58,009 nucleotides of DNA from Pseudomonadota bacterium (lineage in GTDB: Bacteria; Bdellovibrionota; FAC87; UBA2466): assembly GCA_009927165.1 (NCBI GenBank), contig RFNO01000056.1, positions 1 to 58,009 on the forward strand, in the 5' to 3' direction. The notes below the pieces were generated by a model. It saw only the letters and a list, made by a program, of their open reading frames with translations, ran no database searches and had not been told where the DNA came from. This document shows positions 1-58,009 of this stretch, piece after piece; within the stretch, counting starts at the first letter, position 1, and every line of letters starts with the position of its first letter. The position numbers and the translations under genes were made by a program.

Positions 1-1
1 A

Positions 2-451
2 GCACTCTCAGTTGTGGGAGCAGGTATTTTAGGAGCTTTTTTTGCAGGAACTGTTTCCGATTGGATTTTCAAAGGTCGCAGGACTCCCGTTGCTTGTTTG
101 GGGTACTTGGTTCAGGTTCTGTGTCTCGTCGTTGTGTGGAAGGCCCCAAGCATGAATGCAGTTTTGGTAGCGTTTGTTGTGAATTCTTTTGCGATCAGCA
201 TCGTGCACTCGATGCTCTCTGGCACCGCTTCGATGGATTTTGGAGGAAAAAAAGCTGCTGCTACGGCTGCGGGAATTTTCGACGGCATGCAATACCTCGG
301 AGGAAGTGTGGTCGGCATTGGAATGGGTTGGCTGCTAGAACTTTTTGGGTGGTCTGTTTGGGGACCCAGTATGATTGGTTTTTCGATTTTGGGAGCGGTT
401 TTGATGGGCGCCCTTTGGAATGCTCGTCCCCAAACTCAATCAGCCCATTAG
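2..451 (+). CDS. MFS transporter, C-terminal part (cut by window start)
   Basis: The frame is open from the window edge, so the start lies outside and only about 150 residues are visible. These contain four hydrophobic segments separated by short loops. The first loop carries a G-x-x-S-D-x-(I/L)-F-x-G-R-R motif, typical of the cytoplasmic loops of major facilitator superfamily carriers of the organophosphate:phosphate antiporter type (GlpT/UhpT-like). A conserved-looking SGTASMDFGGKKAAATA stretch follows, as at the start of the penultimate helices of that group. It should act as an inner-membrane secondary transporter. The substrate cannot be told from this fragment. It converges on the TrhO-RluA gene, leaving only 4 bp between the stop codons and no visible terminator. 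Confidence 0.75.
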   Translation, partial: ALSVVGAGILGAFFAGTVSDWIFKGRRTPVACLGYLVQVLCLVVVWKAPSMNAVLVAFVVNSFAISIVHSMLSGTASMDFGGKKAAATAAGIFDGMQYLGGSVVGIGMGWLLELFGWSVWGPSMIGFSILGAVLMGALWNARPQTQSAH

Positions 452-455
452 GTTC

Positions 456-2246
456 TTAATTCATCCAAGCGACTGGCTCCGACGCATATTCAAAGGATTT
501 TTTTGAGATTGGATGAGTAAACCTCAAACGACTCGCATGCAGACACAGAGGCTTATCTGAAGGGTGCCGAGTTTGAGTTTGGCCGAGCTTGTTTTCTGAC
601 AAATAGAGTTGCTCTCCACAAATAGGGAATCCTAATGTCCACAAGTGGATTCGAATTTGATTGGTTCTACCCGTCAGAGGACGCACTTCTAAGAGAGTCG
701 TATTATCCTCAAATCGTTTTATGACTTTAAAATCAGTTTTCGCTGGCAATCCATTTTTTTCATCAATCGTTCTAGAGCCCACTTCCCCAGCATCTTGGGA
801 AATGGGAATATCACAGCTGAACTCATCTTTCTTTGGATTACCCTGGACTCTTGCCCAGTAGATTTTTTCTACTTTTCGCTGTTCGAACTGTCTCTGAAGA
901 TCCCGGGCCGCCGACTTGCTGATCGCATAAACTACTAATCCCGTCGTATTGGCATCTAGTCGATGAATAGGCTTCGGGATCCGGGGATAATAGACTCGGT
1001 TCAAAATATACTGCAAAGTATTACGCTGAAATCTGCCACTCGGGTGCACAGGGAGAGGAGCGGGCTTATTAACAATGATAATGGATTCATCTTCATACAA
1101 AATACCGACATTCGGATTCACCGGTGGCTCACTAGCTTTAGGAAGCACGTGTAAGTATCTCTCCCCCGCTTTTACTTTTCTTTCTGCACCAACTACCCGA
1201 TGACTCTCATCTAAGAACAGACTTTGTTCGAACTCTTTCTCCCACTCACCCACAGGAACATGACTGAGCACTCCAGACACAAATTCCAGGGCTGTCTTGC
1301 CGTCGTACTTCTGGGGAACTCGTAGTGGTCTTAATTGCTCGTAAGGCTCAGCTCCCGGCAGTACTTGAGTAGCTTCTTCAATTAACTTTTGACGGCGAGC
1401 TAATTTTTCAGCGAGTGAACTTTCTGGATCCTTGAAACAATAGGGACACGATTTTCCGAGAATATATTCTTTTCTTTGTTGTTCTTCTGCAGTCAAAGGA
1501 GCCAAACAAGCAAAACAAAGTTTGTGGGGAGTTTCTGAAAGATAGGGATCAACCCCCACTCGCCCATCAAACACAAAGCAATCCCCTTCGTAATGAGCCC
1601 CTCCCACTTTTTCGAAGTATTTGAGAATGCCGCCATCTAATTGAAAAACATTTTTAAACCCCATTTTTTCCATGAAGGGCCCGGCCTTTTCACAACGGAT
1701 CCCTCCTGTACAGAACATCACAATGGGCTCTTCTTTCATTTCGGGTTTTAATTTTTCCACAAACTGCGGGAACTGGCGAAACGTATCAATGTGCGGATTA
1801 ACGGCATCTTTAAAAGTCCCCAACTTTACTTCGTACTCATTGCGAGTGTCTAAAAGCGTCAGAGGTCGCTTTTCATCGAGCCATTTTTTGAGTTCCTCAG
1901 CTGTGATTTTCGGAGCGGGCTTACCTACAGGATCAATTCCATCGACGCCAAAGGAAATAATTTCTTTCTTAATTCGAACGAGCATTCGATTAAAAGGCTG
2001 ATAGTCACTTTGGCTGTACTTAGCAGCAAGCCCTTCCAATCCGGGAATCGACTTTACAAACGTTAAAAATTGCTCAATCGCGTCTTTGGGACCTGCTACA
2101 AATAGATTGATCCCCTCTTGGCTAATGAGAACCGTTCCTTTCAACTTCAATGTTTTTGCCAAAGAGAGAATCTCTTCCCGTAAGGGTTTGAGATTTTCCA
2201 GCCGGGCAAATCGATAAGCCGAGATATTAAAAATGGGCTGAGCCAT
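456..2246 (-). CDS. trhO: TrhO (tRNA uridine hydroxylase) fused to RluA-type pseudouridine synthase
   Basis: Residues 1-270 match TrhO/YceA, the rhodanese-fold enzyme that makes 5-hydroxyuridine at the tRNA wobble position. There is an acylphosphatase-like N-terminal domain, then a rhodanese domain with active-site loop CTGGIRCEKA (Cys179), and a cysteine-rich tail (CFAC...CPYC, about 244-270) that may bind zinc. Residues 300-370 look like an S4-type RNA-binding segment. Residues 380-590 are an RluA-family synthase with the signature HRLDANTTG, whose Asp431 is the expected nucleophile, and a conserved LTGRTNQIRIHL motif. Usual lengths are about 310 residues for TrhO and 220-320 for RluA, so 596 fits a true fusion in one uninterrupted frame. 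Both activities modify uridines in RNA. The target of the C-terminal half is unknown. Confidence 0.9.
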   Translation of the reverse strand: MAQPIFNISAYRFARLENLKPLREEILSLAKTLKLKGTVLISQEGINLFVAGPKDAIEQFLTFVKSIPGLEGLAAKYSQSDYQPFNRMLVRIKKEIISFGVDGIDPVGKPAPKITAEELKKWLDEKRPLTLLDTRNEYEVKLGTFKDAVNPHIDTFRQFPQFVEKLKPEMKEEPIVMFCTGGIRCEKAGPFMEKMGFKNVFQLDGGILKYFEKVGGAHYEGDCFVFDGRVGVDPYLSETPHKLCFACLAPLTAEEQQRKEYILGKSCPYCFKDPESSLAEKLARRQKLIEEATQVLPGAEPYEQLRPLRVPQKYDGKTALEFVSGVLSHVPVGEWEKEFEQSLFLDESHRVVGAERKVKAGERYLHVLPKASEPPVNPNVGILYEDESIIIVNKPAPLPVHPSGRFQRNTLQYILNRVYYPRIPKPIHRLDANTTGLVVYAISKSAARDLQRQFEQRKVEKIYWARVQGNPKKDEFSCDIPISQDAGEVGSRTIDEKNGLPAKTDFKVIKRFEDNTTLLEVRPLTGRTNQIRIHLWTLGFPICGEQLYLSENKLGQTQTRHPSDKPLCLHASRLRFTHPISKKSFEYASEPVAWMN

Positions 2247-2311
2247 GGGGCGCCACTCTTTTCCGAAGGGGAATAAGAGTCAACTGTCCCAACTAAATAA
2301 CTGGAATAACA

Positions 2312-3679
2312 CTACTTTTCGTGACTCACTTTGCTCAAATATCTCCCAAACATGAACATTGTGAATCGATGTAAGAGCGCTTGAGTGTAGATGTAAAAAA
2401 GCCAAGGAAGTTTTGGAACAAATTCATGAATGGAAGCCAGAGTATATTTTTTATGATCGATCTGGCGAAACTCCAACCAACCCGTATTGGTGGTTTTACT
2501 AAGGACCCCCCCCACAATGTGAAATTTTTCTCTGGGAAGTTCAAACCCTTCTTTCACGTGCTCCAACACCAATAGAGGCTTGGGAAAAACGGTCAGATAA
2601 AATTCAATTCGGTTTTTTTCTGGACAAGTCTTTACTTTAATAATGGCAAAAAAGAAAGAAGGAAGCCACTTCACATACTGAGTGGCTATCCAAGCACAAT
2701 CCTGAGACACTGAGGGCAAACGCTGAATCGATCTCACGCTGTCCTCGTGAACAATGCGCCGCTTGGGACGCCCCTGAGGAGCATTGGGATCTTGCTTTAA
2801 CGTTTCTACAATCATGGATTCGAATTGAGGAAATCGAATGAGGGGCGCAATCAGAGGAGACGGTTTTAATTGGGGCAAATCGCAAAGCAGGCTATCAATT
2901 AAAGGGGATACTAACTCGTAAGTCGAGTTTCCAAAAATCATCACCCACAGTTTAGAAAAACCCGTCGACGCAATGGGAACGGGTAACATTCTTCTCTTCA
3001 GCCCCAGTACTTTAGCAGCTCCTCTCAAAATCCCCTCATAAGTGAGGCTCTCTCCATTCACGACATCAATCGTCTTTTGCATAAAGTCGGGGTTGTCGAT
3101 AGCTTTTTCAATGACTCTCACCACGTCGTCAATAAATACTGCTTGGGTAGCACTTTGCGTCCAGCGTGGTAACACCATGACCGGAAGTTTTTTCACTAAT
3201 GAACGCAGGATCTCAAATGACGATCCCCCTGGGCCCACAATCATTCCTGCTCGAAGAACGGTGACTGGAATTCCTGATGCCTGCAGGACCCCTTCCACTT
3301 CCTGTCGGCTTTGCAAGTGGGGACTGATATATCCCTCAGGAACAAGACCCCCTAAATAAATAATTTGTTTGACCCCATTCTGTTGACAGGCATGTGCAAA
3401 ATTATCCGCTAATAATAAATCAGTGTCGTGAAAGTTTCCTTGAAACAGCCGGGAAGACGGCATCATCGAATGGACCATGTATATCGCAACATCAACATCT
3501 TTCAGAGCTTCCACGGTACTTTTTACAGAAAAAAGCTCAGTCGATTTCCACTCAACATTTTGAATAGTCCCAGCCTGCTTGCTTCTGCCCAACGCTCGTA
3601 CTTGGTGATGGGGGGCAAGAACTTTAATGAGATTTCTTCCTACAAATCCACTGGCTCCGGCAATTGCGATACGTGACAT
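2312..3679 (-). CDS. SDR-family NAD(P)-binding protein with C-terminal DUF2867-like domain
   Basis: The N-terminus has the dinucleotide-binding glycine motif GASGFVGRNL (residues 8-17), followed by an NmrA/YbjT-like atypical short-chain dehydrogenase fold. It includes a YLGGL strand end and a VLRAGMIVGPGG segment. From about residue 310 the protein continues into a second domain (RLPSVSQDCAWIATQYVKWLP onwards) resembling the DUF2867 domain often fused to such SDRs in large envelope-associated proteins. At 455 residues it is close to the usual size for this two-domain type. The substrate is unknown. It stands alone, 65 bp upstream of the TrhO-RluA gene and divergent from the secreted protein at 3752. 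Confidence 0.75.
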   Translation of the reverse strand: MSRIAIAGASGFVGRNLIKVLAPHHQVRALGRSKQAGTIQNVEWKSTELFSVKSTVEALKDVDVAIYMVHSMMPSSRLFQGNFHDTDLLLADNFAHACQQNGVKQIIYLGGLVPEGYISPHLQSRQEVEGVLQASGIPVTVLRAGMIVGPGGSSFEILRSLVKKLPVMVLPRWTQSATQAVFIDDVVRVIEKAIDNPDFMQKTIDVVNGESLTYEGILRGAAKVLGLKRRMLPVPIASTGFSKLWVMIFGNSTYELVSPLIDSLLCDLPQLKPSPLIAPLIRFPQFESMIVETLKQDPNAPQGRPKRRIVHEDSVRSIQRLPSVSQDCAWIATQYVKWLPSFFFAIIKVKTCPEKNRIEFYLTVFPKPLLVLEHVKEGFELPREKFHIVGGVLSKTTNTGWLEFRQIDHKKYTLASIHEFVPKLPWLFYIYTQALLHRFTMFMFGRYLSKVSHEK

Positions 3680-3751
3680 CTTTTAAGCCTACTGAGACTG
3701 GATCATTTTGTCACTTTGAGATACAACTGGGATTCATTTTGGGGGGCAACC

Positions 3752-4801
3752 ATGAAAAAATTTTTCTTCGCTTTAATTCTGAGTTTCTTTGCAGGTGCGC
3801 ATCAGATTGAAATGCTCAAAATAGCTGAGCTCAATCCCAGCGAAGGGTATGCTCCTATGCTATTTCACCAGGGGTACTTGTGGCTGGGACAACTCGATTA
3901 CAGTTCGGGTAAAAACAAGTATTCTTTGGAAGTTCGCACCCCAGACGGAGAGCGAGTTTTGAAGAGCCATTCGGTTCCGCACTCAGTTCAATCGCTTTAC
4001 GTTTTTGACGACCACCGCGTTTTAATGACGGGGAAATCCTTCACTGGAGAAGGCTGGAGAACTTATTATTCACTGGCCAGTTTTTCAAAAAACCAAATTC
4101 ACTTAGAAACCCATCCGATTCCACTCCAATATCAAATCGAGGAATTTGCGGGAAGCCCAGAGCGATTATTTTTCAATGAAGTGGGAGACCGTTCTATTGT
4201 TGAGATTAACACGAAAGGCGCACAGCTTCTTCCACTCCTGATTTCAGCTCCAGGAAAAATGACTTTGATTGGAGATTCATTATTTGTTCTTGAAAGAAGA
4301 AGTTTTAAGTTGGGCGATGAAGATATTGTAAAGGTAAATTTAAACACGCATGAAACGACTCGAGTCTTTAATGATGGCAGAGCTGGGATTGTTTCCATCC
4401 TTCCCCTAAACCAAGGAGAACTTTTAGCCACGACTGAACTCTTGGGCCAAAGAGTTCTTTTTATTGATACTCGACTCAATCGGTTGGAAGAAGTCATCCC
4501 AGTTAAAGGAACTTACCCTCGTTCTTTAGTCCAATGGGGACACTGCTTAGTGGTCGGCTCTGAAGAACCGCTTAAACTGACAGTCATTGATATTGATCAC
4601 CCCAAGTCGCGTCCTGTCGCACAGTTTGACTTGTCGGTTTATGCGTCTGAACTCCCCAACATGATGTCGCTCACCGTAAACCCGGAAACTGCGAGTATTT
4701 TCATGCGCTCGGCAGGATTGGTTGGGAACGGAACAGAAGGGAAACATAGCGTTTATCGTTTTAATAACTCGAGCTGGATTCCCGCTTGCGAAAATCGATA
4801 G
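3752..4801 (+). CDS. Exported protein of unknown function, possible beta-propeller
   Basis: The frame is open from 3716, but the ATG at 3752 is preferred. It follows a G-rich stretch (GGGGGGCAACC) and begins a signal peptide (MKKFFFALILSFFAGAHQ). The mature protein of about 330 residues has repeated short beta-strand-like blocks, for example VFDDHRVLMTGKSF, MTLIGDSLFVLERRS and LPLNQGELLATTELLG. These suggest a WD40/NHL-like propeller, but no family motif is clear enough to name. It ends with a single cysteine close to the C-terminus. A candidate promoter for the next gene starts right after its stop codon, so it is probably transcribed alone. Confidence 0.6.
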   Translation: MKKFFFALILSFFAGAHQIEMLKIAELNPSEGYAPMLFHQGYLWLGQLDYSSGKNKYSLEVRTPDGERVLKSHSVPHSVQSLYVFDDHRVLMTGKSFTGEGWRTYYSLASFSKNQIHLETHPIPLQYQIEEFAGSPERLFFNEVGDRSIVEINTKGAQLLPLLISAPGKMTLIGDSLFVLERRSFKLGDEDIVKVNLNTHETTRVFNDGRAGIVSILPLNQGELLATTELLGQRVLFIDTRLNRLEEVIPVKGTYPRSLVQWGHCLVVGSEEPLKLTVIDIDHPKSRPVAQFDLSVYASELPNMMSLTVNPETASIFMRSAGLVGNGTEGKHSVYRFNNSSWIPACENR

Positions 4802-4806
4802 CCTTT

Positions 4807-4834
4807 TTGTTTAATGATATCAACGACTTATAAT
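4807..4834 (+). promoter_or_regulatory. Candidate sigma70 promoter for the Pro/Gly-rich protein
   Basis: TTGTTT at 4807-4812 and a perfect TATAAT at 4829-4834 are separated by 16 bp. Transcription from here would give a leader of about 280 nt before the ATG at 5123. Confidence 0.45.
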
Positions 4835-5122
4835 ACCCCCCTCAAGCTCTTTCGCTGCCTAAGTTTCCTGTGACAGGAATTGTCCTTAAGTGAATGGGAA
4901 ACCCATTTTAAAAATCTAATCTCTTTTTAAACACTTAGAATGAGCTGTCGACAAATTTGACTGAATCTTGGCTGCACACTGTTTGTTTTAATTTCCTCTG
5001 TTTCAGCCGGATTTTTCAGTGGCCCGCTTCATGCAAATTGCTACCGCAAACCGGCAGAGTGGGTGAGTACCTACTTTGTTACATTTTGTATACGCAGTGA
5101 GAACGTAACTGGAAGTGGAAAT
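4835..5122 (+). promoter_or_regulatory. Long leader with two perfect small palindromes
   Basis: This stretch without a gene holds TTCCTGTGACAGGAA (4865-4879, 6-bp arms, 3-nt centre) and AATGGGAAACCCATT (4893-4907, 6-bp arms, 3-nt loop). From 4961 the reading frame of the downstream gene is already open and would encode a hydrophobic, signal-peptide-like segment, but it has no ATG. It could be a structured 5' UTR or operator region. I recognise no known riboswitch class. Confidence 0.35.
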
Positions 5123-6772
5123 ATGAAAAAATCATTCTTAGGCTCAAAGAAATCTCTAATCGCTCTTGGCATCCTGTTGCCGTTAATCGCGGGAGCTAAT
5201 GAAACTCACAAAACAACTGGAGAAGCTCCGCTACCTGGCGCTAATCCCAGTTTGAATCAGCCACGCTTGAAAGAATCTCACTCTCAGTATGATACTTTTG
5301 CAGAGAAACTCGATAAATGGTTGAAAGAATCCAAAGATGGTAATCCCTCTGCTTTCTTAGTGGAGGATGAGCTTACGGTAAAGCTAAGCCATAACCAACT
5401 GAAGTCCTCTATCGATTCCCTTAAAAAACTTAAGTCTTATCGAGATGCAGTGGATTCACAATGTATCGTTGATGACGGAAGTGCCAAACTTTTGGTTCAA
5501 ACTTTGGATTCCTGCTTAGTGTCTGATGTTCTTTTCCCAGGAGTTAATAAAGCTAAGCTTGATCAAGATCGCTATGCGGTAAGACTCTCTCTGAAAGCGT
5601 TAAATACTTGTCAAAGCGAGCTCAGCGCTTACTTTCAAGAGAAAGAAAAGCGGAGTGATTTGACTGAAAAAGAAGCTTTTAAAGAAGATGCAGTCGCTTT
5701 AAAAGCGCTCAGTACCCTGTTTGAAAACTTTGGTGGAAAAAAAGGAAAAGGAGATGCCCAGATTGTAGAATCGTCTGAGCTCATTAAAGCGTTAAAGAAA
5801 GTAGAGAACAGCAATCTTTGCCAAGTTAAACTGGATAAAGAAGCTACTGCCAACAAAGAAAACTCTTTGCCAGAGCTGACAGGAAGCCCCAAAGACAAAG
5901 CAGATGTCGCGCACAAACCTGGAAGCTCCATTCATGAATTGCCAAAATCAGAGTATGACGAAAAAGTAGAAGAAACGATCGAAGAGGAAGAACAATACAT
6001 TCCTATCAAAGCACAAAAGAAAGAAGTGGCTCCTGAGCCAGTTCCACAACCGGTTCAAAAGCCCGCTCCACAGCCGGTGCAGTATCAACAGCCTGTTTAC
6101 CAACAACCCAAGCCTTATCAACCTGTGCCTTATCAGCCAAAGAACAACTTTGTGCCAGCTGATAAGCCCAGCAACAGCAATAACCCAGCTTTTATTCCGT
6201 CAGCTCCTCCTCCTCGCCGCGGAGTCGTAGGTGGACCTGCTCCAGTGGCAGCGGTCCCTGTCAGACCGTTTCTCGGAGGCGGAGGCTTAGGACTCTCTTT
6301 AGGATTTGGAACTTATAATTCAACAGTCACAGCGCCGCTGTTACCGCCTCCAATGCCTTACATGCCGCCAATGCCCGGACCTATGCCGGTCTACGGTGGA
6401 ATGGGCGGTGGATTAACTGGGGTTTCCTCAAGTCCCCGAGCCTGTTTAGTTTGCAGCTCAACGCCCGTTACTCCCATGCCGACTCTTGGGTTGGGCACAA
6501 TGTTAGCAAGACCTTGTGCGCAATACCGAACAGGCGTGCGACAACCGATTGGTGCTTGCACTCCAAACATGGTGGGTGTGGCAGGAATCAATCCAGGAAT
6601 TTATCAAGTGCCTCGCTATCCAGGCGCTCCCGTTAACCCAGGACCTGGAAGCCCCGCCCCCGTCGTGTATCAACCCACCGTGGGCGGCACGGGTGTAGTT
6701 CCTAATCGAACCACAGTACCTCGAACGGTTCCTGCTTCGAGAACTTCCCTTCGAAGAAGCGGAAGGCGGTAA
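5123..6772 (+). CDS. Exported proline/glutamine- and glycine-rich protein of unknown function
   Basis: The frame opens earlier, but the ATG at 5123 follows GGAAGTGGAA and begins a classic signal peptide (MKKSFLGSKKSLIALGILLPLIAGA). The N-terminal third is helical and charged, with paired cysteines spaced as in a disulfide-stabilised domain. An acidic stretch (VEETIEEEEQ) follows. Then come a low-complexity segment of P-Q-P-V repeats (6030-6150), a glycine/proline-rich segment (6200-6420), four closely spaced cysteines (CLVC...), and an arginine-rich end (SRTSLRRSGRR). The makeup suggests a cell-envelope or surface structural protein, with the proline-rich part spanning periplasm or peptidoglycan. 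No family is recognised. The stop is 1 bp from the end of the convergent patatin-like gene. Confidence 0.65.
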   Translation: MKKSFLGSKKSLIALGILLPLIAGANETHKTTGEAPLPGANPSLNQPRLKESHSQYDTFAEKLDKWLKESKDGNPSAFLVEDELTVKLSHNQLKSSIDSLKKLKSYRDAVDSQCIVDDGSAKLLVQTLDSCLVSDVLFPGVNKAKLDQDRYAVRLSLKALNTCQSELSAYFQEKEKRSDLTEKEAFKEDAVALKALSTLFENFGGKKGKGDAQIVESSELIKALKKVENSNLCQVKLDKEATANKENSLPELTGSPKDKADVAHKPGSSIHELPKSEYDEKVEETIEEEEQYIPIKAQKKEVAPEPVPQPVQKPAPQPVQYQQPVYQQPKPYQPVPYQPKNNFVPADKPSNSNNPAFIPSAPPPRRGVVGGPAPVAAVPVRPFLGGGGLGLSLGFGTYNSTVTAPLLPPPMPYMPPMPGPMPVYGGMGGGLTGVSSSPRACLVCSSTPVTPMPTLGLGTMLARPCAQYRTGVRQPIGACTPNMVGVAGINPGIYQVPRYPGAPVNPGPGSPAPVVYQPTVGGTGVVPNRTTVPRTVPASRTSLRRSGRR

Positions 6773-6773
6773 A

Positions 6774-8651
6774 TTACTGACTCCGTCTTTCGATAGGCAT
6801 ACAGCCCGGTCGATAAGATTGTAATTGGGGGATGGTCCGACTCAAAACCGGATCATCCCCGTTTTTTACATAAACGGGCGCATGAAACACTTCACGAGAC
6901 ATCAAAGACAATTCAAATAGTTTAAATTTACCCCAGTTTGTGCACCAAATAGCATCTGCTTCTTTGAGAGATTGATTGAAGGAGCTCTTCGGGTCTTGGA
7001 TATCAAACAGAGACTTTCTGCGTTCATCAGAAATTTTAAAGAGTTTTGCTAGGCCCTCAGCAAACTCATTGTCTTCTGGCCATTCTCGAGTGAGATAAAT
7101 CGTTTTTTCGCAGCCCATGGCTTTCAAGACTTGCGTAGGATGAAGATCCACCCACCCTCCTGCCATATATCCCTCGATGCCTGCCGATTTGAGATCAGGC
7201 GTGCTTTTCAAGGGGGAGATTTTGGCAAGTCCCGGCTCCACAGGGGATCCCAATAAAGCGTCTCTCCATGTTACGGTTCCCAGAGGAGTAAATTTCTGAG
7301 ACTTAACCTCATCGCTGGGTACCCAAGAAGTAAGTACTTTCTTCAAATCCGAATAGCGCCCCCAATAGCCGTAGAGGAGTTCCTGATCAAAATCTAAGTC
7401 AAATTTGATCTTTGCCGTGCGATCCGTCCACTGCTTGAAAGCTGCTTCGAACTGACCTCGAGCAGGATCAGGACGGTTGGTTTCATACAATAAACGATAC
7501 TCTCGCTCAGCCCGTTGAACTTTCGCAATGCCCCCATGAGAAATCACAGACACAGGGATAAGGGCTTTGAGGGCGCCCCCCACGGGATCAAATACGCGAC
7601 TATCCGACAAAATACCCTTATCCGAACGGTAATGTTGGAAGTAGGGTCTCATATACGAAAGAAGTGTTTTCTCGCAAGCATGGCCAGCGGGCGTTTGAAC
7701 GAATTCCGGCCAACTTTTACCAAACGACTCGGTGACACATCGGCTACTCAACATTTGAGCCATTTTATCTTTTGGGTACATGCCACGACCTGCGAAGAAA
7801 TCAGCTACGAAAGCAATTCTTCGTATCAAATTTGAAAAATCGATAATGCCTTCCCGAAAGAGCGTAGAAACATCACTATTATTAAAGTCCAGTGCTTGAA
7901 TAGACCGCATGATTTCCCATCGCTTTTGGGCAGGCAAATCAATGAGGTAATCTTCTACTTCGCCCATCAATTCTTTATTGATGAAATCGGCAAAGGCCAA
8001 AGAGGTGAAATTGAAAAATTTATCTGAGACGATTTTCCAAGCTACTCGATGGATAATTCTGCGCTTAAGCCTCTTAAAAAGTCCACGCACAGGCGGGTGA
8101 AATCCATATTTCAAGAACTCTTCCCCTTGGTTCAGCTCTCCAGCTGAATCGGGTTTACTCATTTCAATTGCCTTTTTTACTTTAGGGTCTTCAAAGAAAA
8201 GTTTGAGGACAGCTTCTGTGGATTTGAGTGAAAAAGAAAGTCGCTGTCTGACTGTTTCCTCATCACACGGATTCTGACCGCAAGACCAAATCAGGGGATT
8301 GATAAGAGCACTCTCGTAAAAGAAAAGAGATACTGAAGAAGAGCTTCCGCCAGCAACGCCATCAATCACTCCAAAGCGCTCTACTATTCCCGCTAGAGAA
8401 GAAAAATGAGCGAGCACTTTGTCTCCATTTCCTCTCAGGGCTGCACACAGTTTTGGTTTTTCAGGAGAGAAGAATGCAGTTTTTTGGGGGGACGTGAGAC
8501 GATCGGCTTGATCCAGAAAACTCCAGTTAAAATCCCGAAGTCCCTGTCCTGAGAGGTCCCGGCTCCCTTTCATACTCTGGCAAGCTGCTCCCCAGACTAA
8601 CACTCCCAAAGAGGAGACAAAAAAGATGTTACGAAACCAGAAACTTTTCAC
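6774..8651 (-). CDS. Patatin-like phospholipase-family lipoprotein (divergent)
   Basis: The ORF extends to a TTG at 8663. The GTG at 8651 is preferred because GGAG lies 6 nt upstream and it gives a clean signal sequence ending GAAC, an imperfect lipobox. Residues about 65-115 (LCAALRGNGDKVLAHFSSLAGIV, then VIDGVAGGSSSS) resemble the patatin oxyanion loop and the G-x-S-x-G nucleophile elbow, with GGSSSS in place of GTSAG. The Asp-Gly-Gly motif of patatins is not evident; a GGWVD segment near the C-terminus may be its counterpart. The assignment is therefore tentative and activity is uncertain. At about 625 residues it is far longer than a minimal patatin domain. It follows the CHASE2 cyclase by a few bases, so it is probably the last gene of that operon and acts at the envelope. 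Confidence 0.55.
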   Translation of the reverse strand: MKSFWFRNIFFVSSLGVLVWGAACQSMKGSRDLSGQGLRDFNWSFLDQADRLTSPQKTAFFSPEKPKLCAALRGNGDKVLAHFSSLAGIVERFGVIDGVAGGSSSSVSLFFYESALINPLIWSCGQNPCDEETVRQRLSFSLKSTEAVLKLFFEDPKVKKAIEMSKPDSAGELNQGEEFLKYGFHPPVRGLFKRLKRRIIHRVAWKIVSDKFFNFTSLAFADFINKELMGEVEDYLIDLPAQKRWEIMRSIQALDFNNSDVSTLFREGIIDFSNLIRRIAFVADFFAGRGMYPKDKMAQMLSSRCVTESFGKSWPEFVQTPAGHACEKTLLSYMRPYFQHYRSDKGILSDSRVFDPVGGALKALIPVSVISHGGIAKVQRAEREYRLLYETNRPDPARGQFEAAFKQWTDRTAKIKFDLDFDQELLYGYWGRYSDLKKVLTSWVPSDEVKSQKFTPLGTVTWRDALLGSPVEPGLAKISPLKSTPDLKSAGIEGYMAGGWVDLHPTQVLKAMGCEKTIYLTREWPEDNEFAEGLAKLFKISDERRKSLFDIQDPKSSFNQSLKEADAIWCTNWGKFKLFELSLMSREVFHAPVYVKNGDDPVLSRTIPQLQSYRPGCMPIERRSQ

Positions 8652-8666
8652 CTGTATCTCCAACCC

Positions 8667-10589
8667 TTAGTTTTTTGATTGTTCTTGTTCGATTTCAAAA
8701 ATTTCAAAGAGGTCAATGGGAGCTGACTTCCCTTTCAAGGTAGTCTTGGCTACCGCTTTATACTGAGGCACCGACTTATCCGCTTTTCGAATCGCATCCA
8801 GAGTGGCTTGGGTAGTAAGAATTGTGGCTCCGAATTCCTTGGTGCAAGACTCAACACGTGAAGCCACATTTACGGAATCCCCAAGCACCGTGTAATTAAA
8901 GCGTTGTTCACTCCCCATATTGCCCACATTCACTACTCCTGTATTGATCCCGATTCCTAATCGAAGATCGAAACCAAATCTCTTTTTGAAATCTACTTTC
9001 TTTTTGTTAAATTCCTTCACCATTTCTTGGGCGGCCATGCAAGCTCGATAAGCGTGGTCGGGCTGTTCTAAAGGCGCCCCAAAGAAAGCCATGAGTGCAT
9101 CGCCAATATATTTATCCACAGTCCCTTGATGCTTAAAAATAACACTGGTCAATACAGTAAATGTTTCATTGAGTACTTGAGTCAGTTCCTGGGGCTCGAG
9201 TTTTTCGCTCAATGCAGTGAAATCCCTGAGATCGCAAAAGAGAGTGGTGATTTCTTTTTTCTCCCCTCCTAGCTTGAGCGAATCGGGGTGGGTCAGTAGA
9301 ATTTTTACCACATCGGGAGCCAAGTATTTAGAGAAAGCATCTTTCAAAAACTGCCTCTGACGAAACTCGTCGTAAAATCTTCCCGAGAGTGTTGATAATG
9401 CAACGAGTGTGATATTTGCATAGAGAAGCGCTGTCGGGCAGAAAATTCCTCGGGGAAACAGAAGATGAAAATCAATCGCATAGGACAATCCGAGAGTAAT
9501 CCAGAAACTCCCCACAATGCCACTTGTGCGCAAGAAGAGAGTTGAGCCAAGAAGTAGGACTGAAAACAGGACGGTGAATACCCACACCGCAACTTTGGGC
9601 TGGATGGGACAATCCTGCCGTAAGATTTGATCGGCAATCGAGGCCTGAATTTCTACTCCGTGAATGGCTCTATCAAATGGCGATACTTGCTCGTCCACTA
9701 GCCCAAATGTGGTAACACCAATAATGGCTGTTTTTCCTTCCAGGGGTAGTTCCACTTCTGCTACTTCTCTATTTCTTTTATTAGGATTTTCCAAGTCACT
9801 CGCCAACTGCATCAGCTCAAGCGCCGAATGCCTAGGAATGGTTCCCGCAGGGCCCAAGTAATCGATTGGTGAGTGTACAACCGTTACAAGGTTTTCAGCG
9901 GGCTGTCCCAGCCTCTGAGAAATCAGTGCGAGCGGCAGAGATGGATAGATGCCATTCGAATCTCTTAAGTAATAATAGGCACTCCGGGCTTGCCCATCAG
10001 GATCTTTGGTGGAATTTCCAAATCCCTGGTTGGGAACATGAATGGAAAACATTTTATGGTTCAGTTCTGGATTCTCAAATTGCCAAATATCTTCTTTGGG
10101 AAAAGCAGGAGAAACCTTATGGGGGGGTAATTTTTCAGTTTTCTCACCAGAACATGTTTTTCCGCACAGGTCAAGAGTCCACCAAGATAACGTAATAGAA
10201 TCCCTATGTGCTTTAAGGGTACTGGCAAATTCTCGATCGAGATTATTATCAGCGACATTGATTTCTATAAATCCGATGTCATACCCCACATTTTTAATGC
10301 CCAGTTTAAAGAGCGACTCTGTGAGAAGCGAAATAGCGTTTCGTTTCCAGGGCCAATGCCCCAATGCCTCAATGGACGGTCTATCAATGGCCACCACAAT
10401 CACTTCGCCAGAAGCTTTCTTGGGCCCCCTCACTCGAAATTTCAGATCGCTTAACAACGCATCAAATCGGTCGACGGCAGTGAAGTCAGTGGAATCTTTT
10501 TTGGGAAAAGCGTAGAGGCACAAAAGCACCAGGCCCACGAGCTGAAATAAGAGAAATTTGCGTTGTTTCGTTTTCAAAAGAGTTCCCAA
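8667..10589 (-). CDS. CHASE2-domain class III adenylate cyclase, membrane bound
   Basis: The order is an N-terminal membrane segment (12-28), an extracytoplasmic CHASE2 sensor domain (about 33-325, with VVVAIDRPSIEALGHWPW), three membrane helices (about 332-400), then a class III nucleotide cyclase domain (about 445-625). The metal-binding aspartates are present (FCDLRDF Asp453, GDALM Asp497), as are the transition-state residues Asn574 and Arg578 (VNVASR). The base-selecting positions are Lys493 (VDKYIGD) and Thr567 (NYTVLGD), the pattern of adenylate rather than guanylate cyclases. It should make cAMP in response to a periplasmic cue. The start is TTG without an obvious ribosome site. It sits downstream of FecR and lipoprotein genes and upstream of the patatin-like gene. 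Confidence 0.93.
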   Translation of the reverse strand: MGTLLKTKQRKFLLFQLVGLVLLCLYAFPKKDSTDFTAVDRFDALLSDLKFRVRGPKKASGEVIVVAIDRPSIEALGHWPWKRNAISLLTESLFKLGIKNVGYDIGFIEINVADNNLDREFASTLKAHRDSITLSWWTLDLCGKTCSGEKTEKLPPHKVSPAFPKEDIWQFENPELNHKMFSIHVPNQGFGNSTKDPDGQARSAYYYLRDSNGIYPSLPLALISQRLGQPAENLVTVVHSPIDYLGPAGTIPRHSALELMQLASDLENPNKRNREVAEVELPLEGKTAIIGVTTFGLVDEQVSPFDRAIHGVEIQASIADQILRQDCPIQPKVAVWVFTVLFSVLLLGSTLFLRTSGIVGSFWITLGLSYAIDFHLLFPRGIFCPTALLYANITLVALSTLSGRFYDEFRQRQFLKDAFSKYLAPDVVKILLTHPDSLKLGGEKKEITTLFCDLRDFTALSEKLEPQELTQVLNETFTVLTSVIFKHQGTVDKYIGDALMAFFGAPLEQPDHAYRACMAAQEMVKEFNKKKVDFKKRFGFDLRLGIGINTGVVNVGNMGSEQRFNYTVLGDSVNVASRVESCTKEFGATILTTQATLDAIRKADKSVPQYKAVAKTTLKGKSAPIDLFEIFEIEQEQSKN

Positions 10590-10673
10590 ATTTAAAAAGA
10601 CTAAGTCACAACACGTTTCGGAATTTTTTGAGAGGATCTAGAGGCTGAGAAAAGCTTTTTTTGGGTTGCTGCG

Positions 10674-11465
10674 TTAATGAGTGGGAGGGGGGGCTGGATT
10701 TTCTTCTTCGGATGGGGGATTCGAACGAGCTATCGTGATTGGACTGCTTTCACGCCCCGAACTCGTCAGTCCTTGAGCATTCACCGCTGCTACTTCAAAT
10801 CGGTAGGTCCCGGGGGCTAAATTAGGATAGGTGTACGAAGTACCCGAGTAGGAGATCGGCGAACTCTTGGGCTCGGAGTCCTTCTGATATCTAATCCGGT
10901 AGGTATTAGCCTCTGGCACTTCGTCCCAGTTCAAAGTTACATTGACTAGGTCACCTAGAGAAGCATTTAGGGCATTGGGAGCGGTCACCGATGAGACTGT
11001 TTCTGCGCCCTCTCTAAAATCCTCCGGCACTGTTATCACAACAGCTCCCTCTGCTTTTTGGGGAAGGCGCACGGTTGTCCGTCCCAGCTGAGCCCATCCT
11101 TCTTTTAAGGGCAGTTCTCTGGGGCACGGAGATTTCAGAACCCCCTCACCTGTTAAAGTGCTTTGAATGCCAATCACAGTAAACGTGTAAGGATAGCCCC
11201 CCAAAAGATTAGCCGTTCTAAACGTTAGCGACAGGGAAGAAGAATCAACCCCCCTTAAAGGCTGCCAAGAAGAAACTTGAATGCCATCTCCCCCGGAGTA
11301 ACTTAAACAGGCGTAACCGTAATGGTGCATTTTGTTGAATTTTTCTTCACTGATGGATTCGACTGAAGACTCAAACAGCACAGTGCTTTGCGAACTTTCA
11401 TTGTGAAACGAACAGCTTTGTAAAAACACTGCAAACCAAACCAATAGTAAAGCTCTTACGGTCAT
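10674..11465 (-). CDS. Lipoprotein with shared N-terminal domain and C-terminal fibronectin type III domain
   Basis: The signal peptide ends in a proper lipobox, LQSC (Cys18). Residues 25-135 are a domain shared with the lipoproteins at 12809 and 15457. Common marks are an (S)STV-x-F start, a Y-x-(Y/W)-A-C cysteine, a Y-T-(F/V) strand, and, with the 12809 protein, WAQLGR after a C-P motif. Residues about 155-250 form a fibronectin type III domain (VTLNWDEVPEANTYRIRY ... TYRFEVAAVNAQG). The C-terminus is a proline-rich tail. The stop lies 84 bp before the CHASE2 start, and the start is 16 bp from the FecR gene upstream, so FecR and lipoprotein are co-transcribed. A surface or periplasmic binding role is inferred. 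Confidence 0.75.
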   Translation of the reverse strand: MTVRALLLVWFAVFLQSCSFHNESSQSTVLFESSVESISEEKFNKMHHYGYACLSYSGGDGIQVSSWQPLRGVDSSSLSLTFRTANLLGGYPYTFTVIGIQSTLTGEGVLKSPCPRELPLKEGWAQLGRTTVRLPQKAEGAVVITVPEDFREGAETVSSVTAPNALNASLGDLVNVTLNWDEVPEANTYRIRYQKDSEPKSSPISYSGTSYTYPNLAPGTYRFEVAAVNAQGLTSSGRESSPITIARSNPPSEEENPAPPPTH

Positions 11466-11481
11466 AGCGTCCTCACTGATT

Positions 11482-12732
11482 TCAATCCGACTTCTTCACT
11501 CCCCAATGAACTATCACGGGAACAGAAACGGGAATGGGGTTATTAAAAAAACTACTCCCTGGCAGCACACTTCCTGGAAGCACTCCGGAACTGGTTGGGG
11601 CAGTTGCAACGACTGCTTGGTCTGGGGCTCGAGCGGGTTCGGATGGGGGAATCGATACTGAAGAAGGGGTCGGTTCGGTTTTTCCAACGGGTCTTTCTGA
11701 AGTTGGCTGTACCGTATTAGATTCAATCGATTCAGAAGCCACTTCCCGGGAAGGTTCCGTTTTTTGGGCAGGCGTCTCGATATCATCCGCATTAGACAGT
11801 TCTCTTGCCGAACGGCTCGTACCCGATTCCGCGGAAGGAAGAGCTACGTTAAAAGCACTGGCCCTTTTTTCGAGTGAAGGGGCCTGCAAAGTAGCGGAAA
11901 TAAACTGGGCCACTTTTTCGCTTTTGGCAGGTTGAGAAGTTTCCTCTCGTTTTGCGGTGGTGGGTTGCTCTTGAGCTGGAGCTGCAGTCTCAGACTGCTT
12001 GGCTTCTTTTCCAGTACCGGAATCCGTTGATAAGTCCACTGACTTTTCAAAGACTTTTTCTTCGGTTTTTGTCTTTTGTTCGAATTGCCGTTGCTCGTCT
12101 GCAGTAAATTGATCGAGCTTGGGCGGTGCAGAAGCTTCTACTTTCAGTTCACCCGTTTCAGTTCGCTCTACTCGCCCCTCGGCACGAAACTCGGTACCGG
12201 AGCTAATGGCAACCGGTTTGAAACTATCGTCAAATAAAGATTTCACTTCCACTCGGCCTTCAGTCACCCCAACTTGTTCGGAAACTTGACCGTCGGCATT
12301 TTGCTGCCAGCTCATAAAAAACTCAGTCCCTCGGACAGCAAGAATCGAAGTGAGCGTCTTTACTTTAAACTCTTGGCGTTTAGCTCGAGCCGCTTTGTTG
12401 ACTACGGCTCTGAGTTCACCATTTTCCAATTCCAAATTGATTCGAGTGGCCCAGTTTTTGCCTTCACAGGAGGCAATCCGAAGTCGTGACGAGGATCCCA
12501 TATCGATAATGGAATCATCTCTCAGCACCAGTTTTAACAAACTGGTGGGTCCCGTTTGTACTTGAGTACCCTGATTGAGAGTTTGGCCTATCTTAAGAGA
12601 AACTCCCTCTTGAGTGGTTGCGATTCCGAGTACTACTGCCACTTTTGCGCAAGGCTCAACGGCATGGGCACTCCAAGAAATAAAAAGGAAAACCAATAAA
12701 ACAAAGGAAGAAGTAGGATGAGATTGGATCAT
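11482..12732 (-). CDS. FecR-domain exported protein (paralogue A)
   Basis: A signal peptide (1-24) is followed by a FecR-type domain (about 48-150) with KIGQTLNQGTQVQTG, LKLVLRDDSIIDMGSSSRL and TSILAVRGTEFFMSW. The last two are the hallmark strands of these periplasmic beta-rich domains. From about residue 200 there is a KLDQFTADEQRQFEQKT motif, nearly identical in the paralogue at 17400, and then a long low-complexity Ser/Pro/Glu/Thr-rich region ending in a short hydrophobic tail. There is no FecI-type sigma factor or TonB receptor nearby, so this is not the classical iron-citrate set-up. It is followed by a lipoprotein gene, as is its paralogue. Confidence 0.88.
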   Translation of the reverse strand: MIQSHPTSSFVLLVFLFISWSAHAVEPCAKVAVVLGIATTQEGVSLKIGQTLNQGTQVQTGPTSLLKLVLRDDSIIDMGSSSRLRIASCEGKNWATRINLELENGELRAVVNKAARAKRQEFKVKTLTSILAVRGTEFFMSWQQNADGQVSEQVGVTEGRVEVKSLFDDSFKPVAISSGTEFRAEGRVERTETGELKVEASAPPKLDQFTADEQRQFEQKTKTEEKVFEKSVDLSTDSGTGKEAKQSETAAPAQEQPTTAKREETSQPAKSEKVAQFISATLQAPSLEKRASAFNVALPSAESGTSRSARELSNADDIETPAQKTEPSREVASESIESNTVQPTSERPVGKTEPTPSSVSIPPSEPARAPDQAVVATAPTSSGVLPGSVLPGSSFFNNPIPVSVPVIVHWGVKKSD

Positions 12733-12808
12733 GCCGTAAGTTTACTATTATCCACCTGATTCGCAAACTCGCAATGCGACAAGTTAAAAACCCGACAAAA
12801 GCTCTGAT

Positions 12809-15424
12809 TTAACTCTCCGGGAGGACACAGCGGACTTGATACTCATTTAAGGTGATCGCCCCATACTGAAGCAAAAAAGGTTCATGGATCCAGTAAGCAA
12901 CTCCAATTGTTCCAGCATTGTAACTGGTAGCGGTCCATATCGTGCCAGTGTTGGTTGGAACTCCAGACCCGTTTTGCCCTGGAAAAGTAGGACCTGGACT
13001 TAAGTGAGTTGGCAGTGCCAGGCTTGGTTTAGCCAAATTCAGCTCGTATAAAACGGGAAGTCTCATCCCTAAAACGTTGCAGGTTTTGATATTTCCAGCA
13101 AACCAGACTGCCTGACCGAAACTCTGGTACCAGTTGCCCAGCCAATCCACCCACTTCACCCCAGAAGAGCTACCCGCATCGATTTTTTGAGCGGTAAACC
13201 GGGGGGTATAATAAATCCATTTACCGGAACTAAAAGGAGAGGTTCCATCCAAATAAACGTTGGGCGGATTGGCCCTGTCTTTTATGCGTTGCCAATCCGT
13301 GAAATAACTCGAGGAAAAGCCTGTTTTGCCATCAGGATTAAGTTTTTTCTGCCATCCATCTGTTGTTCCACTGAGCCAAAGTCCAGATGCGGGCAGAATT
13401 TTGTCTTCATTCTTTTTTTTCCAAATCCTAAAGGTATAATGGGGGATCGTTGCATATTCGATGACATCCCCACTGGCAACGCAAGCAAATCCAGCTGTTT
13501 TGGCGGTTTGATCATCATAACAACTATTGGAAACAGTATCGCCACAGAGTTTGTAGGAACACTGCGGAATAGTCTTGGAAAAACAACCGGTTTCATTGCC
13601 TACACCATCTTTAAATTTGTAGTATACCGTCGCTAGAGCATTGGTTTGTGCGGACGACAGTGTCCATGACTTCGTCGAGGCTAAGTTCTCCCAATTTCCT
13701 CCGCTCAAACACCCCGAAGTATTCGTAATGTACATTTGAACTGGCCCATTGGGATCCGTAGCCGAAATACCGGTTAGCTGAACGCTCGTTGAATTTACAA
13801 AAGTGGAACCATTATTGACTGTTAGATTGGGATCGCTTGGCGGGAGATTATCAAACAAAATGGTATCGGAAACACAGTCACTAGCGACAGCCCCATTGAA
13901 GAATTGAGCATAAACCGTTCGGGTGCCGTTAGTTGAATTAATCGGCCAAGAAGAAGAAGCTGTGGGAGCAGTAATGTTAGAAGAACAACTACAGTTTTGA
14001 TCGGAAAAACAGACCGAAGAGTTACCGCTATAATTAATGGTGATATTCAACGGTGAGTTGTTGGTTGAATTGGCATCATTATTAATTTTAATAGAAGGCG
14101 GTACCGTCGGGACCACCAAAGGTGGATTGGTGGTCACACAGGATGATTCGTTACCCACATCATCTCGAAATTTTGCATAAACAACGGCAGAGGTTCCTAA
14201 AAAAACCGGATTCCATTGCTTAGTTCCCCTAAATGACTCCCATTCGGTCCCAGTACTGCAATCCATTTCAGTATTAGCAATGAACATGTCTGCCGTATCC
14301 GTGGACGATGAAGACAAGTGAAGAGTAGCGATTCCTGCACTATAAGATCCAAAAGAGACAGTATTTCCAGAGGGAGGGTCTCCATCAATGAGCACTGAAA
14401 TCGCATTTCCGCTGGAAGAAGGATTTCCCAGGGCCACTAATTTATTTCCAGCCTGATCGCGGGCGATTGAATCGGGATGTAAACCGAGAGTTACTGTCCC
14501 AGTACCCGTAGGCGTAATCGTTACCAAAAAATCTTTTTCATTACCCTCCACTTGGGAAACAGTGGCACGTGTTGCCTGAAGGCTAGAGACTGTAAAATCA
14601 AAGATGGGTTCACTAAACGTAAGAGCAATCGTAAGTGGACTGTTCTTAACTTTGACAGGAGCTCCCACAGCACTAACCGTCGGGGCAGTGCTATCCAACT
14701 CAATAGCGTCCGTCACACAAGTGAAATCAGAGCTGCCGCTCTTTCCAAATTTTGCCGAAAGACTTTTCATTCCATCGCCTGATGCTAAAGGGACAGAAGG
14801 TAAGAAGGACTGAAATGAACTGCCTAAATCCGAAAGAGGTGTCCCCGAGCAATCAGAAGTAGGATAGAGGATCATTTGATCTGCATCCTTGGCCGCCAGC
14901 TTGAGACTAACCGTCGAACTTTTCGTGTAAGTATCCCCGTTATTAATTAAAATGCTCGCAATCGACTCGTAAAAAACCACCGGAATTCTCGGAGTACCTG
15001 GTTTGGGTCCCGCCCAGTAATCAACTCGCCCCAGCTGGGCCCATAAGATCCCAGCAGGATCTGAAGCTGGGCAAGAAAAGCTGTCCTCGGGTTCATCTGT
15101 AAAACCGAGAATACGCACCGTATATTTTTGATTCACCGCCAACGGAGGAGTTCTAAACTCCACGAACAATTGATCGGAAGCTCTGTTGACTTCTTCAATA
15201 GATGACCCGTAAACCAATCGCCCATCTTGCTGAATAATGGAAATACAGGCCCATGGGTATTGGCTTAATCGAGAAAACTCACTGGCTGTTACCGAGGAAA
15301 AATCGGTTGCTCCCGCCACTGCCGAAGCACCAAAGCGCACGGTACTTTGCAACGTTGAGCTTCTCATCGAACAACCCAGCAGAGTCGCAAAAAAAACTAA
15401 TAAACAAATGCGAACCTTTAGCAT
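12809..15424 (-). CDS. Large lipoprotein: shared N-terminal domain, Ig-like domains, C-terminal Lcl/DUF1566-like domain
   Basis: The signal peptide has lipobox LLGC (Cys18). Residues 27-135 are the N-terminal domain shared with the lipoproteins at 10674 and 15457 (STVRFGASAV, PWACISI, WAQLGRVDY). A Big_12-type bacterial Ig-like domain follows (about 245-340, TIALTFSEPIFDFTVSSLQATRATV to DQAGNKL). Then come several repeats with a paired-cysteine and FRDDVGNESSCV / FKDGVGNETGC pattern. The last 180 residues (WQKKLNPDGKTG, then NIKTCNVLGMRLPVLYE, to YQVRCVLPES) resemble Lcl/DUF1566-type C-terminal domains, and are matched by the fragment at 57608. The modular layout suggests a surface adhesin or ligand-binding lipoprotein. 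It lies 32 bp downstream of the propeller lipoprotein. Confidence 0.75.
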   Translation of the reverse strand: MLKVRICLLVFFATLLGCSMRSSTLQSTVRFGASAVAGATDFSSVTASEFSRLSQYPWACISIIQQDGRLVYGSSIEEVNRASDQLFVEFRTPPLAVNQKYTVRILGFTDEPEDSFSCPASDPAGILWAQLGRVDYWAGPKPGTPRIPVVFYESIASILINNGDTYTKSSTVSLKLAAKDADQMILYPTSDCSGTPLSDLGSSFQSFLPSVPLASGDGMKSLSAKFGKSGSSDFTCVTDAIELDSTAPTVSAVGAPVKVKNSPLTIALTFSEPIFDFTVSSLQATRATVSQVEGNEKDFLVTITPTGTGTVTLGLHPDSIARDQAGNKLVALGNPSSSGNAISVLIDGDPPSGNTVSFGSYSAGIATLHLSSSSTDTADMFIANTEMDCSTGTEWESFRGTKQWNPVFLGTSAVVYAKFRDDVGNESSCVTTNPPLVVPTVPPSIKINNDANSTNNSPLNITINYSGNSSVCFSDQNCSCSSNITAPTASSSWPINSTNGTRTVYAQFFNGAVASDCVSDTILFDNLPPSDPNLTVNNGSTFVNSTSVQLTGISATDPNGPVQMYITNTSGCLSGGNWENLASTKSWTLSSAQTNALATVYYKFKDGVGNETGCFSKTIPQCSYKLCGDTVSNSCYDDQTAKTAGFACVASGDVIEYATIPHYTFRIWKKKNEDKILPASGLWLSGTTDGWQKKLNPDGKTGFSSSYFTDWQRIKDRANPPNVYLDGTSPFSSGKWIYYTPRFTAQKIDAGSSSGVKWVDWLGNWYQSFGQAVWFAGNIKTCNVLGMRLPVLYELNLAKPSLALPTHLSPGPTFPGQNGSGVPTNTGTIWTATSYNAGTIGVAYWIHEPFLLQYGAITLNEYQVRCVLPES

Positions 15425-15456
15425 CTATTCTCCTCTATTCTCCTCGACTTGCCTCC

Positions 15457-17403
15457 TCACTCCCCTACCTGAGCGTATTCGAACACATAGGCTGCGCCGG
15501 AGTTCTTGCTGGTGGGGGCGGTGACATTAAAACCTGGTTCTTTCCAAAAAATACGATTGCTGGATACTCCTTCTACATTGGTATCATCCTGAGGAACTCC
15601 AACTACGATGGTATTTTGGTAAATGGCGACGCGCTTTCCAAAACTCGGATTAGTAGAACTACTATTAGGGGCCTTGAGGTAGGCCGCTCTTTTCCAAGAA
15701 CCCGAATCCTCTTTTCCAAACACGTAAACCCCGCCGATACCTGTAACTGCAGGATCAGGAGGATTTGTCGGCATCGTTCCATTAACAATCACAGTAGAAT
15801 TCGATCTCTCTAGTGGCGCTCCTATAACGACTTTCCCTTCATGAATCGCTACGGAGGTACCAAACACACCATATTCGTCTAAATTAGGAGCTTTGAGATA
15901 AGCGTCTACGACCCAACCGCTACGGGATGAATCGTATTTAAAGATATAGGCAGCGCCTCTTCCTTCAGGGGCACCGGGACTGGGACTGGGACCCCCGGCT
16001 AAGCTAGTTTGGACGTTGGGAGCATTAAACTCCACCGGTGCGGAGTTATTGTTTTCGCCCCTCGCCCCCACTACCAAAACATCGTTACCAGATCGGTCAA
16101 ACGCCACTGAGTAGCCAAATGTTTGTTTCTGATTGAAATGGGGTACATTTAAATAAGCTGTATTTGTCCAAGTCCCAACTAATTCCTCAAATACGTAAAC
16201 GCCTCCGACTTCAGAGTGTGTCGTGGGGGGAGCTGTATATGTGCTTAGATCATTGATAATCCCCTGTTCCTCGTAGCTTTGCGAGGGGGCCCCCACCGCT
16301 ATTCGACCCCCAACAATACTTACGGAAAACCCAAACTGGTCTCCAAGCTGAAGAGGCAACTGAGGTGAAGGTACTATCGGGGCAGGGGTCCAAACCGTGC
16401 CACTTTTCTTAAAAACATAAGCGCTGCCTTTGCCACCTTCTTCGCCGGGAGCTCCGACCACGATGGTGTCTCCATCAATACTCACCGATGTTCCAAACTC
16501 GCCGTTGATTGTAGGATCGGGAGAAATCAATGGGGTTACCGTGGGTCCCGCCCACGAACTCCCGTTTTTTTCAAACACCCAAACCGCTCCCGCCCTTGAC
16601 TTCCCATTCACTTTGCTAGCCAAAGCCCCAACGACGATGGTATCGCCGGAAATTCCCAGTGAATCCCCGAACAGATTAAAATCCGGGCCAGGTGAAGTTG
16701 TTGTGTCCAGAGGAGGCGTAAGCGTCGATGGGTATTCCCACTGGTCCGTACGAGAGTTTTTTTCATAAACGAGAACCACTCCTCTTTTACTCGTAGAAAC
16801 ATCGGGATTACATCCAGGCACTCCCACGATCATGGTTGTTCCATCAATCGCAACTGACCTACCCATATCTTTATCAGTAGTTACGGCGGCGTAACATGGG
16901 ACTGCACTGTCCTTCTTCACATACGTGGTCCAGTGCCAGCCCGTAAACTCCGAAATAAGGGGCACTTCCCCGGGCCGCTGGGGAATTTCGTAGGTTCCGT
17001 GGGCAATTTCCTGCTTGATGATTCCTTTACTCTCGTTCGTCGCACACCCTATTTCTTTGCTCGGCAAACCATAGAGGTGCAGCGTATAGGTATTCCCCAC
17101 TTTTAATCTCGGCAAGGAAAACTGAGCCGAGATTTCAGACATACTTTTTTGGAGAGGCAACCCCTCGGTGGCTCCTATTTTTTGTTTGTCGTCTTCATCA
17201 AAAATTTCCACACAAGCGTAATCGTACTGGTAAACATGTGCCAAATACGGAGCTGAAACTTGATCGAAGTCTCGTTGAGGAACAGAATGGGTAATCGCAA
17301 ATCTTACCTGGCTTGAACGAAGAGACGAATCCAGCGAACACCCCGAACCCCCAAGCCAAATCAAAACTCCCCAGAAAACCCACCGAACTAAACCTAGTTT
17401 CAC
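15457..17403 (-). CDS. Lipoprotein-like protein with seven FG-GAP-type repeats (predicted 7-bladed propeller)
   Basis: The frame reaches a GTG at 17421. The GTG at 17403 is preferred because it overlaps the FecR stop as GTGA, lies about 9 nt after GGGGAG, and gives a basic, hydrophobic leader ending GGSGC (Cys22), an imperfect lipobox. Residues 30-135 are the shared N-terminal domain (SSQVRFA, YDYACVEI). Residues about 180-648 contain seven repeats, each with an FG-x-S-V-x-(I/F)-x-G-x-x-(I/V)-V-V-G-(A/V) strand pair, and each followed by G-(A/G/V)-x-(Y/W/L)-(V/I)-(F/Y)-(E/K/G). Seven integrin-alpha-like blades would close one beta-propeller. It is translationally coupled to FecR paralogue B and probably sits at the outer membrane or surface. 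Confidence 0.8.
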   Translation of the reverse strand: MKLGLVRWVFWGVLIWLGGSGCSLDSSLRSSQVRFAITHSVPQRDFDQVSAPYLAHVYQYDYACVEIFDEDDKQKIGATEGLPLQKSMSEISAQFSLPRLKVGNTYTLHLYGLPSKEIGCATNESKGIIKQEIAHGTYEIPQRPGEVPLISEFTGWHWTTYVKKDSAVPCYAAVTTDKDMGRSVAIDGTTMIVGVPGCNPDVSTSKRGVVLVYEKNSRTDQWEYPSTLTPPLDTTTSPGPDFNLFGDSLGISGDTIVVGALASKVNGKSRAGAVWVFEKNGSSWAGPTVTPLISPDPTINGEFGTSVSIDGDTIVVGAPGEEGGKGSAYVFKKSGTVWTPAPIVPSPQLPLQLGDQFGFSVSIVGGRIAVGAPSQSYEEQGIINDLSTYTAPPTTHSEVGGVYVFEELVGTWTNTAYLNVPHFNQKQTFGYSVAFDRSGNDVLVVGARGENNNSAPVEFNAPNVQTSLAGGPSPSPGAPEGRGAAYIFKYDSSRSGWVVDAYLKAPNLDEYGVFGTSVAIHEGKVVIGAPLERSNSTVIVNGTMPTNPPDPAVTGIGGVYVFGKEDSGSWKRAAYLKAPNSSSTNPSFGKRVAIYQNTIVVGVPQDDTNVEGVSSNRIFWKEPGFNVTAPTSKNSGAAYVFEYAQVGE

Positions 17404-18386
17404 GGTGCTTTTACTCCCCACACAAAAGTGGCTGAAACGATATTAGGAAAACCCGGCTGGTTGATTTGTCCGCTCCCGGGAGCATCGAGTCCTGATAACA
17501 CACCAGCTCCTCCAGGCGCTTGGGCATTGACCCGACCAATAGCTTTTTTGAACCTGGGTCCACGACCTTCTTCTGAAGAATCACTCTCGCTGGAAAGCCC
17601 TCTTCCCGATTCTTTCGTGGCAGCAGCTAAGAAATTATCGGTCTTTTTATTTTCGTTTTTTGCTTCTGAGTCCGAACTTTTTCCCGTAGGAATCTCCACT
17701 GCCTTTTCAAACGCTTGATTATCCGCTTTGGTGTTTTGCTCAAACTGCCGTTGCTCATCTGCAGTAAACTGATCCACTTTTGGAGCTCCGGCTGCTTCGA
17801 CTTTGATTTGCCCAGCGACTTCCGAAACTTTTCCCATAGCCTGAAACTCAGTTCCTGTTCCCACCATCGTCCCCGGACTCATCGAATCGAACAATGACTT
17901 CACTTCCACTAATCCCTCAGACACGCCAATGTTTTCTCTCACTTGCCCACCACTTCCTTGTTCCCAGCTCACAAAAAACTCCGTTCCTCTCACGGCTAAA
18001 ATTGATGTGGGAGTTTTTAATTTAAATTCTTCTCGAGTTACTTTGGGCGCCTTATTCACATTGGCTCGAATTTTTCCTGTTTCAAGCTGCAAATTGATTT
18101 TACTGACCCATCCCTGTCCTTCACAGGCCGTAATCACAAAACGAGAGGACGAGCCAATATCAACTACGGAATCATCTTTTAAGATAATTTTTAAAAGCGT
18201 TGAAGGTCCTGTTACAATCCGGCTACCCGCCCCGAGATTCTGGCCCGTGCGAAGGGTTTCACCTTTGTCATTCGTAGCTTTTCCAATCACAATCGCCACT
18301 CTCGCGCAAGTCTGTGGCTCTGCGGCTTTTACAGCCGTGGTGATTACCAACACTAATCCCCAAACAAGATGCATAAAGGTAGTCAT
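17400..18386 (-). CDS. FecR-domain exported protein (paralogue B)
   Basis: The frame opens with TTG at 18392, but the ATG two codons later (18386) is preferred and starts the signal peptide (MTTFMHLVWGLVLVITTAVKA). The FecR-type domain has LRTGQNLGAGSRIVTG, LKIILKDDSVVDIGSSSRF and TSILAVRGTEFFVSWEQG, aligning throughout with paralogue A at 11482. It also carries the shared KVDQFTADEQRQFEQNT motif near residue 195. The C-terminal part is shorter and less repetitive than in A. It is the first gene of the leftward locus and divergent from the TPR-barrel protein, with about 60 bp of AT-rich DNA between them. Its stop overlaps the start of the propeller lipoprotein. Confidence 0.88.
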   Translation of the reverse strand: MTTFMHLVWGLVLVITTAVKAAEPQTCARVAIVIGKATNDKGETLRTGQNLGAGSRIVTGPSTLLKIILKDDSVVDIGSSSRFVITACEGQGWVSKINLQLETGKIRANVNKAPKVTREEFKLKTPTSILAVRGTEFFVSWEQGSGGQVRENIGVSEGLVEVKSLFDSMSPGTMVGTGTEFQAMGKVSEVAGQIKVEAAGAPKVDQFTADEQRQFEQNTKADNQAFEKAVEIPTGKSSDSEAKNENKKTDNFLAAATKESGRGLSSESDSSEEGRGPRFKKAIGRVNAQAPGGAGVLSGLDAPGSGQINQPGFPNIVSATFVWGVKAP

Positions 18387-18413
18387 TGCCAAATACTTTA
18401 TCTTTTATAGAAT
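18386..18413 (+). promoter_or_regulatory. Candidate promoter for the TPR-barrel gene in the divergent spacer
   Basis: TTGCCA (18386-18391) and TAGAAT (18408-18413) are spaced 16 bp apart. The -35 box overlaps the first codons of the divergent FecR gene. On the other strand TTGTCA, 17 bp, then TAAAGT is a weaker match for the leftward locus. The two would share about 55 bp, so both sides may be co-regulated. Confidence 0.4.
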
Positions 18414-18447
18414 TTTATGACAAATCTTTATAACAAAGGGGATTTCC

Positions 18448-20001
18448 TTGAGACTACTTGCGTTATTTTTTTGTTTCGTTGCGTCACTGGCATTGGCGAG
18501 TTTACCTGCTGAAGAAGAAGCAACGTTTGCGAAAGCTTCTTTAGCGTTTCAAGAGGGAAATACCCAAGAAGCCCATCAGCACTTAGACCGCCTCCTCAAA
18601 AAATATCCGCAGGAACCTCAAGTGTTAGAGCTCAAAGCGCTCGTTCAAAAATCGAGTGGAGAATTGGAAAGCTCCAAACAAATTTATCTCAAGCTCTTTC
18701 AAGCAGCTAAAGACAAAAAAGACCGAAAGAAAATGGCCATGTACGCTTTTGAGTTGGGCAATATTCTTTACAGCCAAGGGGACTTGGACAACGCCCATCG
18801 CTACTTACGCACTTCCGTTAAAGGCAACTTCAACGTTGAAGCCAGTGAATTTTTGTTAGGCAAAATCGATTTGGAACAAAACCACTGGTTTGAAAGTCGC
18901 GAACACTTCGAAGCCGCTTCCCAAGCAGAAGCTTTTCACTCTGCTTCTAAGCTCTATATTGCTCAGGCCTACAGCAAAGAAAACAGAGTCACAGATGCTC
19001 TCGGTGCTTATGTCGACGCTAAAGAAGCCGCCCAAGCCGACGTCGCAAGCGGTGAAACCCTCAGCGAACAATCCCGCTTTCTTGCCCAGCAAGTGTTGAA
19101 AAACTCTGAACAAGAACTTCGTTCCTACAGCAAAAGTGACTGGATTAAAGAAGTAGGAATTGCCACTGCTTATGACTCCAATGTTCTCTTCATGCCTAAT
19201 TCTTCTGACGCCAATCTCACTTCCACCACAGGCTCAGTGAAACAATCGGCCACTTGGCGACTTCGTTACGCTTCAGATCCCACTGAGCGGTGGCAGTACT
19301 TGGGGGCTTATCAAGGTTCCATTAACTACAATTTCAATCAGGATACTCAGGGTGGACAGTTTTTAGTGCAGGACTTATCCAACTACATCACTCGCGGATT
19401 TTTAAAATCTACCCAATATGGCTTCAAATTAGGCGGAACGGGAATCATGCAGTATCAAACCGATGCCTATAAACCATTCAGTCTTTCCGGAACCGTGGGC
19501 CCGTTTGTAAAAACACAAGTCAACGACGATTGGTCTTTTGGAGCAGAAGCGTTCTTTCAACCTGTCCGAAATTTCTTAGACCCCAATCTCAGTGAATCCG
19601 CTCAGCGCTCGGGATTTGATCAAGTTGTGCGCACTTACGCGGCCAGTCGCCGAAATGATCCTTACTGGAAACCCTCAGTATTTATGACCGGCACGGTGAT
19701 GCGGCCCTCAGGATCTGATTTTTCGGGAGTGCGACTCAACTTAGATTTGGCCAACGCCATGTATCTCTCGCCTACTCTTTTTGTGGCTCAGACTTTGGGA
19801 ATTTCCGTTGCCCGCTATCCCGACCGGTCTAATGGACAACGAGATGATCAAGGATTTTCTGCGTCCCTCTCGGGAGGCTACCAAATGTCCCAAGCATTGG
19901 CTTTAATGGCTCAAATGGACTACGGGCAGAACTTTTCTAACGATGCAAACTTCCGCTATAATCGCTGGAGCGCAACGGTCTCTGGAAACTACCGTTTCTA
20001 A
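18448..20001 (+). CDS. TPR-repeat outer-membrane beta-barrel protein
   Basis: It starts with TTG after AAAGGGGAT. The signal peptide (1-18) is followed by TPR-like helical repeats to about residue 225 (ASLAFQEGNTQEAHQHLDRLLKKYPQEP, AFELGNILYSQGDLDNAHRYL). Residues 230-517 are rich in alternating aromatic/hydrophobic strands and end in NYRF. A terminal Phe is the usual outer-membrane barrel insertion signal. The architecture recalls Slam-type surface-lipoprotein exporters and TPR-porins such as PgaA, though no specific family motif is certain. It lies divergently next to FecR and three lipoproteins, so a role in assembling, displaying or sensing with those lipoproteins is a reasonable inference. 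Confidence 0.75.
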   Translation: MRLLALFFCFVASLALASLPAEEEATFAKASLAFQEGNTQEAHQHLDRLLKKYPQEPQVLELKALVQKSSGELESSKQIYLKLFQAAKDKKDRKKMAMYAFELGNILYSQGDLDNAHRYLRTSVKGNFNVEASEFLLGKIDLEQNHWFESREHFEAASQAEAFHSASKLYIAQAYSKENRVTDALGAYVDAKEAAQADVASGETLSEQSRFLAQQVLKNSEQELRSYSKSDWIKEVGIATAYDSNVLFMPNSSDANLTSTTGSVKQSATWRLRYASDPTERWQYLGAYQGSINYNFNQDTQGGQFLVQDLSNYITRGFLKSTQYGFKLGGTGIMQYQTDAYKPFSLSGTVGPFVKTQVNDDWSFGAEAFFQPVRNFLDPNLSESAQRSGFDQVVRTYAASRRNDPYWKPSVFMTGTVMRPSGSDFSGVRLNLDLANAMYLSPTLFVAQTLGISVARYPDRSNGQRDDQGFSASLSGGYQMSQALALMAQMDYGQNFSNDANFRYNRWSATVSGNYRF

Positions 20002-20042
20002 AAGAAGGTTGTTGTAGAAATCTAAAGAAGGAGAAAAAAAAG

Positions 20043-20318
20043 ATGAAACCATTCATAGTTACCCTAGTTGCTTTAAACTTTTTAGGAGCGGCAGTCAGTT
20101 TCGCTGACGACAAAGCTAAAACTGAAAAATTTGAAAGCCACAAAGCGGAAGCTCTTAAGCGCATTGAGGAAAACATGGGGAAGATGGCTGAGCACAAGGC
20201 CTGTGTGACAGCAGCCACCAAGCCCGAAGAAATGAAAGCTTGCCGTGACAAAATGAAAGAATGGCACAAAGCTCACAAGAAAGAGCGTGGCCATCACGAA
20301 GACGATCACCACGAGTAA
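20043..20318 (+). CDS. Small exported charged protein, His-rich tail
   Basis: The ribosome site GAAGGAG precedes the ATG. A signal peptide (MKPFIVTLVALNFLGAAVSFA) leads to a mature protein of about 70 residues, highly charged and helical, with two cysteines (KACVTAATKPEEMKACRD) that could form one disulfide, and a tail rich in His, Asp and Glu (HHEDDHHE) that could bind metal ions. No family is named with confidence. It lies 41 bp after the TPR-barrel gene, probably in the same transcript, and is followed at once by a strong terminator. Confidence 0.65.
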   Translation: MKPFIVTLVALNFLGAAVSFADDKAKTEKFESHKAEALKRIEENMGKMAEHKACVTAATKPEEMKACRDKMKEWHKAHKKERGHHEDDHHE

Positions 20319-20326
20319 TTTCAACT

Positions 20327-20365
20327 AAAAACCCCGCTGACTTTTTGAGTCAGTGGGGTTTTTTT
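20327..20365. terminator. Bidirectional rho-independent terminator
   Basis: A 12-bp stem (ACCCCGCTGACT / AGTCAGTGGGGT, one G-T pair) with a 5-nt loop is flanked by A and T tracts, so it can stop transcription from both sides. The stop codon of the convergent BCCT gene sits inside the T-tract. Confidence 0.92.
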
Positions 20366-21899
20366 ATGCTTTTAATTCGTTTTTCGGAAACAAAAGGATT
20401 TTTACCCAAGATCCTAAAATAAGTAGGATCAGCAACAAACTGGGCACTCCTCCCAAAACAGATAACGTCTTAATGCCATCAACTCCCGGACGCATTACCA
20501 TTACCCAAGCCGTCATCCCCACACAAACTCCCCAAATCAGTTTCACACCAAACGGGGCTTCCGGACTCTCAGGAGATATCCCTTGCGTGCTGATTGCCGC
20601 CATTGCGCTCGTGTTAGCTTCAGCAGAAGTGACGTAGGCCAAAAATGCCGTGACCACAACCACTGCAATTGCTCCGGTCTGAAGCCAGTGGGCAATACTC
20701 AACTTTTGAAAAAGCGCATAAAGAGCCGCTTCCACACCGGAATTTTGAATCGTCTGATAAATTTGTCCACTGGTTAAGAGATCAGTGTGAAGTGCCCACC
20801 CGCTAAACACGGCCATCCAAACACAAGCAAAAAGCGCAGGCAAAACAAGGTTGGTCACTAAAAATTCTCGCACAGTATAACCGTAACTGATTCTTCCCAG
20901 AAAAAGGGCTGTAATGGGTGCCCAAGAAAGCCAATTGCACCAGTAAAACAAAGTCCAGTTCTTGGCCCAGGGATCAACTTCATTGCCCACCCCAGAATAA
21001 ACACTGCGAGAAACAAAAGAAGAAACATATTCTCTCAAAGCTTCAAAGCCCTGCACGACAATAAATCGTGCGGGTCCGAAGCAGAGAACAAAAATCACCA
21101 GCAAAAAGAAAATAAGGGCGTTAATTTCTGACAGAATTCGGATTCCTCGGGTAATTCCCGTTATCGCCGAAATAACAAAAGCCACCACCACTGTTAAAAG
21201 AATCCCGCCTAGAAGCCACGATGACTGGGACAGCCCCGTCAAATAGCGAATGCCTCCCGAGAGAGTTAAAATGCCAGTTCCCAAAGAAGCCGACATTCCA
21301 GCCACAAGCGAAAACAGACAAACTGAGTCGATAACTTCTCCAACTTTTCCATGAACTGCATTTCCCAATAGTGGACTTAACGGAGCTGATAAACTAAACG
21401 GCTTCTTCGCATTGTAGTAAGTGAGCGCAAAGACGAGGCCCGGAATCGCATAAATCGCATACGGAGTGATACTCCAGTGCATATAGAGACTCGACAGGGA
21501 AAAAATAATTCGATCTCGATCAGTGAGGCCTTTAAAAAACTGTGCCGGCTCATAGAAATGAAATAGGGGCTCAGCAGTTCCCCAAAAGAGAATACCCACT
21601 GCTACAGTCGTGCACAAGGTGATGGCAAACCATCGCCACCGATTCATGAGCGGCTGAGCATCTTTTCCCCCGATTCGAACACTTCCTAGGGGAGATGCAA
21701 AAGTAATAACACAAGCAATTACCAGAGCAAAAGTGCCCCAAGTAAACACAAAATGAAAATTTGTCAGGACCCAGTCTTGAACTGTGTTCAAACTCTTAAA
21801 AAAACTTTCTCCATGCCCTAACGCTTGCCATAAACACAAAAAAAAGCAAAGAAAGGGTGGAAAAAACACGAGAGGCTTTAATTTCATAACTTGATCCAA
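20364..21899 (-). CDS. BCCT-family betaine/carnitine/choline-type transporter
   Basis: At 511 residues with about 12 predicted membrane helices, it carries family hallmarks WGTAEPLFHFYEP in the third/fourth helix region, a YMHWSITPYAIYAIPGLVFAL segment rich in tryptophan and tyrosine, and YWCNWLSWAPITALFLGRISYG, equivalent to the aromatic substrate box of BetP/CaiT. BCCT carriers take up trimethylammonium compounds (betaine, carnitine, choline) or DMSP by Na+ or H+ symport or exchange. It overlaps the aldehyde dehydrogenase upstream by 16 bp, so it is the last gene of a four-gene operon and likely imports the operon's substrate. A purely osmoprotective role is less likely in this setting. Confidence 0.93.
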   Translation of the reverse strand: MDQVMKLKPLVFFPPFLCFFLCLWQALGHGESFFKSLNTVQDWVLTNFHFVFTWGTFALVIACVITFASPLGSVRIGGKDAQPLMNRWRWFAITLCTTVAVGILFWGTAEPLFHFYEPAQFFKGLTDRDRIIFSLSSLYMHWSITPYAIYAIPGLVFALTYYNAKKPFSLSAPLSPLLGNAVHGKVGEVIDSVCLFSLVAGMSASLGTGILTLSGGIRYLTGLSQSSWLLGGILLTVVVAFVISAITGITRGIRILSEINALIFFLLVIFVLCFGPARFIVVQGFEALREYVSSFVSRSVYSGVGNEVDPWAKNWTLFYWCNWLSWAPITALFLGRISYGYTVREFLVTNLVLPALFACVWMAVFSGWALHTDLLTSGQIYQTIQNSGVEAALYALFQKLSIAHWLQTGAIAVVVVTAFLAYVTSAEANTSAMAAISTQGISPESPEAPFGVKLIWGVCVGMTAWVMVMRPGVDGIKTLSVLGGVPSLLLILLILGSWVKILLFPKNELKA

Positions 21900-23395
21900 A
21901 CAGACTTTGTCTTGGTGTAAGCCTCAAGCGAGTGAATGGCCATCTCTTTTCCCCAACCACTTTGTTTGAATCCCCCAAACGGACTTGCAAAGTCGTAACA
22001 CCCATAGCGATTGACAAAGACCATTCCGGAATCCAACTTAGCTGCAACTCGGTGTCCCCGCGAAAGATCAGAAGTCCAAAGCCCAGCCGCTAAACCATAA
22101 TGAGTCTGATTTGCAATTTGAATAGCTTCTTCCTCTGTTTTGAACCGAATAGCCACGAGTACAGGCCCGAAAATCTCTTCTTGTGCAATTCGCATATGTG
22201 GCAATACATCGGCGAAAATGGTGGGCTTAACAAAAAAGCCTTTCCCATCTTTATTAACGGACTCGGCAACTCCCCCACAAACCAATCGAGCCCCCTCTGT
22301 TTGTCCCAGCTCAATGTAACTCAACACTTTTTTGTAATGGGCTTCGTGGGCTTGGGGACCTTGATCGACTCCCTCTTGAAAAGCATCACCCAATCGAATT
22401 TGGTTCGCTCTTTCCACTAAACCCGCAACAACTTTGTCATAAATAGTATCTTGAATAAGAATTCTCGTGGGTTCAGAACATTTTTCGCCTTTGTGAGAAA
22501 ACATAGCGGTACAAGAACGCTCAATGGCTGCTTCTAAATCCGGCAAGTCAGAAAAAAGAATGTTGGGGGATTTTCCTCCGAGTTCCAGCGTGACTGTTTT
22601 GAGGTTAGATTGGGCCGCACCCGCAAGCACTTTCTTTCCCACCCCTGTGCTTCCAGTGAACGACACTTTTTGAATTTGTGGATGTTCGGTAATCAGTCTT
22701 CCCGTTTCAGCATCGCCTACCACGACATTAAACACTCCATCAGGAAGTTGTGCTTTTTCACGAATCAACTCGGCTAGTCTCAAAACACTGAGGGGTGTGT
22801 ACTCAGAAGGTTTGACGATGACAGTGTTTCCCATCGCTAATGCAGGAGCAATTTTCCAGCAAGCAAGGAGCAGCGGAAAATTCCACGGTACAATGAGAGC
22901 GCACACCCCGACCGGTTCTTTACGGGTATAATTAATAAAGCCAGGATCTACCGGGACTGTTTCACCATAAAACTTATCAATCCACCCTGCATAATAATCA
23001 AATACATCAGCCGATTCTGGGAGATCATCGATATAAGCTTCGCTGAATAGTTTTCCATTGGAGAGGGACTCCAGTGTGGCAAGTTCTTCCGCATGGTCCC
23101 GAATGATGGCACCTATTCTCTGAAGCGCCTCTCTTCGGAACCGACGAGCGCTCTCCGACCAAACGCCAGATTGAAACGCCTGAAAAGCGCTGGCCACTGC
23201 CGCATCAACGTCATTTTTATCGGCAACCGGCACCTCGCACAAAAGTTCTTGGGTACTTGGGTTAATCACTTTCCATTTCTGGGTGCTTTTGGAAGGAGTG
23301 CTTTTTCCCGCTATGAAAAAGTGTTTTGGCTCTTTCAGCCACTGAAAAGCCCAAGACTGCTTTGCTTTGGAGAGAATTTCTTTCGTGTTAGCCAT
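21884..23395 (-). CDS. NAD(P)-dependent aldehyde dehydrogenase, betaine-aldehyde-dehydrogenase-like
   Basis: At 503 residues it has all ALDH landmarks: PWNFP (about 170-174), FTGSTGVGKK (246-255, nucleotide binding), general base Glu271 in LELGGKSPN, and nucleophile Cys306 in GEKCSEPTRIL. C-terminal EEIFGPV and FGGFKQSGWGKE motifs are also present. It oxidises an aldehyde to the acid. The sequence style (HKGEKCSEPTR, GGFKQSGWGKEMAIHSLEAYT) resembles the BetB/ALDH9 group acting on amino- or trimethylamino-aldehydes, but substrate cannot be fixed by eye. It overlaps the lyase upstream by 8 bp and the BCCT gene downstream by 16 bp, indicating translational coupling. Confidence 0.93.
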   Translation of the reverse strand: MANTKEILSKAKQSWAFQWLKEPKHFFIAGKSTPSKSTQKWKVINPSTQELLCEVPVADKNDVDAAVASAFQAFQSGVWSESARRFRREALQRIGAIIRDHAEELATLESLSNGKLFSEAYIDDLPESADVFDYYAGWIDKFYGETVPVDPGFINYTRKEPVGVCALIVPWNFPLLLACWKIAPALAMGNTVIVKPSEYTPLSVLRLAELIREKAQLPDGVFNVVVGDAETGRLITEHPQIQKVSFTGSTGVGKKVLAGAAQSNLKTVTLELGGKSPNILFSDLPDLEAAIERSCTAMFSHKGEKCSEPTRILIQDTIYDKVVAGLVERANQIRLGDAFQEGVDQGPQAHEAHYKKVLSYIELGQTEGARLVCGGVAESVNKDGKGFFVKPTIFADVLPHMRIAQEEIFGPVLVAIRFKTEEEAIQIANQTHYGLAAGLWTSDLSRGHRVAAKLDSGMVFVNRYGCYDFASPFGGFKQSGWGKEMAIHSLEAYTKTKSVWIKL

Positions 23396-24563
23396 TTTGT
23401 TTTTCCTCCCATTGACGAACCCAATTTTGGCAGCTTTGCGAGTTGGCTTTGAGGTTCTTCAAGCAGTGCTGATTGAGTTTATCTAGTGCCACGGATAGCG
23501 CTTCTAAGGACTCATAGGTTTTTATAACTGCAAGCGTTTCAAAAACATTCAAATAAAGCTCCCCGTGCTCCTCCGCAGCTTGAACACATCGATGATTTCC
23601 GAGCACCAAAAAGCAAGCCTGTAAGACCGTTTCAGGTAACGTGGGATTGACTTTTCCAGAAAAGAAACTGGAACCGGGTATAGCTTCCGGCAACGTAATT
23701 TCGTCAAATCCGGCAGCAGGACCAGAGCCCATGAGCCTTAAGTCTTTTGAAATTTTTATCCAAGAAGCTGCTAAGTCAGCTAATACAGAAGATACTCTTC
23801 CCAATCGATCGATGTTTTGAGCAGCATCATACAAATTATCTTTTCGATTTAGCGAAAGCCCCGTGACCTCATTTAAAAAGGAAATCACTTTTTCTTGATA
23901 GATGGAAGAAGCGCCCTCCCCCGAACCAATCACGGTACCACCCAGATTTACTTCCCGAAGAGATTGGATAGCATCACTTAAGGACTGAGCGTGGCGAGCC
24001 GTTACTTGGGCATATCCTTCAAAGAGTTTACTCAGTGGAGCCGGCATCGCATCTCGCAAGCACGTACGCGCCATCGTTTGAATACCCTCAAATTCCTGTG
24101 CTTTTTCCAGCAACATTTTCTCAGTGGCTTGAAGTACGTGGAGCGCTTGAATTCCTAAGCGATAAAGAGAGATACCAGAAGCAGTAGACAAGACATCGGC
24201 AGTAGATTGACTTTTGTTGATCTGATTTTTTATGTCGAGGACAATTCCCTCTTCGGAAGTAAAAACATGGAGAGCTTCATTTACATTCGTATGAATCGCA
24301 ATTCCCCCACCGCCTTGAAACACATCTGCTTGAAAGAGGTCACAGTACTCTGGCATTTGCAGTGTTTCGCAAGCCAAAACCAAGGCTTCTCTCTGTATTT
24401 CACTCAAATGACCGGCCGCTTGATTTGCTTTTGCTGCAGCAGCTTTTACTTGTAAGAGTGCTTCTAAAAAGAAGGGATAGTCTTTCAATGCCCGTCTCGA
24501 AAAAGCATGAGTTTGAATAGCTTTTTCTGTCAGTTCAAATTGTTGAGAATGTTTAGGTTCCAT
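23388..24563 (-). CDS. Aspartase/fumarase-superfamily lyase, short
   Basis: The three conserved regions of the superfamily are present: an N-(V)-N-E-A element near 93-97 with NKSQSTADV (116-124), NLGGTVIGSG (206-215), and the signature loop GSSFFSGKVNPTLPE (297-311) with the catalytic Ser, Lys304 and Asn306. The usual MP of GSSxMPxKxNP is FS here. What follows (LQACFLVLGNHRCVQAAEEHGELYLNVFE) aligns best with aspartate ammonia-lyase. At 391 residues it is shorter than aspartase or fumarase (about 460-480), mainly at both ends. It should catalyse anti-elimination of an amine or other group from a carboxylate substrate. It directly abuts the oxygenase gene upstream and overlaps the ALDH downstream. 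Confidence 0.85.
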   Translation of the reverse strand: MEPKHSQQFELTEKAIQTHAFSRRALKDYPFFLEALLQVKAAAAKANQAAGHLSEIQREALVLACETLQMPEYCDLFQADVFQGGGGIAIHTNVNEALHVFTSEEGIVLDIKNQINKSQSTADVLSTASGISLYRLGIQALHVLQATEKMLLEKAQEFEGIQTMARTCLRDAMPAPLSKLFEGYAQVTARHAQSLSDAIQSLREVNLGGTVIGSGEGASSIYQEKVISFLNEVTGLSLNRKDNLYDAAQNIDRLGRVSSVLADLAASWIKISKDLRLMGSGPAAGFDEITLPEAIPGSSFFSGKVNPTLPETVLQACFLVLGNHRCVQAAEEHGELYLNVFETLAVIKTYESLEALSVALDKLNQHCLKNLKANSQSCQNWVRQWEEKQNG

Positions 24564-25361
24564 TTAATGAGTTCTGCCGTAACGAATTTGTCTTAAATAA
24601 TCGGTGCTCGTCACATTCGGCTCTAAAGCATATCCATAAAGCGCAATGAGACGTAACTTTTCCCCTTGGATTTCTGTTACTCGATGAATAGTGTAACGGC
24701 CTTCAAAAAGCACTAAACACCCAGGCGGATTGTGCAGTTCCTCAACATTTTTTCGACTGCCTTGAAGCAGATTTCGAACATCATCGTAACAAGGGTCATT
24801 TTTGGAACGAATATTTCTCACGTACTCAAATTTGCCCCCCTTAACCGGATCCTGAAGATTGACGGAAACCACAAAATCACTCTGATCAAAATGCCAGCGC
24901 AAATAATCTTGATCTTTCATGACCGCAACATTGATTGCTCCTAGCGGACAAGCGTATTCGTAAAGCGGACCTCGTCCGATGATTTTACCAACGAAATCAA
25001 CAAAGTTTTTCCATTGGTAAATTTTTCGGAGTCCACTTTCGTTGGGAATCTGATCGTAAGCAAGCACGCCGAGCGCCGTGCGATCTTCTAATCGCATGGG
25101 ATGATGGCTCGGCAGATCTTTCGGAATTTCTTCCAAATAAGCATTTCCATGGACAGTGTTGTGGTAGCACTCACTGGCTTTTTGCTCAGATTCCGCCACG
25201 AGCTCCTGCAAACCGGCTGGAGAAAGAAACTCAGGGAGCACGCAGACGCCTTCTTCGCGCATCTGCTTTTGAAAAGCAGCTAACATTTCCTGAGTCCGCG
25301 GACTCTCGGGCTGATGAAGAGGATAGCGTTCTAAATTCAGAAAATATTCTACTGAGCGCAT
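24564..25361 (-). CDS. Fe(II)/2-oxoglutarate-dependent oxygenase
   Basis: A cupin-fold oxygenase of 265 residues. The metal triad is visible: His157-x-Asp159 (RWHFDQSDF) and His226 (GRYTIHRVT), followed by Arg237 (KLRLIALYGY), the likely 2-oxoglutarate anchor. The spacing and the W-H-F-D context resemble the group related to BesD/HalD amino-acid halogenases and hydroxylases. An Asp in place of the halogenase Gly predicts hydroxylation, not halogenation; this family match is from memory and tentative. It is the first gene of the operon, with a perfect AAGGAGGA ribosome site. Its promoter region carries overlapping palindromes. The product likely feeds the lyase next to it. Confidence 0.82.
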   Translation of the reverse strand: MRSVEYFLNLERYPLHQPESPRTQEMLAAFQKQMREEGVCVLPEFLSPAGLQELVAESEQKASECYHNTVHGNAYLEEIPKDLPSHHPMRLEDRTALGVLAYDQIPNESGLRKIYQWKNFVDFVGKIIGRGPLYEYACPLGAINVAVMKDQDYLRWHFDQSDFVVSVNLQDPVKGGKFEYVRNIRSKNDPCYDDVRNLLQGSRKNVEELHNPPGCLVLFEGRYTIHRVTEIQGEKLRLIALYGYALEPNVTSTDYLRQIRYGRTH

Positions 25362-25393
25362 CGAGTCCTCCTTGAGTTGGCCATCAAAATATC

Positions 25394-25434
25394 AATAACC
25401 TGAGTAAAATCGGTTATTTTACGCGCCAAGTCAA
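25394..25434 (-). promoter_or_regulatory. Candidate operator and -35 box for the catabolic operon
   Basis: GTAAAAT-CGGTT-ATTTTAC (25404-25422) is a perfect palindrome of 7-bp arms. It overlaps a second one, AATAACC / GGTTATT (25394-25400 and 25412-25418). On the minus strand TTGACT lies at 25429-25434, so the palindromes fall on the spacer and -10 region, where a repressor would block RNA polymerase. The oxygenase start is 33 bp further on. Confidence 0.55.
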
Positions 25435-25509
25435 GCTGCGGTTTTTGTCACTCGCCAGGCCCGGCCCCCACAGGGTCGTATAATTTTTATTACTTGTAAA
25501 ATCAGGGAC

Positions 25510-26601
25510 TTAGCTGATCGTTACCCAACGGCCGCGCCAAGACGCCCTTTTTCTAACATAGGCCCAAGTGGATCTCACCAGAAGGGCTGAGAAACCCACA
25601 AGTCCCCAGGGATGAAACATGACCGTAAGCAGACCACTCGAAAAACTGAGGCAAACCACCCCCCGAAAAACCAGAAGCAATGCAAGCCCCTTGAAGCTCG
25701 CCATGGGCCAAGCATGAGTCAGAAAATACAAACACAGTACCCCTCCCCCTCCTGCTAGAGTTCCGCCACACAGCGGGTAGAGATTTTTGGTAAATCCCTC
25801 TTTGAGTGCTTTGGCGCTCGAGTACATTCGAACCGCTAGATCCCGAGTGGCTAATACAGGAGCAATCCGATACCCCTGTCTCACCAAGTTTCTGGCCAGC
25901 TCCATATCTTCCAGAAGAGAATGTTTAACGCTTTCATGGCCACCACAAGCAAAATAAGCGGCTCTTCGAATCGCAAACCATTGTCCATTTGCTACCACCA
26001 AGCTTGGTGTATTGAGTTGGGAGACCCACCGCAAAGGGACCAAACCCAGAATCGGTAAATGCATCACAAACGGAATGATGGCCTTTTCGTAGGCGTTTTT
26101 CATGACTTGAAACGGGAGGGCCGTGAGCGCATCCCAACACTGATTCTCCATCCAAGAGAGGGTGTTTTTAACAGCGCGAGCACTGAGTCTTACGTCCGCA
26201 TCACAGAAAACCAAAACATCACCCGTAGCTTGAGCGGCTAGTTGGTGACAGGCCCAAGATTTTCCCACCCAACTCTCAGGAATTCTTTCTCCGCGAAGTA
26301 CTTTCACTAGCGGGTGACTGGCTGAATGCGCGCACAACAATGAATAAGTTTCATCGGTGGATTCGTCATCTAAGACGATTATTTCTAAAGACTCCACATT
26401 CAAGCCTTGAATAGCATCAAAAAACGCTGGAATATTTTCGGCTTCGTTTCGAAACGGAATCAGTAAGCTTGCTTTGGGAGAAGCTGCCAGGGGAGGAGCT
26501 TTTTCCAACCGAAAAGCACTCAGATAATTGTAACTAGCCATCAGTACTTGGCCGCCCAATACCCCAAAAGAAAGTGAGTTAAGCAGATCCGAAAATGCCA
26601 T
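25510..26601 (-). CDS. Family 2 glycosyltransferase, probable carotenoid glycosyltransferase
   Basis: A GT-A fold at residues 43-240 has SLLIPFRNEAENIPAF, IIVLDDESTDET and the metal-binding VFCDADVRL (D-x-D). LLEDMELARNLVRQGYR corresponds to the ED motif of processive-like GT2 enzymes. Hydrophobic helices flank the domain at the N-terminus and in the last 110 residues, so it is membrane bound. Its position beside CruF and an acyltransferase makes it the counterpart of CruC/CruG enzymes that put a sugar on the carotenoid hydroxyl; the substrate is inferred from context. The start ATG abuts the acyltransferase stop. Confidence 0.8.
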   Translation of the reverse strand: MAFSDLLNSLSFGVLGGQVLMASYNYLSAFRLEKAPPLAASPKASLLIPFRNEAENIPAFFDAIQGLNVESLEIIVLDDESTDETYSLLCAHSASHPLVKVLRGERIPESWVGKSWACHQLAAQATGDVLVFCDADVRLSARAVKNTLSWMENQCWDALTALPFQVMKNAYEKAIIPFVMHLPILGLVPLRWVSQLNTPSLVVANGQWFAIRRAAYFACGGHESVKHSLLEDMELARNLVRQGYRIAPVLATRDLAVRMYSSAKALKEGFTKNLYPLCGGTLAGGGGVLCLYFLTHAWPMASFKGLALLLVFRGVVCLSFSSGLLTVMFHPWGLVGFSALLVRSTWAYVRKRASWRGRWVTIS

Positions 26602-27305
26602 CAGTGCCAGCTTTCAAAGGGCGCGGGTAATCCCTCTCCATTCTGCTCAAGAAGACCATGCACTTCCTGCAACAGGTTTTTGACTTCACTCTCTAGTTTT
26701 GAAACTGAGGGAGTTTCGTCCTGGCAAAGCAGAGGAGCGCCCAGTGTGAGAATAGCCGTGGGCAGTTTTCCCGTCATTGGCTCGATATGGATTCCAACGG
26801 GGACAACGGTAATAGGAGCCAATGAAGCAAGCACAGCTTCTAATCCTCGTTGAAAATTAAGTTCAGAGCGGAAACTGGGCGTAATTTTTCCTTGAGGAAA
26901 GAAATTAACTACCAAATTCTGGGGAGGTAGCTCAAACCGTAACCGCTGGAGTGTCGCTAAGAGCGTTTTTACCGACGCTGCACTCCCTGGCTGAAGAGGA
27001 AGCACTCCCAATTTTCTCAAGACCGAGTTCTTGCGATAAGTTTCTTCTAAAGCCACAGTGAAAAGCTTGGCTTGTGGACGAACACGCCTTTGAATTTCAA
27101 ACAAGAAAAATCCGTCCCACCAGCTGACGTGATTTGCAACCAAGAGAAGTGGACCATTTACTGGATGAAGGGCACTTAGGCCACGACAGTAAATATGCTG
27201 AAAATGTCTTTTGAAGTTCCATCCCAAATAACGATCAAACCATTTTCGCGTCCACACACTGTACTGGGGAACAACAATTGTTTGGGAAGGCAGTTTGATG
27301 CTCAT
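26601..27305 (-). CDS. PlsC-like acyltransferase, probable carotenoid-glycoside acyltransferase
   Basis: The open frame extends upstream, but the ATG at 27305 overlaps the CruF stop as ATGA and begins a normal N-terminus (MSIKLPSQTIVVPQ). The PlsC signature is clear: NHVSWWDG (H-x4-D, acyl-transfer catalysis) and FFPQGKITPS, corresponding to the F-P-E-G block with Gln replacing Glu. It has about 235 residues. Members of this family acylate lysophosphatidate or, in CruD, the sugar of glycosylated carotenoids. The neighbouring CruF and glycosyltransferase genes favour the latter. The Glu-to-Gln change in the substrate motif fits a non-phospholipid acceptor but does not prove it. Confidence 0.75.
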   Translation of the reverse strand: MSIKLPSQTIVVPQYSVWTRKWFDRYLGWNFKRHFQHIYCRGLSALHPVNGPLLLVANHVSWWDGFFLFEIQRRVRPQAKLFTVALEETYRKNSVLRKLGVLPLQPGSAASVKTLLATLQRLRFELPPQNLVVNFFPQGKITPSFRSELNFQRGLEAVLASLAPITVVPVGIHIEPMTGKLPTAILTLGAPLLCQDETPSVSKLESEVKNLLQEVHGLLEQNGEGLPAPFESWH

Positions 27306-28123
27306 GAGAAACGCGTTGCGATGGTGGGGATCCTTGTCCGGGATTTTTTCCAGAAATAGATTCCCGCTACCATTCCATAACACAGGCCTGAAACCGCAAT
27401 GGCTTCCCAGAGTCCGGCGGCAGCGACAATCCCCAACGGCAAAAGAAGATTGGCTCCGTAGAAAAGAAGCACTCGATTGACCGGCACCTCTGAGATCCAA
27501 CGAGATACTTTAAGCCATTCAAAAGACAGCATGATCAAAAGTCCTGTGGCGTACCACCCCACCAAGTTGAGAATGGGAGTGCCGTAATAGGGCCCGGCCT
27601 CATTCCAAATCCAAAAGGGGGCTAAATGGCTCATCGCTGGATCCAAAGTAAGATCCCAGCTGACTAAAATCCACGCTGCCAACAAACAGCGCAGCAGGGG
27701 TTTTTCGGAAACTAGAGAATGGGCAATCACAAAAGAGGCCATTCCCATAAAAAACCAGCTGAAGGGAATGAGTAAAGGAACTCGATTGATTATTTTAAAC
27801 CCCAGAAGCTCCGTGTACTCATAACTCCCAAAGGGAAGTCCCCAAGTTGTTCCGGAAAGTTCACTCGCAAGACTCAAGATGACTGCCGCTATCAAAGCAG
27901 GCACCCATTTTCGACGAACAGAAGCTTCAAGAAGACTGGCTAATGCAATAAACGCCAAGATGATTTGTAGCCTCGCAAATACCCAATAAGCATTTTCAAA
28001 AATGGGTTGAGACCACGGGTATTGAACCAAGAGTTCTGTGTGACGACTAAACGTAGCGTAGCCAAAAATAGAAAGCCCATTCACTAACAGTAAGGCACCC
28101 AGAGCTGCTCGAAACATGCGCAT
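27302..28123 (-). CDS. cruF: CruF-type carotenoid 1',2'-hydratase (DUF422 family)
   Basis: A membrane protein of 273 residues with about eight helices. It carries the family-typical ELSGTTWGLPFGSYEYTELLGFKIINRVPLLIPFSWFFMG region (about 128-168), which contains the Y-x-Y and P-x-x-x-P-F-x-W elements of the DUF422/CruF family, and SWDLTLDPAMSHLAPFWIWNEAGPYYGTPILNLVGWY. CruF adds water across the end of the carotenoid psi-end, making the tertiary hydroxyl that is then glycosylated. A GAGGT ribosome site precedes the ATG. First gene of a three-gene operon with ATGA and abutting junctions. No phytoene synthase or desaturase lies in the window, so core carotenoid genes must be elsewhere. Confidence 0.85.
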   Translation of the reverse strand: MRMFRAALGALLLVNGLSIFGYATFSRHTELLVQYPWSQPIFENAYWVFARLQIILAFIALASLLEASVRRKWVPALIAAVILSLASELSGTTWGLPFGSYEYTELLGFKIINRVPLLIPFSWFFMGMASFVIAHSLVSEKPLLRCLLAAWILVSWDLTLDPAMSHLAPFWIWNEAGPYYGTPILNLVGWYATGLLIMLSFEWLKVSRWISEVPVNRVLLFYGANLLLPLGIVAAAGLWEAIAVSGLCYGMVAGIYFWKKSRTRIPTIATRFS

Positions 28124-28189
28124 TTACAACCTCAATGAGAGAGTAAGGGTATAGCGCCTGAAATAGACTTGGTCAATGAAGGGAACTCA

Positions 28190-28798
28190 TTAATCGCCGA
28201 GTTCGACACTCTCCAGACTGTAATTAAAACTAATACTTACACGTGGTTTCTGAGAATGATTGGGGGGGACTTCGTGCCGAAGCCAACTTTCAAAGAGAAT
28301 AAACTTCCCCGCTTGAGCAGGAATTTCCTCATAGAGTCGATTTCTTTGAGGCGAATTCATAAAAAAACTCATACGCGGATCTTCGAGTTTAAGCGCTACA
28401 CTCCCTGGAGGAGCGCTCACATAAAAAGCGCCACTCAGGACCGATTGAGGATGAAAGTGCAACGTATGATAGGTGCCCTTGGGCATGATATTGGCCCAGC
28501 AATCGGTCATCTGCAGTTTTAGGCCTTTTAAGTTCCAACCCAGTTTTTTGGCAAACGCATGAGCTTCTTTCGTGATACGTTTTTCAAAATCCATAAAGCT
28601 GGGATATCGGTAATGAAGATTATTGAGTGAAGCGTAAGAAGTGTAGCCTCCTCGGTAATTATCTTGAGACCACCTTCGCCCCAGTTTATCTTCTTTTGAA
28701 ATCAGCTGAATATCGCTTAACAGATTCCTCAGAAGAGCTTGCGACTGGGGTAAAGCCCCTTGAGCAACAGTTGTAGGAAAGAGTTCTTTGAAAGCCAT
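28190..28798 (-). CDS. Putative 2OG-Fe(II) oxygenase, TIGR02466 type
   Basis: At 202 residues it has the pattern of the TIGR02466 family: an N-terminal LFPT opening, a mid-region DCWANIMPKGTYHTLHFHPQSVLSGAFYVSAPPGSVALKLEDPR, and the C-terminal FESWLRHEVPPN with an arginine in KPRVSISFNY. The likely iron ligands are the His residues of THLHFH-like HFHP and the His of WLRHEVPP, with the Arg anchoring 2-oxoglutarate. Physiological substrates of the family are not known to me; some members are linked with phage or surface modification. It is monocistronic, ending 66 bp upstream of cruF and divergent from the YkgJ pair. Confidence 0.82.
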   Translation of the reverse strand: MAFKELFPTTVAQGALPQSQALLRNLLSDIQLISKEDKLGRRWSQDNYRGGYTSYASLNNLHYRYPSFMDFEKRITKEAHAFAKKLGWNLKGLKLQMTDCWANIMPKGTYHTLHFHPQSVLSGAFYVSAPPGSVALKLEDPRMSFFMNSPQRNRLYEEIPAQAGKFILFESWLRHEVPPNHSQKPRVSISFNYSLESVELGD

Positions 28799-28859
28799 TG
28801 GCTAAGCTTTCTCCTAAAGAAAACCAAACGAGTCAAGCAGGTTTACTAGAACTCCTCAT

Positions 28860-28887
28860 TTGCTTTTCTTGAACTCTCCTCTATGCT
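28860..28887 (+). promoter_or_regulatory. Candidate promoter very close to the first YkgJ start
   Basis: TTGCTT (28860-28865) and TATGCT (28882-28887) are spaced 16 bp. Transcription would begin about 3 nt before the GTG at 28897, giving a nearly leaderless mRNA. The match is weak. Confidence 0.25.
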
Positions 28888-28896
28888 CGAAAAGTT

Positions 28897-29271
28897 GTGA
28901 GAATTCCCGTAAACAAATGGATTCGATTTGCACCCAGATTTTGCAAGACTTGTTTTGCAACATGCTGTCACGACATGCCCCTTGAAGTAAGTCTTTCAGA
29001 TCTCATTCGACTCGGCTTTGTCCAACAAGAGGAAGCCATTGAAGACCTGTCTAAAATAGCAACTCGACTGCGAAAACAAAAACTCATCCAAAAGTTTTAT
29101 CCACGCAAAATGGTCTTTGTCTTGGCTCAAAAGAAAAACAAAGACTGTATTTTTCTCGATGATCAACGACGCTGTACGGTTTACTTGAAACGTCCGGAGA
29201 TTTGTCGTCAATTTCCCAAAATCGGTCCCAAACCCGGCTTTTGCCCTTATCTTCCCTATGAAAACAGTTGA
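28897..29271 (+). CDS. YkgJ-family cysteine-cluster protein (copy 1)
   Basis: It starts with GTG; no later start keeps the first cysteine cluster. Of 124 residues, the cluster cysteines are CKTCFATCC (16-24), CIF and CTVY in the middle, and CRQFP and CPY near the end. This is the arrangement of the YkgJ/Fli-B-like zinc- or iron-binding family. The KNKDCIFLDDQRRCTVYLKRPEICRQFP block is almost diagnostic. The biochemical role of the family is unresolved; a metal cluster is likely. It overlaps the second copy by 14 bp and shares its whole layout, so the two arose by tandem duplication. Confidence 0.82.
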   Translation: MRIPVNKWIRFAPRFCKTCFATCCHDMPLEVSLSDLIRLGFVQQEEAIEDLSKIATRLRKQKLIQKFYPRKMVFVLAQKKNKDCIFLDDQRRCTVYLKRPEICRQFPKIGPKPGFCPYLPYENS

Positions 29272-29650
29272 AATTCACAAACCGTCCACGTGGGTCAAGT
29301 ACAAACCCGAACTCTGCAAAGGATGCTTTGCGGGCTGCTGCACTTTGCCCGTTCTTGTTACTGCCGAAGAACTTTTTCATTTGGGGTTTTTAAAGTTTGA
29401 TGAAGTAACCGGGCCACTGAAGCGGCATGCAGAGCGACTCAAGAAAAAGAAAATTATTCAGTCCTACAACTCGCGCACCCACCTTTTTACACTCTACCAG
29501 CACCCCAACCAAGACTGCGTGTTTTTGACAAAAGATCGATTGTGCTCGGTTTATGAAAATCGCCCATCAATTTGCCGAACATTTCCTAAGAATAGTAAGC
29601 GCCCGGGCTTCTGTCCTCACCAAACGCTTGGGAAAGGCACTGAGAAATAA
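29258..29650 (+). CDS. YkgJ-family cysteine-cluster protein (copy 2)
   Basis: At 130 residues it has the same layout as copy 1: CKGCFAGCC near residue 20, NQDCVFLTKDRLCSVYENRPSICRTFP and a final FCPH. Sequence identity to copy 1 is clear but moderate, so the duplication is not recent. The ATG lies inside the end of copy 1 (14-bp overlap), suggesting translational coupling and possibly a heteromeric pair. Its 3' end overlaps the convergent radical SAM gene by 65 bp, including the codons of the last conserved cysteines, so both proteins are constrained by the same DNA. Confidence 0.82.
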   Translation: MKTVEIHKPSTWVKYKPELCKGCFAGCCTLPVLVTAEELFHLGFLKFDEVTGPLKRHAERLKKKKIIQSYNSRTHLFTLYQHPNQDCVFLTKDRLCSVYENRPSICRTFPKNSKRPGFCPHQTLGKGTEK

Positions 29651-31517
29651 GTTTTCGGTTCACTTTTGCTTTGGGCACTGGAAAATCAAACCAACTTCGC
29701 ACGTCTTCCTCCAGACCCAATCCGAGCATGTAGTTGTAGACAGCTTTTTTAAGTCCCGGATGCAACGCCTCATGGTCACAGCCGGTAGGATCCAAAAATT
29801 CCAAATCATTTTTAGCAAAAGTAGAGGGAATTTCTTTGATCGTAATTCCATAGCGTGCCGGATTTTTTCCTATCGGGCTATGAACTGTTACCGAAAACCG
29901 ATGCCAAAACGCCGATTGAATACAACCCGCTTCAAATAATTGTCTGACTCGCTCTAAGGAATCAATCGTCTCCTGGAGCGTTTGCGTGGGAAATCCGAAC
30001 ATCAAGTAAGCGTGAACAAGTATCCCAACTTCCGTAAAAGCGGCTGATACTTGCGCAACTTGCTCAACGGTTACTCCTTTTTCCATCAGCTTGAGCAACC
30101 GATCCGAAGCCACTTCAAGTCCCCCACTCACGGCGATACATCCCGAGCGGGCCAGAAGTTGGGTAACTTCCGGAGTGAACGACTTTTCGAAACGAATATT
30201 CCCCCACCAAGTGATTTTCACTCCTCGCCTCAAAAGTTCCTCAGCCAAAGCTACCAATACTTTGGGCGGAGCTGCTTCATCCACGAAATGAAATCCCGTT
30301 TCCCCGGTCTCTTTCACTAGCTGCTCAATGCGATCTACTAATAAAGAAGCTCCCTGGGGCTCGTAGCGACCAATATAATCTAGAGACACATCACAAAATG
30401 TGCACTTCTTCCAATAACAACCGTGAGCTAGCGTCAGTTTATTCCATCGACCATCCGACCAAAGCCGATGCATGGGATTAAGCGCTTCATTCAAAGAAAG
30501 ATAGTTATCTAGCGCAAGCCCGTCATAAGTAGGCACTCCCGAATCCTTCAGCGGAATATCGTGAAGAGAATCACTTTTTAGAACCACTTGATTGTTTTCT
30601 CTTAAGAAAGTTCTCAAGTATCGTGGGGTTTGGCTGGGATTTTTTAAGTTTTCAAGAAGAGTGAAAAACGGCCGTTCGCCATCATCCAAAGTAATGTAAT
30701 CCACTTCATCAAATACTCTGGGATCTTTGAGTTCTCTGAGTTCCGTATTTACATAGCCGCCGCCAAGAATAATAGGAACTTGAGGAAGCTCTTTCTTGGC
30801 AAGTCTAGCCATTCGAAAAGCAGCATACACGTTGCCCGGGAAAGGAAGACTCATTCCAATCACACTGGGATTTTCCCGCTGGAGCGTTTCTCCCCAGATT
30901 TCATCTAGGATCTGGTCTACTAGAGTGGGTGCGGCATTGAGAGAATTCAAAATGGGATCGAAGCTGGGAGCACTCGCTGCTAATTTTTCGGCATAACGAG
31001 AGAGCTCAAATCTGGGATCCACTCCTTCGCGAATCACATCGGAAAGATCATCCAAATAAAGACTGGCAAAATACTTAGCTCGATCGTGATTGCCCAAAGC
31101 CCCAAAAGCCCAATCTAAATTGGGATCTCCCTGTTTTGCCCAGTCTTGAACGACTCGAAATCTTGGCCCTTCAGGCAAAAAACCTTTTCGAGAAATTTGA
31201 TAAGCTAGGGTTGAGTCTTTCCCTTGGAGAAACCGGACCACTCCCTCCACTGTTTCTACGTAACGCTTTTCTTGTTTTAAAAAATTTCTTACTGAAGGTG
31301 AAAGAACCTCAGTTCCCGTTTCATTTTTGTCTGTTAAAAGTTCCCGAATTCGGATCAGGCCCTCTTGGCTAAAAAGTTTTAAAAAAAGATCGAGTCCAAT
31401 ATCTCGCTGCTGAACACTGAACCCGTGTTTCTTAAGAAAACCCGAAAGATACGCAGTCGCCGGATAAGGCGTATTGATTTGGGTCATGGGGGGAGTAATG
31501 AGCAACACTCTCAGCAT
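29586..31517 (-). CDS. B12-binding-domain radical SAM protein
   Basis: Residues 1-270 resemble a cobalamin-binding domain (LLITPPMTQINTPYPATAYLSGFLKKHGF at the start; VIGMSLPFPGN...VPIILGGGYVN at 219-257). They include an unusual long insertion at about 45-200. The radical SAM core follows with cysteines 367, 372 and 375 in GCYWKKCTFCDV, a C-x4-C-x2-C spacing in place of the common C-x3-C-x2-C. FHFVDEAAPP and SGGLEVASDRLLKLMEKG match the SAM-binding elements. At 643 residues it is a class B-like methylase or a related enzyme of unknown substrate. It stands alone, and its C-terminal 21 codons overlap the YkgJ copy 2 gene on the other strand. Confidence 0.87.
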   Translation of the reverse strand: MLRVLLITPPMTQINTPYPATAYLSGFLKKHGFSVQQRDIGLDLFLKLFSQEGLIRIRELLTDKNETGTEVLSPSVRNFLKQEKRYVETVEGVVRFLQGKDSTLAYQISRKGFLPEGPRFRVVQDWAKQGDPNLDWAFGALGNHDRAKYFASLYLDDLSDVIREGVDPRFELSRYAEKLAASAPSFDPILNSLNAAPTLVDQILDEIWGETLQRENPSVIGMSLPFPGNVYAAFRMARLAKKELPQVPIILGGGYVNTELRELKDPRVFDEVDYITLDDGERPFFTLLENLKNPSQTPRYLRTFLRENNQVVLKSDSLHDIPLKDSGVPTYDGLALDNYLSLNEALNPMHRLWSDGRWNKLTLAHGCYWKKCTFCDVSLDYIGRYEPQGASLLVDRIEQLVKETGETGFHFVDEAAPPKVLVALAEELLRRGVKITWWGNIRFEKSFTPEVTQLLARSGCIAVSGGLEVASDRLLKLMEKGVTVEQVAQVSAAFTEVGILVHAYLMFGFPTQTLQETIDSLERVRQLFEAGCIQSAFWHRFSVTVHSPIGKNPARYGITIKEIPSTFAKNDLEFLDPTGCDHEALHPGLKKAVYNYMLGLGLEEDVRSWFDFPVPKAKVNRKLISQCLSQAFGEDRSPGAYYS

Positions 31518-31661
31518 GGCGGCGGAAAACTAGCAGCTAACCTTAAAAGAGTCCATTTTTTACTGTTTTGTCTCATTATTTTAAATGCTTAACTCGTTTA
31601 CAGGGCATGGGGGCTGCCCGTTAAGGCTGAGTGAGAGAGCTTGTGAGCTAGAAAATCCCTC

Positions 31662-31689
31662 TTGCGAAAAAAGGTTTAACTGGTAGTGT
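31662..31689 (+). promoter_or_regulatory. Candidate promoter of the RRM protein gene
   Basis: TTGCGA (31662-31667) and TAGTGT (31684-31689) with a 16-bp spacer would give a leader of about 75 nt. The leader contains CCGTCCGGAC and a GGGGTGCTC stretch but no hairpin I trust. The rest of the 255-bp spacer 31518-31772 shows nothing recognisable. Confidence 0.3.
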
Positions 31690-31772
31690 CATGACCGTCC
31701 GGACAGTAGACCTTTGAGCGGGGTGCTCATGTTAGTCTCTTCTCGGCACCCTAGCTACCTTAAGGAGGTCTT

Positions 31773-32126
31773 GTGGGTAAAAAATTATATGTAGGGAATG
31801 TTCCCTTCAGTGCAACTGAAGGAACCCTCATCGAGTGGTTCAGTCCATTCGGAACGGTTGAAACTGCAACTCTCATCACTGATCGTGCTACTGGCAGATC
31901 TAAAGGATTTGGCTTTGTCGAATTCGCAAATGATGACGATGCAAGCCGAGCCATCTCTGAAATGAATGGTAAGGAAATGGATGGACGTGCTTTGACAGTA
32001 AACGAAGCACGACCCATGGAACCTCGCCGACGTGAGTTCGGTGGTGGTGAACGTCGCGGTGGCGGCGGACGTCGTCCAGGGGGCGGCGGTTTTGGTGGCG
32101 GACGCGGTGGACGCGGCGGCTACTAA
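31773..32126 (+). CDS. RRM-type RNA-binding protein with glycine/arginine-rich tail
   Basis: It starts with GTG after a perfect AAGGAGGT. At 117 residues, one RNA-recognition motif fills residues 4-80 with RNP2 LYVGNV (5-10) and RNP1 KGFGFVEF (44-51). The tail from about residue 86 is Arg/Gly-rich (GGGERRGGGGRRPGG and further), like the cyanobacterial Rbp and eukaryotic glycine-rich RNA-binding proteins. It binds single-stranded RNA; cold or stress roles are known for relatives. It has its own promoter candidate and a strong terminator, so it is a single-gene unit. Confidence 0.93.
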   Translation: MGKKLYVGNVPFSATEGTLIEWFSPFGTVETATLITDRATGRSKGFGFVEFANDDDASRAISEMNGKEMDGRALTVNEARPMEPRRREFGGGERRGGGGRRPGGGGFGGGRGGRGGY

Positions 32127-32147
32127 GATCTCTTAAGCTTAGTAAAG

Positions 32148-32179
32148 AAAGACGAGGGCCAAAAGCTCTCGTCTTTTTT
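32148..32179. terminator. Bidirectional rho-independent terminator
   Basis: The stem AAAGACGAGGGC / GCTCTCGTCTTT has one G-T pair and a short loop, and is followed by a T run. It ends both the RRM gene and the convergent substrate-binding-protein gene, whose stop codon lies in the T run. Confidence 0.9.
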
Positions 32180-33110
32180 ATTTGTAGTAGGTTTCCGGTG
32201 GAAAAGTTTTGGAAACCACTTTTATTTCCAAAAGCTGGTCGGCCAGTTGTTTCCACCGTTCTTTGCTCTGAAACCCTAACCCTCGTTTTTTAGTCTCAGC
32301 TGTCTGAATAAGAGGTGCTTGAGCGACTGCTCCCAATTTAAACGTTTCAGGATCCATGGTCGGATTGAGTTTCGCCATTCTTGCATTAGCCTCACTCGGA
32401 TCGCTCAAATAACTTCTCCACCCTTCTTGGGTTGCAGCCACAAAGTTTTTAATTAGATCGGGATTCTTTTCGGCGAAATCATTCCGAACCACCACTACGG
32501 TGAAATAGGGATTGTAGCCTGAGTCAGCAATGAGAAAAGTTTTTGGGCGAGCTCCTTCTTTACGGGCGAGAATAGGCTCTGCTGCAATAAAACCCTGTTG
32601 GGTTAAATTCTTATCACTCAAAAACTGAGAAATACCTCCTAAAAAGGGAACTATTTTTACTTTTTTAAATCCATATTTTTTTTCGCAAAATTGGATATAA
32701 GGCAAGCCCCTCTCCGCGGCTACGGTTCCAGAATTCTCAAATACATCCTTTAGTTCTTTAAATCCCCTTTCTTCATGAGTAAGCAGCGCCATCGGAGAAG
32801 TTTGAAATACAGCAAAAATCGAAATAACTTCGGCACCTCGAGACCGACCTAAAATAACTTCATCGGCATTGGAGATTCCCATTTCTACTTTTTGTCCCTC
32901 CACCATTTGAATGACAGGCGTCCCTACTCCTCCGGGTAAAATCTCTACTTCCAATCCTTTTTTTTGATAAAAGCCCTTGTGAACTGCTTCATAAAATCCA
33001 CCAAACTCAGGCTCGGGCTTCCAATTAAGGGCTAATCGCAGTTTTACCGGAGCAGCCCAGGAAGCAGATTGAAGTCCCCAAACCAAAAAACAAATCATCA
33101 TTTTTTTCAT
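32178..33110 (-). CDS. ABC transporter substrate-binding protein, NMT1/THI5-like
   Basis: The ORF runs on upstream, but the ATG at 33110 gives a signal peptide (MKKMMICFLVWGLQSASWA) and fits. The mature part (VKLRLALNWKPEPEFGGFYEAVHKGFYQKKGLEVEILPGG) is typical of NMT1/THI5-like binding proteins for thiamine-precursor pyrimidines, and more broadly of the nitrate/sulfonate/taurine family. The W-x-P-x-x-x-F-x-G-F pattern favours a pyrimidine, riboflavin-like or aromatic ligand, but this is not certain. It lies 44 bp after the permease gene in an ATPase-permease-binding protein operon and ends in a shared terminator. Confidence 0.82.
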   Translation of the reverse strand: MKKMMICFLVWGLQSASWAAPVKLRLALNWKPEPEFGGFYEAVHKGFYQKKGLEVEILPGGVGTPVIQMVEGQKVEMGISNADEVILGRSRGAEVISIFAVFQTSPMALLTHEERGFKELKDVFENSGTVAAERGLPYIQFCEKKYGFKKVKIVPFLGGISQFLSDKNLTQQGFIAAEPILARKEGARPKTFLIADSGYNPYFTVVVVRNDFAEKNPDLIKNFVAATQEGWRSYLSDPSEANARMAKLNPTMDPETFKLGAVAQAPLIQTAETKKRGLGFQSKERWKQLADQLLEIKVVSKTFPPETYYK

Positions 33111-33154
33111 GCGGTTATTTTCAAGGGAGTATGGAGTAGGGTCAACTGACTTTT

Positions 33155-33922
33155 TTATTCTTCTGAACCCTCGGACGGGTGCCAATTCTTTAGGAGTACG
33201 TAACTGGTCAAATCAATGAGCTTAATCAAAAGAAGGCCCAAGCCCGAAGCAAGGAGGACAGCTGCAAATACTTTGTCAATCCGTTGTTGGGCTCGGGCGA
33301 CATCGATGATACTCCCAATGCCCACTCCCCCCAAAAACTCTCCAACGATGGCTCCAATCACTGCCAGTCCACCGGAAATTCGAAGTCCGTTCATCACAAA
33401 AGGCAGAGAGCCAGGAAGGTAGAGTTTTACGAGAGCTTGCATTCGAGTGGCGCCGTAGAGCCGAAACAAATCTTTAAGAGCAGGATCAGCTGAAAGCAGC
33501 CCCGTGAGCGTGCTCGCGATTACTGGAAACACTGAAACTATAAAACCAGAAGCCACTACCGCAGGAATCCCATATCCAAACCAAATCACTAAGAGTGGAG
33601 CAATCGCAATAATCGGAACCGTCTGAAAAAAAATAGTGTACGGATAGAAAGCATAAAGAACGGTTTCCGACGTAAAAAGTAGAATGGCCGTGCTAATTCC
33701 CAACACCACACTGAGTCCAAAAGAAATAGTTACCGAAAAAGCCGTAACTCCGAGGGCACTCCACAACTCTACTTTGTCTTGTATCAAAGAATTAAGAATT
33801 TGAGAGGGTTCAGGCAGAATGAATGGATTAATCCACTTGATACGTGCAGCAAACTCCCACAACGTAATCATGGCAACAAAAGCACAGATCGGAAGACCAA
33901 TTTTCTTAAGCTTTTGGTTCAT
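33155..33922 (-). CDS. ABC transporter permease (binding-protein-dependent importer)
   Basis: At 255 residues it has about six membrane helices and the EAA-type cytoplasmic loop (LFRLYGATRMQALVKLYLPGSLPFVMNGLRISGGLAVIGAIVGEF), the ATPase docking site of the SsuC/TauC/ThiX-type permeases. It overlaps the upstream ATPase by 4 bp and is followed by the binding protein. The complex imports the ligand of the NMT1-like protein across the inner membrane. Confidence 0.9.
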   Translation of the reverse strand: MNQKLKKIGLPICAFVAMITLWEFAARIKWINPFILPEPSQILNSLIQDKVELWSALGVTAFSVTISFGLSVVLGISTAILLFTSETVLYAFYPYTIFFQTVPIIAIAPLLVIWFGYGIPAVVASGFIVSVFPVIASTLTGLLSADPALKDLFRLYGATRMQALVKLYLPGSLPFVMNGLRISGGLAVIGAIVGEFLGGVGIGSIIDVARAQQRIDKVFAAVLLASGLGLLLIKLIDLTSYVLLKNWHPSEGSEE

Positions 33923-34674
33923 GCTTCCAGGTCCTGAAATTTAAGAAACAAGTCTTGTGTTAATTGTGCAAATGCAGGCAAAGCTCGAGTCTCTTGTGTT
34001 CGGTGCGATGGAAGAGGATTAATCAGATCGTACTGGATGTTTCCTGTCTTTTTTGACAACAGGATGATGCGATCTGAAAGGAAAGCTGCTTCGGAAATAG
34101 AATGGGTTACAAAAATGACCGTCATTTGAGATTCTTGCCATAAATCTCTTAAATCCCGATCCAATTTTAATCTCGTGACTTCGTCGAGTGCTGCAAAAGG
34201 TTCGTCTAATAATAATAGATTGGGTTCATTGACCAAGCTTCTGGCGAGGGAAACTCGCATTCGCATTCCGCCCGACAAGTGCGCTGGATAATACTGCTCA
34301 AAATCAATCAGGCCAACCCGCTCTAAGGCTTTTCGGGCTTTCAGCTCTTGTTCAACTTTTGAGGCGCCCAAAATTTCCAGAGGCAAAGTGACATTTCCAA
34401 GTACCGTTCGCCAGGGTAAAAGCTGGGCATCTTGAAATACATAGGCCAATCTTCTCTCTTCAGGTTCTCCTCTCCCTATCAGCAGCTTTCCGGAAGTGGG
34501 CTCTCGCAAGTGAGCAATCATTTTCAAAAGAGTGGACTTTCCACAACCGGAAGGTCCAATCAATGCGAGAAACTTGCCAGCTTCGAGTTGAAAACTCACC
34601 CCTTTGAGAGGGCTTAACCCAGAGTCATATCGCTTAACCACTTCAGAAATTTGAACGCTTAAGCCTGTTGCCAT
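33919..34674 (-). CDS. ABC transporter ATP-binding protein
   Basis: The frame is open to 34764, but the ATG at 34674 (MATGLSVQISEVVKRYDSG) matches the normal start of this family and leaves room for divergent promoters. It has Walker A GPSGCGKST, a Q-loop in FQDAQLLPWRTVLGNV, signature LSGGMRMRVSLARSL, Walker B LLLLDEPFAALDE and switch His in FVTHSISEA. The SSUB/TauB/NrtD-like type fits with an NMT1-like binding protein. It couples ATP hydrolysis to import by the adjacent permease. First gene of the operon. Confidence 0.92.
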   Translation of the reverse strand: MATGLSVQISEVVKRYDSGLSPLKGVSFQLEAGKFLALIGPSGCGKSTLLKMIAHLREPTSGKLLIGRGEPEERRLAYVFQDAQLLPWRTVLGNVTLPLEILGASKVEQELKARKALERVGLIDFEQYYPAHLSGGMRMRVSLARSLVNEPNLLLLDEPFAALDEVTRLKLDRDLRDLWQESQMTVIFVTHSISEAAFLSDRIILLSKKTGNIQYDLINPLPSHRTQETRALPAFAQLTQDLFLKFQDLEA

Positions 34675-34762
34675 GAAATCAGTGTACCGGAAGCTCGCTT
34701 GAGTGCCTATCTCCTTTTGAAATGCCGCCTCAAACCAGTTAGAGTGGCAGTCTGGATTAACC

Positions 34763-35908
34763 ATGAAACCCTCTCCTCTTCTTTCTTGTGAACTTGCTGG
34801 AACTTGTTCTGGGTGTCCTTGGATATTGAAACTCTATTCGGATCAACTTCTGGAAAAGAAAGACCGCTTTCTGAGACGATTACCACGGGGTGGATTTTTA
34901 CCAAACGCCCTACACGATTTTGACATTTTTCCCGTTCCAGTCGATCACCTCCGAGATCGGGCAGACTTAGTTTTGGAGACGAGATTGGGGCAACATACGT
35001 TGGGACTCTGGGATATGGGTCGAAAGACACTTCTTAATCTCAAAGCTTGCCCTCTTCTCACGGCTTCTTTGGAGAGCTGGTTGATTGAGTTTAAGAATGA
35101 TCTTCCTTCAGTTGCAAAAGGTTCGATTCGGCTTCGAGTAAATCCACAAAGCATCAAAGGGGTATGGCTCGATTTTTCTAATCAAGATATCAAAAGACTG
35201 CTGGAAGAAGGGGATTGGTTAGAACGTCTTCAAGCCAAAGCGATTGTCGAAATAGGACAAAAGAGAAAGCGACTCATCCGGAAGGAAGACCGTTGGGCTT
35301 TGGGAGATCCTGTGTTGTTTCCTTGGAGCGAGACCTATTTTTTTGAGCAATCCTTACCCTTATTTACTTCCATTGGAGGCTTCACCCAAAGTGGACCTCA
35401 AGCCACTCAAGTATTATCCGAGGTTTTCCTAAAGCTACTCCCCGAAGAAGTACCGTCCTGGCTAGAACTGGGTTCCGGTTCGGGCACCTTCACACTTCCT
35501 CTTCTTTCGGCAGGAAAGCGGGTTAATGCAGTAGAAATGGATGCACAAGCTCTCAAGGGATTGTTACAAGGAGCAGCCCACTCTGGAATTTCCGCTCTGC
35601 TTTCGACTCATCTTCTGGATTTCAATGGCAAGAAAGACACCTTGAGACGTCTTTTTGAGGAAAATCGTGGCGTTATTGTCGATCCCCCCCGTTCAGGACT
35701 TGGCAACTTAGTCTCCTTTTTAACAGAGCTAATTCCTTCCCAAAGACCTGACTACTTTTACTACGTTTCCTGTTGGGAAGATTCCTTCGTTTCTGATGTG
35801 CATGGACTCAATGAACTGGGCTATTTAGGAACACGCCTTTTTGGAGTGGACCAGTTTCCGCAAAGTCCACTATTTGAGATTTTAGCTTTATTTCAAAAAC
35901 AGTATTAG
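34763..35908 (+). CDS. TrmA/RlmD-family RNA (uracil-5) methyltransferase
   Basis: At 381 residues, N-terminal cysteines (CELAGTCSGCPW, and a later KACPLL) fit the Fe-S cluster of RumA/RlmD-type enzymes. SAM-binding LELGSGSGTFTLPLL (about 232-246) is followed by VDPPRSGLG, YVSCWEDSFVSDV with the catalytic cysteine, and the family-typical final VDQFPQSPLFEILALF. It lacks an obvious TRAM domain, being shorter than E. coli RlmD (433). It methylates a uridine in rRNA or tRNA; the position is not decidable here. Its stop overlaps the convergent Dus stop by 4 bp. Confidence 0.85.
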   Translation: MKPSPLLSCELAGTCSGCPWILKLYSDQLLEKKDRFLRRLPRGGFLPNALHDFDIFPVPVDHLRDRADLVLETRLGQHTLGLWDMGRKTLLNLKACPLLTASLESWLIEFKNDLPSVAKGSIRLRVNPQSIKGVWLDFSNQDIKRLLEEGDWLERLQAKAIVEIGQKRKRLIRKEDRWALGDPVLFPWSETYFFEQSLPLFTSIGGFTQSGPQATQVLSEVFLKLLPEEVPSWLELGSGSGTFTLPLLSAGKRVNAVEMDAQALKGLLQGAAHSGISALLSTHLLDFNGKKDTLRRLFEENRGVIVDPPRSGLGNLVSFLTELIPSQRPDYFYYVSCWEDSFVSDVHGLNELGYLGTRLFGVDQFPQSPLFEILALFQKQY

Positions 35909-36966
35909 TGGCTCACACGCGCCTGCAAAATCTGCGGATTCGCTTCTGCATAAGCGTGAATTCGATCAATCGCTTCCGAAAACTCTCGACACGCATGGAT
36001 CTTTTTCCAAAAATCGTGACCAAACATCAGCCAAGGAGAGCTTACACCAATATAAAACTTCAAGCGCTGAAGACTGTTTTCGCTGGGGCCGAAATATCTT
36101 TCTAGAAGAAATCCAAATCGCTTCACTGCGCAAAAATACTCTTCTCCCTCTTCTTCGGGAGAAAGAGGCGGTCTTGGCAATGCTCGTCCGCGAGCTGGAT
36201 CCTGGCATCCCAAAGCATAAGCGATTTGCCACAGAATCCAAGGACGTGCAGTAGCGGCACGAGCGATCATGGCACCGTCTACTCTAAATTTCTGGACGAG
36301 GTCAATCGCATCATTCGCTGTTTGGATATCTCCATTAGCTACCACAGGAACTTTTCTCTTTTTGGACAGCTCCTGCACTGTCTCCCAATCTGCTTTTCCA
36401 TGGTGTTTTTGTTTTCTCGGCCGGCAATGAATAGTCATCCAATCTACTCCAGCCTCCTCGAGAGCTGCCGTAAATTCATCAAGATAATTCAAATCAATCT
36501 TATCTCCCATTCCAGCCCGCAATTTCACGCTCACTGGAACCGGAGAATTCTTTTTGGTCACTCTTACAACTTCTGCAGCATAATTTTTATCTCCCAACAG
36601 AAGCACTCCCCAATTGTGCGAAAGCGTTTTGTTTTTAGGACACCCCATGTTGATATCTATTCCCCAAGGACGAAGCTCTAATAACTTTTCGATACTGGGA
36701 GCGATAAATCGCTCTTCATTCCCTAAAAGTTGTGGCACGAGATAAGATTCATTTTCGGCAACAAAAAGATTTTCAGCACGCTCCAGTCGCTCACTGGGAA
36801 GTCGACGGCTAGACAACATTTCCGTGAAAATTAAAGCGTCGATACTGGGTGGAGTATAGACTCGAATCAATTCTCTAAAGGCAACATGAGAAAGTCCGAC
36901 CATGGGCGCGACAAGAAATGGGAAATCAATGCGCAACTGTTTCAATCGTGTGCTCATCGAATTCAT
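35905..36966 (-). CDS. tRNA-dihydrouridine synthase family protein
   Basis: The ATG at 36966 overlaps the stop of the upstream pseudouridine-synthase gene as ATGA and is chosen over the outer start. FMN-binding TIM-barrel: FLVAPMVGLSHVAFRE at the start, INMGCPKNK with the catalytic cysteine, VSVKLRAGMG, TIHCRPRKQ, VVANGDI and a GAMIARAATARPWILW phosphate-binding end. It reduces a uridine in tRNA to dihydrouridine using NADPH. Together with the neighbouring RluA-type and TrmA-type enzymes it forms a cluster of RNA uridine modifiers. Confidence 0.9.
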   Translation of the reverse strand: MNSMSTRLKQLRIDFPFLVAPMVGLSHVAFRELIRVYTPPSIDALIFTEMLSSRRLPSERLERAENLFVAENESYLVPQLLGNEERFIAPSIEKLLELRPWGIDINMGCPKNKTLSHNWGVLLLGDKNYAAEVVRVTKKNSPVPVSVKLRAGMGDKIDLNYLDEFTAALEEAGVDWMTIHCRPRKQKHHGKADWETVQELSKKRKVPVVANGDIQTANDAIDLVQKFRVDGAMIARAATARPWILWQIAYALGCQDPARGRALPRPPLSPEEEGEEYFCAVKRFGFLLERYFGPSENSLQRLKFYIGVSSPWLMFGHDFWKKIHACREFSEAIDRIHAYAEANPQILQARVSH

Positions 36967-37682
36967 GAAGGGATATTCTCCTTCATCCACTCAACTAAGC
37001 CTAGCGCTTTGAACTCCACTGGGAGTCCGAATTGCTCTCTTTCTGCGCAAAGCTGGAGATTTAAGGAAACAGCCCTGAGAGCAATGGTTTCTGGAATTGG
37101 AAAAGATATTTTGCTGCCATAAAGACTATCTCCCCAAATGGGACATCCCTGTTTACTCAATTCGAATCGGAGTTGATGAGCTCGTCCTGTCAAGGGAGAT
37201 AATTTCCAACACGACCAAGTCTGACTATTCCAGGAAATTTCGCCTTCTAATACTGCTTCCGTGAGTGCCTCTTTACCGAATTCTCTTTCATAAGCTCTCT
37301 TTTTTCCTCTGAGGAGGCGACTCCGCCAAACAACTTTCTGATGAGGTCTGAGTGGGCTTCGGACACTTTCGGTAAGCGCTTCATAATGCTTATGGGCAAG
37401 TCGCTTTTCAAACCACTCATTCGCGCTACGATGAGCTTCACTGGTTTTGGCAAACAGGAGAATGCCACTCACTTCTTCATCGAGTCGATGAACCGCCCAA
37501 AGACGAACCCCCTTTTCCTGACTCCACTCCCTCATTTCACAAGGCCTTGGATCGGATTCTCCCCAGCGCGAAGGGACACTCAACGTGCCGGGCCGTTTAT
37601 CGACGACCAAAAAATGGGTATTTTCAAAAAGAATGCAGGGTTTCACTTCCAGAGAAGTAATACAAAAGTTGAGCTTTCTCAA
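36963..37682 (-). CDS. RluA-family pseudouridine synthase
   Basis: At 239 residues it has RluA motif II VHRLDEEVSGILLFAK with the catalytic Asp near residue 67, ALTES for the KxY region, and LSPLTGRAHQLRFEL and CPIWGDSLYG in the second half. No S4 domain is present. The first start is TTG (37682); a GTG at 37646 is an alternative that would shorten the protein by 12 residues. Targets of this short type include 23S rRNA or tRNA positions. It is translationally coupled to the Dus gene. Confidence 0.88.
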   Translation of the reverse strand: MRKLNFCITSLEVKPCILFENTHFLVVDKRPGTLSVPSRWGESDPRPCEMREWSQEKGVRLWAVHRLDEEVSGILLFAKTSEAHRSANEWFEKRLAHKHYEALTESVRSPLRPHQKVVWRSRLLRGKKRAYEREFGKEALTEAVLEGEISWNSQTWSCWKLSPLTGRAHQLRFELSKQGCPIWGDSLYGSKISFPIPETIALRAVSLNLQLCAEREQFGLPVEFKALGLVEWMKENIPS

Positions 37683-37708
37683 GGGGCCGACTAATCTGGA
37701 AGCGCATC

Positions 37709-40213
37709 ATGAATCCTTCAAGAAATTCCATCTCTTTGCCGCTCGACTCCCTGATCCCTAGCCTTATTACAGCCTTAGAGACAAAACCAAACCTCATTCT
37801 GCAAGCGAGCCCCGGCTCAGGGAAAACCACTCGAGTGCCCCCAGCTCTTCTTAAATGTTCCTTCCTATCGACGGAGCAGGAAATTTGGGTTTTGGAGCCT
37901 CGCCGAATGGCTGCAAAATACACGGCCCTCAGAATTGCCGAAGAAATGGGGGAAGAAGTTGGGCAGACCGTGGGCTACCAGTTTCGTTTTGAAAGTAAGA
38001 CTTCCCCAAAAACCCGTATTAGGTTCCTGACTGAAGGAATGTTTATGCGGTTCTTTTTGAAAGATCCCAGTCTATCCCGAGTTGGTATCGTCATTTTGGA
38101 TGAATTTCATGAACGGCACTTGCAAACTGACACAGCTCTGAACGCGCTCCGAAACCTCCAACTCACTCGTCGACCTGAACTGCGAATCGTAGTGATGTCA
38201 GCGACACTCTCCACAGAATCACTTTCGCGTTTTTTGAGCTCTCCTTCGGAATTCAATTTTGTGGGAGAACCTCACCCGCTTTCCATTGAATACTTGAATG
38301 CCCCTTCTCAGAAACCTTTGGAGATTCAGGTGAGAGACGCCGTCACCCAAAGCATCAAGAATGGAAGTTCCGAAGATATTTTGGTTTTTCTACCAGGAAA
38401 ACAAGAGATTTTAAGAACACTCACCGAATTAAACCGTGTAGCCCAAACTGAAAACCGACTCCTATTACCTCTTTATGGAGAATTATCAAAAGAAGAGCAA
38501 GACTTGGCCATTCGTCCTAACTCCCGAAGGAAGATAGTCCTTTCCACAAATATTGCTGAAACGTCACTGACCATTTATGGAGTAAATACGGTCATTGATT
38601 CGGGACTCGAACGACAAGCTTCTTTTTCCTGGTGGACCGGAATACCCGCGCTTAAAACCCGCTCTGTTAGTAAAGCTTCCGCTATTCAAAGAGCTGGGCG
38701 AGCAGCTCGAACAGGTCCTGGAGCTTGCTATCGGCTCTTCACTAAAGCTGATTTTGAATCGCGGCCATCCTACACTTTACCGGAAATTTTTCGAGCAGAT
38801 TTATCACAAGTAGTTCTTGAACTAAAAAGTTTGGGAGTTCAGGATCTTTCCACTTTTGCCTGGTTTGAGGCTCCTTCAAAAGATTCTCTGGTAGCAGCAG
38901 AGGAAGTTCTTTATCTGTTGGGAGCTCTCTCCCCTCGAGGTGGGCCCCTCACCGAAATGGGAAGCAGAATGAGTCAGATTCCCACACCTCCCCGAATTTC
39001 TCGCTTGCTGATTGAAGCTGAGGCACTTTCTTGTCTTGAAAGCGCTCTTTATCTCTCGGCTATGCTGACAGAGGGTGTTTTAGACCAACTGGATGCCATG
39101 GAATGTTTGACCAAAAAACCTAGTTTTTTGGTTAGCCGATCGCTCAAACAACTGGAACGATATTTTCCATTAAAATCTTCGTACAAAGACGACCCTCAAC
39201 AGCTGTCAAAAGCTGTTCTACGGGGTTTTCCCGATCGAGTGGCTAAAAGAAAGGAAATGTCACTAAATGCTAGACAACGTAGCCATCAAGTAGAGTTTCT
39301 TTTTTGTGCAGGTGGCACCGCCGAAGCTCCTGAGACTGCTTTTACTTTGGCGAATGATTTTTTTGTTGCATTGAGCGTTCAAGAAACAGGACAAGCAGCG
39401 CGCGGACTTTCAAAAACAGTAGCCCGCTCGTTTCTTCCAATAGAAGATGCAGATTTAATGGACCTTAATCCATCACTTTTAAGCGAACGTCAGGAACTCT
39501 CGTGGGACAAAACCAAAAGAAAAGTAAGTTCTGTTTCGCTACTTTCTTATGGACAAATTGTTCTTGAGGAAAGAGAGAGCCTGCCACCTTGTCGCCCCGA
39601 CACTTTTGCCTTTTTCTTAAAAGAAGCGACTGGCACTTCCCTCGAACAGATTCTCAATTGGAATGATTGGGTTGAAACCTTGGGAAGGTTTCAATCTCGA
39701 GAACAAATGGAAACCCTGTTGGGGAGATTGCTCTTAATATCGAATTCTCAGAATCCGCCTATTGAACCCGCTTTTGTCGCTGAAAAGCTTTCTCAGTTTC
39801 CTTGGGAAGCTTTTTCTTTTGACTATTTTTCGGAACTCGACTGGACAGAAGTTTTGAGCAGAATCATCCTAAATGATCATGCCCATCTTCTCAACCTTCT
39901 CGCTCCCTCTCAACTGGTTTTGCCCAATGGCCGAAAAGCAACTATCACTTATCCCCTCAACCGAGCTCCTTGGATTGAGTCTAGACTTCAGGATTTTTTT
40001 GGAATGAGAGAAACGCCTACAGTACTCAGTGGAAAAATACCTGTGACAGTTCATTTGTTGGCACCTAATTACCGCGCAGTGCAAGTAACTCAAGATTTAA
40101 CTGGGTTTTGGAAAAACCACTATCCGGAAATTAGAAAAGAACTCTCCCGAAAATACCCTAAACATTCCTGGCCAGAGGATCCTACTCGACCTCTGCTTCC
40201 GAAAACTCGTTGA
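37709..40213 (+). CDS. hrpB: ATP-dependent helicase HrpB
   Basis: At 834 residues it is full length for HrpB. Motif I is GSGKTT (36-41), motif II DEFH (131-134), motif III SATLS, and motif VI QRAGRAAR with QRxGRxxR spacing. The C-terminal HrpB domain ends with YPLNRAPWIES, FFGMRETPTVLSGKIPVTVHLLAPNYRAVQVTQDLTGFWKNHYPEIRKELSRKYPKHSWPEDP, the strongest family fingerprint. DEAH-type RNA helicase of uncertain cellular role; some relatives affect mRNA processing and envelope physiology. Its last 32 bp overlap the convergent tcdA gene. Confidence 0.95.
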   Translation: MNPSRNSISLPLDSLIPSLITALETKPNLILQASPGSGKTTRVPPALLKCSFLSTEQEIWVLEPRRMAAKYTALRIAEEMGEEVGQTVGYQFRFESKTSPKTRIRFLTEGMFMRFFLKDPSLSRVGIVILDEFHERHLQTDTALNALRNLQLTRRPELRIVVMSATLSTESLSRFLSSPSEFNFVGEPHPLSIEYLNAPSQKPLEIQVRDAVTQSIKNGSSEDILVFLPGKQEILRTLTELNRVAQTENRLLLPLYGELSKEEQDLAIRPNSRRKIVLSTNIAETSLTIYGVNTVIDSGLERQASFSWWTGIPALKTRSVSKASAIQRAGRAARTGPGACYRLFTKADFESRPSYTLPEIFRADLSQVVLELKSLGVQDLSTFAWFEAPSKDSLVAAEEVLYLLGALSPRGGPLTEMGSRMSQIPTPPRISRLLIEAEALSCLESALYLSAMLTEGVLDQLDAMECLTKKPSFLVSRSLKQLERYFPLKSSYKDDPQQLSKAVLRGFPDRVAKRKEMSLNARQRSHQVEFLFCAGGTAEAPETAFTLANDFFVALSVQETGQAARGLSKTVARSFLPIEDADLMDLNPSLLSERQELSWDKTKRKVSSVSLLSYGQIVLEERESLPPCRPDTFAFFLKEATGTSLEQILNWNDWVETLGRFQSREQMETLLGRLLLISNSQNPPIEPAFVAEKLSQFPWEAFSFDYFSELDWTEVLSRIILNDHAHLLNLLAPSQLVLPNGRKATITYPLNRAPWIESRLQDFFGMRETPTVLSGKIPVTVHLLAPNYRAVQVTQDLTGFWKNHYPEIRKELSRKYPKHSWPEDPTRPLLPKTR

Positions 40214-41030
40214 GTAATCCCCTAATCACTACAGAAGCTGCCATTAATCCAAAAGTTCCTGTCACAAAGCTCGCATTACCCATGATAACGTTGCGATTTT
40301 CACATTGAAAATAAGGGTTGTCTCCTTGCGGACAAACACATTGAAAGCCCTTGCCACCATCGTAATGAAGTTCCCTGGGTTCCAACGCAGGCTCAGTAGA
40401 GTAGATTGCAGGGATTCCAAAGAGCTGTCGCTCATTGCTTGGAAAAGCATACTTTTCTCTCAAAATTCCACGTATAGCTCGGGCAAGAGGATCAACAGTT
40501 GTTAGAGCAAGATCCGCAACTTTGATTGCCGTCGGATCAAGCCGACCTCCAGAGCCCGTAGAAGTGACTACTGGAATTTTTTGCTCACGGCAAAAAGCTA
40601 AGAGGTGACATTTGGCCGTTACGTTATCGATAGCGTCAATCACATAATCTGGGCGAACTGAAAAAATTTCTTGAGCCGTTGAGCTATTATAAAATTTGGC
40701 AATCGACACAACCTGAGCAGCAGGATTGATCTTTTGGAGTCGGTCAGCCATCACATCCGTCTTTTGCGATCCAACAGAGCGATCTAGGGCATGAATTTGG
40801 CGATTAAAATTGGTGACGCAGATTTCATCAAAGTCGACCAATGTAATTTTTCCAACCCCCGAACGCGCAATAGATTCAGCAGACCAAGAACCCACGCCCC
40901 CTAAACCAATCACCATCACATGACTGTTCATGAGCTTTTTCATTTTTTCATCGCCAACCAGCCGGCCCATTCGATCGAATCGACGATGAAGTTTGTAAGT
41001 CTCTAATGCGTTGTTTGAAATGTCCTGCAT
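40182..41030 (-). CDS. tcdA: tRNA threonylcarbamoyladenosine dehydratase (TcdA/CsdL)
   Basis: E1/ThiF-like enzyme of 282 residues: FDRMGRLVGDEKMKKL, ATP-binding GLGGVGSWSAESIARSG (43-59), DFDEICVTNFNRQIHAL, DAIDNVTAKCHLL, VTSTGSGGRLDPT and C-terminal RKL-equivalent region with paired cysteines (CVCPQGDNPYFQCENRN). It converts t6A37 in tRNA to the cyclic form ct6A. It stands alone; the last 32 bp overlap the hrpB 3' end, which falls in the variable C-terminus of TcdA. Confidence 0.94.
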   Translation of the reverse strand: MQDISNNALETYKLHRRFDRMGRLVGDEKMKKLMNSHVMVIGLGGVGSWSAESIARSGVGKITLVDFDEICVTNFNRQIHALDRSVGSQKTDVMADRLQKINPAAQVVSIAKFYNSSTAQEIFSVRPDYVIDAIDNVTAKCHLLAFCREQKIPVVTSTGSGGRLDPTAIKVADLALTTVDPLARAIRGILREKYAFPSNERQLFGIPAIYSTEPALEPRELHYDGGKGFQCVCPQGDNPYFQCENRNVIMGNASFVTGTFGLMAASVVIRGLLNEFSEAEVE

Positions 41031-41128
41031 GGCGCGATTTATTTATTCTGAATTCTTGCTGAAGTCTAGTCTTTCGTCAGAAAGCAGTGAATAAGGTGTT
41101 TGCCTCAAGTATCTGATATTATTTTGTT

Positions 41129-41938
41129 TTATCGCGCAACCAGCAAGCTTTTTAAATTCCTTCGAGATTGGTCGAGCACGGCTTCTGGTGAGGTCTTTTT
41201 TATTTGAGCCACTTGGGCGGCAATAGCTAACAGATAGCGGGGTTCATTGCGGTTAGCTCGAGTAAGTCCACCGACTTCGGGAGTTTGATCAGGCGCGTCT
41301 GTCTCGATGACGAGCCTATCATCGGGAATAAAATGTAGAGATTCTTTCAATCTATTAAAACCAATTCGGGTACAGGCTCCCCCTACAGAAATGAATAATC
41401 CCAAATCCAAATACCGCTTTGCGATTTCTTTTCCTTCGCTGAATGCATGGACCAGTCCTCGCCAAGTTTCGCCCTTCTCTTCCAAAATACGAAGAGAATC
41501 CGAATGGGCATGAACTACATGGAGAACTAGTGGTTTTTGATGGGTTTGATTCAGATCAAGTTGTTTCTCAAAGAATCGAATTTGTCGTTCTTTTGATGTT
41601 GCAAACCGTGGCAAGTAATCCAAACCCAATTCGCCCAGAAGAGTTGCTTGGCCTAGATCTCGTGTTAGTTTTTGGAAACCTGATTCAACTTCTTCATCAG
41701 AATGCTGAGCTATCCACCACGGGTGAAGACCAAACGCCAAATGAATCCGGGTGGGCCAAAGCTTTCTAATCTCTTGTTGTCGTAACCAGTCGTCAGGACT
41801 TATTCCCCCTTGGATCCACTCTCCCACTCCGGACTGAATTGAAGAGGTTAAGACGTTGTCGAGATCAGAACCAAACTTGGGATCTGCCAAATGGCAGTGT
41901 GCATCGATATAGGTTTTAGAACTGATAGTCTCGGACAT
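41129..41938 (-). CDS. tatD: TatD-family metal-dependent hydrolase/DNase
   Basis: At 269 residues it has DAHCHLADPKF (metal-binding HxH), GLHPWW, LGELGLDYLPR, QLDLNQTHQKPLVLHVVHAH, LVHAFSEG and VIETDAPDQTPE. This is the full set of TatD metal-site motifs. TatD proteins are Mg2+-dependent nucleases or hydrolases in the cytoplasm with roles in DNA quality control. It overlaps the msrA gene upstream by 23 bp and so belongs to the methyltransferase-msrA-tatD transcript. Confidence 0.92.
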   Translation of the reverse strand: MSETISSKTYIDAHCHLADPKFGSDLDNVLTSSIQSGVGEWIQGGISPDDWLRQQEIRKLWPTRIHLAFGLHPWWIAQHSDEEVESGFQKLTRDLGQATLLGELGLDYLPRFATSKERQIRFFEKQLDLNQTHQKPLVLHVVHAHSDSLRILEEKGETWRGLVHAFSEGKEIAKRYLDLGLFISVGGACTRIGFNRLKESLHFIPDDRLVIETDAPDQTPEVGGLTRANRNEPRYLLAIAAQVAQIKKTSPEAVLDQSRRNLKSLLVAR

Positions 41939-42503
41939 AGTGACAAGTATATCCTCCTGGATTTTTTTGGAGGTATTTTTGATGGTAGTTCTCCGCTGGG
42001 TAAAAGGCAGTAGCGTTCACAATCTCCGTTGCAATGGGCCTTTTCCACTTACCTGATAGCTCCACTCGCGACTTTACTTTCTCAGCCACTTCTCGTTGTT
42101 TTTCATCGTGCACAAAAATAGCAGAACGGTACTGAGTTCCAATATCATTCCCTTGTCGATTAAGCGTAGTGGGATCATGAATTTTGAAAAAAAAGAGGAG
42201 GACCTGTTCAAAAGACATTCGTTGGGGATCAAAAATAATTTGAATAGCTTCAGCGTGACCGGTTTTTCCAGTTTTAACTGTTTCGTAAGTGGGTCCCAAA
42301 GTTGTTCCTCCTGTATACCCCACTGACGTCTCTAATATACCATTCTGCGTTCGTAACAGTTCTTCCATGCCCCAAAAGCAGCCCCCGGCCAATGTCGCGA
42401 TTTCGGTTTTTTTGGTCATTTTATGATCCTTTGCTCTTTTTTCTGATTTTGCGAATCCCCAAGGAACGCAAAGAATAGAAAACCATACGACTAACTTTTT
42501 CAC
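41916..42503 (-). CDS. msrA: Exported peptide-methionine (S)-S-oxide reductase MsrA
   Basis: GTG at 42503 overlaps the upstream stop as GTGA and is preceded by GGAGAGG, so it is the likely start. It gives a signal peptide (MKKLVVWFSILCVPWGFA), placing the enzyme in the periplasm. A cytoplasmic form could start at the ATG at 42419. The active site is LAGGCFWGMEE with the nucleophilic Cys; VGYTGGTTLGPTYE, GHAEAIQIIFDP, FFKIHDPTTLNRQGNDIGTQYRSAIF and FYPAENYHQKYLQKNPGGYTCH complete the family pattern. It repairs oxidised methionine, here probably on envelope proteins. No MsrB domain is fused or adjacent. Confidence 0.93.
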   Translation of the reverse strand: MKKLVVWFSILCVPWGFAKSEKRAKDHKMTKKTEIATLAGGCFWGMEELLRTQNGILETSVGYTGGTTLGPTYETVKTGKTGHAEAIQIIFDPQRMSFEQVLLFFFKIHDPTTLNRQGNDIGTQYRSAIFVHDEKQREVAEKVKSRVELSGKWKRPIATEIVNATAFYPAENYHQKYLQKNPGGYTCHYVRDYQF

Positions 42504-43099
42504 GCTTTCCTCTCCAGCGTGCAAAAAAGAGCCAGCGGATTCTTGGGAAGCGCTCCTTGATACACGGTTTCTTTTGAGGACACTAAACTAAAGTACCGAG
42601 AAAACAAATCCTCAAAATCCTGAGGAGCAAATCGCCAAGGGCCATAGCCCCAATCGGATTCTTTCCAACTGAATGTTTTGAGAAACAGGAAAGCCCCTGG
42701 GTGCAAAATCCCAGCTACAGTCTCGACATAGCGAGGTCTGTCTTTGGGATCCAAGCAATGAAAACATCCTCGATCAAAAGCATAGTCCCATTGCCCTCGC
42801 AATTTGGAGTTCACAATGTCATCTTGAACAAATTCAATATCTCGAAAAAGCTTCTTGCCACGTTCGATAGCAGCTTTGGACAAGTCTGTTCCTGTGACGC
42901 GAAAACCTTTGCGATGTAGCTCCATCGCTTGAGTCGCCGGTCCTGTTCCAATATCAATAAACCGCCCCTGGGAAAGATGGCGTTGATTGAGTTCGAAAGC
43001 TAAATCAGGATCGAGTTCCTCGCAATACCATGCCATTTTTTCGACAGGTTCGCGTTCATAAAGGGTTGTCCAGTCGGGGAATCGGCTTTGTCGTTCCAT
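42500..43099 (-). CDS. Class I SAM-dependent methyltransferase
   Basis: At 199 residues it has motif I FIDIGTGPATQAMEL, an acidic end to strand 2 (VTGTDLSKAAIERGKKLF), VQDDIV, and FDRGCFHCLDPKDRPRYVETVAGILHPGAFLFLKTF. This resembles the TehB / thiopurine-type small-molecule methyltransferases (D-R-G-x-F-H). WGYGPWRFAPQDFEDLFSRYFSL is a plausible substrate-side lid. The substrate is unknown; chalcogenides and halides are known for relatives. It is followed by exported MsrA with a 4-bp overlap, suggesting an oxidative or toxic-compound context. Confidence 0.8.
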   Translation of the reverse strand: MERQSRFPDWTTLYEREPVEKMAWYCEELDPDLAFELNQRHLSQGRFIDIGTGPATQAMELHRKGFRVTGTDLSKAAIERGKKLFRDIEFVQDDIVNSKLRGQWDYAFDRGCFHCLDPKDRPRYVETVAGILHPGAFLFLKTFSWKESDWGYGPWRFAPQDFEDLFSRYFSLVSSKETVYQGALPKNPLALFCTLERKA

Positions 43100-43108
43100 A
43101 TCACTCTC

Positions 43109-44113
43109 CTAAACATTTAATAGACGGCTTGCGCAGCTAAAATAAATCAAAAGTGTTGTGAGATCAGTGAACGCTAGTACCAAGGGTCCCGAAGCAAATC
43201 GAGGATCTCGACTGGCCCGATGAAGGGTAAAAGGGACAATGACCCCCCAAATGCACGAAGCAATCAGACTCACGAAAAGACTCAATCCTAAAGCCAGTGA
43301 AACGCTGCTGACGCCTTTCCAAATATAACTGACAAAAGCTGCAGCAACCCCGCAACTCAGAGCAATGCCCAAAGCGGGAATGAATTCGTTTTGCAGCGCT
43401 AAAAGCAGATTTCTAAAATTGGGAAGTGAATCGTGAAGCTTTTGTACCGTCAATGTAGCGGACTGCATGGAAACACTCTCATTGAGGCCTAAAATTAGAG
43501 TTAAGAAACAAGCAAACACAATGGCTCCTTGCAAAGTGTGCTCAAACTGACCAGTGAGAAAAGCACAGGCCATTCCGGATAAAAACGTCGCTCCCAACCA
43601 AGGAATTCGATTGAGAAACATCATCCAGCCGGAAGTTTGGTTGTCGCGATCCCAATGAACTCCGAAGAGATCGTAAATATCGTTGAAATTTCGACGCGCA
43701 CTCACATCTCCTAAGTCCCCCGCAAAAGACTCAATATCCAAAACTCCCTGGAACTTACCCAACGAGTCCACCACTGGAAAAGCTAAAAACTTGTGTTTTG
43801 AAAACGCCTTTTTTGCTTGAGAAAGAGAAGTTTCAGGCGTCAAAGTCATGCAATTTTTAAGATAAATATTTTTTACGGAACTCGCAGGTTCCGCAACCAA
43901 AAGCCGTCGCAGAGGCAAAACCCCTAAGAGTTTGTCTTCGGCATCCAACACGTACAAATAGATAATTTTATGCTGAAGCCCAGCTTCACGGAACTTTTGA
44001 AATACTTGCTCAACTGTCGTGTTTTCATAAACTGCCGGGAAATCCCGTCGGAGGAGACCTTCAATGGTCAGAGAGCCGGGTAATTTTTGAGAAGTTTTTC
44101 GATCCATTTTCAT
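43109..44113 (-). CDS. Short MgtE-type divalent-cation transporter (CBS pair plus membrane domain)
   Basis: Two CBS domains fill residues 12-140 (LLRRDFPAVYENTTVEQVFQKF, then MTLTPETSLSQAKKAF...FPVVD). The MgtE membrane domain with five helices follows: WLGATFLSGMACAFLTGQFE, ACFLTLILGLNESVSMQSATLTVQKL and the final SGPLVLAFTDLTTLLIYF, matching MgtE's pore region including the conserved Asp in TDLTTLLIY. The N-terminal MgtE_N superhelical gate domain is absent, so this is about 110 residues shorter than standard MgtE. Mg2+ or another divalent cation is the likely substrate. It abuts the VIT-type transporter upstream. Confidence 0.87.
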   Translation of the reverse strand: MKMDRKTSQKLPGSLTIEGLLRRDFPAVYENTTVEQVFQKFREAGLQHKIIYLYVLDAEDKLLGVLPLRRLLVAEPASSVKNIYLKNCMTLTPETSLSQAKKAFSKHKFLAFPVVDSLGKFQGVLDIESFAGDLGDVSARRNFNDIYDLFGVHWDRDNQTSGWMMFLNRIPWLGATFLSGMACAFLTGQFEHTLQGAIVFACFLTLILGLNESVSMQSATLTVQKLHDSLPNFRNLLLALQNEFIPALGIALSCGVAAAFVSYIWKGVSSVSLALGLSLFVSLIASCIWGVIVPFTLHRASRDPRFASGPLVLAFTDLTTLLIYFSCASRLLNV

Positions 44114-44926
44114 TTAACCAAAAAGTCTTCCCACTCCAAAAGCAGTAGCAGCAGCTAGCCCCCCCACTATGAGAGTCTGAAAAGCACTCTTTAGGGGTTT
44201 AGAAACCGTAAAAGCCCCTTTGATGTATCCAAAAATAAAAAGGGCGATAGCTGTTACCACTACAGAATTCCAGAGAGCTTGATGGGGATTTTGAGATAGA
44301 AAATAAGGAAAAAGGGGTACCAAGCCACCCACCATGTAGGATACTCCAATAGTGATAGCACTGTTTCTTGCCCGGCGAGGCTCTGGCTTCTCAATTCCCA
44401 GTTCAAACTTCATCATAAAATCAATCCAACGGTTTCGATCTTTTCGGATTGATTGCACAATAGTGTCGACTTGATGGGGCTCCAATCCATACTCTTTAAA
44501 AATAAGAGCCGTTTCCTCTGCTTCTACTTCGGGAATATCGAAAGTTTCTTGCTCTTCTCGGGCCCGTTCCCGATGAAAATGTTCGTATGCGGTTCGCCCT
44601 GCTAAATAACCGCCCAGTCCCATGGCGATAGCCCCCGCTGCAATTTCAGCAAGCCCGGCCGTCACAATGATTTGATTAGATTCAACCGCACTCGAAAGAC
44701 CTGCAGCCAATGCAAAAGGCACAGTGAGTCCGTCCGCCATTCCAATGACAATATCCCGCACCGTATCCGATGCATTAAAGTGAGATTCTTCGTGATGTAC
44801 TTGGTCGTTTGACACTCGAGACGAGGGTATCAAAGCCCTTTCCAAAGCTAAAGGATGTTTTTGCCGAAAACCGCAATTTAGATTAAGTTTAGAGCCTAAA
44901 TCAAAGAGGAAGAGTCGCCAATGCAT
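44114..44926 (-). CDS. VIT1/CCC1-family transporter (probable iron/manganese)
   Basis: The core [57 protein letters not shown], then a cytoplasmic helical metal-binding segment and three further helices, is the CCC1/VIT1 signature. The N-terminal start is unclear: the outermost ATG overlaps the divergent leuS start by 6 bp and leaves no promoter room. The true start may be the TTG at 44833 or the GTG at 44815, as the first 50 residues are not part of the family domain. VIT/CCC1 proteins move Fe2+ or Mn2+ out of the cytoplasm. Co-transcribed with the short MgtE. Confidence 0.88.
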
Positions 44927-47461
44927 TACGATCCGTCAGTCATTGAGCCCAAATGGCAAGCTGAGTGGGAAAAAAAGAACGCATTTGTCATTTCTAATGA
45001 CCTTGCTTCTCTTAATAGCAAACCCAAATATTATATTCTCGATATGTTCCCCTACCCTTCCGGCGCAGGTTTACATGTGGGGCATCCTGAAGGCTATACA
45101 GCAACGGATATCGTGGCTCGTCTAAAAAGAATGCAAGGATTCAACGTTCTCCACCCTATGGGATGGGACGCTTTTGGACTCCCAGCTGAACGAGCAGCAA
45201 TGCGCGAAAACATTCATCCGGCCATTATTACTAAAAGAAATATCGATAATTTTCGAAGACAAGTTAAGCGGTTGGGCTTTAGTTACGATTGGACTCGCGA
45301 AATCAGCACAACTGATCCTGATTACTACCGCTGGACTCAATGGCTCTTTTTAAAGCTCTATCAAAAAGGCCTCGCTTATCGAGCTGAAGTTCCAGTGAAT
45401 TGGTGTCCAGCTCTGGGAACTGTATTGGCCAATGAAGAAGTAAAAGATGGCGTTTATGTAGAAACTGGAGATCCGGTTGACAGAAGATTAATGAGTCAGT
45501 GGATGCTAAAAATCACTGCCTATGCAGAACGGCTTCTTGAGGACTTGAACGACGTCGATTGGCCAGATGGCGTCAAAGAAATGCAGCGAGAGTGGATTGG
45601 CAAATCTGAAGGAGCTGAAATTGATTTCGTTATCCAAGGTTCCAAAGAAACCTTCACGGTATTTACCACACGACCCGACACACTTTTTGGAGCTACTTAT
45701 TGTGTTCTATCCCCCGAACATCCTTTGGTTTTGAAGATCACGCCAGCGTCTCATCGAACTGCAGTGGACAGTTATATTCAAAAAACGAAAGACAAAACTG
45801 ATCTTCAACGAACGGATCTCGCCAAGGAAAAAACGGGAGTTTTCACTGGGAGTTTTGCCGTGCACCCAGTAACTGGAAAACCCATTCCCATTTGGATAGC
45901 GGATTATGTTCTCATGACTTACGGTACGGGCGCTATTATGGCAGTACCTGCGCACGACGAACGAGATCATGAGTTTGCAAAAGTTTACCATCTTCCTATC
46001 ATCGAGGTGATTTCAGGGGCTGAAAATCCGGTGAGTGAAAAAGCTCATACGGGTACAGGAATGGCTGTTCATTCCGATTTTTTAAATGGTTTGGCGGTTA
46101 AGGACGCCAAACAAAAAATGATTGATTGGCTAAAAGCGGAGAAGAAAGGGCGAGGAAAAGTTACTTATCGCTTGCGAGATTGGCTTTTTTCTCGGCAACG
46201 TTATTGGGGTGAGCCTTTCCCCATTGTCCATTTTGAAGATGGCACTTATGCTCCGCTCCCAGATGACGCACTCCCAGTCGAGTTACCTCCCATCGACGAA
46301 TATCGTCCCACCGAAACAGGAGAGCCTCCTTTAGCCAGAGCCAAAGCTGACTGGCTCCAAGTAAAAATGGCTAATGGAAAAACGGGTACTCGAGAGACTA
46401 ATACGATGCCCCAATGGGCGGGTTCTTGCTGGTACTACTTGCGATTTATTGATCCTCGAAACTCCCAAGCTCCAGTGGCAAAAGATTTGGAACAGTATTG
46501 GATGCCAGTGGACCTCTATATTGGAGGGGTTGAACATGCAGTGCTTCACCTGCTCTATGCACGTTTTTGGCACAAAGTCTTTTACGATGCTGGCATTGTA
46601 AGCACAAAAGAGCCCTTTCAGAAACTGTTTAACCAGGGGATGATTTTAGGGGATAGTTATCAGGATCCACGAGGAAAATACTACCCTGCAGAGGACATTG
46701 AGAAAAAAGGAGACCAGTTTTTTGTCAAAGGAACTTCTACTGAACTCAAAGTTCAAACTGAGAAAATGTCTAAATCAAAGTTAAACGTTATTAATCCCGA
46801 TGACGTGATTAAAAAGTATGGCGCCGATGCAATGAGGCTATATGAAATGTTCATGGGGCCTCTGGATCAAGTAAAACTTTGGAAAATGGACGGTCCTGAG
46901 GGAGTTTATAGGTTTTTAGGACGAGTTTGGCGCTTGGTCGTCGATGAAAAAACAGGTGAAAACCAATCAAAAATCACTCGCAACCCCGGAAATTCTGAGC
47001 CTGAACTCTGGAAATCACTCCATAAAACTATTAAAAAGGTTCAAAGTGATACTCTGGGACTGCAGTTCAACACAGCCATTGCTCAAATGATGATTTTTGT
47101 AAACGAAGCGACTTCTGCTAAGACTTTGCCAGAGGAAACAGTAATCCTCTTTTTGAAAACGTTGGCTCCGTACACGCCTCACATTGCTGAGGAACTCTGG
47201 CAACGCTTGGGGAAACAGTCCCTTATTTCATTGGAGAGCTGGCCTCCTTACGATGAATCACTCTGCACCGAAGATTCTGTCACGGTTATTGTTCAAGTGA
47301 ATGGAAAACTCCTCGAAAGACTGGAAGTGAGTCGTACTATCGACAATGCCACACTCGAAAAACTCGCAAAAGAGGCTCCAAAAGTAGCCAAAGCTCTCGA
47401 GGGAAAAACTCTCAAAAAGTCTATTGTGGTTCCTGGGAGACTCGTTAATTTCGTGGTTTAG
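44921..47461 (+). CDS. leuS: Leucyl-tRNA synthetase
   Basis: At 846 residues it has the typical bacterial LeuS organisation. HIGH-type motif HVGH (52-55) in [17 protein letters not shown], zinc-domain-like and CP1 editing domain ([38 protein letters not shown]), KMSKS as EKMSKSKLN, and a C-terminal domain ending LVNFVV. It charges tRNA-Leu in the cytoplasm. The start ATG follows AGAGGAAGAG. No T-box or other leader is visible in the short space upstream. Just past the stop begins a three-copy 21-bp repeat. Confidence 0.97.
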
Positions 47462-47523
47462 AGCGAAAATACCGTTTTTCCGAGGGAGAAATCGGTCATT
47501 CCGAGTGAAAAATCGTATTTTTT
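47461..47523. repeat. Three imperfect 21-bp direct repeats after leuS
   Basis: Units start at 47461, 47482 and 47503, each opening GAG-N-GA and carrying an AAAT-N-CG core, with TTCC closing the first two. The period of exactly two helical turns could place bound proteins on one face of the DNA; function unknown. Confidence 0.55.
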
Positions 47524-47583
47524 AGAGTTTTTTGTTTGAGTTCCTGAGTACTTTGTATTTATCATTATCCTAAATCAAGCCGT

Positions 47584-47589
47584 TATAAT
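47584..47589 (+). promoter_or_regulatory. -10 box of the SWIB gene
   Basis: A perfect TATAAT ends 38 bp before the SWIB start. No matching -35 hexamer is clear (TTATCA at 47559-47564 is 19 bp upstream), so strength is uncertain. Confidence 0.5.
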
Positions 47590-47627
47590 CATTTCGGTCT
47601 TGAAAACAGCCTTTGAAGGAGACAAAA

Positions 47628-47942
47628 ATGGCAAAGAAAAAAGCAAAAAAACCTGCTAAGAAAGCAGCGAAGAAGTCTGGAAAACGTAAACCTAATGCGA
47701 AGTTCATGGCTCCTCTTCAGCCAAGTGCTGCTCTTGCAGTAATCGTCGGCAACCAGCCTCTTCCACGTACTCAAGTGGTTAAGAAGCTTTGGGCCTACAT
47801 TAAGAAAGCAAAGCTACAAGATCCTAAAAACCGTCGCAACGTACGCGCCGACGCTAAATTAGGACCTGTCTTCAATGGTAAAAAGGTTGTTTCCATGTTC
47901 GAAATGACCAAGCTTGTAAGCAAGCACTTGAAGAGCAAGTAA
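47628..47942 (+). CDS. SWIB/MDM2-domain protein with lysine-rich histone-H1-like N-terminus
   Basis: The ATG at 47628 follows AAGGAG. The first 25 residues are a repeat of Lys and Ala (AKKKAKKPAKKAAKKSGKRK), as in histone-H1-like bacterial proteins. Residues 28-103 are a full SWIB domain (FMAPLQPSAALAVIVGNQPLPRTQVVKKLWAYIKK, then RRNVRADAKLGPVFNGKKVVSMFEMTKLVSKHL). SWIB domains are common in eukaryotic chromatin remodellers and, in bacteria, in Chlamydiae and some others. Expected to be a small DNA-binding nucleoid protein. Single-gene unit with a good -10 box, good ribosome site and strong terminator, so probably abundant. Confidence 0.93.
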   Translation: MAKKKAKKPAKKAAKKSGKRKPNAKFMAPLQPSAALAVIVGNQPLPRTQVVKKLWAYIKKAKLQDPKNRRNVRADAKLGPVFNGKKVVSMFEMTKLVSKHLKSK

Positions 47943-47960
47943 GCTTAAGGTCTTTAAGTA

Positions 47961-47993
47961 AAAAGGACGGGGGAGACCCCGTCCTTTTTTTTT
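47961..47993 (+). terminator. Strong rho-independent terminator with GAGA tetraloop
   Basis: GGACGGGG / CCCCGTCC (47965-47972, 47977-47984) is closed by a GAGA (GNRA) loop, extended by A-T pairs and followed by nine T residues. Confidence 0.95.
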
Positions 47994-48013
47994 GCTGACT
48001 GTTTTAGTAACTT

Positions 48014-48295
48014 TTATTTGATCATAAAACGCTTAATACATTCGCGGTATTCTTTATTTGGAGTCCAGCCACATTTTCCAGTGTCTTGAACTTCGCATTT
48101 AGTTTTTTTCAGACACACATGCTGTGGCAACACAACACAGGGGGAAATCATTTTCTTTCCCTTCTCCGAACAAATCTCTGAATTGCATCCAGATACTTCA
48201 CAAGAGGTCTCTGAAGTGCTCTCCGGGGAGGTTGTGGGCTGAGAGCCAGCACAACTTGCCAAGAGGACCACCGTAGCAAAAACAACCTTAAGCAT
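48014..48295 (-). CDS. Small lipoprotein of the eight-cysteine-cluster type
   Basis: The signal peptide ends in lipobox LLASC (Cys15). The mature protein of about 78 residues has exactly eight further cysteines (CEVSGC, EIC, SPC, HVC, TKC, KCGW, EC). The CGWT-P-N-K-E-Y-R-E-C ending is typical of the eight-cysteine-cluster domain, known mainly from myxobacteria and other deltaproteobacteria-like groups. Four disulfides are likely. Function unknown. Its start overlaps the ftsH stop by 8 bp, so it is translationally coupled to ftsH, which is unusual. Confidence 0.8.
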   Translation of the reverse strand: MLKVVFATVVLLASCAGSQPTTSPESTSETSCEVSGCNSEICSEKGKKMISPCVVLPQHVCLKKTKCEVQDTGKCGWTPNKEYRECIKRFMIK

Positions 48296-50120
48296 TTTCG
48301 TTCCCTTTCAAGTCCGTAAAGAGCAGTTTCAGCTCTTCCTCAGTTAACGTTTCTTTTTCGAGAAGCATGGCCGCTCCTTTTTCGAGGATAGTTTGATTCT
48401 CCTCGACAATACCCAACGCCGTCTGAAAAGCTTGATTCACTGTCTCTTTGACTGAAACATCAATTTCACGAGCAGTGTCCTCACTATAGCGACGGTATTG
48501 AAAGGGATTCACTCCAGCGCCCCCTAAAAACCCACCCGTTTCATTGTCATACGTAACACTGCCTAAATGAGAGTCCATGCCATAGCGCATAGCCATGTTT
48601 CGAGCAATATCAGTAGCACGGGAAATATCATCAGCAGCCCCCGTCGAGAAATGATTGAAAATTAATTTTTCAGCAGCTCTCCCCCCCAGAAGAACAGCCA
48701 TTTTGTTCTTAAGTTCATTAAGCGTCATGAGATACCGGTCTTCAGCAGGCCGCTGTAACGTATAGCCTAGAGCCCCCATACCTCGGGGAATAATCGATAC
48801 TTTATGAACCGGATCGGAGCCGGGCAGCGCAAAAGCGACTAGAGCATGTCCCATTTCATGGTGAGCCACTACTTTTCGTTCCAAGGGACTCAAGAGACGA
48901 TTCTTTTTTTCTAGACCCGCCACCATTCTTTCGATGGCTGCCGTAAAATCACTTAAAGTGACTTGCTCGGCTTTGCGCCGAGTGGCAACGAGAGCTGCTT
49001 CATTCGCCAAATTGGCGAGGTCGGCCCCTGTAAATCCGGGCGTAAGACTAGCGACTTGTTCTAAGCTTACAGTCGGATCGAGTTTTATTTTTCCTGAATG
49101 CACTTGCAGTATTTCTAGCCTTCCCTTTTTGTCCGGCCTATCAACGAGAATTTGTCTATCAAACCTTCCTGCACGTAAAAGTGCAGGATCGAGGATCTCA
49201 GGACGATTGGTAGCAGCCAGAACAACAATTCCCGAAGAAGAGTCAAAACCGTCAAGCTCCACTAACAGCTGATTGAGGGTTTGCTCTTTTTCATCATTTC
49301 CGGCCGAAAATCCTCCAGCGGACCGAGCTCTACCCAGAGCGTCCAATTCATCAATGAAAATAATGCAAGGAGCTTTTTTTCGAGCTTGCTCAAAGAGATC
49401 GCGCACCCGAGCGGCTCCCACGCCTACAAACATTTCGACAAATTCCGAACCGCTAATGGAAAAGAAAGGAACTCCCGCTTCTCCTGCAACCGCTTTGGCA
49501 AAAAGGGTTTTTCCAGTACCGGGTGGCCCTACCAAAAGGACCCCTTTGGGAACTCGGGCGCCTAATCGGCCAAAACTTTTGGGGTCTTTTAAAAAATCGA
49601 CGACTTCTTTCAGCTCCTCTTTGGCCTCCTCAACGCCCGCGACATCTTTGAAAGTGGTTTTTGTATCCTTTTCGACGTAAATTTTCGCTCGGGATTGTCC
49701 TACAGACATCAAACCACCTCCCATGCCCCCTCGGCCTCCCATTCTACGCATTAGAAGCATCCAGAGGCCAAAAAACACGAATACGGGCAGGATCCAAGAC
49801 AAGATGTCTCGCATCAGAGTGTTTTCTACTAAGCGGCTGTATTTGATGCCATGCTGATCGAGAATTTTAGCAATTTCAGGCTCTACTCGGTTGGTTGCAA
49901 ACTGCTTTTTTTCTTTCTTTTCTGTTTCTTTCAGAGTGCCCACAATTTGGGAGTCATTAATGACAACCTCGGCAATTTTATTTTCTTGGAGCAGCTTTTG
50001 AAATTCGCTGTAAGGAATATGGGCTACTCGAGTGTATTGCATCCATGCCTCGTGAAAGAGAATCACGAGAAAGAAAGCAAAAATAAGATAAGTGGCGTTA
50101 AATCGAGCTTTCGGATTCAT
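48288..50120 (-). CDS. ftsH: ATP-dependent zinc metalloprotease FtsH
   Basis: The ATG at 50120 follows GAGGTG and is preferred to the outer GTG. Two membrane helices flank a periplasmic segment; a glycine-rich linker ([11 protein letters not shown]) leads into the AAA+ domain with Walker A GPPGTGKT, pore loop [17 protein letters not shown], Walker [12 protein letters not shown] and [23 protein letters not shown]. The zinc-protease site is [10 protein letters not shown]. At 611 residues it is normal in size. It degrades membrane and cytoplasmic proteins, including misassembled envelope proteins. It is followed without a gap by the eight-cysteine lipoprotein gene. Confidence 0.96.
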
Positions 50121-50173
50121 AAGGCACCTCAGCACCGCCTACTATGCCCCTAATGAAGGAAAACGAAAAGAAT

Positions 50174-51184
50174 TTACTGTGCGGGGGGAGAGGACACCGA
50201 CGCAGGAACGCGGTGGCACTTCGTTTTGAACTCAACGACCATGTCTTTTTGTGGCTGAGGCATCAGTTTTCCCTGAGAAAGCTCTGAGCCCACAAAGACA
50301 TTGGTACTTTCTTCGAGAATACTTTCTTGACCGTCCACAGACATGAATAGATCGCAGACTTTGTCTTCGTAACCGTTATTGCCCACAAAATAGGTAAGAA
50401 GAAATTCTTTGTCCGTTAATGGCTTAGTAAATTTACAGCCAGCAATAACCCCTTCGTTAGCTTGGCTTTCTTTACAAATAAATTGGGGCATTGTTTTTCG
50501 ATATTCGAGGTCGTGGAAAGAAAGGCCCACAGCAATAGCAAAACCCGCCATAAAAAAGCTATGCACCCATTTCCGTTTGGCTGGAGCAGGCTCAAAATTG
50601 AGAAAGAAACGGTCCATCGCACGGCCCAAAAATAAGTGAATGCCAAACACCACTGCCCAGAAACAAAGAGCGAACACAGGACCATCGCCAGGAATCAGAG
50701 AAGGCAAACAGGAGCTGTGGATACAATTCACATTTTGGGAGGGGCCAAAAACGAAGTAAGAAACGCCAAAAATAAAGGGATTGAAAATCGCAATGTAAAG
50801 GAGAGTTCGATTTTTCTTTTTAGGCAAGAAACAAAGTGCATAGGCTCCAATAAGCAACGTAAAGTAATGGTAGTGAGACAGAACAAACTTTGAAAGCGGA
50901 TAACCCGGCCGGTACATAAAGTCCGTTAATCCAAACAGAGAGAGCCCAGTCGACTGTCGATAGATGTTATCAACCAACCAAAAAGTTTGTGTGAACGATG
51001 CAATGGAAAGAAACCCAGTGAGGAGGCCCCGATCTTTGAGAAAGAGAGCCAAGCCCATCCCAAACAGAGCGAGATTACAAAACCACCAGTAATTGCCCTC
51101 TATCCACCCATACTCCTGGATATCGACGTACGTATTCACGTACGCCCATGCCATCAGAACAATTCCGGTCAATCGATAGATCAT
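50174..51184 (-). CDS. Multi-pass membrane protein of unknown function with soluble C-terminal domain
   Basis: At 336 residues, about seven hydrophobic segments fill residues 1-235. The last 110 residues are soluble and contain four cysteines (FICKESQANEGVIAGCKF, KVCDLF, TKC), which suggests a disulfide-bonded extracytoplasmic domain. A histidine-rich SHYHYFTLL motif lies in the third or fourth helix. I do not recognise a family. It is 53 bp upstream of ftsH and just downstream of the large lipoprotein, on the same strand, so the three may form one transcript. Confidence 0.7.
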   Translation of the reverse strand: MIYRLTGIVLMAWAYVNTYVDIQEYGWIEGNYWWFCNLALFGMGLALFLKDRGLLTGFLSIASFTQTFWLVDNIYRQSTGLSLFGLTDFMYRPGYPLSKFVLSHYHYFTLLIGAYALCFLPKKKNRTLLYIAIFNPFIFGVSYFVFGPSQNVNCIHSSCLPSLIPGDGPVFALCFWAVVFGIHLFLGRAMDRFFLNFEPAPAKRKWVHSFFMAGFAIAVGLSFHDLEYRKTMPQFICKESQANEGVIAGCKFTKPLTDKEFLLTYFVGNNGYEDKVCDLFMSVDGQESILEESTNVFVGSELSQGKLMPQPQKDMVVEFKTKCHRVPASVSSPPAQ

Positions 51185-51206
51185 AGTGGTTCAGGCCGCT
51201 AATCGA

Positions 51207-53444
51207 TTAATAACATAGGTCGGGTTTTCCTTTGCCCTGCTTTTGGCAGATTTGTGCTCGAGTGTTTCCGGCAAATGATGTAATGCGATCGACGACGAAT
51301 CCCGAACGAACGGCAGAATTACCGGCCACTAACTGCCCTTGGTCGTTAAAGCGTTTGTATTCCACTGCCAAATGGCCTGAATAAACGGTTGAATAAGTCC
51401 CAGCGCGGAAAGTTACCGAGGCATCGCATGTTTGTCCGGGTTCAAGGACGACCCCTGCACAACCTGTGACACTGTATTGAGTAGAATCCGTAAAGTTGAG
51501 CCCGGAGACTATATTGACGGCTCGAAGACGATCGATTCGGATTTTGCCACCCCAAGGCCAAGCTTGAACTTTTAGAATACGGGTCTCAACAGCCCCGGGT
51601 TCTTTGTTCGCAAAGTTTAAAGTCTGCTGAGTACCTGCTTGGATGACTGGAGCTCCGCCCATCATCAAGTTCACGGTTCGTGATTCACTCCCGCACGCAA
51701 GAGTAAAATCATTTTTGCCGGAAACCGACCGTTTAAAACTGGTAGCAGAAGTTGCTAAATTCGATACTACTTGTGGATCCCGACCTTGAGGCGCTTGTGT
51801 CAAAGAGCAAGGCCCAGTTGAACCCGGGAAATTCCAGCTCAAGTAAACATCGTTGTGGTTATACCCATATTGTAAACTTGTGCCATCCGCATAGTTAGGT
51901 TCGTAAAAAGTTACTGGATTATAAGCAACGTCTTGATTGGTGCGCACTCTTAAGACGGGTCCAGTGCCAGCATTCATCGTCACTGTCACCGCATTTGAAA
52001 GGGGATCCACCCCAGTTTTAGAGCAGGTAGCCTTAAAATTGGTGGTCTGTGTGATTTGCACTTCTTTAGTACGAGGAACAATTTGCTCCCCTTGAATGCC
52101 TTCCTCGAGTACCGTATTGGTTCCTGAGCAGTTGGTACCTGCGCATTGCTCTAATTTACAAGAATAGCCACTCATGTTTTGAGCAGACCAAGTGATAACG
52201 CTTTTGGCGTTGTAGTCCACGTTGGTAGGTGCTGCTGCAATCGAAATAGCAGCTGAACTGGTGCGAGGATTAGAGACAGCACAAGCGGAACCACTGAGGG
52301 TCAGATCCATTTCATAATTGAGCCCGCCCTGACGACCCACGATTTTTGCGTTACTGCCAGAGACGAACTCTCGCAATTCGTAGGTGGTAGGAAGGGGGGT
52401 GCTGGCATTTAATTTCGCCCAAGAGCCCGTGCAATTGAGTTGTTGAGTAAATTGCTGACCGTCAGATTTAAGCACTTGGAAACTTGCCTGATCATTAGCT
52501 TCACGCACAACTAGCAGATCTACGAAAGCATCTCCGTCAATTTTTCCAGGAATAACTAATTTGGGCTCGGTTCCACTGAGCTGACCGAAGTAATAAGCAC
52601 CCTCTTGAGGAGGAGTGACCATGATCGCTTTAGTATCGCAATTAATATTCAGATTTTGAGAAGCTGGGCTCCCCACGAGACTTCGGCCCATGAAGTCTCC
52701 AGATAAATAGCGATTGCAATCAGACTTCACAATATTCACTGAGCAGCGACCACTTCGATTTTGGCTATCTTTAATGTCAAAGTTAATCACACCGCTCTCT
52801 TGTTTGGTAATCAAAGAGAAAGGCGCTTGGAGATTTGAACCATAGCGAGTATTGAGGTCTGTTTTCAGACTATCTGCTACAGGAGAAGCAAAATAATTCT
52901 CGGTAGGAGAACTAATAGCATCTATTCTTCCCGCTTGGGCAGGAGTGAAAGTTAGTCGAACACTGCCTTGCTGATTCAAATAAGCAGTTGCTGGATAAAT
53001 GGTACAAGTGGGATTAGCTGCCAGTCGAATGTCAAAGGGTTCGGATTCAAATTGAAACGTTCGCACGACTTGTCTCGCGGCATTGAGAATCGAAATAGAG
53101 AAAATCTCAGTCAGACCTTGTGCGGGTTGAGAGTAGGTTTTCCCAATGTAGATGACTCGGCTAAAAGACCGGTCTACGCCTCCAACATTAATTTTGTAAC
53201 CGTACTTACAACTGCTTCCCCCATCTACTCTAAAGTTAACCGTAGATCCCGTATCAAAAACGGGAGGGATGGCCCCCACTGCTTCAATGGTAAAACCGGC
53301 TCCACTCGGGCACTCTGCCGTTGGGGTAGTGGGATCAGTCACTTCTGACTGAAGACCCGTTTTATTCACAGACGTGGTCTTCTTCATACACGCACTCAGC
53401 GTGAATAAGGTCAGAGTAATTCCTAGCATTGAGTATAAACGCAT
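51207..53444 (-). CDS. Large exported lipoprotein with Ig-like / choice-of-anchor-D-like C-terminus
   Basis: The signal peptide has lipobox LSAC (Cys19). The 727-residue mature part is beta-rich, with cysteine pairs in several domains (NPTCTIYPATAYLNQQGSV, GYSCKLEQCAGTNCSG, FKATCSKTGVDP). The C-terminal 130 residues (TQQTLNFANKEPGAVETRILKV ... VTGCAGVVLEPGQTCDASVTF) resemble the ASPM-SPD2-Hydin / choice-of-anchor-D type Ig fold. The protein is not obviously related to the 10.6-17.4 kb lipoproteins. A surface or periplasmic binding role is likely but unproven. Preceded by about 400 bp without a gene. Confidence 0.75.
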   Translation of the reverse strand: MRLYSMLGITLTLFTLSACMKKTTSVNKTGLQSEVTDPTTPTAECPSGAGFTIEAVGAIPPVFDTGSTVNFRVDGGSSCKYGYKINVGGVDRSFSRVIYIGKTYSQPAQGLTEIFSISILNAARQVVRTFQFESEPFDIRLAANPTCTIYPATAYLNQQGSVRLTFTPAQAGRIDAISSPTENYFASPVADSLKTDLNTRYGSNLQAPFSLITKQESGVINFDIKDSQNRSGRCSVNIVKSDCNRYLSGDFMGRSLVGSPASQNLNINCDTKAIMVTPPQEGAYYFGQLSGTEPKLVIPGKIDGDAFVDLLVVREANDQASFQVLKSDGQQFTQQLNCTGSWAKLNASTPLPTTYELREFVSGSNAKIVGRQGGLNYEMDLTLSGSACAVSNPRTSSAAISIAAAPTNVDYNAKSVITWSAQNMSGYSCKLEQCAGTNCSGTNTVLEEGIQGEQIVPRTKEVQITQTTNFKATCSKTGVDPLSNAVTVTMNAGTGPVLRVRTNQDVAYNPVTFYEPNYADGTSLQYGYNHNDVYLSWNFPGSTGPCSLTQAPQGRDPQVVSNLATSATSFKRSVSGKNDFTLACGSESRTVNLMMGGAPVIQAGTQQTLNFANKEPGAVETRILKVQAWPWGGKIRIDRLRAVNIVSGLNFTDSTQYSVTGCAGVVLEPGQTCDASVTFRAGTYSTVYSGHLAVEYKRFNDQGQLVAGNSAVRSGFVVDRITSFAGNTRAQICQKQGKGKPDLCY

Positions 53445-53748
53445 ACACAGTCCCCCTTTTTGGGTATGCCAGTCCCTAATTGAGCACTAACCCCTCAGTT
53501 AGTCTTATCGGTAAGAGCTACGAGATTCCTTATGCAGTGCCGAGGCCAATTGATTACATGCGTAAAACAGTTGCTAACAAGCTAACCAGATGGCGAACTT
53601 TTTTTCGCCCACTTTCGGTATACACCTAAGTATTTGTATTTTTGTTGCTTTTTTGCCTGCCTCTTAAACACCTCTTCGAAAACCCACTCAACCGCACCAT
53701 TCGCCCAAAACCCCTACAGTTTTCACAATTCCCCCTCCCCGAACGGTC

Positions 53749-53772
53749 CTCCCAAAGGTACTCCCAAAGGTA
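53749..53772. repeat. Tandem 12-bp duplication CTCCCAAAGGTA
   Basis: Two identical, directly adjacent copies of CTCCCAAAGGTA (53749-53760 and 53761-53772). They run into the left arm of the inverted repeat and, on the other strand, resemble the TACCT-x-x-GG tandem at 57205-57229. Confidence 0.85.
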
Positions 53773-53815
53773 CGGCCTTACTTTTGGCGCTCCCTACCAA
53801 AAGTAAGGCCGTACC
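53769..53815. repeat. Perfect 19-bp inverted repeat
   Basis: GGTACGGCCTTACTTTTGG (53769-53787) and its exact reverse complement CCAAAAGTAAGGCCGTACC (53797-53815) flank a 9-nt loop. It can form a strong hairpin in RNA or DNA. It is 25 bp upstream of ybeD. No T-tract follows, so it is not a typical terminator. Confidence 0.95.
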
Positions 53816-53840
53816 GGAAGGTTGCTGCTATCATGGAGAG

Positions 53841-54134
53841 ATGACTGAAAAACATCGATTTCCGCCCTTAGAGTTGCTGAAAGCAACGCATCGCTTTCCG
53901 GGGAACTACACGTTTAAAGTAATTGGCGAAAACGAGAATAACTTAGCAGCTCGAGTCGTTGAAACAGCATATATGGCTGCCGGGCCCCACTCCCAGCCCC
54001 GGCATACTGTCAGAGAAACAGATAGCGGAAAGCACATTGCGGTCACTTTGGAAGTAACCGTTGAAACTGCCGAACTGGTGGTTCGTATTTATGAACAACT
54101 GGTCAATTTAAAAGGCGTCATCCTCGTTCTTTAA
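53841..54134 (+). CDS. ybeD: YbeD-type DUF493 family protein
   Basis: The frame is open far upstream through low-complexity DNA, but the family starts at the ATG at 53841 (MTEKHRFPPLELLKATHRFPGNYTFKVIGENE), preceded by GGAGAG. At 97 residues it is standard for DUF493/YbeD: beta-alpha-beta ACT-like fold, with P-x-x-Y-x-F-K-V-I-G near the start and VTVETAELVVRIYEQLVNLKGVILVL at the end. A regulatory small protein of unclear role, near lipoate genes in E. coli but not here. Its stop overlaps the convergent Smr gene by 4 bp. Confidence 0.85.
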   Translation: MTEKHRFPPLELLKATHRFPGNYTFKVIGENENNLAARVVETAYMAAGPHSQPRHTVRETDSGKHIAVTLEVTVETAELVVRIYEQLVNLKGVILVL

Positions 54135-54595
54135 AAATACACTCGAGTTATTCCTGCATTTCCCTGCTCCAGTTCAAATCGTTTTACAGTGGGCGTCTTT
54201 TTTAGATAATCATGAACGGCTTGCAGCAAGCGTCCTGTTCCCAGTCCATGAAGAATTTGCACTTGGTCTTTATCCGCCAAAATGGCTTGATCAAGAAAGT
54301 GAGCCACTTTTGGGAGGGCTTCTTCCACTCTCAGTCCATGAAGGTCTAAAATTTCAGGCATTTTCTCGCGCGTAATTTCCCCTTCCACAGGCAGCTTTTT
54401 GGGTTTGAGTTTTTCGCTGAGGTGCTTCCATTTCTCCGGAGGGGCTTCCACCAGGTCTTTTGGCTTAACCTCTAAACTGATCGCTCCCACCCCTACCCGA
54501 TAGGTTCCCTTGGAAGTTACTTCAAGCACCACGCCGTCTTGTCCCAGCTTTTTGAGCCTAACCTTGTCTCCTACTTTGAAAGCTTGCTCTGCCAT
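54131..54595 (-). CDS. Smr-domain protein resembling a detached MutS2 C-terminus
   Basis: At 154 residues, residues 5-50 form a KOW-like beta barrel (FKVGDKVRLKKLGQDGVVLEVTSKGTYRVGVGAISLEVKPKDLVE), exactly like the segment before the Smr domain in MutS2. Residues 78-154 form a Smr domain with LDLHGLRVEEAL, HGLGTGRLLQAVHDYL and an ITRVYF end. The MutS-like ATPase and lever parts are missing and nothing in the neighbourhood encodes them. Smr domains nick or bind branched DNA or cleave RNA, with H-G-x-G (HGLGTG) and LDxHG as active motifs. The role may be in DNA repair or ribosome rescue. Divergent from the dCMP deaminase gene. Confidence 0.88.
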   Translation of the reverse strand: MAEQAFKVGDKVRLKKLGQDGVVLEVTSKGTYRVGVGAISLEVKPKDLVEAPPEKWKHLSEKLKPKKLPVEGEITREKMPEILDLHGLRVEEALPKVAHFLDQAILADKDQVQILHGLGTGRLLQAVHDYLKKTPTVKRFELEQGNAGITRVYF

Positions 54596-54636
54596 TTGAC
54601 GTCCCCTTCTAAATTTGCAACAACTTGTCCGTACCC

Positions 54637-55194
54637 ATGGAAAAAATCACGGAAAACAATTCCAGCCATTTGGTCAATTTTGTACCGGTTAAGTCCCAAC
54701 TCCAATGGGATGAATACTTCATGCTTCAAGCCATGCTGGCCAGCTATAAAAGCAAAGATCCTCATACCAAAGTAGGCTGCGTCTTTGTAGATGAAAACAA
54801 TCATCAAATCACGATGGGATATAACGGAGCTGTTGCTGGGATTGATGAAAGCCAAATTCCTTGGGGCAATGACCGGACCGTCCCGCTGGAGTACCAGAAA
54901 TATGGCTACGTTATTCATAGTGAAGCCAATGCTATTTCTCACGCAAGAGGCAACCTGAAAGGATCGCGGGGTTACGTGACGCTATTTCCTTGTAACGAGT
55001 GCGCAAAGCTCATTGCAAGCCAACGAGTAGGTGAAATCATCTATTTATCAGACAAGTACCGGGACACTTCAGAAAATCGAATTGCAAAAAAAATATTTGA
55101 TTTGGCGGGCATTCGATACCGGCAACTCATCTTGGATCAAACACTGGTCGATGGGCTTCAGACCTATCTCTCAACTTTACTAAAGAATCTTTAG
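54637..55194 (+). CDS. dCMP/deoxycytidylate deaminase family protein
   Basis: The ATG at 54637 is preferred to the TTG at 54625. It has WDEYFMLQAMLASYKSKDPHTKVGCVFVD, zinc ligand His and proton shuttle Glu in VIHSEANAI, and zinc-ligand cysteines in FPCNECAKLI. GYNGAVAGIDES and TDKYRD-like SDKYRDTSENRIAKKIFDLAGIRYRQL follow the dCMP deaminase pattern. It makes dUMP for thymidylate synthesis. At 186 residues it is slightly longer than ComEB at the N-terminus. Likely co-transcribed with the next gene, 11 bp further on. Confidence 0.88.
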   Translation: MEKITENNSSHLVNFVPVKSQLQWDEYFMLQAMLASYKSKDPHTKVGCVFVDENNHQITMGYNGAVAGIDESQIPWGNDRTVPLEYQKYGYVIHSEANAISHARGNLKGSRGYVTLFPCNECAKLIASQRVGEIIYLSDKYRDTSENRIAKKIFDLAGIRYRQLILDQTLVDGLQTYLSTLLKNL

Positions 55195-55205
55195 AGAGAT
55201 TATCG

Positions 55206-56369
55206 GTGGAGACTCAATCCTCACAATCAGATTCTGCTAGCTCAGTTATCCCGTTTTTGATTTCTCAAGAATCCACGCGCCCCAAAGGAATTGAACCCCA
55301 ACTACTTCTAAGCCAAGTTTTCAATACTGCTCCTTATTTGAGAGATTGGTCTACCGACCATCCTGCGGATAGACAGTATCTGCGTATCTTACTCTCTCAA
55401 ACACATGCCACTTCATGGGATGATTTTAGTTGGGCCACTTACTTTGACTTCTGTGTAGCTGCTCACTTTGCAACGGTAGCTACGTTCGTCCCCACGGATG
55501 TAGATAATCACATTCGATTTAAATTATGGAATCCCGAGCTAGAGGATGAATCGATTCATCAGATGGCTCAAACGGTAATTGAAAGTTTTTCTTGGAATAC
55601 CCGAGTTCTTTCTAGTCGCTGGCTCACTTCTCCTGCCGGCAGGACAATCGAAGGACACAAAGGGGAATGGTTTAGCATCGCTGCAGCAGCTTACGGAGCG
55701 ACTCGACACCGATTGCCCCAAATAGCACAGGAACTTTTGTCACTCATCGCATGGGAAATTGAAAACGAAGCTTTGGTTTTTAAAGACTTCAAAGAAGCCG
55801 GAGATGGAATCTCTCTTCTGAAAGCTTCAGTACTCATGGCGCACAACCTGGGGGATCTGGAAAGAGTGATTGAAATGTGGGGACTAAAACAGGGAGATCC
55901 GCTTTTCAATTTAAATGAGTCAATTAAGACAGATGCATCATTTAGTTCTCCTATCGAGAAAGCCGCAATTCTCAACAGAGATATTATGGCTTTGGAAAAT
56001 CACAGACACTTCGCTTTGAGACAACCCAGGCCCATCAGGAAAAGCGTCGATTTTCTTTTGCCATTAGGTCCTTTCTTCGATGATTGGGGAAAAACGTTGG
56101 CTACTCATCCAGAGCTCTCCTTGGAGGACTTGGGAATCATTGTCGAAGCGCTGATTCAAGGTTGGGCAAAACTCGCAGGACCTGTGGGATATGCGCGGGC
56201 ACTCGTTGGAATAGAAGCCCATTATCCGGGAGGGATGAAAGAACTACTCAAACCGCTTCCCTCTCGAGTGGCAAAACTATGGACGACCGGCCCTTTACGT
56301 CAACTCTGCACGATTTCCCAATCTCGCTTTGAAGCCCAATGGAATCAGCTTGGGCTGAAAAAAGGGTAA
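55206..56369 (+). CDS. Protein of unknown function, helical
   Basis: It starts with GTG 11 bp after the deaminase stop. At 387 residues it is rich in helix-forming segments and tryptophan, has no signal peptide and no membrane segment. Notable blocks are HKGEWFSIAAAAYGATRH, LGDLERVIEMWGLKQGDPLF and LGPFFDDWGKTLATHPELSLEDLGIIVEALIQGWAKLAGPVGYARALVGIEAHYPGGMKELLKPLP. I do not recognise any family. Its place beside dCMP deaminase does not suggest a function. It ends in a candidate terminator. Confidence 0.65.
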   Translation: METQSSQSDSASSVIPFLISQESTRPKGIEPQLLLSQVFNTAPYLRDWSTDHPADRQYLRILLSQTHATSWDDFSWATYFDFCVAAHFATVATFVPTDVDNHIRFKLWNPELEDESIHQMAQTVIESFSWNTRVLSSRWLTSPAGRTIEGHKGEWFSIAAAAYGATRHRLPQIAQELLSLIAWEIENEALVFKDFKEAGDGISLLKASVLMAHNLGDLERVIEMWGLKQGDPLFNLNESIKTDASFSSPIEKAAILNRDIMALENHRHFALRQPRPIRKSVDFLLPLGPFFDDWGKTLATHPELSLEDLGIIVEALIQGWAKLAGPVGYARALVGIEAHYPGGMKELLKPLPSRVAKLWTTGPLRQLCTISQSRFEAQWNQLGLKKG

Positions 56370-56380
56370 GCCCTTTTCTT
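56352..56380 (+). terminator. Weak candidate terminator
   Basis: GGGCT (56352-56356) pairs with AGCCC (56369-56373) over a 12-nt loop, then TTTTCTTT. An inner AAAAGGG / CCCTTTT pairing is an alternative. It overlaps the stop codon of the preceding gene. Confidence 0.4.
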
Positions 56381-56463
56381 TGTATTCTCCATGAATACCC
56401 CATCTCACTGGCCTTCCGCTTGCTTTAGTGGTGAGCCCTCACAAAAGGGCATGAGGTGCGTAA

Positions 56464-57183
56464 GTGGTCAAACGCTGTCTGTTTTTTTGTCTCTGTACTT
56501 TTTTGGTGCTGGGGACTTCTTTCTCTCCCATCTCAGAAAGAATGCTGAACTCACATCGGGAAGAGCCGCAAAAGAGAACTTGTTTCGGAGTTCTCAAAAA
56601 ACTTTCTCTGATGGTCTTAGATAAATCAGCTCTGATTACGGTGGCCACCCTGGGAGCGTGGGCTGGTTCCGAGTATGCAGGGGTGCAATCTCAAGCACCC
56701 TTGGTAGGACTCTCTATTTATCTGGATTACGACAGTGTTTTAAATCACCTCAATTCCGAAGAACGAGCCGAACTCGAAGCGAAGAAAAAAAATCCGGCAC
56801 GCATCGCCGAAATTTTAAACAATCATCTCTTTCGAAAAACAGGAGAAGCCGGAGAAATGTTTCCCTATCTTCATCCCCTAATGGCTTCTGATTATTTTGG
56901 GGAAACGCCTCCCGATACCAACGTGTGCCGACACAAAGCACTTATCATGAAAGCCATCATGGAACATTTAGGCATTTCAGTAAAACTCGTCACGGGCACT
57001 ATCAAATCGGATGATGGATTCTCGGGGAGTCACGTTTGGATCTATTTGCCGGAAATCAACAAAGTAGCCGATCCGATGAACAATGCGTTGGTTTCCCCCC
57101 AGGATTATGAACGCATTTTCCAAGCACAAACTAATTATGGACTTATGCATTTCGCAAAGCCGATTGGTGTTTTGGCCAGATGA
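56464..57183 (+). CDS. Exported transglutaminase-like protein (EDR1-like fold)
   Basis: It starts with GTG after GAGGTG, with a signal peptide (MVKRCLFFCLCTFLVLGTSF). At 239 residues the last 110 contain a Cys-His-Asp arrangement typical of transglutaminase/papain-fold proteins: NVCRHKALIMKAIMEHLGISVKLVTG, SHVWIYLP and VADPMN. The C-R-H-K-A and H-x-W and A-D-P spacing match the EDR1/transglutaminase-like group. Activity could be peptide cleavage or cross-linking. It lies next to a dispersed repeat and IS remnant and is not linked to a cytoplasmic partner. Confidence 0.7.
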   Translation: MVKRCLFFCLCTFLVLGTSFSPISERMLNSHREEPQKRTCFGVLKKLSLMVLDKSALITVATLGAWAGSEYAGVQSQAPLVGLSIYLDYDSVLNHLNSEERAELEAKKKNPARIAEILNNHLFRKTGEAGEMFPYLHPLMASDYFGETPPDTNVCRHKALIMKAIMEHLGISVKLVTGTIKSDDGFSGSHVWIYLPEINKVADPMNNALVSPQDYERIFQAQTNYGLMHFAKPIGVLAR

Positions 57184-57189
57184 GGACAG

Positions 57190-57208
57190 CCAAAAGTAAG
57201 GCCGTACC
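57190..57208. repeat. Third copy of the 19-bp repeat
   Basis: CCAAAAGTAAGGCCGTACC is identical to the right arm at 53797-53815. It begins 7 bp after the stop of the transglutaminase-like gene and is followed by a tandem 13-bp repeat. Confidence 0.95.
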
Positions 57209-57229
57209 TGGTGGTAGTACCTGGTGGTA
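57205..57229. repeat. Tandem TACCTGGTGGTA repeat
   Basis: TACCTGGTGGTA occurs at 57205-57216 and 57218-57229 (period 13). It overlaps the 19-bp repeat on one side and touches the IS remnant on the other. Confidence 0.9.
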
Positions 57230-57494
57230 TTTTTAAAAATATCTCGCTCCATTTCAGCTCGCCTCAGCTCTTGCTCGAGCCGACGAATCTCTTCGTCTCT
57301 GGGCAGTAACTTCCCTGAACCCGGAAACTAGCTAATCCCGTTCTCACTAAATTGCCTTACCCACAATGCCAAGGCACTGACGGATACTCCTGAGTCCTGA
57401 GCAGCCCGAGTTCTACTTAAGCCTTTCTCAAGAACGAGTTTAACTGCCTCTAATTTAAACTCTTTTGTGTATGATTTTGTTTTCCCTTACTCAT
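57230..57494 (-). pseudogene. IS3-type orfA transposase, frameshifted and with in-frame stop
   Basis: Starting at the ATG (57494) the first five codons read MSKGK. A frameshift near 57480 moves into the frame reading KSYTKEFKLEAVKLVLEKGL, SRTRAAQDSGVSVSALALWV and RQFSENGIS. A TAG at 57328-57330 interrupts. FPGSGKLLPRDEEIRRLEQE and LRRAEMERDIFKN follow. These are the helix-turn-helix and leucine-zipper parts of Transposase_8 OrfA proteins. The expected last residues are replaced by repeat-derived sequence. Not functional. Confidence 0.85.
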
Positions 57495-57573
57495 CTTCTT
57501 CCCCTTTATTTAAACGGGCCAACTCGTACCACAACTTCCAGGTTCTCTGACTCCGTTTTTTTGAGGAAGGTCA
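57230..57573 (-). mobile_element. Truncated IS3-family element
   Basis: A decayed orfA with its leader, but no orfB. Reading leftwards, a plausible left end TGACCTTCCTCAAAAAAACG begins at 57573, about 80 bp before the orfA ATG, a usual IS3 distance. The other end is lost: the element stops at the tandem repeat at 57229. Confidence 0.55.
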
Positions 57574-57607
57574 ATCTTTGAGATCTGAGTACGAAATGTA
57601 TACTTTT

Positions 57608-58009
57608 TTAGGGTAAAACACAGCGCACTGGTTGCAAAAACGTAGCATCTTCACACCCCCAGAAATCACAAGGAAAGCTGCTATCTCGCCACAAATGATA
57701 AATATAGCCCCGCCCATAATGCCAGTTTCCTGGGTCACCAGAGGCAGTCCAAGTCCAATTCGACAGGCTAGGAACCCCATTTGACGATGCATACGTAGGG
57801 GTGATTCCATCACCGTTGGGTAGCTGTTGGTAAGAGGAGGTAAATGGCTGCGGAACTGGGGCAGTGGTTTCATAGAGCACGGGTAGCCTCATCCCTTTAT
57901 CCGCACACGTTTTGATATTGCCTTCGTAGTAAGAGGCCAGAACCCTCTTCGAGGAGGTGGGATTAATCAGATTGGTAGTGCTGTTCCAATACATTAAATA
58001 ATCCTCGCC
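57608..58009 (-). CDS. C-terminal part of an Lcl/DUF1566-type surface protein (cut by window end)
   Basis: The frame is open to the window edge, so the start lies outside and about 133 residues are visible. The sequence parallels the C-terminus of the 12809-15424 lipoprotein: YYEGNIKTCADKGMRLPVLYE against the NIKTCNVLGMRLPVLYE block, a W-T-A-T/S segment in the middle and a final PVRCVLP matching QVRCVLPES. The shared cysteine pair (TC...RC) is kept. It is probably a further member of the same lipoprotein group, beside an IS remnant. Confidence 0.75.
   Translation of the reverse strand, partial: GEDYLMYWNSTTNLINPTSSKRVLASYYEGNIKTCADKGMRLPVLYETTAPVPQPFTSSYQQLPNGDGITPTYASSNGVPSLSNWTWTASGDPGNWHYGRGYIYHLWRDSSFPCDFWGCEDATFLQPVRCVLP

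Follow-up and report, generated by a model that had tools for sequence, protein, structure and literature searches.

Clustered FecR, lipoprotein, TPR-barrel and CHASE2 cyclase genes as a putative envelope-to-cAMP sensor of NsrA-CyaK type with its parts split over separate genes

Introduction

We propose that a cluster of genes in the window, the whole 58,009-nucleotide stretch of Bdellovibrionota DNA analysed here (contig RFNO01000056.1), probably encodes a split version of an envelope-to-cAMP sensor of the NsrA-CyaK type. NsrA and CyaK are reported to be an outer-membrane receptor/cyclase pair in which CyaK turns the NsrA signal into cAMP (PMC7529298, PMC13001267). Sinorhizobium NsrA joins FecR (E=1.8e-15), TPR (E=8e-13) and a barrel in one chain of 1190 aa; nsrA overlaps the cyaK gene, and CyaK consists of CHASE2 and a class III cyclase. 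As in Sinorhizobium meliloti, FecR, TPR and beta-barrel are clustered in the window with a CHASE2 class III cyclase. Unlike the fused NsrA, the window has FecR and the TPR-barrel on two divergent genes, with the cyclase gene in the presumed FecR operon, and unlike NsrA-CyaK it has two FecRs and three lipoproteins. The general design is already known from Sinorhizobium, a plant symbiont that fixes nitrogen; what is new is the splitting of the parts and the presence of lipoproteins. The preliminary description of this DNA had also read the locus as an envelope-to-cAMP system. Co-occurrence in other genomes and the NsrA-CyaK precedent speak for that reading. The system is not new in kind, and a patatin-like gene is no longer counted in it.

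NsrA-CyaK is the sole experimentally studied system of such design that our comparison found. If FecR proteins generally couple outer-membrane TPR-barrels to CHASE2 cyclases, the widespread orphan FecR and CHASE2 proteins gain a testable role, and the soluble FecR of a split version offers interfaces that are easier to test than those of fused NsrA.

Layout of the Locus

Seven genes form one tightly spaced leftward run, which opens with FecR 2 and lipoproteins 3 and 2, continues with FecR 1 and lipoprotein 1, and closes with the CHASE2 cyclase and a patatin-like gene. The features are as follows.

6774–8663, minus strand: putative patatin-like lipoprotein gene, 3 nt behind the cyclase gene
8667–10589, minus strand: CHASE2 class III adenylate cyclase, CyaK-like (Pfam CHASE2 E=7e-33, Guanylate_cyc E=2e-25); gap to lipoprotein 1, 84 nt
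10674–11465, minus strand: lipoprotein 1, shared N-terminal domain plus fn3 (E=2e-7); gap to FecR 1, 16 nt
11482–12732, minus strand: FecR 1 (Pfam PF04773 E=7e-13), C-terminal tail VPVIVHWGVKKSD; gap to lipoprotein 2, 76 nt
12809–15424, minus strand: lipoprotein 2, shared N-terminal domain plus a Big_12 Ig-like domain; gap to lipoprotein 3, 32 nt
15457–17421, minus strand: lipoprotein 3, shared N-terminal domain plus FG-GAP_2 (seven stretches, E=5e-45); overlaps FecR 2 by 22 nt
17400–18392, minus strand: FecR 2 (Pfam PF04773 E=2e-12), first gene of the leftward run, C-terminal beta-strand-like tail VSATFVWGVKAP
18448–20001, plus strand: TPR plus outer-membrane beta-barrel protein (Pfam TPR E=3e-10), C-terminal Phe; divergent from FecR 2, 55 nt apart
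20043–20318, plus strand: small secreted protein of 91 aa, behind the TPR-barrel gene

The gene content and order given in the preliminary description hold throughout, every gene being found at its place. It had also reported the lack of a FecI or TonB gene, and Pfam finds none among the genes at 456–27500 and 29586–31517, a scan that omits the aldehyde dehydrogenase-like gene at 21884–23395, the ORFs at 28190–29586 and those past 31.5 kb. The gene of the small secreted protein, which has a homologue in the same position in genome G002, probably shares the TPR-barrel transcript. After it, the terminator scan finds a strong terminator-like stem at 20327–20363; this stem apart, the promoter and terminator scans give no excess over shuffled sequence, and the Rfam scan gives no match.

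The Cyclase and the cAMP Output

The cyclase contains Asp453 and Asp497, Lys493 and Asp571, and Asn574 and Arg578, which we take, by their roles in class III cyclases, to be the metal-binding, purine-specifying and transition-state pairs, respectively. The set of catalytic residues is complete, as had been claimed from the first reading of the sequence. Over about 600 aa, nearly its whole length, the protein is 31% identical to S. meliloti CyaK (E=1e-58). Its best plasmid matches are from Sinorhizobium/Ensifer and are named cyaK wherever a gene name is present. Three Crp-like proteins are encoded in the organism's genome and are candidate cAMP effectors, to which the locus may be linked.

Genome G001 has an equal number of Crp-like genes (for two of the three families, sequence comparison confirms this) but no class III cyclase; this was counted against the NsrA-CyaK-type reading. 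The internal stops carried by the cyclase gene of G009 and by one TPR gene of G002 were counted on the same side.

The Locus in Related Genomes

The occurrence of FecR, the lipoprotein N-domain and CHASE2 together in relatives, a check put forward in the preliminary description, gave a positive outcome. Of the 33 other genomes with FecR as well as CHASE2 genes, 10 have them at most 8 kb apart, where about 1.2 would be expected, and all five copies of the N-domain in 59 genomes adjoin these FecR genes, with none elsewhere. The TPR-barrel gene is divergent from FecR in 9/9 full-length relatives of the family. Consecutive FecR–TPR-OMP–CHASE2-cyclase genes are present in five genera of one family, and the TPR-OMPs of these triples are homologous to the window TPR-barrel, which supports the NsrA-CyaK-type reading together with the identical domain set of NsrA-CyaK and its published receptor-to-cAMP genetics. 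In hhalign comparisons with FecR/CHASE2-linked TPR-OMPs of other families in the same phylum, the window protein aligns over its full length with E=6e-14 (462 columns) and E=3e-10 (399 columns). For the search for related loci, a deep TPR-barrel alignment was too diverse, and a narrower one took in the two nearest relatives only; a search based on FecR 2 found no relative in named genomes.

The cyclase gene is still linked, though rearranged, in G011 and G002. At six TPR-barrel/FecR loci (two in G004 and one each in G027, G047, G052 and G056) there is no linked CHASE2 gene, and each of these genomes encodes CHASE2 proteins elsewhere. FecR and the TPR-barrel therefore form the core. The cyclase accompanies it optionally, and both cyclase and lipoprotein do so often.

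Similar groupings are known from other bacteria. Campylobacterota have a CHASE2-cyclase/FecR-OMP/TPR/phosphodiesterase cluster (PMC9239204), which like the window groups the three protein kinds FecR, TPR and CHASE2 cyclase. In contrast to that cluster, no phosphodiesterase is seen in the window, and lipoproteins and a TPR-barrel fusion are present. In the Burkholderia BiofilmReg operon, with LysM-FecR and a CHASE2 histidine kinase (PMC5192318), a periplasmic FecR gene likewise adjoins a CHASE2 sensor gene, but the signal leaves through a kinase and response regulator and there is no outer-membrane barrel. What CHASE2 domains sense is stated there to be unknown. Since the window barrel has no detectable homology to that of NsrA (hhalign probability 0.1%), the locus is NsrA-like in design and not an NsrA orthologue. 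This non-homology, like the six loci without a linked cyclase, was counted against the NsrA-CyaK-type reading.

Proposed Working of the Sensor

From sequence and model, the TPR-barrel would span the outer membrane, its TPR domain facing the periplasm. The lipoproteins may lie beside the barrel on that membrane, their changeable Ig-, fn3- or propeller-type passengers giving specificity. FecR would bind TPR or barrel, possibly by way of the strand at its C-terminus, and carry the state over the periplasm; this coupling is suggested by the fusion of FecR to the TPR-barrel in NsrA. FecR would then touch the CHASE2 domain and alter cyclase activity, and cAMP may act via one of the three Crp-like proteins, informing the cell interior of something outside. 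We infer direct contacts between FecR and CHASE2, FecR and TPR, and lipoprotein and barrel.

The Lipoproteins

A profile bears out that the three lipoproteins have a common N-terminal domain, as first noticed in the sequence. Their passengers differ, and the FG-GAP repeat passenger of lipoprotein 3 is beta-propeller-like; the C-terminal domain of lipoprotein 2 is also present in lipoproteins of G002 and G009. The AlphaFold2 model of lipoprotein 1 has two beta-rich domains (mean pLDDT 67), for which Foldseek matched fn3 pairs with low TM-scores, giving no fold for the N-domain. In the window, G002, G009 and G055, a lipoprotein gene is immediately upstream of the CHASE2 cyclase gene. It is tempting to propose, though this is a tentative and rather less likely scheme, that the receptor is modular: interchangeable surface lipoproteins, recruited through the N-domain, would give the TPR-barrel its ligand specificity, free FecR would bring the signal over the periplasm to the CHASE2 cyclase, and one cyclase would read several duplicated modules.

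Other families also have lipoproteins at their FecR/TPR loci, similar in layout to those of the window; homology of their N-domains to the one found here could not be demonstrated.

The TPR-Barrel and the Slam Comparison

The protein encoded at 18448–20001 has TPR at residues about 21–233 and a barrel at about 235–517, which a YDSN motif opens. The sequence and the AlphaFold2 model (mean pLDDT 73), with TPR helices and 13 strands, indicate a periplasmic TPR domain, and one further strand is likely in the low-confidence stretch 235–264, which would bring the predicted barrel to 14. Pfam TPR, model and sequence agree with the earlier account of a TPR plus beta-barrel protein with a terminal Phe. 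That account had also likened it to the Slam/PgaA kind, to which the searches do not show it to belong: the families listed for the window protein, and the 25 commonest of the nine members (E up to 5), include no SlipAM/DUF560 barrel. Foldseek with the model returned mostly TPR proteins on top and did not place the barrel.

Slam/DUF560 proteins have TPR and a 14-stranded barrel (PMC8406197). The window resembles the Slam/TXISS systems described there in having a gene for TPR and an about 14-strand barrel near lipoprotein genes, and differs in the missing SlipAM/DUF560 match, the unrelated cargo and the constant presence of FecR. The TPR-barrel and FecR could be mainly a Slam-like device for surface-lipoprotein export or assembly, with the N-domain lipoproteins as cargo and the cyclase a later add-on or a reporter of cargo assembly. 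This is unlikely, even though the barrel layout is Slam-like, the N-domain is dedicated to FecR/TPR-barrel loci, a lipoprotein gene is directly behind FecR in 7/9 testable TPR-barrel loci (four of them without a linked cyclase), and, of the nine TPR-barrels aligned, six show TPR_Slam matches, with a best E of 1e-4 and 19 bits for the window protein against a cut-off of 35.2. Beside the lack of the SlipAM/DUF560 barrel, Pfam detects only fn3, Big_12 and FG-GAP_2 in the three lipoproteins and no TbpB-type C-terminal eight-strand barrel, and the five FecR–TPR-OMP–CHASE2 triples have no intervening lipoprotein gene.

The FecR Proteins

FecR 1 and FecR 2 are 49% identical, in agreement with their earlier designation as paralogues, and the 2.47 Mb assembly has no further FecR domain. 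FecR 2 consists of a signal peptide, the FecR domain, a flexible linker and a strand-like tail. Judged by eye, 16 of 17 aligned FecRs finish in a short strand-like segment; the 17th has about 180 extra C-terminal residues, barrel-like in look. By a crude alternation score, 41% of FecR C-termini are high-scoring against 12.5% of other C-termini, a partial separation. A PDB profile search with FecR gave nothing useful.

The best NCBIfam matches of FecR, all far under the cut-off, are the Leptospira surface proteins LipL45 and Lsa33, which also contain FecR domains. With the TPR-barrel/FecR loci that have no cyclase, these matches favour an explanation in which FecR, TPR-barrel and lipoproteins build an adhesin or scaffold in the envelope, the CHASE2 cyclase responds to a ligand of its own, and adjacency means shared regulation only. 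We consider this distinctly improbable, as CHASE2–FecR linkage recurs in various orders and families, and the NsrA-CyaK genetics speak against it. Classical iron-type signalling, in which FecR would couple to a TonB receptor and act as anti-sigma regulator, has the Pfam FecR match in its favour and hardly any likelihood, being already contradicted by gene content. FecR 1 and FecR 2 start with a signal peptide and have neither an inner-membrane anchor nor the cytoplasmic anti-sigma part, unlike the FecR with cytoplasmic N-terminus of ECF-type FecI/FecR/FecA regulation. The linked ECF sigma factor and TonB-dependent receptor of such regulation are likewise missing from the surrounding genes that were scanned.

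The Patatin-like Gene

The gene at 6774–8663 had been counted as part of the system. Its orthologue in G001 retains its left-hand neighbours in a genome without FecR, TPR-barrel or cyclase, and because of this synteny we judge it a neighbour that does not belong to the conserved unit. Its position in the run is as described; its identity as a patatin-like lipoprotein is weakly supported by the sequence, with no Pfam match, a best PDB match to patatin-like PlpD that is non-significant (E=0.6), and conserved GGSS and GGW-x-DLHP motifs.

Organization of the Locus

All the genes named in the preliminary description were found at the places assigned to them, in the following order.

17400–18392, minus strand: FecR 2, start of the leftward run (from 18392)
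15457–17421, minus strand: lipoprotein 3, overlapping FecR 2 by 22 nt
12809–15424, minus strand: lipoprotein 2, after a gap of 32 nt
11482–12732, minus strand: FecR 1, after a gap of 76 nt
10674–11465, minus strand: lipoprotein 1, after a gap of 16 nt
8667–10589, minus strand: CHASE2 cyclase, after a gap of 84 nt
6774–8663, minus strand: patatin-like gene, after a gap of 3 nt
18448–20001, plus strand: TPR-barrel gene, starting 55 nt from FecR 2
20043–20318: 91-aa secreted protein, behind the TPR-barrel gene

Pfam confirmed FecR, CHASE2, Guanylate_cyc, TPR, fn3, Big_12 and FG-GAP_2 domains in the locus proteins, and the two FecRs carry the only FecR domains in the 2.47 Mb assembly. The 91-aa protein has two cysteines and a His-rich tail; G002, one of the genomes searched, encodes a homologue in the same place.

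The cyclase reads as intact, with Asp453, Lys493, Asp497, Asp571, Asn574 and Arg578 all retained; a second class III cyclase is encoded on a different contig of the window genome. In the AlphaFold2 model of the TPR-barrel (built from 4 sequences; mean pLDDT 73), TPR helices extend to about residue 233 and are followed by 13 strands. One further strand, absent from the model, probably lies in the poorly modelled stretch 235–264.

All three lipoproteins begin with the same kind of N-terminal domain, some 130 residues long, and differ in their downstream parts. The predicted fold of the domain is beta-rich and matched no known fold. Across 59 genomes, a search model gave five convincing copies (three in the window, one each in G002 and G011), the same five from which it was built, so that the search tests for additional copies elsewhere; apart from two marginal short matches, those genomes held none. 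A FecR of the locus type adjoins all five copies, as the proposed co-occurrence in relatives would have it.

Conservation and Copy History

Linkage of FecR to CHASE2 was also borne out. Among 59 genomes, the window's own included, the two lie within 8 kb of each other in 10 others, against about 1.2 expected by chance. Each of the nine full-length TPR-barrel relatives outside the window (G011, G002 twice, G004 twice, G047, G027, G056 and G052) is divergent from a FecR gene, as is a tenth, in G005, truncated by a contig end; a lipoprotein gene stands directly behind FecR in seven of nine testable loci. Five genera of another family (L069, L070, L072, L073, L074) carry FecR, a TPR-OMP (the TPR-barrel's counterpart) and a CHASE2 cyclase consecutively on one strand. 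Pfam matched TPR weakly in the two middle proteins checked, and the window TPR-barrel matches a profile of these TPR-OMPs over 462 columns (E = 6e-14). In G055, lipoprotein and CHASE2 genes occupy one strand and TPR-OMP and FecR the other, with a second lipoprotein gene adjoining. That linkage is kept across relatives while gene order and strand change points to a functional unit. Lipoproteins at the same position in other families look unrelated, and no homology to the window lipoproteins could be demonstrated.

G002 has two complete tandem modules of TPR-barrel, FecR and lipoprotein, then the CHASE2 cyclase and patatin-like gene, flanked by the same genes as the window locus. Since the window has two FecRs and a single TPR-barrel, one TPR-barrel was probably lost there. 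Some copies may be decaying, given an internal TGA in one G002 TPR gene and an internal TAG in the G009 cyclase gene.

The patatin-like gene, previously listed with the leftward run, is an inherited neighbour. G001, of the same genus as the window, keeps an orthologue (65% identity) together with the four genes to its left, and genome searches there found no FecR, TPR-barrel or class III cyclase. The relationship of the product to patatin is itself weak. In the window and in G001, the two genomes checked, its neighbour encodes a secreted protein (5063–6772 in the window) that is Pro-rich along one long half and gave no match in Pfam.

Relationship to NsrA-CyaK

When the window cyclase was compared with plasmids by tblastn, the top matches were Sinorhizobium and Ensifer cyclases, annotated cyaK wherever named. 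On pSymB of S. meliloti R28, cyaK overlaps a gene whose 1190-aa product has FecR (66–160), TPR (~420–590) and a C-terminal barrel region. From its gene position directly before cyaK, we take this protein to be NsrA. The published placement of the NsrA barrel at residues 600–1200 is consistent with it, and signal transduction depends on both NsrA, in the outer membrane, and the cyclase CyaK, in the inner membrane (PMC7529298). Sinorhizobium CHASE2 cyclases respond via NsrA (PMC13001267). Campylobacterota clusters combine a CHASE2 cyclase, a phosphodiesterase, a FecR outer-membrane protein and a TPR protein, for which a single pathway has been proposed (PMC9239204), and a LysM-FecR adjoins a CHASE2 kinase (PMC5192318).

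In NsrA, FecR is the N-terminal part fused to TPR and barrel, whereas in the window it is separate from the TPR-barrel. The locus is thus a split, lipoprotein-equipped form of a design already known; the passages joining CHASE2 and FecR that a text search returned contain no description of this layout. The earlier envelope-to-cAMP interpretation accordingly stands in part, supported by the NsrA-CyaK precedent and by linkage in relatives, with the patatin-like gene placed outside the unit.

Compartments, domains and linkage of the parts are established from sequence. We infer that FecR would link TPR-barrel and CHASE2, because it corresponds to the fused N-terminal part of NsrA and its gene shows the closest association with both partners. 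FecRs of the aligned set have a C-terminal linker and then a short strand-like tail, which, as a suggestion, might bind in the TPR groove or to the barrel. Candidate receivers of the cAMP are three Crp-like proteins of the window genome, one of which would be its target; G001, lacking a class III cyclase, also encodes three.

Other Observations

A FecR protein in G007 (L075, 8601–9980) has about 180 extra C-terminal residues, by look a small beta-barrel, and would be another FecR-OMP fusion. Besides the locus cyclase, the window genome's sole CHASE2 protein is a histidine kinase (L002, G000:C48:21171-21977), its gene preceded by one for a small outer-membrane-like protein; this pair is found again in G001 and G012, followed by a response-regulator-like gene. 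At window positions 20364–28123, a BCCT transporter gene is clustered with genes for an aldehyde dehydrogenase-like protein, a Lyase_1 enzyme and, unexpectedly, a HalD-like enzyme (2-oxoglutarate halogenase/hydroxylase family), followed by glycosyltransferase, acyltransferase and carotenoid genes, a set kept in G002.
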